A DNA stretch of 46,701 bases from an uncultured Pseudomonadota bacterium (GTDB lineage Bacteria; Pseudomonadota; Gammaproteobacteria; CAJXQU01), in contig CAJXQU010000017.1 in assembly GCA_913058255.1 (NCBI GenBank), positions 1 to 46,701 of the forward strand, given 5' to 3'. This document shows, in pieces, positions 1-46,701 of the stretch (its first letter is position 1; every line of letters starts with the position of its first letter). The translations under genes and the position numbers were made by a program. The notes under the pieces were generated by a model. The model ran no database searches. It was not told the DNA's origin and saw only the letters and a list, made by a program, of their open reading frames with translations.

Positions 1-543
1 ACCTTTTTTAGGATCACCATTTTTAACAGACCACACTTTCTCTCCTGTTTTAGCACTCATAGCGACTAAGACAGTATCTGCTTGTTGCAAGAAGATTTTG
101 CCATCAGCATAGGCTAGACCACGGTTAACTGTGTCACAGCACATAACTGGAACAGTTTCATCGTAATCTTGTACAGGGATATATTCCCAAATGATTTCTA
201 GTGTATCTAGATCGATAGCGAAAACATTGTTAGGAAAAGCGGCATGGATATACAGGGTATCTCCATCTAGACCGGTTGAACTTGAAGGTAATACTAAAGG
301 ACCGCCTTCATGACCACGCAGAACACCGGTTGAAAATGTCCATGCAGCCTGCATTTGGTGAGCATTCTGACTGTTGATTTGCTTCAACTCAGAATAACGC
401 CACCCAGCGTAGTTACCACTAGGCATAACCCAGTAGTTTGGATCTTGTTGTAACTTAAGTAACTCTTCGTTAGCCATTGCTGATGCTGACATAGTTAATG
501 CTGCACCTGCTAGAAGCCATCGATTTAACGATGATTTTCTCAT
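1..543 (-). CDS. xoxF: PQQ-dependent methanol dehydrogenase, XoxF-like (N-terminal part; gene runs off the window)
   Basis: The 181 visible residues begin with an Ala-rich signal peptide ending ASAMA-NEE, so the enzyme is periplasmic. Then come the quinoprotein motifs: a Trp-Val-Met-Pro-Ser-Gly-Asn-Tyr stretch near residue 38, the vicinal disulfide Cys-Cys in [11 protein letters not shown] that stacks on PQQ, and a propeller repeat ending [17 protein letters not shown]. Methanol dehydrogenases oxidise methanol to formaldehyde or formate with PQQ and a metal. The NGDPKKG ending resembles lanthanide XoxF rather than calcium MxaF, which usually has a Cys there, but the decisive extra Asp lies outside the window. 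The ATG is preceded by a very strong ribosome site (AAGGAGGAGG, 5 bases before ATG on this strand). Family is confident; XoxF versus MxaF is an inference. Confidence 0.8.
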
Positions 544-582
544 GACCTCCTCCTTATATTTTAATTTTCTGTTAACAATTTC

Positions 583-642
583 GGTCTCTATTCTTCTATT
601 TTTATTTCTCAATGGATCCGAGACCAGAAAGATCCCATTGAG
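583..642 (-). promoter_or_regulatory. Stem-loop with possible loop-downstream pseudoknot in xoxF leader
   Basis: On the minus strand the segment 642-631 (CTCAATGGGATC) pairs with 618-608 (GATCCATTGAG), giving an 11-bp stem with one bulged base and a 12-base loop. Six loop bases (GGTCTC, plus-strand positions 620-625) are exactly complementary to GAGACC further downstream (583-588), so an H-type pseudoknot or two alternative folds are possible. The structure lies about 40-100 bases before the xoxF start. A riboswitch-like or protein-binding role is inference only. Confidence 0.35.
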
Positions 643-1062
643 TGGAAAACAGTTATGCCATGAACTAGAGGCAACGCCGTTAGAAGAGTTTTAAGAAAGA
701 AAATATTTTTATCAGTACACGCTGAAGCGCGGTTCAGACTCAGAGAAGAAAGCCGTCAATAAGGATTACAGTGTCGCAAAAAAATTTTCATTCTTTACTA
801 CTTCTATCTGTCCTCAATGCCCTGAATAAGTACTTTTTTGGAGTTCAGGAAACTTAACAGTTAACTTAATTATAACTAAATAATGGGAACTATCAATATT
901 TATTTTAGGAAAATCTCATATTGCTTTTCCATCAAAAATCCGGATTTAAAAAAAAAGCATAACACTTTGTTATTATTAACCTTTATTCTACCGCACCGCA
1001 CAATTTAAGTAAGAAAAAAGTAAAGCTAATTTAAAATATTTAAAAGTATAGTTATTTATATG

Positions 1063-1108
1063 CCACAATAATTTGAGTACAAGTTTATGAAAGCTCAAAT
1101 TATTGTGG
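1063..1108. terminator. 15-bp perfect inverted repeat downstream of the 126-aa gene
   Basis: CCACAATAATTTGAG at 1063-1077 and its exact complement CTCAAATTATTGTGG at 1094-1108 flank a 16-base spacer. It lies 46 bases past the stop of the leftward 126-aa gene, so it could end that transcript. However, no T-run follows on the minus strand, so a canonical Rho-independent terminator is doubtful. An operator for xoxF is the alternative. Confidence 0.35.
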
Positions 1109-1154
1109 TTGCTTAGGAAAGTTTAAGTGTTTTAATTTATTAAAAAAATAATGT

Positions 1155-1535
1155 TTATTTTTTGCCATTCTCTATTTTTATTTTCTGATGTTTCACACCA
1201 ACAAAACAGCGTTTTTCACCTTCTTTCTCAGCCGCTTCTAGCAGGGGCACAACTTCATCAGCTCTAGCGTTGTCTCGGAACAATCCACCTTTTTCACCTG
1301 GCATTCTTTTATAGGCCTTAAATGTTCTAGCTTCATCCCAAAGATCAAAAGGCACTTTGCCCGCAATGACATCAATCTTGCATGAACAGGCATACATATT
1401 TTCTACCGTCTGACCGCCATGTTTAGCCATACAAGTTAATACACTATCCACCCGCTCTAATGTCGGGTAATCATTAGCGAATGCAGAAAAGGCAGATAGA
1501 GCCAATAATAAAGGGGTGAGTCGTATGCATTTCAT
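1155..1535 (-). CDS. Small exported protein with four cysteines
   Basis: A 126-aa protein with a clear Sec signal peptide (MKCIRLTPLLLALSAFSAFA, cleavage before NDYP). The mature part has four cysteines: Cys35 (LTCMAKHGG), a Cys-Ser-Cys pair at about 50-52 (YACSCKID) and Cys109 (KRCFVG), so two periplasmic disulfides are likely. The C terminus is Lys-rich. I do not recognise a named family. It is encoded upstream of xoxF on the same strand, and small periplasmic proteins often accompany methanol dehydrogenases, but no CXXCH haem motif is present, so it is not the partner cytochrome XoxG. Function unknown. Confidence 0.75.
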   Translation of the reverse strand: MKCIRLTPLLLALSAFSAFANDYPTLERVDSVLTCMAKHGGQTVENMYACSCKIDVIAGKVPFDLWDEARTFKAYKRMPGEKGGLFRDNARADEVVPLLEAAEKEGEKRCFVGVKHQKIKIENGKK

Positions 1536-1705
1536 AACCTTTCTCCAAATATTTCTCCATCGAAATGGAGTAGTCTTAAAATAAATTAATAATATTAAAT
1601 AAAGTTAGATTTCTACCAAGAACAGCTTCAAAACCTTAGCAGGCAGATATCACTAAACACCATTCTATCCTGATGTTATGAGGAACTTTTCCCTTTCGCA
1701 GTTTT

Positions 1706-2743
1706 TTAGCTTGACGAAATAGTATCCATTACATGTGTGAGTGGTGTGTTCAATGCGATATCACTCTGTTGTGACAACTCATAGGCTGAGCGGTTGATAG
1801 CAAACTCTGCATCATACAAACAGTAAATATTTTTTACCCAGTATGCTAGTCTCCAAACAACAGCATGATCACCATTTTCCACAATCACGATCTTTGCCTG
1901 CTTTTCTTGATTGATGGACTTTTCATTCTCACAAGCTTCGAGCCAAACATTAGTAAGAAATGCTTCAACTTCTTCGGTAGCTACGCCATATCCAATTTTG
2001 AAATCCACATAACGCATCAAGCCTGAAGCAGGGCTCCGGCTTAAAACCTCAATCTTTGAGTTTCTAACCTTAGAGTTAGGTATGACGATGACATGACGAG
2101 TGCGTAAGTCTCGGAATCTGGTTTGAGTAAGCGTTGTTTCTATTGTCACGGCAACTAGGTCAAGCTCTGCAATTTTAATAATGCTGCCAGGCTCTACATC
2201 GCCATTATAAAGTAGCATCAAACCATTAATATTGTCTGGAGCCCAATAATCTTTGGTTGAAAACAAGATGATCAATAAACCACCAAGGACACTGGTTGTC
2301 TTAAACCAGTCCGTCACACCCCAAATATTGATCACCACAATAAGGACGATAATAAAAGAAATGATGAGTATCAGTAGGTTGAAAATTTCCGATTGATAAG
2401 TTTCAACTCGGTATTCTGTCCCATCGATTTCTTTGGTGCGACCATACTTACGAATGATAAGAATATGTAAAAAATTAACGACCATATATGCGATGAGTAA
2501 GGTCAAACCCGTTCTAGAAAGTTGTGATGTCCAACCACCAAAAAAGAGTTGGAAGAAGTAAACTCCAAACAGAATGAAGTTGATCAGCCTTAAGGTCCAT
2601 ACCTTAGAGTTCACAGATGTAGAATCTTTAACTGGACGAAAAGCAGTAACAATCTGTCGTGTAAAAATAAGCAGTAACAGGTTAATGCCTAACGCAAACA
2701 GATCAATTGAAGAGAGTGTTCCAAAAATAGGGGCGTCAGACAT
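1706..2743 (-). CDS. MscS-family mechanosensitive ion channel
   Basis: 345 aa with about five hydrophobic helices (roughly residues 12-30, 50-70, 78-97, 120-140, 150-162) followed by the soluble MscS core. The beta-domain reads through the typical GDVEPGSIIKI segment (181-191) and the TQTRFRDLRTRHVIVIPNSKV stretch (about 206-226), where the I-P-N-S motif is diagnostic. Such channels open under membrane tension to release osmolytes in hypo-osmotic shock. The protein lacks the large periplasmic extension of MscK/YbiO-type members. Transcription is leftward, divergent from the HExxH gene. The family is secure; actual mechanosensitivity is not shown by the sequence. Confidence 0.88.
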   Translation of the reverse strand: MSDAPIFGTLSSIDLFALGINLLLLIFTRQIVTAFRPVKDSTSVNSKVWTLRLINFILFGVYFFQLFFGGWTSQLSRTGLTLLIAYMVVNFLHILIIRKYGRTKEIDGTEYRVETYQSEIFNLLILIISFIIVLIVVINIWGVTDWFKTTSVLGGLLIILFSTKDYWAPDNINGLMLLYNGDVEPGSIIKIAELDLVAVTIETTLTQTRFRDLRTRHVIVIPNSKVRNSKIEVLSRSPASGLMRYVDFKIGYGVATEEVEAFLTNVWLEACENEKSINQEKQAKIVIVENGDHAVVWRLAYWVKNIYCLYDAEFAINRSAYELSQQSDIALNTPLTHVMDTISSS

Positions 2744-2825
2744 TCTTATTTCTATCTACAGTAATGAAGGTGTCCATGCTGCCTGACTGATTCTCTACGC
2801 GCAACTCTATATAATAGATTCATAC

Positions 2826-3362
2826 ATGAAGGCCCTAAAATACCTAACCCTATTTATTCTCTTAATAGTTATAATGATCAGTTGTCTATTTTATTTAAAT
2901 GTCAATAAAACAGATCGTGCATTAAACCAGCAAGAAATAATTGAATTAAAAAGTGTCTTTGGTAAAAAAGTCGATTACTCCAAAATCGTGATCAATACAG
3001 CCAATCTGCCACCGACAATGGCCGCTATTGTCTTAGGAAAGCATATCGTTTTTCGAGAGGAGTATTACGTTGAAGACTTTAGTAATAACTATTTAAAAAT
3101 GGCGCGACTGGTGCATGAGGTTGGCCACATTTGGGCTAACCAAACACAAGGATTTCAGTCATCATTAATTGCAGCTTCTGAACATTTTCGTTACGGACAG
3201 CAGGTATATGCTCATGAAGCCTTATCTAAAAAGCAATCTTTAAGTGGCTTTCGTTATGAGCAGCAATGTCGAATTTTGAGTGACTATTACATCAAACGTC
3301 ATCTTGATTTTGATATCTCTGCGTATCAGAGATTACTTAACAAAACATTCTTAAATGATTGA
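2826..3362 (+). CDS. Small membrane-anchored protein with HExxH zinc-protease motif
   Basis: 178 aa. One N-terminal hydrophobic segment (about 5-24, with Cys20) is an anchor or uncleaved signal. The body carries LVHEVGHIW (HEVGH at 97-101), the zincin HExxH signature, and a later Y-E-Q-Q-C-R-I-L-S-D-Y-Y stretch (about 144-155), where Glu145 could be a third zinc ligand as in gluzincins. The pattern resembles small metallopeptidase-like proteins such as those of the DUF4157 type; a precise family is not assigned. It is divergent from the MscS gene and convergent with the FliK-like gene, with only 9 bp between stop codons. Zinc binding and proteolysis are inferred from the motif. Confidence 0.75.
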   Translation: MKALKYLTLFILLIVIMISCLFYLNVNKTDRALNQQEIIELKSVFGKKVDYSKIVINTANLPPTMAAIVLGKHIVFREEYYVEDFSNNYLKMARLVHEVGHIWANQTQGFQSSLIAASEHFRYGQQVYAHEALSKKQSLSGFRYEQQCRILSDYYIKRHLDFDISAYQRLLNKTFLND

Positions 3363-3371
3363 TTTATTTTG

Positions 3372-4253
3372 TTAGACAAATGCATCGACCAAGCCCACTC
3401 CAGCTCTAATCACTTTAACAGTTTGTTCTAACTCGTCGTCATCATTGATATTTTCTACAAACTGGTCTTTCGTAGACTCAGCTTCAGCAAAAAAACCTTG
3501 ATTCTGCTCTGGAGATTGTTGTGAAACATCCGCATCAGCCAACACCACCCCAGCTTCCTCGAGCATTTCACGTAATCGTGGAAGAGCATCTTCAACCGCA
3601 TCACGAACCGATCCGTGTAATGCCATAAACTGCACATGCGCTTGATCATCAATGATATTTATTTTGACTTGTAGAGGACCTAACTCTCGAGGATTTAAAC
3701 TCAGCTTCGCCTCTTGAATTTCCTGGCCGATCTGCCACTTCACGCGTGTAGCTAATTCATCCCCCCAACTCTGGCTACCTAACTGGCTGGTGATTGCCCC
3801 AAAACGCATAGAACTGACCTGCTCACTTTTACTACGTAATGCTGAACTCGCAAGTTCTTGCAGTTGAGAAAAGCGACTATCTTCAGTATCAGTGGTTCCT
3901 AAAGATTCCAATAAGTTTTTTGCCTCATTATTAATGTTCGTCAATAACTTACTATCCATGATTTGATCGAGTCCACCAGCCGGCAATAGTTCAGACAATA
4001 TTGCCCCTTGAGGCAAGTTTTGGGGCAATCCTTGAGGAAAAAGATTGCCGCTCGGTTCGCCTCCCTGCAACTGACCTTTTACCAATGCAGCAAGATCTAA
4101 GTTAGCTGTAGCGGGATTAACTTGAGTGGCAAACATTGCTAAAAAACCCAGCCCTGACGCCATATCTCCACCTAACTCAGAACCTAAGCCTGTAGTTATA
4201 CTGGTATCTGTTGAGTTAAGTGAAAGACCAACTGAACCTGATATTGCCTGCAT
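3372..4253 (-). CDS. fliK: FliK-like flagellar hook-length control protein
   Basis: 293 aa. The Gly/Ser/Gln/Leu-rich N-terminal two thirds lacks obvious domains, as in FliK. The C-terminal region (about 160-250) matches the Flg_hook domain: AKLSLNPRELGPLQVKI, then AHVQFMALHGSVRDAVEDALPRLREMLEEAG, closely following the L-P-x-E-L-G and R-x-x-L-x-x-x-L-P-x-L-R-x-x-L pattern of FliK. FliK is secreted through the flagellar export gate, measures hook length, and switches FlhB specificity. It is shorter than E. coli FliK (375 aa) and stands alone, without flagellar genes beside it. A second FliK-like gene lies at 24201. Domain confident; which of the two is the working FliK is unknown. Confidence 0.82.
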   Translation of the reverse strand: MQAISGSVGLSLNSTDTSITTGLGSELGGDMASGLGFLAMFATQVNPATANLDLAALVKGQLQGGEPSGNLFPQGLPQNLPQGAILSELLPAGGLDQIMDSKLLTNINNEAKNLLESLGTTDTEDSRFSQLQELASSALRSKSEQVSSMRFGAITSQLGSQSWGDELATRVKWQIGQEIQEAKLSLNPRELGPLQVKINIIDDQAHVQFMALHGSVRDAVEDALPRLREMLEEAGVVLADADVSQQSPEQNQGFFAEAESTKDQFVENINDDDELEQTVKVIRAGVGLVDAFV

Positions 4254-4333
4254 CCTTTCTTCTCCAAATAATAAACTTTCAAGAGAAATTGCAAGGGCTA
4301 TGCCAAACTGGTTTTTATCGTCAAACCGTTCTA

Positions 4334-5068
4334 CTAAAAGGCGCTTATAGAATAAATATCATAACGAGTATTGGGGCTACTGATCACCGTATTCGGCCTT
4401 TTTCCGGTTAGCACCTCAGCTTGCTTAGGCCTTTTCACCACAACACGATGTTTAGCTTTGTCTAATGCGACTTCCAACAATTTATGACTATCAAGATCAG
4501 GGCCTACTAACATCTGCAAGGCTCGCATATCTTTTTTAACCGCCGCCGATTTGCGTTTTTCTGGATACATAGGATCAAGATAAATAACATCTGCAGTTTC
4601 ACAGTCCGCAAGATACTCAACGCTATCAGCACAAACGACTGACAAACGTTCTGCAATGAAAGAAACATCAGGATCATGCAATGCACGCTCAATCGCATCT
4701 TTCAAAAGTGCCGCGACAACCGCTGATCGCTCAACCATGGTCACCTGACAACCTAAACTAGCTAACACAAAACTATCACGTCCCATCCCAGCGGTTGTAT
4801 CGATCACACTCGGCGTGGTTTTGCTCGATAAGCCAATCGCTCTAGCTAAAGGTTGCTTTTTACCGCCACCAAACTGCCGGCGATGAGCCAGCTTTCCTTC
4901 GACAAAATCGACATATACAGGGCCGCTGTCTACAGGAAAAAGTGCTAACTTATCGTCTTGATAACCAACAAGGATTGTCGGTGTTTCAGAACAGTTCTGT
5001 TCTAAAGGGAGGTTGAGTTTATCCGCCAAAGCATCGCTCTTGGCCTGATCCTGTTTAATCGCAAGCAT
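4334..5068 (-). CDS. rsmJ: 16S rRNA (guanine(1516)-N(2))-methyltransferase RsmJ
   Basis: 244 aa, the usual length for RsmJ (YhiQ), an S-adenosylmethionine-dependent enzyme that methylates G1516 of 16S rRNA. Visible features are the FGGGKKQPLARAIGL segment, the SAM-binding V-I-D-T-T-A-G-M-G-R-D-S-F (about 89-101), acidic VERS after the second strand, the catalytic D-P-M-Y-P motif (about 166-170) typical of N2-guanine methyltransferases, and the HRVVVKRPKQAEVL stretch. Transcribed leftward, downstream of the molybdopterin oxidoreductase but separated from it by a hairpin, so probably an independent unit. Confidence 0.93.
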   Translation of the reverse strand: MLAIKQDQAKSDALADKLNLPLEQNCSETPTILVGYQDDKLALFPVDSGPVYVDFVEGKLAHRRQFGGGKKQPLARAIGLSSKTTPSVIDTTAGMGRDSFVLASLGCQVTMVERSAVVAALLKDAIERALHDPDVSFIAERLSVVCADSVEYLADCETADVIYLDPMYPEKRKSAAVKKDMRALQMLVGPDLDSHKLLEVALDKAKHRVVVKRPKQAEVLTGKRPNTVISSPNTRYDIYSISAF

Positions 5069-5081
5069 AGAAAGATTATAA

Positions 5082-5113
5082 ACTTACCCTGCGCTGCTTA
5101 ACACAGGGTAAGT
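5082..5113 (-). terminator. Rho-independent terminator after the molybdopterin oxidoreductase
   Basis: A perfect 10-bp inverted repeat, ACTTACCCTG (5082-5091) and CAGGGTAAGT (5104-5113), surrounds a 12-base loop. Read leftward, it lies 22 bases past the oxidoreductase stop and is followed by TTTATAATC, a modest T-rich tail, just before the rsmJ start. Confidence 0.6.
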
Positions 5114-5135
5114 GACTTTGAGTTGTCTATATCCT

Positions 5136-7265
5136 TTAACCCGCTAACCTAACCTCGACAAGATTATCCGAGAAGGTCGGCGCATGCCCCATATCGACAA
5201 ATTCTGCTGAACTAATACTATTGACTGTCCCAGTATTTAGCTGACGCCAATAACCTAAGGTAGCCACTATGATACCCGCGTTGACATCATCGGTGATCTT
5301 CGCATCTCCCTCAAACGCACCACGATCATTAAACACCTGTACCTTATCACCCTCATGAATACCACGCTGATCGGCATCGAATGCATTGAGCATAACAAAT
5401 TGCTCACCCTGCCCTTTTATCTTGTTATCAATATTCGCATAACATGAATTCAAAAAACCGTGACTCTTCGGCGAGATAATATTCAATGGATATTTTTTTG
5501 CCAATTCAGGATTCGTTTCGAGTGTCTCACGAGAAGGAACATAGTCAGGTAAGCGATCCAGCACTTCACCAGGCTGAAAACCTTCATACATTTGTCTAAA
5601 TGGGCCCGCGACAAAATTAGTGGCCCCTTCTGGCAGCATAAGATCACACTTACCGGATGCTGTTGGGAAGTTGCCTTCTTTGTGTGGCGCACGATCATCC
5701 TTGGTTCCAACGGTAAGCCGGGCAAAACCATGCTCACGCATATAGTCCAAATCAATACCTTCGCAAGCTGGAGAATCCCAATCGACATAATTTTCTAAGC
5801 ATTCAGAATCCGACCACTTGAAGTTTTCTTCCTCATACCCCATGAGTTTGGCCAGACGCCGAAAGATCTCATTATTAGGAATAGCTTCTCCCGGAGACTC
5901 AACACACTTTGCATTATAAGTAAGATAGAGATGGCCCCATGACAAGATCATATCTTCCATTTCTGCGCCCATAGAGGCTGGTAGAACAATATCTGCATAA
6001 GCAGCTGTGTCAGTAATAAAATGATCCGCTACCACAGTAAATAGCTCTTCATTTTTTAAACCTTCAACGATCTTATCTGTTTCTGGAGCTTGAGTGACGG
6101 GGTTTGTGTTCCAAACCATCATTGATTTGATCGGCGTTTCAAGCTTAGTTTCACCCGTGAGCACTCGGCCAACCTGTAGGTTATTAACAACCTGTGTGCC
6201 TTCGGGAATTAAGTCAGGACGACAAATTACATCAAACTTATAAGGATGCTCCCAAACAGGAAACTGCAATGCACCACCACCCACATGACGCCAAGCACCG
6301 GTCAGCGCGGGAAGGCAAGAAACCGCTCGGATCGTCTGCCCACCACCATAACTTCTTTCTAGAGCGACTCCTAAGCGGATCGCTGCCGGCTGAGTATTGG
6401 CATATTCTCTGGCTAACGTTTTAATATCTTCCGCAGGAATGCCCGTGATGCCAGCCGCCCACTCAGGCGTTCGATCTTTCGCACGCTCAGCAAGCTCCGC
6501 ATAACCCACCGTATAATTGTTAACGTAATCCTGATCAACCAAGTTTTCTTCAATGATCACATTGATCATCGCCATCGCTAATGCGCCATCGGTGCCTGGC
6601 TTTGGCGCAATATGCCAGTCAGCTTCTTTCGCTGTTCTTGATGCGAAGGCATCGATCACCACCACTTTAGTGCCTTGCTTTTGCGCAGCATGGACAATAT
6701 GCCAGTGATGAAGATTGGTGCTGACTGAGTTACAGGCCCAGATGATGATGTATTTTGAATGAATAAAACTTTCTGGATCAACCCCCGCTGTAGGACCAAC
6801 GGTGGATAACCAAGCTGTGCAGGAGCCTTCACCACAAAACGTACGTTCAGTAACGGTTGCTCCCATTCGGTTGAAAAATGCATCTCCGCCATTTAAACCA
6901 TGCACTAATCCTTGATGGCCAAGATAGCTATTCGGCATGATTGCTTGAGGGCCGTACTCAGCAATGATCGCTTTCCATTTATCAGTAATGGTATTTAATG
7001 CTTCATCCCAACTGATTCTTTCAAATTCTTTGCTTCCTTTAGGCCCTGTTCGGCGCATAGGGTATAGCAAACGATCAGGGTGATAATGACGTTTTTCATA
7101 ATCGTTTAATTTTACACACAGGCCGCCTCTCGTCATCGGGTGATCAGGGTTGCCCTTTACACCGACAAGCTTACCCTCCTCCAATTCATAAACCATCGCG
7201 CAGGTATCGGGACAATCGTGTGGACATCCACCAAACGCTGTAGAACTATCAATCTGTGCTGACAT
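5136..7265 (-). CDS. Stand-alone molybdopterin-dependent oxidoreductase with N-terminal 4Fe-4S domain
   Basis: 709 aa. The N terminus has the Mop Fe4S4 motif C14-x3-C18-x3-C22-x27-C50 (CPHDCPDTC ... GGLC). The catalytic domain follows (PDRLLYPMRRTGPKG, ERISWDEAL), with ERTFCGEGSCTAW near 140-152, where Cys144 is the likely molybdenum ligand. The C-terminal guanylate-binding domain runs from about 570 (SPKSHGFLNS ... LNAFDADQRGIHEGDKVQVFNDRG). No twin-Arg signal is seen, so it is cytoplasmic. The family includes many uncharacterised enzymes related to formate dehydrogenase and thiosulfate/DMSO reductases. No electron-transfer subunit or formate dehydrogenase chaperone is adjacent, so substrate and partner are unknown. 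I avoid the label formate dehydrogenase despite the methylotroph context. Confidence 0.85.
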   Translation of the reverse strand: MSAQIDSSTAFGGCPHDCPDTCAMVYELEEGKLVGVKGNPDHPMTRGGLCVKLNDYEKRHYHPDRLLYPMRRTGPKGSKEFERISWDEALNTITDKWKAIIAEYGPQAIMPNSYLGHQGLVHGLNGGDAFFNRMGATVTERTFCGEGSCTAWLSTVGPTAGVDPESFIHSKYIIIWACNSVSTNLHHWHIVHAAQKQGTKVVVIDAFASRTAKEADWHIAPKPGTDGALAMAMINVIIEENLVDQDYVNNYTVGYAELAERAKDRTPEWAAGITGIPAEDIKTLAREYANTQPAAIRLGVALERSYGGGQTIRAVSCLPALTGAWRHVGGGALQFPVWEHPYKFDVICRPDLIPEGTQVVNNLQVGRVLTGETKLETPIKSMMVWNTNPVTQAPETDKIVEGLKNEELFTVVADHFITDTAAYADIVLPASMGAEMEDMILSWGHLYLTYNAKCVESPGEAIPNNEIFRRLAKLMGYEEENFKWSDSECLENYVDWDSPACEGIDLDYMREHGFARLTVGTKDDRAPHKEGNFPTASGKCDLMLPEGATNFVAGPFRQMYEGFQPGEVLDRLPDYVPSRETLETNPELAKKYPLNIISPKSHGFLNSCYANIDNKIKGQGEQFVMLNAFDADQRGIHEGDKVQVFNDRGAFEGDAKITDDVNAGIIVATLGYWRQLNTGTVNSISSAEFVDMGHAPTFSDNLVEVRLAG

Positions 7266-7367
7266 TTGCTCTCTACCTCTATTTTTTTATAATTATAGTT
7301 AATAGTAGACCACCTTCAGCAAAACCATTAGAACCGATTTCGAACAACTCTCTAGCACCAATAAAAT

Positions 7368-7724
7368 TTAACCATCATGTGCATGAAAAACCTTATTCAT
7401 TATCTTCCAGTCATCATTGACGTTCAAAACAGTAAAAATGTCCGTGAAATGAACACCATTCCAGTCCTTCAAATCTAATTCGACGCTCGCAACCGTACCC
7501 ACAATACTAAGTTTAGTAATCCTAGCGGTAAGTGTACTAGCAGACCCTATTTCATCAACCCAATCAAAAAGCCCTTGGATCGGCGCGGCAAAAAGCTCTC
7601 CATGCAGATACCCGAAGACCGTCGCATCTTGATGAAAAGCTTGCTTCATCACTTCGCTAGATCCGGTGACTGCCCCATCGATATAGAGTTGAACCGTTGC
7701 TTTTATTTTTGTTTCATCATTCAT
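7368..7724 (-). CDS. NTF2-like (putative lumazine-binding type) protein
   Basis: 118 aa with the length and pattern of the SnoaL/NTF2-like cone fold: an N-terminal helix (ETKIKATVQLYIDGAVTGSSEVMKQAFH), then DATVFGYLHGELFAAPIQGLFDWVDE, and C-terminal strands ending DIFTVLNVNDDWKIMNKVFHAH. This arrangement matches the small family annotated as putative lumazine-binding (Lumazine_bd_2). The gene is about 100 bases upstream of the molybdopterin oxidoreductase on the same strand and may be cotranscribed. No catalytic residues are identifiable, and the ligand is unknown. Confidence 0.75.
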   Translation of the reverse strand: MNDETKIKATVQLYIDGAVTGSSEVMKQAFHQDATVFGYLHGELFAAPIQGLFDWVDEIGSASTLTARITKLSIVGTVASVELDLKDWNGVHFTDIFTVLNVNDDWKIMNKVFHAHDG

Positions 7725-7998
7725 TTTATATACCTTCTTCTATAAAAATAACACGATATCTGAAGTGACTAAATATTCAAAGGTAGTTCAAATATTTATA
7801 GGTATGGCAATCATCAATATTTACATGAAGCCATACCCTCTTATCACTTCATCTAGCAATGATAAATTGAATCGAGTGATCAACCATTTTCTGCAGAGAT
7901 GTCTCAGCAATAGTTATTCAATCTTAACCAGAACACCCGAATGTTAAACATCTTTCTGGGGCACTATAATAAAATATAGTTTAGATCGGCAGAAAAGC

Positions 7999-8607
7999 TT
8001 AATGCTTTTTCGTTTTACCTTCTGCCCCCCATAGTTGTTCAATACGTTTGTCACGCCCACAACCGTGTCGATAATAGCGATATCTTAAAGGATTTTTCTT
8101 ATAGTAATCCTGATGATATAACTCAGCAGGAAAAAACGTTGAAGCCTTGATCAGCTCAGTTTTTATAGGAGCTTTGAAAGGTTTGGTGTTTACAATATTT
8201 TCTTTTGACACCTTAGCGAGAGATGACTGCTCTTCCGTATAAAAAATTGCAGGCCGGTACGGTGAACCAGTGTCACAAAACTGGCCATCATCCCTAGTAG
8301 GATCTATATGTTTCCAAAAATAATCCAGAATTTGTGCATAGCTAATAATGGCGGGATCATAGACAACCTTAACGGCCTCGATATGCCCAGTGCCACCTTT
8401 TGAAACCTGTTTGTACGTTGGGTTATCTGTATGCCCCCCCGTATATCCAGAAATCGCTTCTGTAACCCCCTCGAGTTTTTCAAAATCAGACTCAACACAC
8501 CAGAAACAGCCCCCCGCAAGAATGGCAGTTTCAGTTTGTTCCGAGGCGCTGTAAGCCGGTGCAGCGATCAATAAAAATAGTAGCGAAGAAATTGTAGTCC
8601 ATTTCAT
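7999..8607 (-). CDS. msrA: Peptide-methionine (S)-S-oxide reductase MsrA, exported
   Basis: MsrA reduces methionine-S-sulfoxide in oxidised proteins. The catalytic GCFWC motif (residues 33-37 from this start), EAISGYTGG, and GHIEAVKVVYDP ... ILDYFWKHIDPT ... GSPYRPAIFY are all present, as is a C-terminal segment with Cys (HGCGRDKR) that may hold the resolving Cys. I chose the ATG at 8607 over the longer frame because AAAGG lies about 9 bases before it and because it begins a clean signal peptide (MKWTTISSLLFLLIAAPAYS). The enzyme therefore probably acts in the periplasm, where it would repair extracytoplasmic proteins. No MsrB domain is fused. Confidence 0.93.
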   Translation of the reverse strand: MKWTTISSLLFLLIAAPAYSASEQTETAILAGGCFWCVESDFEKLEGVTEAISGYTGGHTDNPTYKQVSKGGTGHIEAVKVVYDPAIISYAQILDYFWKHIDPTRDDGQFCDTGSPYRPAIFYTEEQSSLAKVSKENIVNTKPFKAPIKTELIKASTFFPAELYHQDYYKKNPLRYRYYRHGCGRDKRIEQLWGAEGKTKKH

Positions 8608-8682
8608 AATATTTACCTTTGTGTTTACTTTCCCTGCACTAATAGAAAAGCACTCAAGCAAAAGGTTCCATCGTAAGATGAT

Positions 8683-9312
8683 TTATAAAATTGAAAACTC
8701 TTCCACAAGTATTAATTCACAAGCGCCATTACCTGAATCATTTCGTGATAATGAACTGATCCACCGCCAGCCAGAATCCATATCAATCCGAACAAGATAA
8801 CCTTTGAAACGAACAGATTGCCCTGCTTTGACACTTTTGAGCTTTTTATCGATCATTGCATTGCTTGGAATAAAATGCATATTCGCACTATTCGATATAA
8901 CAGCATCATGTGGAATTGGATAGTTTTTAGTTCGCCAGAAGTAAAAACGGTTAGATTGTTTGATCGAAAACTTATCTATAACATCCGTTTTAGACATTGG
9001 CCCCCAACCCAACGCCAGATCAACAGGAGATAAATTAGACTCTAGGCCACGACTATAGTGCTTGCTAGACAAAACCTTCGCAGCAAGCTGAAACTCGGCT
9101 AAAGGTGTAATTTTAAATTCCGAGTACTGAAAAACCTTACCTTTAGAATTAATCTTTTTTTGCACTGGCTGCTTGTTGATCGAAAGCTCTCCTAGAGAGC
9201 TCAGAGGAAAAATCGTGGGAATATCCGTATCAACAATCACAGGCCGGCTATCGATCCAATAGGAATATATCGCCCATATAAGAGTCGCAACGAAAATGCT
9301 TTTGGTCAGCAT
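8683..9312 (-). CDS. Exported or membrane-anchored protein of unknown function
   Basis: 209 aa. An N-terminal hydrophobic stretch (about 4-18) acts as signal or anchor; the rest is soluble. Notable segments are LALGWGPMSKTDVIDKF (about 99-115), RFYFWRTKNYPIP, and a C-terminal VRFKGYLVRIDMDSGWRW ... SLSRNDSGNGACELILVEE that could be an OB-like beta fold. The Leu-Gly-Trp-Gly-Pro-Met stretch looks conserved, but I do not recognise a named family. It lies upstream of msrA on the same strand (75 bp gap) and could be cotranscribed with it. Confidence 0.7.
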   Translation of the reverse strand: MLTKSIFVATLIWAIYSYWIDSRPVIVDTDIPTIFPLSSLGELSINKQPVQKKINSKGKVFQYSEFKITPLAEFQLAAKVLSSKHYSRGLESNLSPVDLALGWGPMSKTDVIDKFSIKQSNRFYFWRTKNYPIPHDAVISNSANMHFIPSNAMIDKKLKSVKAGQSVRFKGYLVRIDMDSGWRWISSLSRNDSGNGACELILVEEFSIL

Positions 9313-9383
9313 AAATATCCCATGGTTTTAGAATAATATTATATGCAAACGTTAGCGGAAATAATGCCAAGAGCTTTACTTAT

Positions 9384-10292
9384 TTATAACGACTCTAGTT
9401 GGTAACAAACCGACATACGGTGTTCGCCTCCCGGCACAATTTCGATAATATCCGTAGCCGCATTAGTTGATTCAACACAAAGCATTTTGCGATAGCCATT
9501 GACGCCCATGTCACCTAATGCAATAGACTTATCGATCCAAGGGTTCCAAACCACGCTGGAATGGCTGCCCTGCTTACTAATCCTTATTTTACGCTTTAAG
9601 CCTGTATCGACGATCAAACAATCCTTGTCAGGACTATCAAAATATATCCGATCAATTTCAGCATTAATTCGTATAGGATCTGCTTCTGTTTTTTCTACCC
9701 AATTATCTAAAGTATCAATGAAGGTGTTCCCTTCAAAGCCTTGAATAATAACATTTTCAATGTCACTAATTCTAAAGTAGGTATGAAAAGCTCCACCAAT
9801 AGTAATCGTCTGTTCACTCGTGTTAGCTGTCAACATAGCCATGTTAAGCTGCTCACCAACTCTTATTTCTAACTCTAGCACCGCGCCCTTAACTTTATGT
9901 TCAACATTAATATCTTCTTGTAATAATCTAATTAATAAATAAGTTTCACCATTTGATAATGATTTTGTTTCGATCACTTCCCAATTATTCGTACGAGCGA
10001 AACCATGAGCAGGAAAATTATTTTCTGTTGGATGTGCACCAAACCAAGGCCAACAAATCGGTGTACCGCCACGAATAGAGCAAGCCTCAGCAAACACTGC
10101 CTCATCAGACATCCAAATGACATCTGCTTGTCCTTTAGGTTGCCAGGATAACAAATGCCCGCCTTGTAAAGAGAAGCTCGCTTTAGAAAATTGATTCTCG
10201 ATCGTTATAAGGACTAAACCATCAGCCGTTGATTCAAATTTTATTTGATCAGGGATCTCATAGTTAAAATTTAGTGATCTAACTTCTTTCAT
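9384..10292 (-). CDS. yeaD: D-hexose-6-phosphate mutarotase (YeaD-like aldose 1-epimerase)
   Basis: 302 aa, the standard size for YeaD. The family signature IRGGTPICWPWFGAH (about 73-87) is present, with AHGFAR (His96), the catalytic His170 in GAFHTYF and Glu274 in LCVESTNA. These enzymes interconvert alpha and beta anomers of glucose-6-phosphate and related hexose phosphates, feeding both glycolysis and phosphoglucomutase. It is divergent from the cellulose operon, sharing a 204-bp intergenic region. A link to UDP-glucose supply for cellulose is possible but inferred from position only. Confidence 0.88.
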   Translation of the reverse strand: MKEVRSLNFNYEIPDQIKFESTADGLVLITIENQFSKASFSLQGGHLLSWQPKGQADVIWMSDEAVFAEACSIRGGTPICWPWFGAHPTENNFPAHGFARTNNWEVIETKSLSNGETYLLIRLLQEDINVEHKVKGAVLELEIRVGEQLNMAMLTANTSEQTITIGGAFHTYFRISDIENVIIQGFEGNTFIDTLDNWVEKTEADPIRINAEIDRIYFDSPDKDCLIVDTGLKRKIRISKQGSHSSVVWNPWIDKSIALGDMGVNGYRKMLCVESTNAATDIIEIVPGGEHRMSVCYQLESL

Positions 10293-10449
10293 TTATCATT
10301 TACCCAGTTGAAAACTATAATTAATCACTCTTAAAGGATAACTTTAAGAATGGTTTCTATAGAGAATTTTGCTTCGATCATTACACAGAATACACGAGTT
10401 TATCGGTAGGCAAAATGACAGTTAAGCAAGAATGTTATAGACTGTGTCG

Positions 10450-10459
10450 TTCACGTGAA
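10450..10459. promoter_or_regulatory. 10-bp palindrome TTCACGTGAA upstream of bcsA
   Basis: A perfect 10-bp palindrome sits 37 bases before the bcsA start, in the region divergent from the mutarotase gene. Its position would suit an operator overlapping the transcript start of the cellulose operon. No regulator is assigned, and a palindrome this short can occur by chance. Confidence 0.25.
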
Positions 10460-10496
10460 TACATTCTTAAACACATCATAACCATGGGGGGATTTG

Positions 10497-12731
10497 ATGT
10501 CTGTGTCAGAAACTGTCGCGCCTGAAACCCCTAAGAATAAGGGGATGGCCGGGCTAACATTTCTATGGATTTTCATACTACTTGGCTTGCTCATAGCAGC
10601 CGGTTTAGTCGTGGATGTCTCTGCACAATTTTGGCTTGCTGGTTGCCTGATTGCTTTTCTTATTTTAGCTCGCAAGCGATGCGAACATGGCTTCATGCGA
10701 GTCGTTTACTTAGGCGTCATCGGCTTTCTGAGCCTACGTTATATATCATGGCGCACATTTGACACCTTAAGCTGGGGTGACCCGCTCGATTTCATTCCAA
10801 TGATGCTGTTGTACATTGCTGAACTGTTTGCCGTAATTCTTGGCTTACTCGGTATGTTTGTTTGTATTGAGCCTATCAATCGACCCATCGTTCCGATCAA
10901 TAAAGATCCTAAAAAATTACCGACAGTTGATATCTTCATTACAACTTTCAACGAATCTTATGAAATGCTTGAAGTCACTTTGCAGGCAGCTCAACAAGTT
11001 CGATACTTACAACCACAACATGTTTCTGTCTACCTATTGGATGATGGTGGTACTCGAGATAAGCTTGAGAATGAAGATCCTGAAATAGCGATCACCGCCC
11101 GTATTCGTAGTATGAGTATGAAAAAGCTTTGCGAAGAATTAGATGTCAGCTATCTAACCAGAGACAACAACGACAATCATAAAGCCGGCAATATTAATGC
11201 GGCCCTCTCTCAAACTAATGGCGACTTAGTAGTAATTCTCGATTCTGATCATGTGCCTGCTGCCGATTTTTTAGAGAAAACCGTTGGTCATTTTCAGCGT
11301 GATCCAAAACTTTTTCTTGTGCAAACACCTCACTTTTTTATCAATCCGGATCCAGTTGAAAAAAATCTCGAAGTCTTTACGCGTATGCCTAGTGAGAACG
11401 AAGTTTTTTATCGACTCATGCAGAAAGGTTTGGATTACTGGAACGGCTCACTTTTCGCGGGTTCTGCCGCAGTACTAAGAAGAACCTGCCTTGATGAGAT
11501 AGGTGGATTTTCAACCACATCCGTTACCGAAGATGCAGAAACTGCACTAGACTTACACAGTAAAGGGTTCAATAGCCTTTACGTTAGTCATCCACTTATT
11601 TCAGGTCTTTCCCCTGAAAGTTTTACCGCTTTTATTACGCAAAGGCTCCGTTGGGGAACAGGCATGGTTCAGATCATGTTACTCAAGAATCCATTCTTTC
11701 GACCAGGACTAACCTTCTCACAAAGAATCTGTTACCTCTCTAATTGCTTATATTGGTTTTTTCCTTTTGCTCGCGTTATTTTCTTCGTCGCTCCAATGAT
11801 GTATCTATTGTTTGGTTTGCAAATCTATCATGCCAGCACCATTGAAATTATCGCCTATACATTGCCGCATTATTGGGCATCATTACAACTTTCCAGCTTC
11901 CTGTTCCGTCGTGTACGGTGGCCGTTTGTATCGTTACTTTATGAAACACTGCAATCTATTTTCAGTTTGCAAGGATTAATCAAAACGATCTCAAATCCGC
12001 GTGCTCCAAAATTTGTAGTAACACCTAAAGGTGTACACCTTGATGAGGATTTTATTTCTCCTTTAGCAACACCTTTCTACTATTTCTTTGTTATTCAAAT
12101 TATCGCTCTTATTTTTGGGATTTATCGATTTGTGAGTTACCCAGAGGAACAGACACTCGTTTTATTAGTTGCATTTTGGCATGTGATCAATTTACTCCTC
12201 ATGTTGGCTTCATTCGGTGTTTTGGCCGAACTCCGCCAACGTCGAGCAAAGCCGAGAATAGATACTCATGAAACAGCCACTTTGAAGATTCATAAATCAT
12301 CAATTCTATGTGTTGTCGACAACATCTCTACTGGTGGTGTCTCTGTTTCTATCAATAACTCGTTGAATCGAATGTTAATCCCAGGGACGATTGGAACACT
12401 CATTATAGAAAACAAAGCTTTACAAAAAATCAGTGAATTCACCGTTGAAATTAAGTCGGTAAAATCTGAAGAGGATGGCAAGCATCTTGGTCTCGAATTC
12501 GTCTCATCTAATGCAGAACAAAAAGCTGAGGTTGTAGGATTCGTTCATGGCGATAGTGACCGATGGGTCAAATACTGGGAACATCGTCCTGAAGAAGTGG
12601 GCAAGATTGAAGCCATTTTCTTGTTAGTGTATTGGGGGCTAAAACATTCCAAAATGCACATGAAATACCTTGTTGATAACTTATGGTTATTACTGAAAAA
12701 ACCATTTTCTAATCAACCCGAAAAAACATAA
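10497..12731 (+). CDS. bcsA: Cellulose synthase catalytic subunit BcsA with PilZ domain
   Basis: 744 aa from the ATG at 10497, chosen over an in-frame TTG one codon earlier because GGGGGGA sits 5 bases before it. An inner-membrane GT2 synthase that polymerises UDP-glucose and translocates the glucan. Catalytic motifs, numbered from this ATG: DDGG (182-185), DSDH (249-252), FFINPD gating loop (about 280-285), TED (344-346) and QRLRW (382-386). Transmembrane helices flank the GT domain. After the last helix comes a C-terminal PilZ domain with RAKPR (RxxxR, 583-587) and NISTGG (NxSxxG, 609-614), so c-di-GMP activation is expected. First gene of a four-gene operon. No diguanylate cyclase is in the window. 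Confidence 0.96.
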   Translation: MSVSETVAPETPKNKGMAGLTFLWIFILLGLLIAAGLVVDVSAQFWLAGCLIAFLILARKRCEHGFMRVVYLGVIGFLSLRYISWRTFDTLSWGDPLDFIPMMLLYIAELFAVILGLLGMFVCIEPINRPIVPINKDPKKLPTVDIFITTFNESYEMLEVTLQAAQQVRYLQPQHVSVYLLDDGGTRDKLENEDPEIAITARIRSMSMKKLCEELDVSYLTRDNNDNHKAGNINAALSQTNGDLVVILDSDHVPAADFLEKTVGHFQRDPKLFLVQTPHFFINPDPVEKNLEVFTRMPSENEVFYRLMQKGLDYWNGSLFAGSAAVLRRTCLDEIGGFSTTSVTEDAETALDLHSKGFNSLYVSHPLISGLSPESFTAFITQRLRWGTGMVQIMLLKNPFFRPGLTFSQRICYLSNCLYWFFPFARVIFFVAPMMYLLFGLQIYHASTIEIIAYTLPHYWASLQLSSFLFRRVRWPFVSLLYETLQSIFSLQGLIKTISNPRAPKFVVTPKGVHLDEDFISPLATPFYYFFVIQIIALIFGIYRFVSYPEEQTLVLLVAFWHVINLLLMLASFGVLAELRQRRAKPRIDTHETATLKIHKSSILCVVDNISTGGVSVSINNSLNRMLIPGTIGTLIIENKALQKISEFTVEIKSVKSEEDGKHLGLEFVSSNAEQKAEVVGFVHGDSDRWVKYWEHRPEEVGKIEAIFLLVYWGLKHSKMHMKYLVDNLWLLLKKPFSNQPEKT

Positions 12732-12792
12732 CAACCATGATTTTCTATTTAAATATCACACTAATACAATATTCCTCTAGCTGAGGAGAGAA

Positions 12793-15213
12793 ATGAGAAT
12801 GAAACCAATGAATTTAACTCAAACCTCAACTTTCAAAACTGTTTGTCTAAATATAGCTTTTAGCTTATTTGTGATATCTCAGCCGATCTCTGCGGAGGAA
12901 CAAACACCTATTTCGCCAGAACAAGTCGAAGGGTCAGGTTTATTACCTTCCGACACTGCTCCATTCTCAGGTACGCTAAAGGAAGAGGAGGAAACCAGCG
13001 ACAATATACGATCATTTAATTATCCATTAATGGACTTTATGCCCACACCAAAACCAATTGTGTTGCGTAAATCGAACGACCAACATGCTATCTATTTTCC
13101 AGTATCAAACCGAATTAGCGTTACCGAAGCCGAGTTAAAGCTAAAGTTCACTAACTCTATTTCATTGCTTCAAGAACGTTCTCAATTACGAGTTAAGCTT
13201 AATGACATTACTGTGGCGCAACTGCCTTTACGTACTGATCAACCTCAGGTTGAAGTGGCTATAGATCTCCCTGCAGAGCTAATAACATCAGGCTTCAATA
13301 ACCTCACCATTTGGGTTGCCCAACATTACACGCTGGAATGCGAAGATCCCGCTGCACCAGAATTATGGACAGAAATCGATACTTTCAATTCTGAGCTAAC
13401 ACTGACGGGTGAATTACAAACTGTCGATGTAATGCTCTCACAACTTGAACAAGTCATGGGTCCTGCTATCGGAAACCCTCAAAGTTATCGGTTCTTAATG
13501 CCCGAGCAGCATAACGAGAATCACATAGCTATCGGTGCCTTAATAGCTGAAAGCATTGGTTTACACCATTCTTATCGTTCACCTCTGTTTGAAAGTATAA
13601 CAGCAAAAAAAGCAACGACTTACCTAAACTCGACTGATCAAACGACAACCGTTGACTCGCTTTCAGGCTTAGATCAAACAAACTTATCCGGTTCCGATAA
13701 TGTTCTGTTTGGAACTCGCGATGAGCTAACGCCTTACCTTTCAACGGAAGCTATCGCTGAAATTAAAGATGCATATATTGGTATCTTCCCTCTAACATCT
13801 AACCCCCAGTACTTTGTATTAGTCGTTTCAGGAACAACTCCTGAAGAAGTAAAGCGTGCAGCAATTGCGTTAAACTTCTCTAATTTCCCATATACTGACG
13901 CGCGCGCATCATTAATTAAATCGGTTGATATTCCAGCTCACTCAAGATTTGGTCGTAAACGATTTGTGAAAACGGATCGCTCCTATACATTAGAAGAACT
14001 TGGTCTAAAAACAACCACCGTTGAAGGTGCTGGCTATCATGAGTTTGAAATGATTTTCGATCTTCCTGCCGATTTTTATGCCGCTGAAGATGCAAATGTA
14101 AATTTACTTTTAGATTTTTCTTATGGCGCTAGAATTCGTGACGATTCTGTTTTAAACATCAAACTTAATGATGCTTTCGAACGCGTTATTGCCTTAAAAA
14201 ATTCTAATGGCGCGGTCTTCAAGGGCTACGATATAAAAATACCGTTACGTGCATTTAAACCTGGCCGCAACAGAATCCTCTTTGAACCTTCGATGATTTC
14301 GAGTGTTGGTGGAGAGTGTATTGCGATTAATGATCGAAATTTACAGTTCACGGTCTATGGCACATCAATAATCAAGTTTCCATTCGCGACAACGTATGTC
14401 GGTCTTCCTGATATGAGCCTGCTCTCTAGCACAGCTTTTCCATATCGTCGAAATGGTAAACCAGAACCTATGACTATTGCCGTTTTATCTAACGATCACG
14501 AAACCATCGCTGCAACGTGGACTCTCATGGCAAAACTAGCACAGGTTGCCGACGGACCGGTTGTCGATGCTGATTTTCAGTTTACAATTCCAGAAGATGA
14601 TCGTGAGATTATTGTCGTTGCGCCATTCGATAGCCTCGATGCAAAACTTATGGCATCTGCTCCCATCCAATTAAATGGCGCCAGTAATTATCCTTACCCC
14701 GTCTCTGAGCAACTGGAAGGTGAAAAAGAGCCTCACGGCCTCTTTGAAAACATATCAGAAGTATTGAGTCGCGGAAAAGATAAAAAACCTTCTCAGCCAT
14801 TTAAAGCTCGTATACAACAAAACATTCGCCCGCAAGCACATGGTGTTGCAATGGCTTTTCAATCTCCGTTTGATGCAGAACGATCAGTGACTGTCTTCAC
14901 CGCTGAAACTGGCGAAAAATTACACCATTATATGGAAGCACTTGTACAACCTACGCTTTGGTCTAACTTATCGGGTGATGTTGCGCTCTGGACCAATGAA
15001 ACTGCTTCGATGAACACTCAAGAGATAGCAAGTAAGTTCTATCTGGGTGATGCAGGCGTACGTGACAAAATGCGCTTCCGTATTTCTGATAACCCTTGGT
15101 GGTGGATAGCGGGTGTATTCGTCCTGATCTTCTTGCTCGCATGGTTAACACGAGTCTTATTAAATAGACGATTTGTAAGACGACATGGATCTGATATCCG
15201 CATTGAGGACTAG
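12793..15213 (+). CDS. bcsB: Cellulose synthase periplasmic subunit BcsB
   Basis: 806 aa. A signal peptide-like N terminus (hydrophobic core about 17-33, ending QPISA) precedes a long periplasmic region with two carbohydrate-binding/flavodoxin-like repeats, seen as YFPVSNRISVTEAELKLKFTNS and later DLPADFYAAEDANVNLLLDFSYG with similar partner strands. A single C-terminal transmembrane helix (WWWIAGVFVLIFLLAWL, near 771-787) is the anchor that contacts BcsA and is needed for catalysis. The ATG is preceded by GAGGAGAG. The gap to bcsA is 61 bp, and the 3' end overlaps bcsZ by 29 bp. Confidence 0.95.
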   Translation: MRMKPMNLTQTSTFKTVCLNIAFSLFVISQPISAEEQTPISPEQVEGSGLLPSDTAPFSGTLKEEEETSDNIRSFNYPLMDFMPTPKPIVLRKSNDQHAIYFPVSNRISVTEAELKLKFTNSISLLQERSQLRVKLNDITVAQLPLRTDQPQVEVAIDLPAELITSGFNNLTIWVAQHYTLECEDPAAPELWTEIDTFNSELTLTGELQTVDVMLSQLEQVMGPAIGNPQSYRFLMPEQHNENHIAIGALIAESIGLHHSYRSPLFESITAKKATTYLNSTDQTTTVDSLSGLDQTNLSGSDNVLFGTRDELTPYLSTEAIAEIKDAYIGIFPLTSNPQYFVLVVSGTTPEEVKRAAIALNFSNFPYTDARASLIKSVDIPAHSRFGRKRFVKTDRSYTLEELGLKTTTVEGAGYHEFEMIFDLPADFYAAEDANVNLLLDFSYGARIRDDSVLNIKLNDAFERVIALKNSNGAVFKGYDIKIPLRAFKPGRNRILFEPSMISSVGGECIAINDRNLQFTVYGTSIIKFPFATTYVGLPDMSLLSSTAFPYRRNGKPEPMTIAVLSNDHETIAATWTLMAKLAQVADGPVVDADFQFTIPEDDREIIVVAPFDSLDAKLMASAPIQLNGASNYPYPVSEQLEGEKEPHGLFENISEVLSRGKDKKPSQPFKARIQQNIRPQAHGVAMAFQSPFDAERSVTVFTAETGEKLHHYMEALVQPTLWSNLSGDVALWTNETASMNTQEIASKFYLGDAGVRDKMRFRISDNPWWWIAGVFVLIFLLAWLTRVLLNRRFVRRHGSDIRIED

Positions 15214-16303
15214 ATATAGGAGTTATCTGTTGATTGCTGCCATCGTCGGTATTATCAGCTTGCTCCTCGTCCAGTTTGAACAATATGTTCAAACCAATGA
15301 CGTGGAGAAAGCTGACCAACATTTGAGTTCCGACTGGCAGCTCTACAAACGCATGTTTGTCACCGCAGATGGCCGTGTCATAGATACCGGAAATAACAAC
15401 AACTCCCATTCTGAGGGACAAGGTTGGGGAATGTTGTTTGCAGTGAAAAACAATGATCAAGCAGCATTCGATACGATCTGGCATTGGACAAAAGAGAATT
15501 TACAAATCCGTCAAGATCCTCTCTTTGCTTGGTGTTGGAATGCACATAATACTACCCGACCCATCTCTGATCTTAATAACGCAACTGATGGCGATCTATA
15601 CATTGCATGGGCACTAACAAGAGCCGGTCGAAAATGGGGAAAATCTGAATATACGAACACTGCTATCACTATCGTCAAACACACACGAGAGTTCATGACA
15701 CGTAGACATGCCGGAATGACGGTACTCTTACCCGGCAGTGAAGGTTTTGAAAAAGACGAGCACTTATTACTAAACTTGTCTTACTGGATATTCCCTGCCT
15801 TTAAAGAATTCGCACAAATTGACCCAAGCCCAACTTGGGATGAATTACATAACAGTGGTATCGATCTGATCAATAAAACACGATTTGGCCAATGGGAACT
15901 ACCGTCCGACTGGATCGTTCTCTCCCCTTCTGGCCAAGTAGAGTTGAGTGAGGACTTCCCTCCACGCTTTAGCTATGATGCGATCCGCGTGCCATTAGCG
16001 TTGTTTTGGGCGGATATCTCTGAACAAAAGTTACTAGAACCTTACAAAAATTTATCTGACCATTTTTCACGTTTGCAATCAACACCGGCATGGATCAATT
16101 TAGAAGATGATAGTGTCGCTCCATATCAAGCTTCAGAGGGTTTCACCGGTATTATAGCTCTCGCCAATGCCGCCCAAACTGATGGCGAGCTGAAAACGAC
16201 AGAACCTCATGTGACAGAAGATCAAGACTATTACAGCGCTTCGCTAGTCATGCTAACCCGTCAAGCAATCGAAGAAACGCAACACCATGAAACAAAAAAC
16301 TAA
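15185..16303 (+). CDS. bcsZ: Endo-1,4-beta-glucanase BcsZ (GH8)
   Basis: 372 aa. The GH8 endoglucanase of cellulose operons trims or releases glucan chains in the periplasm. The general acid is Glu77 in SHSEGQGWGM; other visible GH8 segments are NATDGDLYIAWAL (about 132-144) and RFSYDAIRVP, where Asp265 is the likely catalytic base. Instead of a simple cleavable signal, the N terminus has a hydrophobic segment at about 14-29 after Arg residues and may remain as an anchor. The start overlaps the end of bcsB by 29 bp, and the end overlaps bcsC by 17 bp, so translational coupling is likely. Confidence 0.94.
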   Translation: MDLISALRTRYRSYLLIAAIVGIISLLLVQFEQYVQTNDVEKADQHLSSDWQLYKRMFVTADGRVIDTGNNNNSHSEGQGWGMLFAVKNNDQAAFDTIWHWTKENLQIRQDPLFAWCWNAHNTTRPISDLNNATDGDLYIAWALTRAGRKWGKSEYTNTAITIVKHTREFMTRRHAGMTVLLPGSEGFEKDEHLLLNLSYWIFPAFKEFAQIDPSPTWDELHNSGIDLINKTRFGQWELPSDWIVLSPSGQVELSEDFPPRFSYDAIRVPLALFWADISEQKLLEPYKNLSDHFSRLQSTPAWINLEDDSVAPYQASEGFTGIIALANAAQTDGELKTTEPHVTEDQDYYSASLVMLTRQAIEETQHHETKN

Positions 16304-19300
16304 TCATCAATCCTCGAGCGCACTGCTATTAGTCAGTAGCCTCGTCCTTTTATCAATAACACAAAATGCTTTCGCTGATGAAGAAAAATCTCTACGCGAT
16401 TATGAAGCATCAAAATATGACAATATTAGCTATCCTGGGATAGAACCTATACCGCTCAAACAGGAAGGTAACAATATTGATGAACGCAGTTTATGGCGTC
16501 TTTTATCCGATAAAAAATATGATCAATTAAATAAAATGATCAAGCGGTTTGAAAACACTTATCCTGACTGGCAACCACCAGCTGATCTTATGGCGGCTAA
16601 GATCCATGGTGAAATTAACCAAGCAATTTCAGATAATAACCATGCATTAATACTGCAATACGAAAAAGACTATCCCGCATCATTTACCTGTACTGATATC
16701 GATCACATGTGGTCTGCCGGTAATGCACTAGATACTGTTGGTGAAAAACAGAAATTATTTTCTTATTACCAAAATATTATTGCAAACTGCCCTACTTCTG
16801 AACACCGGCTGATCACACTTCAACGTGCTTCAACACAGTTAACTTATCGTTCAACTCGTGCGCTAATCGAGCTTGAATCAGCGCATTCACACAGCAATTT
16901 TGAAGAAAGAAAACTCGATCAGTTTCGTTATGATTTTTTCAGTGGTTGGTTCACAGATGCCTGGGATAGAAAGCAATATAGAGAAGCAGAAGCTCCAGCT
17001 AAATATCTACAAGAGCCAATCATTGCTCGCAAAGATACAACAATGGCACGCTTGTTAGGTTGGTGGGAAATCCAACGAAAACAACCTCTCCTAGCGAAGA
17101 ATTGGTTTAGCCATGCACTGAAGTGGCAACCTGAAAAAGAAACCGCCTACGGCCTTGCACTAGCCTTACGCGACTCCCAAAATTTTGAACAATCAAAAGA
17201 AATTATCCTGCAATGGCAGGATCAAGAACCTCGTATGACAACCTTATTCGCTGCACCGACAGTGCAATTTACGGCACCAGCTGCTCCAAGAAAAACAGCC
17301 AGTCAGATCGCCTTAGAAAGAACCGTTAAAAAATACAATCGCAATGACTACTCAGGCAGCTTAAAAACCGCACAAGTCGCACTAAAGAGAGCTTCGACCT
17401 CAATTAAAAAAGATACCAAACGATCATTGCAAACCTTTGAAGCCTGGAGCCTCTATAATTTATCTGAGGCCGAACTCGCAGCAGATCGTTTTGAATTACT
17501 TTACCGGCAGCAAGCGGAAATCGATAGTGCACGTGGTTTACTACTAAGCTCAATCGAAATTCGAGAGTATGAAAAAGTACGAGCTCTTGGTGCTGAGGAT
17601 TGTGGCCCTTTATCATTTTTAAGTTCAACCCGAATTCCTTCGAACCAGCCGAATGTTCGAGACGAAATTTCTGACTTATATTATTTATTTTATAAGAGTT
17701 GGATAGGCGTAGCGTTAAAAGAAAAAAACTTTCGTTCCGTCGAATTAAAAATCATACGAATTGCTGACAGAATTATCCAACTTGAAGATGGAGAAATGGC
17801 GGGGGCTGCTGGTTGGGCTTACTTAGAAAAAGGTGATCTTGGCTCAGCATTATTCTGGTTTGAGCGTGCTTTAGCATGGAGTCCTTCCGCAGATAATGCC
17901 TATGGCTTAGCACTAGTAAAACAAAATCTAGGTAAACCTGAAGAAGCTGAGAAACTCACATCACAATGGCAAGAAAAGTCTAACGAAATTACTTTATTAC
18001 ACAGTGATCTGTTACTCGAACGCGCAGCTCATGAATACGAATTACAAAACTATACACAGAGCCTTACTCTGGCTGAGCAAAGTGCCGCACTTAAACCTAG
18101 CCTAGAAGCCGATAAATTGATCGCTTGGAATAGATATCAATTAGGCGATAGAGAAGCTGCTGCAAAAGACTTTGAAAAACTCTACAGAAACCATCCGGAT
18201 AAACAAAGTGCCGATGGCTTAGCAACAAGCCTCTTAGCACTAGATAAAGAACAACAACTAGAGGTGCTAGCCAATGAAATAGGCGGACCTCTATTAGATA
18301 ACCTTGCTGACCATCATGCACAACAATATTACTATAAAGATCAGTTTGTTCTAGCGGAGCACACCCGCGTTTCAACCTTACCGTTATTAAAAAACATAGA
18401 TACTGCTGCCATTTCTTTAACGCCGTATGCTCGTCACCGGAGTGGTTCAGAAGGCCTTGGACAACTGGATATTATCGGTATGGAATTAGCAGGGCGAGCA
18501 TTTATAAAAAGACATCATTTCCATGTAAGTCTTGATTTTTTTAATCTCGATAGTGGAGCTGTCGCTAACAATGCTCGATTAGGTAGCAATGCAGATCAAC
18601 TGGTAAATAGTTTTGTTTTCGAAACTACCGATAAAGAATCTTTGTTGATTGAACCAACTTTGAGTTACCGTTATGAGACTGATATATCACCACATTTTTC
18701 TATCGGGACAACACCATTGGGTGGTGAGTTGGGCGGTGTGCTTACGGGTGATCTTGGCATTGACTGGCAGCGAGGTCAGAATGGCGAAAATAAATATAAC
18801 CTGAAGCTTTTTAGAAAAAATAAACAAGAGTCAATCTTATCCACTTCGGGAATTGTTGATCCTGTTTCAGGCAACAAGTGGGGACGAGTCGTTGATACAG
18901 GAATTCAGTTCGATTTACACCAGCAAATTCTTAACTCATGGACTTTAACCTCAGGAGCTCTCTTCGGTAATCTAGATGGCCATGAGGTTGCCGATAATGA
19001 TCACTATGCACTTTGGGCTTCTCTGGGTTATAACATTGCTCGTAATGGTTTTAAATATCTAACAATAGGTCCAGCTTATCGCTTTGAGCATTTCGATGAA
19101 AACCGCAGTTTCTTTACCTATGGTCATGGTGGATATTTCAGCCCAGACGCCTTTCATAAACTGGGCGGTGAAATAAATTTTCAAACAGAAGAAGCCAAAC
19201 AATACATTATCAAAGGTCGAGCCTCACTAGGTTATCAATCTTCATCTGAAGACAATGCCTTCGCCTTCCCTTTAGTTCAGACTGGGCCGCTTTTGAATGG

Positions 19301-19505
19301 CGACGACAGCCATGGTGTAGCTTTCGACAGCCAACTCTCCGCTGTGTATCGAGTTAACCCTTGGATACAGGTTGGCGCTTTCTTAAACGTCACTCAATCA
19401 CCTGACTTTGACGATTTTGGTGGTGGGCTGATGCTTCGTATTAATGCCTTTGACAGACCTGCTGTCTTCAGTATGGATCTACCAGAAGCCGCTTGGAATG
19501 AATAA
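16287..19505 (+). CDS. bcsC: Cellulose export outer-membrane protein BcsC (TPR plus beta-barrel)
   Basis: 1072 aa. Signal peptide (ending TQNAFA-DEE), then about 650 residues of helical TPR-type repeats; WAYLEKGDLGSALFWFERALAWSPSADNAYGLALV is a clear unit. The C-terminal part from about 700 (ISLTPYARHRSGSEGLGQLDIIGMEL) is the BCSC_C outer-membrane barrel, ending FGGGLMLRIN ... MDLPEAAWNE. BcsC carries cellulose through peptidoglycan and the outer membrane. Length is close to E. coli BcsC (1157 aa). It is the last gene of the operon and convergent with hyi, with only 4 bp between stops, and no terminator is visible between them. Confidence 0.93.
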   Translation: MKQKTNHQSSSALLLVSSLVLLSITQNAFADEEKSLRDYEASKYDNISYPGIEPIPLKQEGNNIDERSLWRLLSDKKYDQLNKMIKRFENTYPDWQPPADLMAAKIHGEINQAISDNNHALILQYEKDYPASFTCTDIDHMWSAGNALDTVGEKQKLFSYYQNIIANCPTSEHRLITLQRASTQLTYRSTRALIELESAHSHSNFEERKLDQFRYDFFSGWFTDAWDRKQYREAEAPAKYLQEPIIARKDTTMARLLGWWEIQRKQPLLAKNWFSHALKWQPEKETAYGLALALRDSQNFEQSKEIILQWQDQEPRMTTLFAAPTVQFTAPAAPRKTASQIALERTVKKYNRNDYSGSLKTAQVALKRASTSIKKDTKRSLQTFEAWSLYNLSEAELAADRFELLYRQQAEIDSARGLLLSSIEIREYEKVRALGAEDCGPLSFLSSTRIPSNQPNVRDEISDLYYLFYKSWIGVALKEKNFRSVELKIIRIADRIIQLEDGEMAGAAGWAYLEKGDLGSALFWFERALAWSPSADNAYGLALVKQNLGKPEEAEKLTSQWQEKSNEITLLHSDLLLERAAHEYELQNYTQSLTLAEQSAALKPSLEADKLIAWNRYQLGDREAAAKDFEKLYRNHPDKQSADGLATSLLALDKEQQLEVLANEIGGPLLDNLADHHAQQYYYKDQFVLAEHTRVSTLPLLKNIDTAAISLTPYARHRSGSEGLGQLDIIGMELAGRAFIKRHHFHVSLDFFNLDSGAVANNARLGSNADQLVNSFVFETTDKESLLIEPTLSYRYETDISPHFSIGTTPLGGELGGVLTGDLGIDWQRGQNGENKYNLKLFRKNKQESILSTSGIVDPVSGNKWGRVVDTGIQFDLHQQILNSWTLTSGALFGNLDGHEVADNDHYALWASLGYNIARNGFKYLTIGPAYRFEHFDENRSFFTYGHGGYFSPDAFHKLGGEINFQTEEAKQYIIKGRASLGYQSSSEDNAFAFPLVQTGPLLNGDDSHGVAFDSQLSAVYRVNPWIQVGAFLNVTQSPDFDDFGGGLMLRINAFDRPAVFSMDLPEAAWNE

Positions 19506-19509
19506 AGAA

Positions 19510-20274
19510 TTATAACCAGCCTAGACTATCTTCTGTCCCAGCCGTTGGATTATATTCAGCGCCAACCCAGCCGTTAAATGCTGAATCTTCAATCGCCTTA
19601 AAAGCGGCAGTAAAATCTATTTCCCCTGTACCTGGTTCGGCTCTACCTGGCGCATCTGCAAACTGAATATGGCCAATGATATGACCATGCTCAAAAATAT
19701 TTTCACAGATATGTTCACCCATTCTATGCATATGATAGATATCATATTGCAGCATGACATTGGGATGCTGAACTTCTTCTAATATCTCGATCTGCTCACG
19801 AAGATTGTGTACCAAAAAGCTCGGTGTATCATGTAGATTAACAGCCTCAAAGACCGTAGTAATACCCATTTGATCTAACACTTCAGCCGTGTGTCTAAGG
19901 TTTGCAATAAAAGTTCGATGGCAGTCATAATGCAAATCAGAATTTTCCTCACGGCCGGCTAACACATTAATACAACGTGGCTTTATGATTTCGGCGTATT
20001 GCACACAAAGATCCAGCGCCTGTTGATATTCTTTTTCTTTTCCTGGCATACCCGCTAAGCCTTTACCACCTTGCATAAGGTCGCCTGCGGGTACATTGAT
20101 TAGGACAATTTCGACACCGGCCGAATCTGCAGCAGATTTTATCAGCTTTGCATCTTCGTCATAAGGAAACTGGATTTCTACCGCCTTAAAACCACAGTCT
20201 GCTGCTGCTTGAAAGCGTTCTAAAATTGGATGTTCAGTAAATAATAATGAAATGTTTGCACTAAATTTAAGCAT
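19510..20274 (-). CDS. hyi: Hydroxypyruvate isomerase (Hyi), TIM-barrel
   Basis: 254 aa, standard length. Starts MLKFSANISLLFTEHPILERFQAAADCGFKAVEIQFPYD, the typical Hyi opening, with TIM-barrel metal-ligand segments EAVNL, QYDIYHMHRMGEH, HIQFADAPGRAEPGTGEIDF and GAEYNP. The enzyme interconverts hydroxypyruvate and tartronate semialdehyde in glyoxylate/glycerate metabolism. GGGAG-like ribosome site before the ATG. Probably cotranscribed with the reductase upstream (29 bp gap), giving hydroxypyruvate to tartronate semialdehyde to D-glycerate. Glyoxylate carboligase is not next to it. Confidence 0.92.
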   Translation of the reverse strand: MLKFSANISLLFTEHPILERFQAAADCGFKAVEIQFPYDEDAKLIKSAADSAGVEIVLINVPAGDLMQGGKGLAGMPGKEKEYQQALDLCVQYAEIIKPRCINVLAGREENSDLHYDCHRTFIANLRHTAEVLDQMGITTVFEAVNLHDTPSFLVHNLREQIEILEEVQHPNVMLQYDIYHMHRMGEHICENIFEHGHIIGHIQFADAPGRAEPGTGEIDFTAAFKAIEDSAFNGWVGAEYNPTAGTEDSLGWL

Positions 20275-20303
20275 GCTTACTCCCTCTTTTCATATGATTA
20301 TTG

Positions 20304-21179
20304 TCAATACAATTTTACAAGTGTTGCCGGATCTTTTTCTAAATAGCCATTGCTTCCATGTTGCCGCATTAATTGTGCTGCCAAGGCAGTCATAGGCGCT
20401 GCACTAGACTCATTTTTGGATAATAAAACAGCTGTATCAAGGTCTTTTAACAAGGTTCGTACATGCCATTTTATTGGTTCAAAAGAATTTGTTGCCATTT
20501 GAGGGCCAAGGATTTGTAACGGTTTTGAGTCGGCAAAACCTCCCGCAAGGGCTCCTGGAATTTTTTCTACTTCGATACCTGCTTTCTTAGCTAAAGCCAT
20601 CACCTCAGCAATGACTAAGGCATTACAACTGACGATCATTTGGTTGCAGACTTTGGTAATCTGTCCAGCCCCAACATCTCCCATATGAGTGAAACGTTGC
20701 GAGAGTGTTTGCATAATGGTGAGCATCCGATCAAAGTTTGTTTTACTGCCACCAGCCATGACCGCGAGTGTTCCCTGCTCCGCACCAACAACACCTCCTG
20801 ACACGGGGGAGTCTAACCATTCCATTCCAGACTTCTCTTTTAAGTTCAGCGCAAACTGCCGTGTTGCTTCGGGTTCGATACTCGATAAGTCAACTAACAG
20901 TTTTCCTTCTCCATTAGCTTCAGAAATACCATCAGCGGCAAAAACAACTTGCTCTACAGCAACAGTATCCGCTAATGACAACATAATGATATCTACTTGC
21001 TCTGCGACATGTCGTGGAGTATCTGCTTGGATGGCACCTTTACCTAAAATGGTCGATAATTTTTCTGAGGAACGATTCCAAACTGTGACCTGATAGCCTG
21101 CATCGAGTAATCGTAGTGTCATAGGTTCTCCCATCAAACCTATGCCAAGGAAGCCTAACTTCGGCTTTTTGACTGTCAT
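20304..21179 (-). CDS. glxR: 2-hydroxy-3-oxopropionate (tartronate semialdehyde) reductase
   Basis: 291 aa beta-hydroxyacid dehydrogenase. The Rossmann motif G-I-G-L-M-G-E-P (about 11-18), the substrate-binding DSPVSGGVVGAEQGTLAVMAGG signature (about 119-140) and the catalytic Lys in GAGQITKVCNQMIV (about 172) are visible. It reduces tartronate semialdehyde to D-glycerate with NAD(P)H. Pairing with hyi supports this assignment over 3-hydroxyisobutyrate dehydrogenase, a close relative. glxR versus garR cannot be told apart from sequence alone. Confidence 0.9.
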   Translation of the reverse strand: MTVKKPKLGFLGIGLMGEPMTLRLLDAGYQVTVWNRSSEKLSTILGKGAIQADTPRHVAEQVDIIMLSLADTVAVEQVVFAADGISEANGEGKLLVDLSSIEPEATRQFALNLKEKSGMEWLDSPVSGGVVGAEQGTLAVMAGGSKTNFDRMLTIMQTLSQRFTHMGDVGAGQITKVCNQMIVSCNALVIAEVMALAKKAGIEVEKIPGALAGGFADSKPLQILGPQMATNSFEPIKWHVRTLLKDLDTAVLLSKNESSAAPMTALAAQLMRQHGSNGYLEKDPATLVKLY

Positions 21180-21259
21180 TCTTTAAACTCCAGAATATTA
21201 TTTTTAATGACAATACTGAAATATTAGAAAACTCTCAAGCTAGTTTTTATAAAAAAATA

Positions 21260-23170
21260 TTATTTGTGATCTTCTAAAGTACTCTCAAAATCATTTACCG
21301 ATATTTCACCCGTTTGATTAACCCTATTTATTCGTTCAGAGCCGTTCACACTTTCTTTTTTCTTCTGTAACCACTCTTGTATTTCAGTATCAACTTCGCC
21401 TGAGTCATGCAGTTCGCTTGTCTCCATAAAAGCTTGCTCAGAAGAAACTTGTTCAGAGATCATAGGAATCGTATCACTGCTATCTTCACTCTCATCAAGG
21501 CCGATAAGTTCTAAATCATCAACCGCAGGGACTTCTAATGACTCGATTGTTTTTTGGATAGAAATTTCATCTTGAAGAAGTTCTGCTGACTCTAACTCCA
21601 GTGTATCTGCATCAGATGCCACGATGGACTCTAACTCTTCCATATCAAAAGAGTCTGCTGCAACAAACTCAAACCTTTCATCAGATAGATCGTCTGTATC
21701 AACAGAAAACGTTCCTTCGTGCTCAATAGCTTCTATCGCACCAAGGTTTAATGTATCTGCTTCAGATATGATAATCGATTCGGGGTTATCCATAGCCTCC
21801 GGGATTGGGATTTGGACATCAGTTAACCCAACATCATCGTCCAGTGAGTTCTGTTCAATCTCAAATGTTTCACCCATCTCCTGTGCCGTTGGATCACCTA
21901 GTTCAGTTATAACAATTTCGTCAACATCTGAACGTAAAGTTTCTTCTTCTACACACCCAATTGTCTCATCTAGCACAAGTAACTCAGGTGCAGTGAGTTC
22001 GAGAGTCTCTGACAACTCAAGTTCTGTTATTTCATGTGTTTCAAACACAAGATCTTGTGTGGTTTCTGGCGCGATAGCTTCTGGTATCTCAAGTTCAGAT
22101 ATCTTATCTGACGCAGGTTTCATTTTTTGAGAAGCACTCTCCAGAGAAGTCTCTGTTAGCTTTGATTCGACATCTACAATTTCAACTGAGGATGTCTCAT
22201 CGCTATCAGGTTTAACTTTATCAACAGAGTGAGTAGGTTCACTCCTCATCTCAGATGATTCTTTGCTTACTGACTTACGATCAGCCAGTTTCTTCATACG
22301 TTGTCCCATTATCGCATCGACAACACCTTCCACTAATGATCCAGAAAAAGCATAATCTGAAAAATTATGATTCATTTCTCGATCAATATTTTGCACATCT
22401 TCTTCAATAATCAAGTGCGATCCTTTAACACTCGCAGCCTGAAGAAGCTTTCCACAAATCATATTAATCTTAGCAGGTATCCCTTCAGAGCTCTCATAAA
22501 TAGCAAGATATGCTCCTGGTGAAATTTCAGGATCACCAACCCAACCAACGGCTCTGAGCCTCAATGTTATATAAGCCTTAGTTTCTGCCTCACCAAGGTT
22601 AGTAAGCTCGTACGATGCCACTGTTCTTTGTCGAATTGATTCAAATAAATCAGAAAGTAAATGTTGCTTTAATGAGTTCTGTCCAAATAAAACAAACTGC
22701 AAAACAGCTTCATTCCCCTTAACCAAGTTCATTAACATTCGCAACTCTTCTATCGCTGAATCGGAAATATTCTGAGATTCGTCAATAATAATAATTACAC
22801 GATTATTATTGCTGAGACATTTAGAAAAAAAGACTTCGATTGATTTTAAAAGGCTAACCTTGCTCACTCCCTCAAAAGGCAAACCAAGTTCTGCAGCCAC
22901 ATAACGTAACATCTCATCGTCTTGCAACTGGGTATTTATGATGCTTGCAGTAATAATATTAGTGTTTGCAAGCATGTGGCTTAATGCAGACATCAACGTT
23001 GTTTTACCGGTTCCCGAATCACCTGTAATGATGACAAAACCTTGTCCTTGACCTAAGCCATAACCAAGACAAGACAGTGCTCGCTTATGAGTTTTGCTGT
23101 TGAAAAAAAACTTTGGATCAGGATTGATTCCAAAAGGTTTTCCTTTAAATTTAAAATACTTAACGTACAT
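21260..23170 (-). CDS. ExeA/GspA-like AAA ATPase with long acidic C-terminal tail
   Basis: About 636 aa from the ATG at 23170; an in-frame GTG at 23197 would add 9 residues. Neither start has well-spaced ribosome binding, and I prefer MYVKYFKFKGKPFGINPDP because family members begin this way. Walker A GDSGTGKTT and Walker B IIIIDESQ lie in the first 140 residues; AAA sensor segments follow (FGQNSLKQHL, SIRQRTVASYEL, SSEGIPAKINMICGKLL). This resembles the secretion/PEP-CTERM-associated ATPases. Unusually, residues from about 290 to the end are a disordered, Glu/Asp/Ser-rich tail with two similar 22-residue blocks (SEADTLNLGAIEAIEHE and SDADTLELESAELLQDE regions). Downstream partner of the pentapeptide protein. 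Function unknown. Confidence 0.82.
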   Translation of the reverse strand: MYVKYFKFKGKPFGINPDPKFFFNSKTHKRALSCLGYGLGQGQGFVIITGDSGTGKTTLMSALSHMLANTNIITASIINTQLQDDEMLRYVAAELGLPFEGVSKVSLLKSIEVFFSKCLSNNNRVIIIIDESQNISDSAIEELRMLMNLVKGNEAVLQFVLFGQNSLKQHLLSDLFESIRQRTVASYELTNLGEAETKAYITLRLRAVGWVGDPEISPGAYLAIYESSEGIPAKINMICGKLLQAASVKGSHLIIEEDVQNIDREMNHNFSDYAFSGSLVEGVVDAIMGQRMKKLADRKSVSKESSEMRSEPTHSVDKVKPDSDETSSVEIVDVESKLTETSLESASQKMKPASDKISELEIPEAIAPETTQDLVFETHEITELELSETLELTAPELLVLDETIGCVEEETLRSDVDEIVITELGDPTAQEMGETFEIEQNSLDDDVGLTDVQIPIPEAMDNPESIIISEADTLNLGAIEAIEHEGTFSVDTDDLSDERFEFVAADSFDMEELESIVASDADTLELESAELLQDEISIQKTIESLEVPAVDDLELIGLDESEDSSDTIPMISEQVSSEQAFMETSELHDSGEVDTEIQEWLQKKKESVNGSERINRVNQTGEISVNDFESTLEDHK

Positions 23171-23267
23171 TTCCTTGTTCGTTGCCTTGAGGGGCACTCC
23201 GTATTGGTTAAATCGTAACCATTATTTCGGCAAATTCAGAAATGTCTTTAATGTTGATGAAACTACA

Positions 23268-24146
23268 TCATTCTTTCACGCATCGACCCACAGAGCCTGC
23301 AGCACAAATTTCACCATCGACCCAAATTGTTTTATCGAAAATCGTGTGAGTTAAATCCGCATTTTTCAACTTCGCGCCACGTAAATCCGCGTAGCTAAGA
23401 TTAGTGTCTCGTAATGAAGCTGAATTTAGATTTGCAGATTGAAGATCGACACCAATCAAAATAGCATTGTTAAGATTAGCATTATTAAAACTGGCTTTAT
23501 TCAGATCAGAAAATGAAAAATCGGCTTTAACTAATCTAGCTTGATCAAATTTTCCACCCGATAAAATGGCATTCTTTATCGAAGCTTTAGAGAGATCTTT
23601 ATTAATGAAATTTAAATTACTTAAGTTACAGTTATCCCATATAACTTCAGGTTTTGCCGCTGTATTACAATCAATCAACACCTCATCTTCAGAAGGTGTA
23701 AAAACAACCGCGAAGATGACAATAAAGATAACTGAAGCGAGTATTGCTATTAGTGGAAAATGATCCTCTTTATGACTACTCTTAATCGCTTCTAACAATC
23801 GTGTTCGGCCTTTCCTTCGCGCGATGTCTTCAACAGCTTCTTCTGAGCGACGATCAACACTTTGACGCTCCATCATATTATCTGATGTGCCTTGTTCTGC
23901 ATTAGCCTCGTCACGACGGTCTAAACCACTTCGTTCCTCATCTTTAAGTAATAGCTCCGACTCTTCAGTTGGGAAAATCGTAGAAAAGTGAGCCGCTTTT
24001 CGCCAACTCTCTTTATTATCACTCAACTGATCAGAGGGTTTTAAGCGTCCAAGTTTGGCCAATTTTACGAGAATTTTGAGTGTAAAAGGCCCTTGAACCT
24101 GATCAGCTCGCTTTACAAACCACTTGTTACTCTCATTCATATTCAT
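23268..24146 (-). CDS. GYF-like domain / transmembrane / pentapeptide-repeat protein
   Basis: 292 aa with three parts. Residues about 5-55 (KWFVKRADQVQGPFTLKILVKLAKLGRLKPSDQLSD ... SWRKAAHF) look like the bacterial GYF_2/DUF4339 domain. A charged linker with repeated Arg/Asp/Glu (RSGLDRRDEAN, RQSVDRRSEEAV) leads to one transmembrane helix (FPLIAILASVIFIVIFAVVF, about 127-146). The C terminus is about 20 pentapeptide repeats (A-x-L-x-x/N pattern: ANLNNA, ADLRGA, ADLTHT), expected to form a quadrilateral beta-helix, probably in the periplasm. It lies 97 bp upstream of the AAA ATPase on the same strand and is divergent from the FliK-like gene. Function not known. Confidence 0.82.
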   Translation of the reverse strand: MNMNESNKWFVKRADQVQGPFTLKILVKLAKLGRLKPSDQLSDNKESWRKAAHFSTIFPTEESELLLKDEERSGLDRRDEANAEQGTSDNMMERQSVDRRSEEAVEDIARRKGRTRLLEAIKSSHKEDHFPLIAILASVIFIVIFAVVFTPSEDEVLIDCNTAAKPEVIWDNCNLSNLNFINKDLSKASIKNAILSGGKFDQARLVKADFSFSDLNKASFNNANLNNAILIGVDLQSANLNSASLRDTNLSYADLRGAKLKNADLTHTIFDKTIWVDGEICAAGSVGRCVKE

Positions 24147-24200
24147 TTCTCATGCTAATTTAGCAATCAAGTATTATGCCAATCAGCCGATAAATAGCCT

Positions 24201-25385
24201 ATGATTAGCCCATCAAAGATAGCACCAACTAGCCAGATAAGTTCTGATGGTTCAGCTGCACAAAATTCAGTAAAAACTCAAGCACAGGCTCAGGAAAACC
24301 CCCAATCCTCCATTAAAACATGGGTTACAGGACAGATTATAAAAGGTAACGTTCTTCAACAACTCACAAATGGCAGCTTGTTATTAAAAATTGGTGACGC
24401 AAAACTGACGGCCCAAGTTAATTCAAATGCTAGCTCAATCACCAGGCTGCCAGTGGGCGCAGAAGTTCAGTTGAAGGTAGTCAAAACCACTTCACAGCCT
24501 TTATTACAGTTAATAGACACTACCAAAATTAACAAAGAAACAAGCATGGCCGCACTCAGACAAGTGATCCCCAAACAAGCTCCCTTGTCAGTTTTTTTTT
24601 CTAATTTAAACCAGCTAAACTCTACTGATCAACGCTTACCTCAAGTTATCCATCAAGCCATCCAGACTCTGCATGCAGGTCTCAGTTCTAGAATGGACAT
24701 GCTGAACCCTGAAGGGGTTAAGAAAGCGCTAGCGGAGAGTGGCAGCTTTCTTGAGGCTAATTTAAATAGGCTAGCAAATTCTAAATTATCTAACGGTATC
24801 GAAGGTGATCTGAAAGCTAGATTATTACGTTTGGCCACACAACTTTCAAATGAGAATTTTCAACAAAAACCAAACATCGATAAAAACCAACTATTATCTC
24901 TATTGGCTGACAGCAAGGCCTTACCAGATTTACAGCGTCATGTTGAATCTGCGTTAGCTAGAATCCAGCTAAATCAACTCAACTCTTTACCAAACCAAGA
25001 GCAAAATAACCAAGCATTTTTATTAGAGCTTCCCATAAAAGAAAATGAAAAAATAGATATATTTTCGCTGAAAGTGAAAGATGAAGATACACAAAAAAAT
25101 GGGGCTGAATCAAATAAACGATGGTCAATAAAGCTATCATTCGATCTTAATGGGCTGGGGCCCATTCACGCAAAACTTATGCTCGGTGGTGAACAAATTC
25201 AAGCCAGTCTTTGGGCTGAAGAAGAATCAACCTTCTCACTGATTCAAAATAATTTAGATCTTTTAAAAGATAGACTAGTCGATGTGAAATTTATTGATCC
25301 AGAAATCAAATGTTATAAGGGAAAACCTGAACCCGATCAGGATACTCAAACAAACTACAACGAGTTAATAGACATACAAATATGA
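24201..25385 (+). CDS. FliK-like protein (second, paired with FlhB-C homologue)
   Basis: 394 aa. N-terminal segment with WVTGQIIKGNVLQQLTNGSLLLKIGDAKLTAQ and LPVGAEVQLKVV resembles the SH3-like repeat found in YlqG-type FliK-like proteins. The C-terminal region (about 310-370: RWSIKLSFDLNGLGPIHAKLMLGGEQIQASLWAEEESTF ... LDLLKDRL) is a Flg_hook-like fold, L-G-P-x-H being the recognisable motif. The stop codon overlaps the start of the next gene by 4 bp (ATGA). The pair matches the ylqG-ylqH arrangement known in other bacteria. A role in export-gate switching is inference. Confidence 0.75.
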   Translation: MISPSKIAPTSQISSDGSAAQNSVKTQAQAQENPQSSIKTWVTGQIIKGNVLQQLTNGSLLLKIGDAKLTAQVNSNASSITRLPVGAEVQLKVVKTTSQPLLQLIDTTKINKETSMAALRQVIPKQAPLSVFFSNLNQLNSTDQRLPQVIHQAIQTLHAGLSSRMDMLNPEGVKKALAESGSFLEANLNRLANSKLSNGIEGDLKARLLRLATQLSNENFQQKPNIDKNQLLSLLADSKALPDLQRHVESALARIQLNQLNSLPNQEQNNQAFLLELPIKENEKIDIFSLKVKDEDTQKNGAESNKRWSIKLSFDLNGLGPIHAKLMLGGEQIQASLWAEEESTFSLIQNNLDLLKDRLVDVKFIDPEIKCYKGKPEPDQDTQTNYNELIDIQI

Positions 25386-25642
25386 AAGCTGATATTGCCA
25401 TTGCACTTAATTATGATGAACAGTCAGCACCTCGTGTCACTGCAAAAGGTAAAGGCTTAGTCGCAGAACAGATCCTCAGCCTCGCTGCTGAAAATGATAT
25501 CCCGATAAAAGAAGAACCTGAGCTGATTGAGTTGTTAGCAACCGTTGAGCTTGGCGATCAAATCCCAGAAGCCTTGTACGTTGCTGTTGCCGAAGTGATT
25601 GCCTTTGCATATAGCTTAAAAGACAAAACACTAGGCCAATAA
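25382..25642 (+). CDS. Small FlhB cytoplasmic-domain homologue (YlqH/FhlB-like)
   Basis: 86 aa: IAIALNYDEQSAPRVTAKGKGLVAEQILSLAAENDIPIKEEPELIELLATVELGDQIPEALYVAVAEVIAFAY aligns with the segment of FlhB that follows its autocleaved NPTH site (x-A-V-A-L-x-Y ... A-P-x-V-x-A-K-G). The NPTH itself and the membrane domain are missing, so it is a free-standing equivalent of the cleaved FlhB-CC piece. Such proteins can substitute for or compete with FlhB-CC in the type III export gate. Translationally coupled to the upstream FliK-like gene by a 4-bp overlap. Confidence 0.85.
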   Translation: MKADIAIALNYDEQSAPRVTAKGKGLVAEQILSLAAENDIPIKEEPELIELLATVELGDQIPEALYVAVAEVIAFAYSLKDKTLGQ

Positions 25643-25706
25643 TAACCATGACTAGCTCTACATTTTATATTTCAATACACGTCATATTTCCCGAATCAAT
25701 ACCTAC

Positions 25707-26213
25707 TTATTCCTTACCAAGATAAACATTAGAATTTCTTTTAGCTTTACCTGCAGCAACATGATTACCCGCTCCTTCAAGAGCTAAGGAAATAACTAAC
25801 CAATTACCACCAATTAATCGGTTATTCCCTTTTGATAGAGCAATGGAACGGTTTGCTAACTCTACTGATTGAGACCATTTCTTTTGTTGCATTCTTAATA
25901 CAGCAAGACGATGCCATAACCATGGGTTGTTCGGTTCTATCTTAATAGCTCTTTCCAAAGTCGCTGCTGCTTGTTCACCTTGACCTGCTTCAGCTTGCTG
26001 TCTAGCAACTTCTAATAATTCTAAGGCTGATGCGCCTACAGTCGGGGAAGTTTCTTGCTGTGTTGCTTTGACTGGAGGTTCAGCAGTTTGAGGAGGCTGT
26101 GCTTTACTTGCCGGTTTTTGTTTCGTTGCTTGAAATGAAGTACAAGATACCGATAGAATTACACAGCATAGAACAGCACTCCTAAATAAAAATATAATTC
26201 TCAATTTAACCAC
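25707..26213 (-). CDS. TPR lipoprotein next to PBP1B, LpoP-like activator candidate
   Basis: 168 aa. N-terminal hydrophobic segment ending ILSVSC (Cys about 24), a slightly atypical lipobox with Ser at -3, then a Lys/Gln/Pro/Thr-rich linker and a C-terminal TPR pair (SALELLEVARQQAEAGQGEQAAATLERAIKIEPNNPWLWHRLAVLRMQQKKWSQSVELANRSIALS). The GTG start lies inside the end of mrcB (13-bp overlap). In Pseudomonas, LpoP is a TPR outer-membrane lipoprotein that activates PBP1B and is encoded next to it. The same architecture and coupling here support an LpoP-like role, which is inferred. Confidence 0.78.
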   Translation of the reverse strand: MVKLRIIFLFRSAVLCCVILSVSCTSFQATKQKPASKAQPPQTAEPPVKATQQETSPTVGASALELLEVARQQAEAGQGEQAAATLERAIKIEPNNPWLWHRLAVLRMQQKKWSQSVELANRSIALSKGNNRLIGGNWLVISLALEGAGNHVAAGKAKRNSNVYLGKE

Positions 26214-28600
26214 CCATCAAATATATTTTCTGACCACGATCCCTTCTTACTACTTGGGTTAACTTTATCCACTGTTCTACTACAGCTTTCATAAGCTGCA
26301 ACAGCGGTTCCCTTTATAAACGGTAAAGGCGTAGCACCGGTACATTCCTTTTCCGTCAGTTTACCCGATTGTTGATGCACCCAATACCATTCGATATTTT
26401 CGGGTGCTGTCAAATCGATAGGAGTCACGGGTATAGATTTCATCAAGTCAGTCCAGACTCGTAATGCTCCTGAGGAGCCTGTCAATCCTGATGACTTATT
26501 ATCATCTCGCCCTAACCAAACAACACTTAACGTACTTTCATCAAAACCAGCAAACCAACTATCCCTTAGCTCACCTGTCGTACCTGTCTTCCCTGCCAGC
26601 GGTAAACTAGTTGTCAGTTTTTCCGCAGCATATTTTGCCGTTCCTTCACGGACAATTTCTGTCATCGCATATTTTAACAAGTAAGCCGGCTCAGCTTTAA
26701 TCGCTCGTTCAATTTTTAATTCATAACGTTGCAAAGGTAGGTTGTTTTGTGTAAGAACGGAGCGGATCGTTCTTGGTCTGATACTAAAGCCATCATTTGC
26801 GATGGTCTGATAAACCCGACTGATATCTAATGGCGACAGTTCGACAGCACCCAAGAGTAAAGAAGGAAATGCCTGTACTGATCTTTCTAACCCCAAAGAT
26901 TTCAAACGATCAACTACCGATGCAAGCCCAATTTGCCTACCCAACCAAACCGTAGCAGCATTATATGAATGTTCCAAAGCTGTGATCAGCAGCACATCAC
27001 CATGGAAAATTTTATCGTAATTTTCAGGACGCCATGCTTTTTGATTTTTTGTTTCCCAAACAATTTCTTCATCTTTAATCAAGGTAGCTAATGTACTCCC
27101 GGTTTCCAATGCCTGTAAATAAATAATGGGCTTAATAAGTGAACCTACATGGCGGGATGCCGTAATCGCCCTATTACTTCCCAACGTATTTTTATCACGT
27201 CCACCGACTACCGCTTGTATTTCACCACTATTTACATCCGTAATAATTATCGCCCCTTGAAGTTTTCCTCGTTCTAAATTTTTATACGTTTCCAAGTGCG
27301 CAAGTTTATCTTTAAGTATTCGTTCCGCTTTATCTTGCAATATAGGATCAAGCGTTGTAAAAATTCGCAAGCCTGCACTACGTAAATCTTCGTCATCGTA
27401 ATTTTCTACTAACTGTTTTCTAACCAACTCAGTAAATGCCGGATAGCGTGACCGACTTAATGACCTACGCGGCGTAACACCAAGCCCTGCTTCAATCGCA
27501 TGCTGGCTGACACTTGCTTCTAACACACCGAGTTTAGTAAGACTATTAAGGACAATATTACGCCGTTTTATTGCTCTTTCAGGATGGCGACGCGGTTCGT
27601 AATGAGACGGCCCCTTAACCATTCCTACCAATAATGCCAACTGTTCAACACGTAACTCCGTTAATGGTGCAGAAAAATAATATTCCGCCGCCAAACCAAA
27701 TCCATGTATCGCACGCTGATTGTCCTGTCCTAAAAACACTTCATTTAAGTAAGCTGCTAGGATTTCGTTTTTTTCATAACGGTATTCAAGCAGTACAGCC
27801 ATGATCTGTTCATTTATTTTTCGCCAGAAGCTTCTTTCATTTGTAAGAAAAAGATTTTTGATCAATTGCTGAGTAAGGGTACTCGCCCCTTGTTTTATTC
27901 TCATGGCTTTGATGTTTGTCAAAATAGCACGCGCAATTCCCCTCGGATCTATCCCATGATGCTCATAAAATCGTCGATCTTCTGTTGCTAAAAGCGTTTT
28001 AACTAAAAGTGGCGGAACATCTTCAAGCTTAACAATCACTCTATCTTCGTGATGTGCCGGATATATTTTCGCAATCTCAACGGGTTCAATTCTAGCTAAA
28101 ACAACCGAGTGCTTATCCTCGATACGCTTAATTGAAAGAATTTCTGAGTCAGAGAACTGTAAGGAAATTTTCTGTTTTGGCTCTTTGCCATCACTAAACG
28201 AAAACCCTCGAGTATGTACATTAATGACCTGCTCATTAGCAGAAAACTCTCCCTGAGCCTTAGGAGACAAAACTCGACGATAGCCCAGAATCTTTAATTC
28301 ACTCTCTACATCTTGCAGTGAGATTTGTTTCGTTGGGAAGAGTTCAAGCGGCCTCGCAAATACTCGAGCAGGTAATGCCCATCGATGCCCATCAAATTTC
28401 TGTTGAATTGAATAATCTAACCATAAGATCCAAGCCGAGACAAAAAGCACGCCTATGACTAACAAGTGAAGGATCCACCCCTTCCCCCAACGCTTGGATT
28501 TTTTCTTCCTCGCAGTCGTTTTTCTTTTACGAAAACGACGAGAACCACCCAATTTTTTGCGTGTCGATTTTCGTTTCTTCCGAGTAGTTGTCACTGCCAC
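26201..28600 (-). CDS. mrcB: Bifunctional penicillin-binding protein 1B
   Basis: 799 aa class A PBP that polymerises and crosslinks peptidoglycan. A very basic cytoplasmic N terminus (RKKRKSTRKK ...) precedes one transmembrane helix (about 42-62) and a UB2H-like region. The GT51 glycosyltransferase has Glu207 in LLATEDRRFYEHHGIDPRG and KQGASTLTQQLIKN. The transpeptidase has Ser487 in SLIK, SYN (545-547) and KTG (671-673, LAGKTGTTGELRDSWFAGFD). The start is GTG with AAAGG upstream. Its 3' end overlaps the TPR lipoprotein gene. Confidence 0.95.
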   Translation of the reverse strand: MAVTTTRKKRKSTRKKLGGSRRFRKRKTTARKKKSKRWGKGWILHLLVIGVLFVSAWILWLDYSIQQKFDGHRWALPARVFARPLELFPTKQISLQDVESELKILGYRRVLSPKAQGEFSANEQVINVHTRGFSFSDGKEPKQKISLQFSDSEILSIKRIEDKHSVVLARIEPVEIAKIYPAHHEDRVIVKLEDVPPLLVKTLLATEDRRFYEHHGIDPRGIARAILTNIKAMRIKQGASTLTQQLIKNLFLTNERSFWRKINEQIMAVLLEYRYEKNEILAAYLNEVFLGQDNQRAIHGFGLAAEYYFSAPLTELRVEQLALLVGMVKGPSHYEPRRHPERAIKRRNIVLNSLTKLGVLEASVSQHAIEAGLGVTPRRSLSRSRYPAFTELVRKQLVENYDDEDLRSAGLRIFTTLDPILQDKAERILKDKLAHLETYKNLERGKLQGAIIITDVNSGEIQAVVGGRDKNTLGSNRAITASRHVGSLIKPIIYLQALETGSTLATLIKDEEIVWETKNQKAWRPENYDKIFHGDVLLITALEHSYNAATVWLGRQIGLASVVDRLKSLGLERSVQAFPSLLLGAVELSPLDISRVYQTIANDGFSIRPRTIRSVLTQNNLPLQRYELKIERAIKAEPAYLLKYAMTEIVREGTAKYAAEKLTTSLPLAGKTGTTGELRDSWFAGFDESTLSVVWLGRDDNKSSGLTGSSGALRVWTDLMKSIPVTPIDLTAPENIEWYWVHQQSGKLTEKECTGATPLPFIKGTAVAAYESCSRTVDKVNPSSKKGSWSENIFDGWLN

Positions 28601-28703
28601 AATATTTATACTGACCTTTTAATGATTATCAGCTTATTCTATTTCATGAAACCAAAACTGATAAAGAGGAATTACAGGTAGAATATGTAATCTCGCGCCA
28701 TAA

Positions 28704-28729
28704 AAAAACCCGCTTTCAAACGGGTTTTT
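28704..28729 (-). terminator. Strong Rho-independent terminator
   Basis: AAAAACCCG (28704-28712) and CGGGTTTTT (28721-28729) form a 9-bp perfect stem with an 8-base loop. On the minus strand it is followed by a further run of T, and it lies about 60 bases past the stop of the Lys/Ala-rich protein gene, so it ends that transcript before mrcB. The symmetry would also allow weaker function in the other direction. Confidence 0.85.
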
Positions 28730-28791
28730 GTCGAGCATCTATCATAAATAAGTCTATCTATTTAAACAAACAGGCTTATATTTATAATAAA

Positions 28792-29196
28792 CTAACTATC
28801 TTTTTTTGCTCTTGCAGCAGCCTTTCTAGCTTTTGCACGGGCACGTGATTTCTGTAGCTTAGCTCTCTCGGTGTCCTTCAACATCTTCTCGTAGTCTTTA
28901 TCAAACTTCTTGATAAATGCAGCAAGAGCCTTCTTATAAGTTGTCTGACGCCGAACCTTAGCTCGTTGAATCTGTTGCTTTGCTAGCTTCGCAGCTCTCA
29001 CTTCGCGTTGCTTTTCAGTAAGAGCAGCACCACGACCTGACACTTTTTTCTTAGCTACTGCTTTCTTCTTCGTAGCTGCTTTTTTAACTACGCCTTTCTT
29101 GGCCGCAGTTTTCTTAGCTACAACTTTCTTCTCAGCAACAACTTTCTTCTTAGCTGTAGATTTTTTCTTAGCCACTTTCTTTTTTGCCAACGCCAT
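28792..29196 (-). CDS. Histone H1-like Lys/Ala-rich DNA-binding protein
   Basis: 134 aa from the ATG at 29196, chosen over an upstream in-frame GTG at 29217 because AGAGGTG lies 5-6 bases before it. The first half is Lys/Ala/Val repeats (AKKKVAKKKSTAKKK, VAKKTAAKKGVVKKAATKKK), like the eukaryotic H1 tail and bacterial H1-like proteins. The second half is also basic but more complex, with a central YKKALAAFIKKFDKDYEKMLKD helix and an Arg/Ala-rich end (SRARAKARKAAARAKK). Likely binds DNA or RNA through charge. Low-complexity composition makes homology calls unreliable. A promoter and a terminator frame it as a single-gene unit. Confidence 0.8.
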   Translation of the reverse strand: MALAKKKVAKKKSTAKKKVVAEKKVVAKKTAAKKGVVKKAATKKKAVAKKKVSGRGAALTEKQREVRAAKLAKQQIQRAKVRRQTTYKKALAAFIKKFDKDYEKMLKDTERAKLQKSRARAKARKAAARAKKDS

Positions 29197-29242
29197 AAGG
29201 ACACCTCTTTCGATCACAAATTATTTAACAGGAAACGTGCGC

Positions 29243-29270
29243 ACTATAACATATTAATTTACAGCGTAAA
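29243..29270 (-). promoter_or_regulatory. Candidate sigma-70 promoter for the H1-like gene
   Basis: On the minus strand TTTACG (29270-29265) and TATAGT (29248-29243) are separated by 16 bases. The -10 matches 5 of 6 consensus bases and the -35 4 of 6. Expected transcript start is about 40 bases before the ATG at 29196. Confidence 0.45.
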
Positions 29271-29320
29271 ATATCAATATAATTTACGGTTAATGACTTT
29301 AATATTTTTTTTTGATCTAT

Positions 29321-29989
<669 letters not shown>

Positions 29990-30090
29990 TTAAGTAATAA
30001 TGAGTATTAGTGATGAGTCTTTGTTAAAAAACTGATATCTTACTGCTAGTTAAAAAAAAGTACACCCGTCTTAAACTCAATTGGTGAGAA

Positions 30091-30462
30091 ATGAAATTAG
30101 AGAGTACCCCCAATCCCTCAATCAATATAATCCAAGGTTACGATGATTCTGGCATTAAGGTTAACGAACAATTAATCATAACCAGCTTTATTATAATGCC
30201 AGAGAAACTGCTTCCTAATTGGCGACCGAGACATTTTTCAGAGCTTACTGTGAATGATTTTGATGCTATAACAGAACTTGACCCAGAAATAATAATTATA
30301 GGCTCGGGTAAGAAATTATATTTTCCTGAAGCAAAGATCTCACAAACTATCATTTCAAAAAATATTGGGTTTGAAATCATGGATACATACGCAGCTTGCC
30401 GATGTTATTCCATTCTCGTCGCTGAGGGACGAAATGTTGCCGCGGGATTAATTATTGAATAA
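30091..30462 (+). CDS. Mth938-like (DUF498/NDUFAF3-family) protein
   Basis: 123 aa, the typical length. The core ITSFIIMPEKLLPNWRP, LDPEIIIIGSGKKLYFPEAKI and GFEIMDTYAACRCYSILVAEGRNVAAGLI matches the Mth938 family (IGTG-like loop, then MDTxAACRTYNxLxxEGRxVAAxL). Biochemical function in bacteria is unknown; the eukaryotic relative NDUFAF3 assists complex I assembly. GGTGAG ribosome site upstream of the ATG. Confidence 0.88.
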   Translation: MKLESTPNPSINIIQGYDDSGIKVNEQLIITSFIIMPEKLLPNWRPRHFSELTVNDFDAITELDPEIIIIGSGKKLYFPEAKISQTIISKNIGFEIMDTYAACRCYSILVAEGRNVAAGLIIE

Positions 30463-30505
30463 TTTTTCTACTTTTCAGCTTTTCAGCTGCTAAAACCTTT
30501 AGTCG

Positions 30506-31489
30506 TTACTCTTCAGGGCATAAGTTTTCTATTGATAAACCTTCTCTTTCTAAGTGTTTGCGTAAACATTTCAATGCCTCAAGCTGGATCTGTCGAACTC
30601 TCTCACGTGTAACACCAATCAGCTTTCCAACTTCCTCCAGCGTATACACATCATTCCCATGTAAACCAAAACGATATTCTACCACTGAGCGTTGTTTATT
30701 ATTTAACCTGTCCAGCCAAGTATCTAAATGAAATTGAATATCACCCGTCTGTAACATAATTTCTGGATCAGAATTATGGTTAGCAGGAATGGTATCCAGC
30801 AATGAACGATCAGATTCACCTGCCACCGGTACATTTACAGAAATAACACGTTCGTTCAAGCCCAACATCTTTTCAACATCTTCTACAGCACAGTCGAGAT
30901 GCTTCGCGACGTCTTCAGGGGTTGGTTCAGTATCCATCGTTTGAGAAAGTTTATAGTGAGCTCTTAAATAAGTATTAATCTCTTTTACAACATGGACAGG
31001 CAGGCGGATAGTTCGGGTTTGATTCATAATGCTACGTTCAATCGTTTGACGTATCCACCAAGTCGCGTAGGTAGAGAAACGAAAACCTCGTTCAGGATCA
31101 AACTTTTCAACCGCTCGGATCAAGCCCAAGTTTCCCTCTTCGATCAAATCTAAGAGTGCTAACCCACGGTTTAAATACCTTCGGGCAATTTTGACCACTA
31201 AACGAAGATTGCTTTCAATCATTCGGTTCTTATCGGCCATATCACCACGCTGGACACCACGAGCCAACTCCACTTCTTCCTCTGCAGTTAGTAAGGATGA
31301 AAAACCTATTTCTTTGAGATAAAGACGTGTCGGATCAAGATCGCTGCTACTTAGCTTTTCTGCGAGCTTGGCGGCTTTATCCGGAAGTTTATGGTTAACA
31401 CTCTTTACTCTAGAAGCGCTATCATTATCAGTAGGGCGATCTTGCCCCTCAGGTATTTCTACTTGGTGACCATCTTCACTATTATCCAT
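30506..31489 (-). CDS. rpoS: RNA polymerase sigma factor RpoS (sigma-S)
   Basis: About 327 aa from the ATG at 31489. A longer frame reaching a GTG at 31552 has no ribosome site and would add an unlikely hydrophobic leader, while AGG lies just before 31489. Region 1.2 [11 protein letters not shown], region 2 [55 protein letters not shown] split across 2.1-2.4, and region 4.2 [20 protein letters not shown] are all clear. It follows E. coli RpoS closely. Sigma-S directs the general stress and stationary-phase response. It is not preceded by nlpD here; the upstream neighbour is divergent pgi. Confidence 0.95.
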
Positions 31490-31714
31490 AAGCCTATTAT
31501 TCACCATTTTTAACGCCACGGCAAAAAAGTATTTAACTTCAATGGTATTCACGAAAAACTAAAAACTTTTCACTCACTTCAAGCCCCCTTTTTCCATATA
31601 CTCATACTCAATGAGAGCTCGACCAAACGTCTCTTTGGCATACACTTGTTATATGACAGCGCAACTGTCAAAATTGCCATTAAATCTTACCTAGTGTCTA
31701 GAATACATAATAAT

Positions 31715-33343
31715 ATGAAATTAACCCAACTACCCGCATGGAATGCACTTTCACGTCACTTTCAATCCTTTCATGCTCTCCAAATACAAGACTTATTTAC
31801 TCATGAGCAAGATCGTTTTGATCAATTTTCACTAAAAACCGATGATCTATTTCTCGATTACTCTAAAAATCGAGTTAATGCCGAAACGTTCGATCTTTTG
31901 CTCAAACTTGCCGAAGAAAGTGAAGTTGATCAATTCAAACAATTCATGTTCTCCGGTGAAAAAATCAATTTCACAGAACAACGGGCAGTGATGCATACCG
32001 CGTTAAGAAACCAAACTGATCGCCCTGTTTTTGTTGATAATGAAGATATTATGCCCGCTGTCAGAAAAGTCATGAAACAGGTAGAACTTTTTTCTGAAGA
32101 TGTTCGCAATAAAAAGTGGTTAGGTTACTCAGGGAAGCCGATCAAAAATATTATAAATATCGGCATCGGTGGATCTCATTTAGGTCCAGTTTTAGTCTCT
32201 GATGCTCTCGCTGAATATGGACAAAAGGATTTAAGTAGTTGGTATGTATCCTGTTCGGATATTAACCCTGTACTCAACCTGCTTGATCCAGAAACCAGCT
32301 TATTCATCATCGTCTCAAAATCATTTACGACTAAAGAGACTATCGCTAATGCAGAGCTTGCTAAAACTTGGCTTCTTGAAGCCGCTGGCGATCAAAAAGC
32401 CGTTTCTAAACATTTCGTTGCAGTTTCAGCGAACTCGGAAAAAGCACGTTCCTTTGGTATTAATCAAAATAATGTTTTTGAGTTTTGGGATTGGGTTGGT
32501 GGTCGTTACTCTCTGTGGAGTGCTGTTGGATTATCCACCATACTATTAATTGGCATGAAAAATTTTGAAGCCTTATTGGCTGGCGCATACCGCATGGATG
32601 AACATTTCCGTACAGCCCCTCTTAAACAAAATATGCCCACAATCCTGGCATTATTGGGTATTTGGTATAGTAATTTTTATGGTGCCCATAGCCATGCTGT
32701 TATCCCTTATGACGACCGTTTAAAACAGCTCCCTTTGCATTTACAGCAATTGGACATGGAGAGTAATGGTAAATCGGTAACACGTTCAGGAAAGACTACA
32801 GACTACACGACAGGCCCCATGATTTTTGGATCGCCTGGTACCGATTGTCAACACGCCTACTTTGAATCGATTCATCAAGGCACGCACCTCATTCCTGTTG
32901 ATTTTCTTATTGCATTAAACAGCACCACCAGCTCCAAAGATCGCGATGAAACTTTACTTGCAAATTGTTTCGCTCAGTCAGAAGCAATGATGCGAGGACA
33001 ATCTCTGCAAGAGATAAAAGCAGCCCTTAAGGCTTCTGGTCACAATGCTGGAGAGATTGAGCTACTGGCCCCACACAAGATCATAGCGGGTAATAAACCT
33101 AGTAATACATTACTTTATGACGAGTTAAATCCAGGCACTCTGGGTGCTCTTCTCGCACTCTATGAACATAAGGTGTTTGTCCAAGGTGTTATCTGGCAAA
33201 TCAACTCGTTTGATCAATGGGGAGTAGAGTTAGGTAAACAATTAGCGGATCAGATAAAGTTAGATCTACACCAAAAGAATCCTGGGCAGCATGATTGTTC
33301 TACGGAAGGGTTAATGAAAAAAGTTCGTTTAGGAAAGCTCTGA
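31715..33343 (+). CDS. pgi: Glucose-6-phosphate isomerase
   Basis: 542 aa from the ATG at 31715 (MKLTQLPAWNAL); the longer frame starting with TTG at 31646 is not credible. Interconverts glucose-6-phosphate and fructose-6-phosphate; in a ribulose-monophosphate methylotroph this joins the formaldehyde-fixation cycle to hexose pathways. Both PGI signatures are visible: DWVGGRYSLWSAVGLS and GNKPSNTLLYDELNPGTLGALLALYEH ... SFDQWGVELGKQLA. The catalytic Glu sits in MESNGKSV. The 3' end overlaps the convergent kinase gene by 15 bp. Confidence 0.95.
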   Translation: MKLTQLPAWNALSRHFQSFHALQIQDLFTHEQDRFDQFSLKTDDLFLDYSKNRVNAETFDLLLKLAEESEVDQFKQFMFSGEKINFTEQRAVMHTALRNQTDRPVFVDNEDIMPAVRKVMKQVELFSEDVRNKKWLGYSGKPIKNIINIGIGGSHLGPVLVSDALAEYGQKDLSSWYVSCSDINPVLNLLDPETSLFIIVSKSFTTKETIANAELAKTWLLEAAGDQKAVSKHFVAVSANSEKARSFGINQNNVFEFWDWVGGRYSLWSAVGLSTILLIGMKNFEALLAGAYRMDEHFRTAPLKQNMPTILALLGIWYSNFYGAHSHAVIPYDDRLKQLPLHLQQLDMESNGKSVTRSGKTTDYTTGPMIFGSPGTDCQHAYFESIHQGTHLIPVDFLIALNSTTSSKDRDETLLANCFAQSEAMMRGQSLQEIKAALKASGHNAGEIELLAPHKIIAGNKPSNTLLYDELNPGTLGALLALYEHKVFVQGVIWQINSFDQWGVELGKQLADQIKLDLHQKNPGQHDCSTEGLMKKVRLGKL

Positions 33344-34663
33344 AACAGACGTTTCATTATTTTTTTTGATAAGTCGTTTCGATACCATTTCAGCTAACCT
33401 TCTATACAGTACAGCCTGTGACAAAAATGATAACTGGCTAATTAATTCTTTCTTAATCTGTAGCACTTCCGTCTTGCCGTTGGACTTGATCGAAGTAGGA
33501 TGCGCCATACTCGAAAGGCAAGCGACTTCACCAAAACTATCTCCAACATTAATGTCATCTATCGATAGTTTTCCTGTAAAAAGAATGTATAAACCATCAT
33601 CCCGCTCACCTTGTTGCGTAATTAAATCACCATCGTTGAAATTGAGTCTTAAACAATCATTACAGATCAATCGTAAATCAGCCTCTTCAAGATCAGAAAA
33701 AATCCCTAATCTTTGAATCATCATTAACAGCTCTAAATTCTGTTCAGAAACCATAGGTAAAACTACATCACTCTTTGGCTCTACATTCTCTTCAACAAGT
33801 TTTTTTCCTTTTTGGGAGGGAAAGACGCGTCGAAGATACTTACTCATCTCTGCTGCAGATTTAAAACGCTTGGACGGATCTTTTTTCAAAGCATGCAAAA
33901 TATAGCTAGCGAGATTTTTTTGCATATTTGGCTTATAAACTAAGGGATCTGGTGGGTTTTCATTCACAACCTTGTAGATCAATCTTGAGAAACTTTCTGC
34001 CTCAAACGGATGCTTTCCTGTCAATAATTCGTACATGACAATGCCTAGCGAGTACAGATCTGTTTGTTGTGTGATGATATCTTCTTGCACCTGCTCAGGA
34101 GACATATACCGAGGTGAACCAACAAAACCTGTCGGCATCGTCATCTCAAAATTTTGCTGAGTGACAAAGGCGATACTAAAATCTGCGATCTTAATTTGCA
34201 TATCTTCGGTAACAAGAATGTTTGCAGGTTTAATATCTCGGTGGATCACACCTTCAACATGAGCATATTTCAGCCCCTCAGCACATTGAATAATTAAATC
34301 CAGCGCTTCCTCTGGTGAAAGTAGCTCTTCCTCAGAAATATAATCTTTTAATGTCCGCGCATGCTTAACTAGCTCCATTACAATGTAATGCCGACCTTCA
34401 TCAACACCACAGTCATACACTTCCATAATATTCGGATGGTGCAACAAACTACCGGTCTTGGCTTCACGAACAAAGAGTTCATTAAAACGACGTGCTTGTT
34501 GTTTATCTTTGATGTGTTCAGATAAAGATACTTTGATCGCTACAGGACGTTCTGCGATGGGATCATAACCTTCGTAAACAACCCCCATACTTCCTGTCGC
34601 AAGTTTTTCGATGACTTGATATTTTCCAAGTCTTTTAGGAATCTTATGAGTTGCAGTATTCAC
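33329..34663 (-). CDS. Ser/Thr protein kinase with degenerate cyclic-nucleotide-binding domain
   Basis: 444 aa, GTG start with AAAGG 6 bases upstream. A Hanks-type kinase (about 14-280): glycine loop LATGSMGVV (21-29), Lys44, HRDIKPAN (141-148), activation-segment GSPRYMSPEQ. The DFG motif is DFS (161-163), so the Gly of the Mg-binding loop is replaced. A cNMP-binding fold follows at about 320-435 (GERDDGLYILFTGKL ... GDSFGEVACLSS). Its phosphate-binding cassette lacks the Arg that contacts cyclic nucleotide (AHPTS in place of the usual R-x/S). No transmembrane segment. Last gene of the signalling operon, 51 bp after the histidine kinase. Soluble kinase reading an internal cue is inferred. 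Confidence 0.9.
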   Translation of the reverse strand: MNTATHKIPKRLGKYQVIEKLATGSMGVVYEGYDPIAERPVAIKVSLSEHIKDKQQARRFNELFVREAKTGSLLHHPNIMEVYDCGVDEGRHYIVMELVKHARTLKDYISEEELLSPEEALDLIIQCAEGLKYAHVEGVIHRDIKPANILVTEDMQIKIADFSIAFVTQQNFEMTMPTGFVGSPRYMSPEQVQEDIITQQTDLYSLGIVMYELLTGKHPFEAESFSRLIYKVVNENPPDPLVYKPNMQKNLASYILHALKKDPSKRFKSAAEMSKYLRRVFPSQKGKKLVEENVEPKSDVVLPMVSEQNLELLMMIQRLGIFSDLEEADLRLICNDCLRLNFNDGDLITQQGERDDGLYILFTGKLSIDDINVGDSFGEVACLSSMAHPTSIKSNGKTEVLQIKKELISQLSFLSQAVLYRRLAEMVSKRLIKKNNETSVSELS

Positions 34664-34714
34664 ATCTAACCTTTAAATGATAGTCATTAACTTGAATAAG
34701 TAGCGAAGTAGCAG

Positions 34715-36697
34715 CTAAATAAATTCTACCTTATCAGCGTGGAGTTCAACGTTCTCTTGATTATGGTTCTCAATTGTAAAGGAAAAAACACTACCTCGAT
34801 CAACTTCTGATTCAACCATGATCTTTCCACCCATTAATTCAACCAGTTCTTTGCTGATTCCAAGCCCTAAACCCGTCCCACCGAATTTACGAGTGATAGA
34901 AACATCTCCTTGTGCAAACGCATCAAATATAATATCAATCCGCTCTTCAGCTATGCCGATACCAGTATCTCTTACTTCAAATAAATACTGACCACTGTCA
35001 GTATTGAGCAAATGAACTTGAACATGTCCTTCATCTGTAAACTTAATTGCATTACCAATCAAATTCAACAAAACTTGCCTTAGCCTACCAGGATCAGTCA
35101 TCAGGTTATTGAGCGCATAGCCTTCAATAAAATATGCTAATGAGACTGACTTTTCACTAGCAGACTCTGACAGTAATTTAACGACGTCTTTTAAAATTTC
35201 TTCGGGATCGAAACTAATTAATTCCAGCTCGACTGATTTAGCTCCAAGCTTAGAAAAATCGAGCACACTATCAATCATCTTTAATAAAGACTGAGCAGAA
35301 CGTTTAGCGACATCAATGTACTCTGCCTGCTCATCTGTCGGTTCAGTGTGTTGTAAAAGGTTGAGAACACCCATCACACCATTCATCGGAGTTCGTAATT
35401 CATGACTCATATTGCCTAGAAAATCTGACTTTACTCTAGCAGCTTCAAGCGCTTTTTCAGTCGCTTTTTTAGCTTCAATTTCAGCTAATTTCCTACGATT
35501 AATATTTTGATTTATACCAATCATTCGAAGGGCTTTTCCTTGATGATCACGAGCAACAGCTCGACCTTGGTCATGAACCCACAACCACTCACCATCCGCT
35601 TTTAATAATCGATACTCAGAACAAAAGCTACTCGTCTTCCCGTCTATATGCTGTTGAACTTCCTCATTTACACCAATAAAATCTTCTGGATGAACCAACT
35701 GTCTCCAAGCTAATAGGTCATTCTCATAACTGTCCTTCTCATAGCCGAGCCTGAGCATCATTTGTTCCTGATTTACCGTACCCGTCTCAACAGATAAATC
35801 CCACATCCAAAGATCGCCACAATTCAGCGCCATTTGTAGGCTATCGTTGCTTTCTTGTAACGCCCTTTCAGACTCTTCAAGCTCGCTCAAATCACGGACA
35901 ATCCCAATAATTTGATTTTTATCACCTAGTTTTGCTGTCGTCAGGTTTAAATTGATCGGAAAGATTTCACCATCTCTGCGCATGGCTTCCATCATTCGCC
36001 AAGTGCCTGCCTGCATCAAGCCCCCATGCCGAGCAAACTTCCGAATAAAAGCTGGTACTTGTTCAGCATAAGCCGCTGAAAAAAACTGAGAAACATCTTC
36101 GTTCAAGATATCTTCTTGTGTACAAGCAAAAATTTCTTCTGCACGTGAGTTTAGTGACTGGATCAAACCTTCATCATTTATCACGACAACACCATCACCT
36201 GAGATATCAACGATCGCTTTAGTTCGACTTTCACTGTTAGAGAGGTCACGTAATAATTGAGATAACTCCAGTGTATTTTTACGCAGTTGCCCCTCACGCC
36301 TAACGGCTGAATCCACATTTGAAACCTGAATCAGACAATAAAAACCTTTATCTGAAGTAACTTTTAAAGGCTTAATCTCTATAGCTTGTTGTATTTTTTC
36401 TTTCTTAGTCTCACAAAAAAGTGGCAATGGGGAATGATGAATAGATTGTGCTAAAATGGCAGAACTACCACTATCAACTGCTTGTGATATCGCAGAAAAT
36501 AATCTTATATTTTCAATACTAGGGAATATTGACTTTATAGTTCTTCCTAAAACAAAGTCTTTGTCAAAACCACTATATCTTTCCATCCAATGATTCCACT
36601 GAACAACATGGCTATTTGAATCGAGAATAATTATCCCCACATTAACGACATTAAGTGCCGTTTCATCTATTTGTAAAAGGCGATCCTTCTGGCTCAT
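34715..36697 (-). CDS. Soluble sensor histidine kinase with three PAS domains
   Basis: 660 aa, no transmembrane helix. PAS domains at about 10-130, 155-275 (AIVDISGDGVVVINDEGLI, with PAC ending GIVRDLSELEESE) and 285-405 (PAS/PAC ending RMIGINQNINRRK). HisKA with the phosphoacceptor His432 in NMSHELRTP, then the ATPase domain: N-box NLIGNAIKF (545-553), DTGIGI (577-582) and GTGLGLGIS (607-615). No receiver is fused, so phosphate must pass to a separate protein. The two receivers just upstream in the operon are the natural targets. 3 bp from the CheC-like gene. Confidence 0.93.
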   Translation of the reverse strand: MSQKDRLLQIDETALNVVNVGIIILDSNSHVVQWNHWMERYSGFDKDFVLGRTIKSIFPSIENIRLFSAISQAVDSGSSAILAQSIHHSPLPLFCETKKEKIQQAIEIKPLKVTSDKGFYCLIQVSNVDSAVRREGQLRKNTLELSQLLRDLSNSESRTKAIVDISGDGVVVINDEGLIQSLNSRAEEIFACTQEDILNEDVSQFFSAAYAEQVPAFIRKFARHGGLMQAGTWRMMEAMRRDGEIFPINLNLTTAKLGDKNQIIGIVRDLSELEESERALQESNDSLQMALNCGDLWMWDLSVETGTVNQEQMMLRLGYEKDSYENDLLAWRQLVHPEDFIGVNEEVQQHIDGKTSSFCSEYRLLKADGEWLWVHDQGRAVARDHQGKALRMIGINQNINRRKLAEIEAKKATEKALEAARVKSDFLGNMSHELRTPMNGVMGVLNLLQHTEPTDEQAEYIDVAKRSAQSLLKMIDSVLDFSKLGAKSVELELISFDPEEILKDVVKLLSESASEKSVSLAYFIEGYALNNLMTDPGRLRQVLLNLIGNAIKFTDEGHVQVHLLNTDSGQYLFEVRDTGIGIAEERIDIIFDAFAQGDVSITRKFGGTGLGLGISKELVELMGGKIMVESEVDRGSVFSFTIENHNQENVELHADKVEFI

Positions 36698-36700
36698 GAA

Positions 36701-37330
36701 TTAAAGCTCTACTTCCATTCCAAAAGTATGGGCAACCGTATTTCTAAATACATCCATTTCTTCTAAATCCATCAGAAATGTTACATGCCCTTCAATGTCT
36801 TGCTCTTTTATACTGAATAAAATCATTGTTTTTAAAAAAAGAATTTTTTTATCGATCAATCTCTCAGTTCGACTTTTCAAAATGTCTCTTGCTGAACCTT
36901 GAGAAAACTCAGGCACTTCATTTGAAATTTCTTCATTAAGAATATCAGCGAGTGTCGAAAGACAGCCTGTCAAAATAATATTTCCAACTTCTGTTAAAGC
37001 CTCTTGTTGCATTTCAGTTAATACTTCAAGAGGAAGATCTTCATCAAGTAATAACTTAACCAGCTCTAAGCTATTCTCTTCTGGAAAAAATAAAAAAGCT
37101 TCTCCTTGAAACGTTCCCGCAAACTTCTCCCTTACCCCTGTTATTGAGTTATTTTGCACGCCACCTAAAACAGTAGCCGCTTCTTCACGATCCATAATCT
37201 CAACGACAGGAATCGATAACCTTATTTCTTGCCCAACCATTTGGCTTAATGATGCTGCTGCATGTCCAACACCAATATTTAGTATTTCTGAAAATGCATC
37301 TTTTTCCATTTCTGATAAGGGAAAAACCAT
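36701..37330 (-). CDS. cheC: CheC-like CheY-P phosphatase
   Basis: 209 aa, the size of two-active-site CheC. Both catalytic E-x-x-N centres are recognisable: FSEILNIGVGHAAASLSQM (Glu15/Asn18) and LTEVGNIILTGCLSTLADIL (Glu114/Asn117). CheC-family proteins dephosphorylate CheY-like receivers. It lies between a single-domain receiver and a histidine kinase, a few bases from each, so it probably resets one of the operon's receivers rather than the flagellar CheY. No CheD is in the window. Confidence 0.88.
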   Translation of the reverse strand: MVFPLSEMEKDAFSEILNIGVGHAAASLSQMVGQEIRLSIPVVEIMDREEAATVLGGVQNNSITGVREKFAGTFQGEAFLFFPEENSLELVKLLLDEDLPLEVLTEMQQEALTEVGNIILTGCLSTLADILNEEISNEVPEFSQGSARDILKSRTERLIDKKILFLKTMILFSIKEQDIEGHVTFLMDLEEMDVFRNTVAHTFGMEVEL

Positions 37331-37333
37331 GAC

Positions 37334-37693
37334 TTATCCCTCCTGCTCTAGAAAACTAAGAACCCGTTCTTCTGTTACCGGTTTGCCTATAAACCCAATT
37401 CCAGCCGCATCCGCTTTTTTACGTGTCGCTTCCTGAACATTAGCTGTCAACATCGACAACCTTGCATTTGGATATAGCTCTCTTAGCTTAGCTCCCAACG
37501 TAAGACCATCCATGCCCGGCATATTCATATCTAAAGTCGCAATATCTATATCCAGAGACTCACAGATTTTCAAAGCTGCATCTCCATCTTCCGCTTCATA
37601 GATTTCCCAATCTGGGTAGTTGTTTTTAATTATCGCAGTGATCATCATTCTTGATAAACGACTATCATCAACCACTAAAATTTTTTTAGACAT
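37334..37693 (-). CDS. Single-domain response regulator (CheY-like)
   Basis: 119 aa, a lone receiver domain: acidic pocket Asp9-Asp10 (LVVDDSRLSR), phosphoacceptor Asp55 (IATLDMNMPGMDG), switch Thr84 (SMLTANVQ) and Lys104 (IGKPVTEER). No output domain, so it works by protein contact or as a phosphorelay step. It sits 2 bp after the partner-switch regulator and 3 bp before the CheC-like phosphatase. Confidence 0.93.
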   Translation of the reverse strand: MSKKILVVDDSRLSRMMITAIIKNNYPDWEIYEAEDGDAALKICESLDIDIATLDMNMPGMDGLTLGAKLRELYPNARLSMLTANVQEATRKKADAAGIGFIGKPVTEERVLSFLEQEG

Positions 37694-37695
37694 GT

Positions 37696-39483
37696 TTATT
37701 CCTCTTTCCAGATATAATCGACTTCTACTGTCTTTCCGAAATCTTCATACTCAAGCCTTTCAGTTAATGACTTCACAAGCTTGATCCCTCTTCCATGCAG
37801 GTCAACTGTTTCTTCTGAGCCTATATCCATCAATGCCTGAGCTGATTCAACATCGAAACCATCTCCATCATGCGTAATTCGTAACGATAACTTTCCACCT
37901 TCCGTACATGGTGAGTGCTTAAGGTTAAAAGTAATTGAACCCGCAGATAGTCCATCTATGGCATTTTTACGTGCTTTATAATATTGTTCAAACCCATCTG
38001 GTGTCACTTTCAAACTTGAATCGAGATCGAGTAAGCCATGCTCCAGTGCATTCGAAAATAACTCGGTCATAATTAAGTAAAGTGACTTCTGATAATAATG
38101 TAGCCCCTGAATATCGACTACCATTTGAACCAATGATGGAATTATCTCTGCTTGCTTAATAACATCTTCTTTCACACAAAAATCTAAACTCCAGCTTGAT
38201 GCTGGCAGTAATGATTTAGTCACTATCTTGTCTTCTTTTAAACTGGTTTTTGTTGGATCACAATAAATTTCTAGAATAGATAGATCATCTCTTTGCGGCT
38301 GCCCCTGACAAAACTCCACAATCTTACTCATAATGCTTGGGAAAATATTCTTAGAAGAATTTTCACTCGCAATACATTCTTCTAAGCGTTCAGAACCAAA
38401 AAAATCACCTGATTTATTTTCCCCTTCTATTAAGCCATCAGAATATAAAATAAACTGATCGCCATGAGCCAATCGTATGGTTTCTGTCATAAGATCCAGT
38501 TCATGACTCTCTACGACACCTAACGGTAAATGTAATGAAGGGTAATTATGCGTAATGCCAGTTTGACTATTTTTAAAATAAATGTCTGGTAAACCACCAT
38601 TCCAAACCGATGCAATAGTGTGTTCAGCATCAAGTTCAACAAAACCTGCAGCAAGAAAACGTCCCGTTGGAAGGACCTCTCTTAATTTTCGGTTTATTTC
38701 TGAAATTATCTGTGCAACTGAAAAACCTTTTGCTGCCATCGTTTTAAACACATCAAAAACAACCAAGCCCCCAATTGCAGCTCCAAGCCCATGCCCAGTG
38801 AAGTCCCCTAACATATAGAGCTGACCACCATCAGGCTTGTGTGACACAATAATAATATCGCCATTCAGTTGTTCCATCGGCGATAAATAATAATTAATGT
38901 TGGTTACATCAAAGGCTTCACTTTTAGTTATTTTCGATAATATTCTTTCTGCAATATCGAGATCGCTGGCAGCTTCCTCTTCACGAAAGCTTAGTACTTC
39001 ATACTGAACCTGCTTCTCTCTATACAGTTCTTTCATTCTTAATAATGCTTCAATCTTAGCTTTAAGAATAACAGGACTGTAAGGTTTCGATAAAAAGTCA
39101 TCGCCTCCAGATTCGACACATTTAGCTAGCGCATCCTCATCAGTAATCGCCGTTAAAAACATAATAGGAGTATACGTATCTGGTGAATCTTTTTTTATTA
39201 ACTCTGCGGCTTCATAACCATCCATGACTGGCATCATGACATCCATCAGGATTAAGTCCGGTTGATATTTTTTAGACATTTCAACCGCTTTATGCCCATC
39301 ATCGGCAACAAGGACATTATAGCCATATTTAGTCAGCATTCCCTTGAGAACAATTCTGTTTACAGAGTCATCATCAACCAACATCAATGTTGAAATACTA
39401 TTTTTTGCTTCCGGTGCAACCTTATCTTCTTCAAGAGAAAGATTTATATTGCGAATCCCGTCATCACTTATTACTGACTCCAT
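37696..39483 (-). CDS. Partner-switch regulator: receiver - PP2C phosphatase - HATPase (HsbR/CrsR-like)
   Basis: 595 aa from the ATG at 39483 (AAGGA 7 bases upstream; a GTG one codon earlier is possible). Receiver with Asp37-39, phosphoacceptor Asp81 (LILMDVMMPVMDG) and Lys133. SpoIIE/PP2C domain at about 175-410 with metal-binding Asp in LNGD (209), GDFTGHG (Asp227), YSDGLIE (Asp349) and QRDDLSI. C-terminal RsbW-like ATPase at about 430-592 with N-box TELFSNALEHG (Asn478), DGDGFD and HGRGIKLV. Same order as HsbR of Pseudomonas and CrsR of Shewanella, whose last domain binds a sigma or anti-sigma factor and phosphorylates a STAS partner. The STAS partner is the adjacent gene. Confidence 0.93.
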   Translation of the reverse strand: MESVISDDGIRNINLSLEEDKVAPEAKNSISTLMLVDDDSVNRIVLKGMLTKYGYNVLVADDGHKAVEMSKKYQPDLILMDVMMPVMDGYEAAELIKKDSPDTYTPIMFLTAITDEDALAKCVESGGDDFLSKPYSPVILKAKIEALLRMKELYREKQVQYEVLSFREEEAASDLDIAERILSKITKSEAFDVTNINYYLSPMEQLNGDIIIVSHKPDGGQLYMLGDFTGHGLGAAIGGLVVFDVFKTMAAKGFSVAQIISEINRKLREVLPTGRFLAAGFVELDAEHTIASVWNGGLPDIYFKNSQTGITHNYPSLHLPLGVVESHELDLMTETIRLAHGDQFILYSDGLIEGENKSGDFFGSERLEECIASENSSKNIFPSIMSKIVEFCQGQPQRDDLSILEIYCDPTKTSLKEDKIVTKSLLPASSWSLDFCVKEDVIKQAEIIPSLVQMVVDIQGLHYYQKSLYLIMTELFSNALEHGLLDLDSSLKVTPDGFEQYYKARKNAIDGLSAGSITFNLKHSPCTEGGKLSLRITHDGDGFDVESAQALMDIGSEETVDLHGRGIKLVKSLTERLEYEDFGKTVEVDYIWKEE

Positions 39484-39512
39484 CACTAAATCCTTGTTGA
39501 TTATTATTGTTA

Positions 39513-39815
39513 TTATTCAACCATCATTAACTTATCGAAATTGGCAATTTTTAGAATTTCTTTGATATTGGTATCTGCATTTGAAATAGTAACAGCATCC
39601 TTACTACCTCCTGCGTGTTCGCGCAGTTGTAACAACATTCCTAATGCTGAACTATCCATATAGGAAGCATTTTTAAGATCGACAATATAGTTATAATCCG
39701 ATGGGTTATCTTTATAAGCATTTCGTAGGTCTTTATGAATATTAAAATCAAAACGTTCCGAAATTTGGATTCTCATCGTTTTACCATCACCGATAGATTG
39801 TGCTGAGACTGACAT
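39513..39815 (-). CDS. STAS-domain anti-anti-sigma factor (HsbA/CrsA-like)
   Basis: 100 aa, a single STAS domain. YIVDLKNASYMDSSALGMLLQLRE (43-66) holds the conserved phosphorylation site; Ser55 corresponds to Ser58 of SpoIIAA in its D-S-S-x-L-G motif. Such proteins, when unphosphorylated, pull a kinase/anti-sigma away from its target. The kinase and PP2C domains that would phosphorylate and dephosphorylate it are in the next protein, 29 bp downstream. Confidence 0.92.
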   Translation of the reverse strand: MSVSAQSIGDGKTMRIQISERFDFNIHKDLRNAYKDNPSDYNYIVDLKNASYMDSSALGMLLQLREHAGGSKDAVTISNADTNIKEILKIANFDKLMMVE

Positions 39816-39836
39816 AGGTATTGCTCCTTGTATAAC

Positions 39837-41039
39837 TTAAAATAATTCAATGTCACCTTCTGACATTGAGTCTTGGTTTGCAGGGCTCTCTGGAGCGTCT
39901 GCAGAATATTCAACGAATGTTTCTAAACTACTTCTAAGCGCTAAAACTGTTGCTGATGAGTCAGTTCCTGTTTGTGAAACTAATTCATTATTAAAGCTGC
40001 TAATAAATTTTTCTATTTCTTCCACCCGAAATTCAGCATGTTCAATAACCTGCCGTACAATATCTTCAAACTGTAAACTTCGGACAGCTACATCTGTTTT
40101 CTCACTGATGTTATCTGACAATAATGTTGCGTCTGCAACCGATACTTCTACAGCGGCTTCCATTTCCTGTAGATCTTTCATCATTCTCTCTACTCGACCT
40201 TTACCCGTAACAACGATAGTCATATCTTCAGATGCCATTTTACCAACAAGATCTCGAGTAGATCCTATGGCTAATTGTGCCGCTTCCATTCTTGCCCTAA
40301 TCTGTTCATTAAATTGATTTGATCGAACTGATAAGTTACGTACCTCATCAGCTACGACAGCAAAACCTCGACCAGCTTCACCCGCGCGCGCAGCCTCAAT
40401 TGCTGCATTTAAAGCTAATAAATTTGTTTGATCAGCAATTGACTTCACATCTGTAAGTAGTTGAAAGATGCCATCCATTTCATCTGCCATTTCATCAATT
40501 CCTGTAACGGTATCAATACTACCTTTGGAACTGTCCACCATAAATCCAACAAAATAATCCATCACCTCTGATGTTTCTGAAACGAACTTATTTAGTGTAA
40601 TTTGATCATTTTCAACTTCATCTGCATGTTCACTCATATTATTAAGTAAACTATGCATTAGTTGTCCCTGTGCCTGGCTATCATCATGAAGTCCATTGAA
40701 ACTCTTACTTAGATCCATCACCGACTGATGAACCAGCTGTCTTACCTGCTCAAACGATCCCTGCAAACTTGATAACTCTTCAATTAGCTGGTGGTTAATA
40801 TCCCCTATCACAGTCGCTAGCTCAGGATCGGCCATAGTCTCACTTATCAAATTGTAAGCACTACTTTCATCAACATGAGACATCTTACTAACCGTCTTCA
40901 AACTAGAAAAAATCCAGGCAAATACTGTTGTCACCAATACTAAAAAAGTAATGCTATCTGCTTTCAACCAGACCAGTGCTCCCATAGCAATTGAACTCAC
41001 TAATAAAGCAATATAGTTTCTCATCAAGAATGATTTCAT
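39837..41039 (-). CDS. Methyl-accepting chemotaxis-type protein without a periplasmic sensor
   Basis: 400 aa. Two N-terminal membrane helices (about 8-25 and 28-47) are joined by only a few residues, so there is no periplasmic ligand domain. The cytoplasmic signalling hairpin is clear: [38 protein letters not shown] (about 204-241). The C terminus ends MSEGDIELF, without a CheR/CheB docking pentapeptide. First gene of the operon, 21 bp before the STAS gene. No cheA, cheW, cheR or cheB is in the window. It may relay an internal or membrane cue to the partner switch instead of steering flagella; inferred from context. Confidence 0.9.
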
Positions 41040-41442
41040 GTTACAAATTAGCCCTTCAGGCCCCTTTGACTGTTTGTGGTCTAGTACTTATCGGTAATTC
41101 CTCTAGAACCTTTAACCTGAGCAAGGCATAGAAAAACGTTGTAGTAAAGTGAAATTAGACAGCTAAAAGAAGAAGTGATGCATAAGCTATGCCTTCATCA
41201 CTTAAAAAGAAGAGTATTTGGAAGGTGGATAGGAAAATCTATCGATAGTTCATAAAACAGGACTCCCTCCTTAAGGAAAGAAGACCTGTAAAATTGAGAG
41301 TGAGGACTAGCGTAGTAAACTCTAAGCTTGCTAGAAACCTCTGGCTAATTGATGGATAGTGACCTTGAGTTCAGAAATTATTCGGTGCTTCCTCCATCCA
41401 ATACCACCGGCCTCAGTAAAGAATAAAGACTTTATAAAAAAA
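41040..41442. other. Unassigned 400-bp intergenic region with small hairpins
   Basis: No convincing ORF, tRNA or known RNA motif was found. It must hold the promoter of the leftward signalling operon and any terminator for thrC. Visible structure: a stem at 41173-41203, a self-complementary CTATCGATAG near 41239, ACAGG/CCTGT flanking CCTTAAGG (about 41257-41289), and CTAGC/GCTAG arms near 41308-41333. The density of small stems raises the possibility of a short structured RNA. Confidence 0.35.
41173..41203 (-). terminator. Candidate terminator after thrC
   Basis: AAGTGATG (41173-41180) and CATCACTT (41196-41203) form an 8-bp stem that encloses a second small stem (GCATA/TATGC). Read leftward it is followed by CTTCTTTTAG, a weak pyrimidine-rich tail. 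It is about 240 bases beyond the thrC stop. Confidence 0.35.
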
Positions 41443-42915
41443 TTAATCTAAAAAATTTAAAATTTCTTTCTCAATATCAACTTTGTCAATCACTGTAGCT
41501 TGCATGATCGGCTTTTCAAATAAATCACTCACCACCGTTGGAATGGCTATGCTCGCCTTTTTCGCTATCGCTTGCAGCGCTGCTATATCTGTTGTTCCAA
41601 CTTCACCCGTGAGCGCGTTAGCAATCGTAGGAGAAAATTTCGTCCACTCAGCGGTGGAGTAAACTATTGTATTCAATGGCTTCTCAGCACAAGTTTCATA
41701 GGCTTTGAAGCAAGTTGCAGTATGAGGATCCAGTAAATACCCCGATTCGAAGGTTTCTTGAATATATTTTTTACCTTCTTCATCAGAACAAAAGTCAGCA
41801 GAAAAAACTGTTTTAAGTTTTTCAAGCTCATCACTTTTCAGTTGATAATATTTATCCTGATCAAGTTTTTGCATTAATTCCTTGGTTCGATCTGCACCAA
41901 AAAAATCATATAAAATTCTTTCAACATTTGAAGATTTAAGAATATCCATCGCAGGTGATGTTGTCGGTGTCACAGCGGATTCACGTATATCGTATTGACC
42001 TTCATTGATCAACTTCGTTAAAACGTTGTTCAAATTCGAAGCGATAATGATCTTCTCAACCGGCAAGCCCATTTTCTTCGCATAATAACCACCGAGCGCA
42101 TTGCCAAAATTACCACTGGGAACATCCAAATAAACTTTCGCCCCCATGCTTACCGCTTCCATACGCACTAGCTCAAGATAGCTATGAATATGATAAATAA
42201 TTTGGAAAATTATGCGTCCGAAATTAACCGAGTTCGCAGCAGATAAAGAAATATTTTTCTCGTTTAATTTGTTATTGAAACTCTCAGAACTCAACAAGGA
42301 TTTTAATGCACTTTGGGCATCATCAAAATCCCCATGAATACCGATCACCTTCAAGTTTTGAGCATCTTCAGTGACCATTTGTAAACGTTGGACATCCGAA
42401 GTTCCACCTTCAGGATACAAACAAACGACTTGTACATTCTTTTTATTTTTAAAGGTATCTAGTGCCGCAGGCCCAGTATCACCACTCGTTGCCGCCAAGA
42501 TCAAATAATTTTCATTTCGTTTTTCTGCCAATGCCGAGAGCACTGAGCCGAAAGGTTGCAAGGCCATATCTTTAAAGGCACGAGTAGGTCCATGATAAAG
42601 CTCACTGACATAAAGATCGTTTTTCACTCTCACTAAAGGGGCTGGATCGGCTGGATCATCAAATTGATCATATAAACTCAATGCCTGTTCGATAGCGTCC
42701 TGATCAATATCAATTTTAAATGCTGCTAACACATCTCGAGCCAGATCCTTATAGCTTGTCGACAGATGTTTTTCTAGAAAATCTAATCCTAGCAGAGGAA
42801 ATTTTTCAGGCACATAAATTCCACCAAACGAACACATTGGCGAAAGAATAGCCTCAGAAAAACTAACTTGTATAGGGTTAACACCATCATTACCCCGAGT
42901 TTCAATAAAATTCAT
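41443..42915 (-). CDS. thrC: Threonine synthase
   Basis: 490 aa PLP enzyme converting O-phosphohomoserine to threonine. Begins MNFIETRGNDG with the N-terminal domain segment SPMCSFGGIYVPEKFP. The PLP lysine is Lys115 in YHGPTRAFKDMALQPFGS, and the phosphate-binding loop is ATSGDTGPAALD. C-terminal SGYLLDPHTATCFKAYE is also characteristic. It follows hom by 17 bp, giving a hom-thrC operon. thrB is not adjacent. Confidence 0.95.
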   Translation of the reverse strand: MNFIETRGNDGVNPIQVSFSEAILSPMCSFGGIYVPEKFPLLGLDFLEKHLSTSYKDLARDVLAAFKIDIDQDAIEQALSLYDQFDDPADPAPLVRVKNDLYVSELYHGPTRAFKDMALQPFGSVLSALAEKRNENYLILAATSGDTGPAALDTFKNKKNVQVVCLYPEGGTSDVQRLQMVTEDAQNLKVIGIHGDFDDAQSALKSLLSSESFNNKLNEKNISLSAANSVNFGRIIFQIIYHIHSYLELVRMEAVSMGAKVYLDVPSGNFGNALGGYYAKKMGLPVEKIIIASNLNNVLTKLINEGQYDIRESAVTPTTSPAMDILKSSNVERILYDFFGADRTKELMQKLDQDKYYQLKSDELEKLKTVFSADFCSDEEGKKYIQETFESGYLLDPHTATCFKAYETCAEKPLNTIVYSTAEWTKFSPTIANALTGEVGTTDIAALQAIAKKASIAIPTVVSDLFEKPIMQATVIDKVDIEKEILNFLD

Positions 42916-42932
42916 ACTTTATTCCAAAAAAT

Positions 42933-44243
42933 TTAACCTAGATGCTCAACACGAATGCGTGTGACAGTACCATTGATAGAATCCAGAGCTTCGATCAAAC
43001 TGATTGCTTCATTCATCGCTTGTTCCCTTACGATGTAAGTTAGAAATACGATAGGCACAAACCCAGCCCCTTCGGCTGGCTCTTGCTGTCTGATAGCTTC
43101 GATACTAATACCACCTTCAGCAAAAATTCCGGTGACTTCGGCCAACACGCCTGGACGCTCAACCGCATCCATTCGCAGATAATAAGCCGTTTTTATGTCA
43201 CCCATTGCAGCAATCGGAGTTTCTGACAATGAATCGGCTTGGAAAGCAAGGTGCGGCACACGGTTTTCCGGATCAGTCGTCAATACTCTAACGACATCCA
43301 CTATGTCCGCAACGACAGCTGAAGCAGTTGGATCAGCACCCGCCCCAGCTCCGTATTGTAATGTTGGTCCAACGGCATCACCTTTAACTAGCACAGCATT
43401 CATGACGCCATCAACATTTGCGATCAATCGGCGTTCAGGGATCAACGTAGGGTGTACACGCAACTCGATACCCACTTCTGTATCTTTCGCAATACCAAGG
43501 TGCTTAATGCGATACCCAAATTGTTCCGCATAAAAAACATCTTCACGCGTGATCTTGTCGATGCCTTCTTTATAAACTTTTTCGTATTGTAACGGGATAC
43601 CAAACGCAATTGAGGCCAAAATCGTTAATTTATGAGCGGCATCTGTACCATCGATATCAAAAGCCGGATCAGCTTCGGCATAACCTAGCGCCTGCGCTTC
43701 TTTTAAAACGTCAGCAAAATCACGGCCTTTGTCGCGCATTTCTGTAAGGATGAAATTTCCAGTTCCATTGATGATCCCAGCCAACCATTCTATGCGGTTG
43801 CCTGTTAAACCTTCACGCAAAGTTTTAATAATAGGAATTCCGCCCGCAACAGCCGCCTCAAAAGCAACCATCACGCCTTTATTCTGCGCAGCTTCAAAAA
43901 TTTCATTGCCATGAATAGCGATCAAGGCTTTGTTAGCCGTGACTATATGTTTACCGTTTTCAATCGCCGTTAAAACCAGTTCTTTAGACAGCTCAGTGCC
44001 ACCTATCAGCTCCGCAATAATATCTATATCAGGATGATTCACCAGCGCATGAGCATCCGTTGATAGCTCAATATCGTTTACACCACAAATACGATCTTTA
44101 TCCAACGTACGAGCGACCGCATGAGTAACACGTATTTCTCTACCTGCACGACGAGAGATTTCCGAAGCATTACGTTGCAAAACATTCACAACTCCTCCCC
44201 CGACTGTGCCCAATCCTAATAATCCAACTTTAACCGGTTCCAT
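42933..44243 (-). CDS. hom: Homoserine dehydrogenase
   Basis: 436 aa, monofunctional (no aspartokinase domain). NAD(P)-binding LLGLGTVGGGVV (8-19), substrate-domain signature AFEAAVAGGIPIIKTLREGL and GIINGTGNFILTEM, and Lys/Asp residues in AEADPAFDIDGTDAAHKL. A C-terminal ACT domain (about 350-430: YYLRMDAVERPGVLAEVTGIFAEGGISIEAIRQQ) suggests feedback control by threonine. First gene of hom-thrC. Confidence 0.96.
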   Translation of the reverse strand: MEPVKVGLLGLGTVGGGVVNVLQRNASEISRRAGREIRVTHAVARTLDKDRICGVNDIELSTDAHALVNHPDIDIIAELIGGTELSKELVLTAIENGKHIVTANKALIAIHGNEIFEAAQNKGVMVAFEAAVAGGIPIIKTLREGLTGNRIEWLAGIINGTGNFILTEMRDKGRDFADVLKEAQALGYAEADPAFDIDGTDAAHKLTILASIAFGIPLQYEKVYKEGIDKITREDVFYAEQFGYRIKHLGIAKDTEVGIELRVHPTLIPERRLIANVDGVMNAVLVKGDAVGPTLQYGAGAGADPTASAVVADIVDVVRVLTTDPENRVPHLAFQADSLSETPIAAMGDIKTAYYLRMDAVERPGVLAEVTGIFAEGGISIEAIRQQEPAEGAGFVPIVFLTYIVREQAMNEAISLIEALDSINGTVTRIRVEHLG

Positions 44244-44871
44244 TCATTCTTATCCTTTATTAAACATGTCATTAATGCCACGAATGACCTAACGGGTTCT
44301 TTGTCTTTTTTGTACTAGACAAAACGAACGAGATCTTTGCCATAAACCCAGAACTCGGTACAGAGTAAAACTAACGTTTTGGCTTTTATCAAAAGCTTAG
44401 TCAATGTTAACGATTTTAAAACCTTAGATAAGATCTCAAATAGGCACCTATCACTGTGCAACCAGAGTCCAAGCTCCCCAGCTAAATTCATAAATAGCGT
44501 CGCGTGTGGGAAACCTTCACTATGATCGAAGCGAGCCTTTAAACTGAGTTAAAACCGTTAAACATGAAAGTCTTTAATACTACCCCATAAAACCTTGCGT
44601 TGCAGCCATATACGCTTAAATTAAAGTCACTTACAGGAGTGTCAGAAGTCTAAAATCACTAACTTATAATAGGAAATTGAGGCCTTTCTAATATACGAGT
44701 GTTGGCAGGTACCGTTTGCCCCAAGAGTTGCTTTACTTCTTTACTCGCCTAAATTAGAACTAATTAACGAAGTTCTCGCTTAACAGAGAGTAAATTGAAG
44801 CTCCTAATTAGACATTGCAACGACCCACAACAATCATCACTCTAAACTGGCGTCAAGACAGGATGAGAAGT
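44244..44871. other. Unassigned 630-bp gap between metA and hom
   Basis: Both flanking genes read leftward, so this holds the hom-thrC promoter and the end of the metA transcript. I see no ORF with a ribosome site, no tRNA and no recognisable leader peptide rich in Thr/Ile or Met. GCTTTTATCAAAAGC (44382-44396) is a 6-bp stem with a 3-base loop about 140 bases upstream of hom. The rest looks like ordinary AT-rich spacer or a decayed gene. Confidence 0.35.
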
Positions 44872-45939
44872 TTATAGATCTAAAGGATTCTTGGGATCAA
44901 TATGCTCCATGAAAGGCAACCGTCTTAAATTATTTGTTAATTGGTAGACCTTTCCGATCCAATTATTAATCACCGCTTCAGCTGTATCATGCCAAGTATT
45001 ATCTATATTAGGGATGATTAGATGTTCAGGAAATTCTGGTACTTCGACACCATTCTCACGAGCGATCAAGATCTGCGCATGATACTCATCAAGAATAGCT
45101 TGATTCCGCAATGAAAAATAATTCTCAGGAAATGGTGGATATTGTTCTAGATCACCACTAATAAAATCACCAACTTCACGCTTATATTCTTTCAATAAAC
45201 TGATTTCGTCGTATTCTGGATGTCCTTGAAAAAAGACCTGTCGAAAGCCATCCTGACTAACTGCCAGATGAACCCCTGCCTCCCTACTCTCAGCTAAAAT
45301 CTTAAGATCAGCCTCGATAAACTGTTCACGAAAAACCTCATTAAAACGCGAGTGAGGAACATCGAAGCGCGTATTCACACCAGCGACGAGAGGATGCTTT
45401 TGATCTTTCACTCCGTGCGAATAAACCCCCCAACGCTTGCCAGCTGGCAAAGCCGTTCTCTTTTGGCCGTATTGATACTGCAAAACAGCATGTGTCGCCA
45501 GACAAGAAAAAAGTGTCGAGGTGACATTTTCGTAGGCCCACTCAACAACTTCACCCAAAGGCTTCCAAAATGTTTCATTGGATAGATCCTTTTCGGCAAC
45601 ATTAGCACCCGTAATAATCAATGCATCCAAACCCTTCTCTTTAATCTGATCAAAGGTTGAGTAATAATTTTCGACATGCTCTTTCCCCTCAGGGCTGCGC
45701 TCCAGCTCATCTAGGGTAAAAGGATGCACATAAAATTGAGCTATCTGATTGCTCTCGCCAATCAAACGAAAAAACTGTCGCTCGGTTGCCTGCAAAGCCT
45801 TATCAGGCATCATATTCAACAAGCCTATATGCAACTCTCTGATCTCTTGCTCTAATGCAAAATCAGCAGGCAAAATAGTCTCCCCATCTTGCTTCAGACG
45901 TTCAAATGTGGGTAAATTCGTATTCGCGACTAAAGGCAT
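44872..45939 (-). CDS. metA: Homoserine O-acyltransferase MetA
   Basis: 355 aa, MetA/HTS family, which acylates homoserine in the first committed step of methionine synthesis. Catalytic Cys146 in LFSCLATHAVLQY, His240 and Glu242 in FQGHPEYDEIS, and the ELHIGLLNMMPDKALQATERQFFRLIG opening are present. The residue that separates succinyl- from acetyl-CoA users (Gly versus Glu after T-G-A-P-x) is Ala115 here (TGANVA), so substrate choice is not settled; a small residue leans to succinyl. The C terminus is about 45 aa longer than E. coli MetA (309 aa). Starts 3 bp after the partial gene. Confidence 0.92.
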   Translation of the reverse strand: MPLVANTNLPTFERLKQDGETILPADFALEQEIRELHIGLLNMMPDKALQATERQFFRLIGESNQIAQFYVHPFTLDELERSPEGKEHVENYYSTFDQIKEKGLDALIITGANVAEKDLSNETFWKPLGEVVEWAYENVTSTLFSCLATHAVLQYQYGQKRTALPAGKRWGVYSHGVKDQKHPLVAGVNTRFDVPHSRFNEVFREQFIEADLKILAESREAGVHLAVSQDGFRQVFFQGHPEYDEISLLKEYKREVGDFISGDLEQYPPFPENYFSLRNQAILDEYHAQILIARENGVEVPEFPEHLIIPNIDNTWHDTAEAVINNWIGKVYQLTNNLRRLPFMEHIDPKNPLDL

Positions 45940-45942
45940 TGG

Positions 45943-46657
45943 TTACAAACTCTTCTCTATTAGATTCAAAAAGTCACCCTCATTTTCAACTGTCAGCATG
46001 TCCTCAGCCGAGATGGTATAGCCGTGTTTTTCTATAATCGCTTCATAACGTGGAATTCTAGCGTAAAATAATCGGGGGAAAATCCAACGTACAAAATCAT
46101 CCGGTTCAATCAGAGCAACATACTCGAGTTCTTTCTCTTTCAAATAAAGCGCTAGCTGTTCGTCTAAAAATTCTTCACGATAATATAATGGTTTTGGATT
46201 CAACTCAGCACGACGGATCAACTCTTTTTCATTATCTTTCGATGCTTGGATATAGATAAATAACGTGTGCTCAGCCAGCAACTCGATAGTTTCATCATCG
46301 TCCAACTCACACAAGCTACCACCGGCATCATTTATGAAATGATCATAGCCATAGATATCATGCGCCTTCTCAATAAAGCCAGGCACATCATGCATAGTCC
46401 GTAGCTCCGCATTATGGTGCAGGGCTTGACGCTTCTTAAACTCCCTCAGGCTTAGCCCACCAAGCTCAGGGTTGCCCAACTTACCGAGGAAAGTAGAAAC
46501 CGGCTTTAAATTATCGACCGTAAGATTATTGTTGATCTGAATCGAGTCCGACCGCAATAAATCCCGTAGAAAAGGGATCTGCATCGCCTGAAACTTTATA
46601 TTATCAAGGATCGGCTCATCTAAATAGCGAGTACCAATACGATAATCACAGGAATAA
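45943..46657 (-). CDS. Uncharacterised protein, 5' end missing at contig edge
   Basis: About 237 residues of real sequence, from YSCDYRIG to the end EGDFLNLIEKSL; the apparent start Met and the following five residues come from adapter sequence, so the true N terminus is lost. Visible segments are GYDHFINDAGGSLCELDDDETIELLAEHTLFIYIQ (a hydrophobic strand after an acidic loop, reminiscent of P-loop kinase-like folds), and DDFVRWIFPRLFYARIPRYEAI. No Walker A is in the visible part. I do not assign a family. The 3-bp gap before metA suggests cotranscription. Confidence 0.6.
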
Positions 46658-46701
46658 CTGTCTCTTATACACATCTGACGCTGCCGACGATCTACTCTGT
46701 G
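46658..46701 (+). other. Illumina Nextera adapter read-through (not genomic)
   Basis: CTGTCTCTTATACACATCT (46658-46676) is the Nextera transposon end, GACGCTGCCGACGA (46677-46690) continues the read-2-side adapter, TCTACTCT (46691-46698) equals the reverse complement of the i5 index AGAGTAGA (S504), and GTG begins the P5 tail. Known from the published adapter design. Translated leftward it yields the well-known false start MCIRDS. Confidence 0.97.

Follow-up and report, generated by a model that had tools for sequence, protein, structure and literature searches.

Seven adjacent genes on one contig of an uncultured gammaproteobacterium combine a chemoreceptor-like protein, a partner switch, a lone receiver, a CheC phosphatase, a histidine kinase and a Hanks-type kinase. 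Do they form a new signalling system, or are they known parts in a new arrangement? An earlier note on this DNA took them for an undescribed integrated switch. The analysis revealed instead a composite of known parts, the first three genes of which match the che1 module of Shewanella (PMC9855816), and the operon as a whole is therefore ruled out as an undescribed system. We think it probable that a CrsA-CrsR-type partner switch of F7-chemosensory origin has here acquired a second, soluble input.

Results

Layout of the operon

The window, a 46,701-nucleotide stretch of DNA, is contig 17 of a 33-contig, 2.78-Mb gammaproteobacterial assembly. Its list of open reading frames (ORFs) contains seven adjacent ORFs in one orientation on the minus strand (33329-41039). 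An mcpA-like gene (39837..41039, 400 aa; Pfam MCPsignal, 5.8e-27) is followed by a crsA-like STAS gene (39513..39815, 100 aa, phosphosite Ser55; STAS_2) and by a crsR-like gene (37696..39486, 596 aa) for a regulator with receiver (D82), PP2C phosphatase and HATPase kinase/anti-sigma domains (Response_reg, SpoIIE and HATPase). The remaining four genes encode a stand-alone CheY-like receiver (37334..37693, 119 aa; Response_reg), a CheC receiver phosphatase with both ExxN sites intact (36701..37330, 209 aa; CheC/CheX, matched in two stretches), a soluble triple-PAS histidine kinase (34715..36697, 660 aa; three PAS, HisKA and HATPase) and a Hanks-type Ser/Thr kinase with a C-terminal cNMP-fold domain (33329..34663, 444 aa; Pkinase and cNMP_binding). 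Starting from the mcpA-like gene, the intergenic gaps are 21, 26-29, 2, 3, 3 and 51 bp, the second being 26 bp if crsR starts at the GTG at 39486 and 29 bp if it starts at the ATG three bases in, at 39483. The ORFs and Pfam matches thus confirm the strand, spacing and domains given in the earlier note, and the gaps make a single transcript for the seven genes plausible.

Upstream of the mcpA-like gene lies thrC, not che genes; the 403-bp intergenic region 5' of the operon (41040..41442, minus strand) presumably contains the promoter. No RNA element was matched by Rfam in the operon region, this interval included. An ORF for rpoS, the presumed target of the switch (30506..31552, minus strand), lies 1.8 kb past the Hanks kinase gene with pgi in between, and the operon-bearing contig of a second species of the genus (G001) likewise carries rpoS.

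A CrsA-CrsR-type switch core

The STAS protein carries the motif MDSSALG, in which the first Ser (S55) is the SpoIIAA-type phosphosite; this Ser is kept in 59 of 60 aligned homologues. The receiver Asp, the PP2C Asp residues and the HATPase motifs of CrsR are intact in the window and, among 67 sequences, nearly everywhere else. With its catalytic residues and its adjoining STAS partner with a phosphorylatable Ser, the REC-PP2C-HATPase protein is a regulator of the CrsR/HsbR type, and the partner switch that the earlier note had recognized stands. In G001, the CrsR kinase domain lacks the glycines of the G1 and G2 motifs as well as the N-box Asn, and is 44% identical to that of the window, compared with 64-66% for the receiver and phosphatase domains, so ATP-dependent phosphorylation of STAS by CrsR may fail in some species.

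CrsR homologues (E<=1e-70) were found in 75 of 369 sampled genomes of the class. Flanking sequences were fetched for most CrsR-positive genomes and annotated using stop-to-stop ORFs, to catch small overlapped genes (STAS, CheC), together with profiles built from the window proteins and from the window genome's own F7 che genes. A STAS gene lies immediately upstream of CrsR at 56 of the 66 distinct loci, and at 33 of the 66 a close McpA homologue, containing the motif described below, lies upstream of STAS-CrsR; CheC is absent from 65/66. The McpA-CrsA-CrsR module, which controls sigma-S in Shewanella, is recurrent across Gammaproteobacteria. The che1 (F7) operon of Shewanella oneidensis contains the same McpA-type MCP, STAS and REC-PP2C-HATPase genes as the window; McpA, CrsA, CrsR and the F7 che genes share one transcript, and RpoS is under the control of CrsR/CrsA (PMC9855816). 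The joining of MCP, STAS and CrsR is therefore neither new nor unusual: F7 (che1-type) clusters are known to end in this way. In contrast to che1, the module in the window is detached from che genes and continues into REC, CheC, PAS histidine kinase and Hanks kinase genes.

The HsbA-HsbR pair of Pseudomonas aeruginosa has the same REC-PP2C-kinase regulator and STAS partner and is linked to RpoS, which HsbR/HsbA control, and to FliA, HsbA acting on FlgM/FliA as well; the pathway as described is fed by HptB and hybrid kinases and includes neither CheC nor a Hanks kinase (PMC6482189). CrsR and HsbR bind different phospho-forms of their STAS partners (PMC6482189), so the switch in the window may run in either direction.

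Conservation of the gene order and probable separation from an F7 cluster

All seven genes occur in the same order in G001 (~56-79% identity), and a 3.8-kb contig of a third species spans the end of CrsR, REC, CheC, the histidine kinase and the start of the Hanks kinase. The gene-neighbourhood check proposed in the earlier note thus extends the order beyond one contig, in full in one further species and in part in another, and this conservation across the genus rules out a chance neighbourhood. The taxonomic order is sampled by three genomes of one genus, all three of which carry this CheC; two of the three are metagenome-assembled Gammaproteobacteria. In the data searched, the combination of CrsR, CheC and Hanks kinase is found in this genus only, in all three species (one partly assembled), and a scan of the genome collection with CheC matched only the genus and two distant Chloroflexi. 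These distributions cover the sampled genomes and the pattern scan; for CheC-CrsR adjacency, they cover the class sample and the genus.

For 23 McpA loci the sequence reached far enough upstream to show the neighbours: cheR/cheD/cheB precede McpA at 15 of them and not at the other eight, four of which have a histidine kinase there instead. In most lineages the switch core adjoins a chemosensory array, and in others it adjoins histidine kinases. G001 very probably resembles Shewanella che1 in also having an F7 che cluster upstream of the module. Its contig C57 starts within cheB and runs on through mcpA-STAS-crsR-REC-CheC-HK-STK-pgi, while contig C15 reads cheY-cheA-cheW-MCP-ParA-two ORFs-cheR-cheD-cheB. 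The ends of C15 and C57 overlap exactly over 127 bp inside cheB and in one reading frame, as is typical between neighbouring de Bruijn contigs; the two are therefore very probably contiguous, the join being an assembly-graph overlap and not a single contig. The window genome has two CheA loci (both on contig 7), eight MCP matches and four SpoIIE-phosphatase matches. Its orthologous F7 cluster, on contig C7, ends at cheB without the mcpA-STAS-crsR module; next to it come an S4-domain gene and flagellar genes. Since the operon is very probably continuous with the F7 cluster in G001 and the F7 cluster of the window genome lies elsewhere, the window operon is probably the severed 3' half of what was a longer operon of chemosensory and stress genes, the split having occurred in this species.

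A receiver-CheC-PAS triple with variable output

Both active sites of CheC, E15xxN18 and E114xxN117, are invariant in the three species, and together with the match to the CheC profile they identify it as a CheC phosphatase. Relatives of this CheC (E<=1e-6) occur in 68 of the 369 class genomes. Around the 20 strongest CheC places fetched, the usual order is REC, CheC and a PAS protein, and a stand-alone receiver adjoins CheC in most of the CheC loci examined. Three kinds of PAS protein occur in this position: diguanylate cyclases, GGDEF-EAL proteins and histidine kinases. PAS1 of the window kinase (residues ~8-152) is common to all seven partners tested (E 7e-33 to 3e-20), GGDEF, EAL and histidine kinase proteins among them; the later PAS domains and the kinase core, on the other hand, are matched equally well or better by unrelated kinases. 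With only PAS1 common to the partners, the receiver, CheC and PAS1 represent a constant unit on which the output is swapped. This part of the operon is a separate, widespread triple with variable output (HK, GGDEF or GGDEF-EAL).

REC-CheC/CheX-PAS triples of Gamma- and Alphaproteobacteria share the order receiver, CheC, PAS1 with the window; on plasmids of Alphaproteobacteria, the orders CheX-PAS-REC and REC-CheX-PAS-HK occur. These triples usually stand alone, with a GGDEF, GGDEF-EAL or short histidine kinase output, whereas that of the window is joined to a CrsR module and to a triple-PAS kinase. A genome of an unrelated family (G326) has the order cheR-cheD-cheB-McpA-STAS-REC-CheC-PAS-GGDEF-EAL, and in two of its relatives STAS is followed by REC-CheC-PAS, with CrsR located on a different contig; the two modules have therefore become coupled, or stayed so, more than once.

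The Hanks kinase (Pkinase 2.2e-53, cNMP_binding 3.2e-8) has the VAIK Lys and the HRD motif, and DFG reads DFS in the three species. By inspection, the cNMP domain segments FGEVACLSSMAHPTS and FGEISFLSEETSLTA lack the phosphate-binding-cassette Arg after FGE, and the domain is, judging by these residues, degenerate. In G001, the Hanks kinase could replace the kinase activity of CrsR.

Proposed signal flow and its alternatives

In the reading that we favour, the PP2C and HATPase domains of CrsR would determine whether Ser55 of the STAS protein is phosphorylated, and on the state of Ser55 would depend whether a sigma factor, by homology most likely RpoS, is retained by the anti-sigma domain or set free. 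The kinase/phosphatase balance would in turn be set by phosphorylation of the CrsR receiver, as we infer from HsbR and CrsR, with the unlinked F7 CheA, the presumably co-transcribed PAS histidine kinase or both providing the input. The lone receiver and CheC would act as a coupled sink/reset unit tied to PAS1 of the histidine kinase. The Hanks kinase may add another phosphorylation, possibly of the STAS protein, and McpA may contribute a CheZ-like receiver phosphatase or docking at the chemoreceptor array. On this reading the locus represents a re-plumbing of a stress-sigma switch, its core unchanged, by the gain of a Hanks kinase and of a two-component unit that CheC resets.

It is unlikely, in our view, that the transcript carries two separate units, with McpA-CrsA-CrsR hearing the unlinked F7 CheA only and REC-CheC-PAS-HK, perhaps with the Hanks kinase, working as an independent two-component unit. 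The many CrsR loci without CheC, and the triples found away from CrsR, are consistent with such independence, but the order is kept in full in two species and through its second half in a third, and the association recurs in G326 and its relatives. The earlier note had the PAS kinase phosphorylating both receivers, a step that is not secured, since the PAS protein of many homologous triples is a diguanylate cyclase and not a kinase, and the receiver must there be fed from elsewhere. The phosphorylated lone receiver, reset by CheC, might instead bind PAS1 and control the histidine kinase rather than serve as its substrate. That PAS1 is shared while the output varies, that GGDEF-type triples contain no kinase, and that Shewanella CheY3 contacts diguanylate cyclases (PMC11395469) all argue for this reversed flow; histidine kinase versions are common too, however, including in Alphaproteobacteria, and direct transfer from kinase to receiver is the simplest reading there. 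We consider the reversal somewhat unlikely.

A CheZ-like signature in McpA

McpA has two hydrophobic, N-terminal transmembrane stretches and an MCP signalling hairpin; the signalling tip of a canonical chemoreceptor is present and a ligand-binding domain is absent. We aligned it with 32 homologues, most of them encoded directly upstream of STAS-CrsR; across the 33 sequences, pairwise identity averages 32%. Few positions beyond the signalling tip are invariant, but these include D326 and Q330 (33/33) within LQFEDxxxQ (LQFEDIVRQ in the window; 40050..40076, minus strand), S113-F114, and a G..LF (G395, L399, F400) in the C-terminal 12-residue peptide (39840..39875, minus strand), which by eye resembles receiver-docking peptides. 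S113-F114 lies approximately opposite D326/Q330 on the hairpin, at about equal distance from the tip. The motif is located exactly +113 residues from the tip ALNA in 41 of 49 MCP ORFs, some of which are one gene in two overlapping loci; the other eight, without the motif, are other MCP types.

The active-site residues of E. coli CheZ are D143/Q147, and the active site of the window genome's own CheZ reads FQD[LI]TGQ. Like McpA, CheZ carries its motif (FxD[IL]xxQ) on a long helix; McpA differs in being an MCP signalling protein without profile-level similarity to CheZ. Profile-profile alignment (hhalign) placed D326/Q330 on the CheZ D/Q with a score of 30.4 (P 4.6e-4), compared with 13.9 +/- 2.9 (maximum 28.0) for heptad-preserving column shuffles, of which 0/150 reached 30.4. 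The signal disappeared once the motif was masked, and the similarity is confined to nine columns. The Pfam CheZ profile gave no match to the McpA C-terminus in the motif register, ruling out true CheZ family membership at the profile level. Taken together, a significant hhalign score and no Pfam match indicate a local CheZ-like motif. An AlphaFold model of McpA (mean pLDDT 42.8) was left out of the evidence. A literature search, outside which most subscription papers lay, returned no report of a CheZ-type motif in MCPs, and the Shewanella McpA paper does not mention CheZ (PMC9855816). At the sequence level, what is new here is the DxxxQ in a CheZ-like context, together with the conserved C-terminal peptide, in CrsR-linked MCPs.

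The DxxxQ signature suggests receiver phosphatase activity, and McpA may thus be more than the mere further input it was first taken for. It is somewhat probable that McpA is an ordinary chemoreceptor in which DxxxQ serves structure or localisation rather than catalysis, a reading compatible with other explanations as well; the nine-column limit of the likeness, the failure of the Pfam CheZ profile to recognize the C-terminus and the presence of Shewanella McpA in CheA3 complexes (PMC9855816) agree with it. Retention of D and Q in every sequence despite 32% mean identity, their fixed distance from the tip and the S113-F114 opposite them are harder to reconcile with an ordinary receptor, as is the increased, CheA3-dependent swimming upon McpA overproduction in Shewanella (PMC9855816), an effect that a CheY-P phosphatase might give. 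We therefore also entertain, tentatively and leaning against it, that McpA of F7/CrsA-CrsR loci across Gammaproteobacteria is a chemoreceptor-phosphatase hybrid, in which the conserved C-terminal ELF peptide would dock a receiver and D326/Q330 dephosphorylate it, so that the sigma-S switch would respond to the state of the array. The signature would then offer a simple role for McpA-type receptors, whose presence in the Shewanella stress operon is puzzling, and in the window such a McpA would work beside CheC, so that the operon would encode two receiver phosphatases of different kinds.

The kinase domain of CrsR, the receiver-PP2C-HATPase regulator, lacks the N-box Asn and the G1 and G2 glycines in the sister species G001 (locus L062, G001:C57, 2026-3816). 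Among the 67 aligned CrsR sequences, which include one truncated sequence (L122), a comparable loss of kinase motifs was seen in only one other, L129.

Locus L218 (G035:C168:28211-28543) encodes an MCP-like protein of ~394 aa with a degenerate tip, which carries FQFQDRTSQ, ends in DVLFF and matches Pfam CheZ at 3.4e-6, below the cut-off. This protein is possibly another MCP-CheZ hybrid. The F7 MCP of the window's genus (L141 7662-10418, G000:C7) appears by eye to begin with a globin-type domain, whereas Aer2 has PAS domains.

Between pgi and rpoS, G001 carries additional genes that are not in the window, encoding an aldehyde:ferredoxin-oxidoreductase-like protein, an FAD oxidoreductase and a response regulator (L143, G001:C57:12000-24000, and the end of L062).

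Control by c-di-GMP and stress may have an output in a cellulose synthesis operon elsewhere in the window (bcsA, bcsB, bcsZ and bcsC, named by eye, 10494-19505). Its bcsA product has, by eye, a PilZ-like part at the C-terminus. A Lys/Ala-rich repeat protein similar to histone H1-like proteins is encoded at 28792-29217; its G001 counterpart is repeat-expanded (L143 5178-5657). The contig terminates in a Nextera transposase adapter (CTGTCTCTTATACACATCTGACGCTGCCGACGA..., 46659-46701), and the start of the ORF at 45943-46674 (N-terminus MCIRDS...) is an artefact, because it lies inside this adapter.
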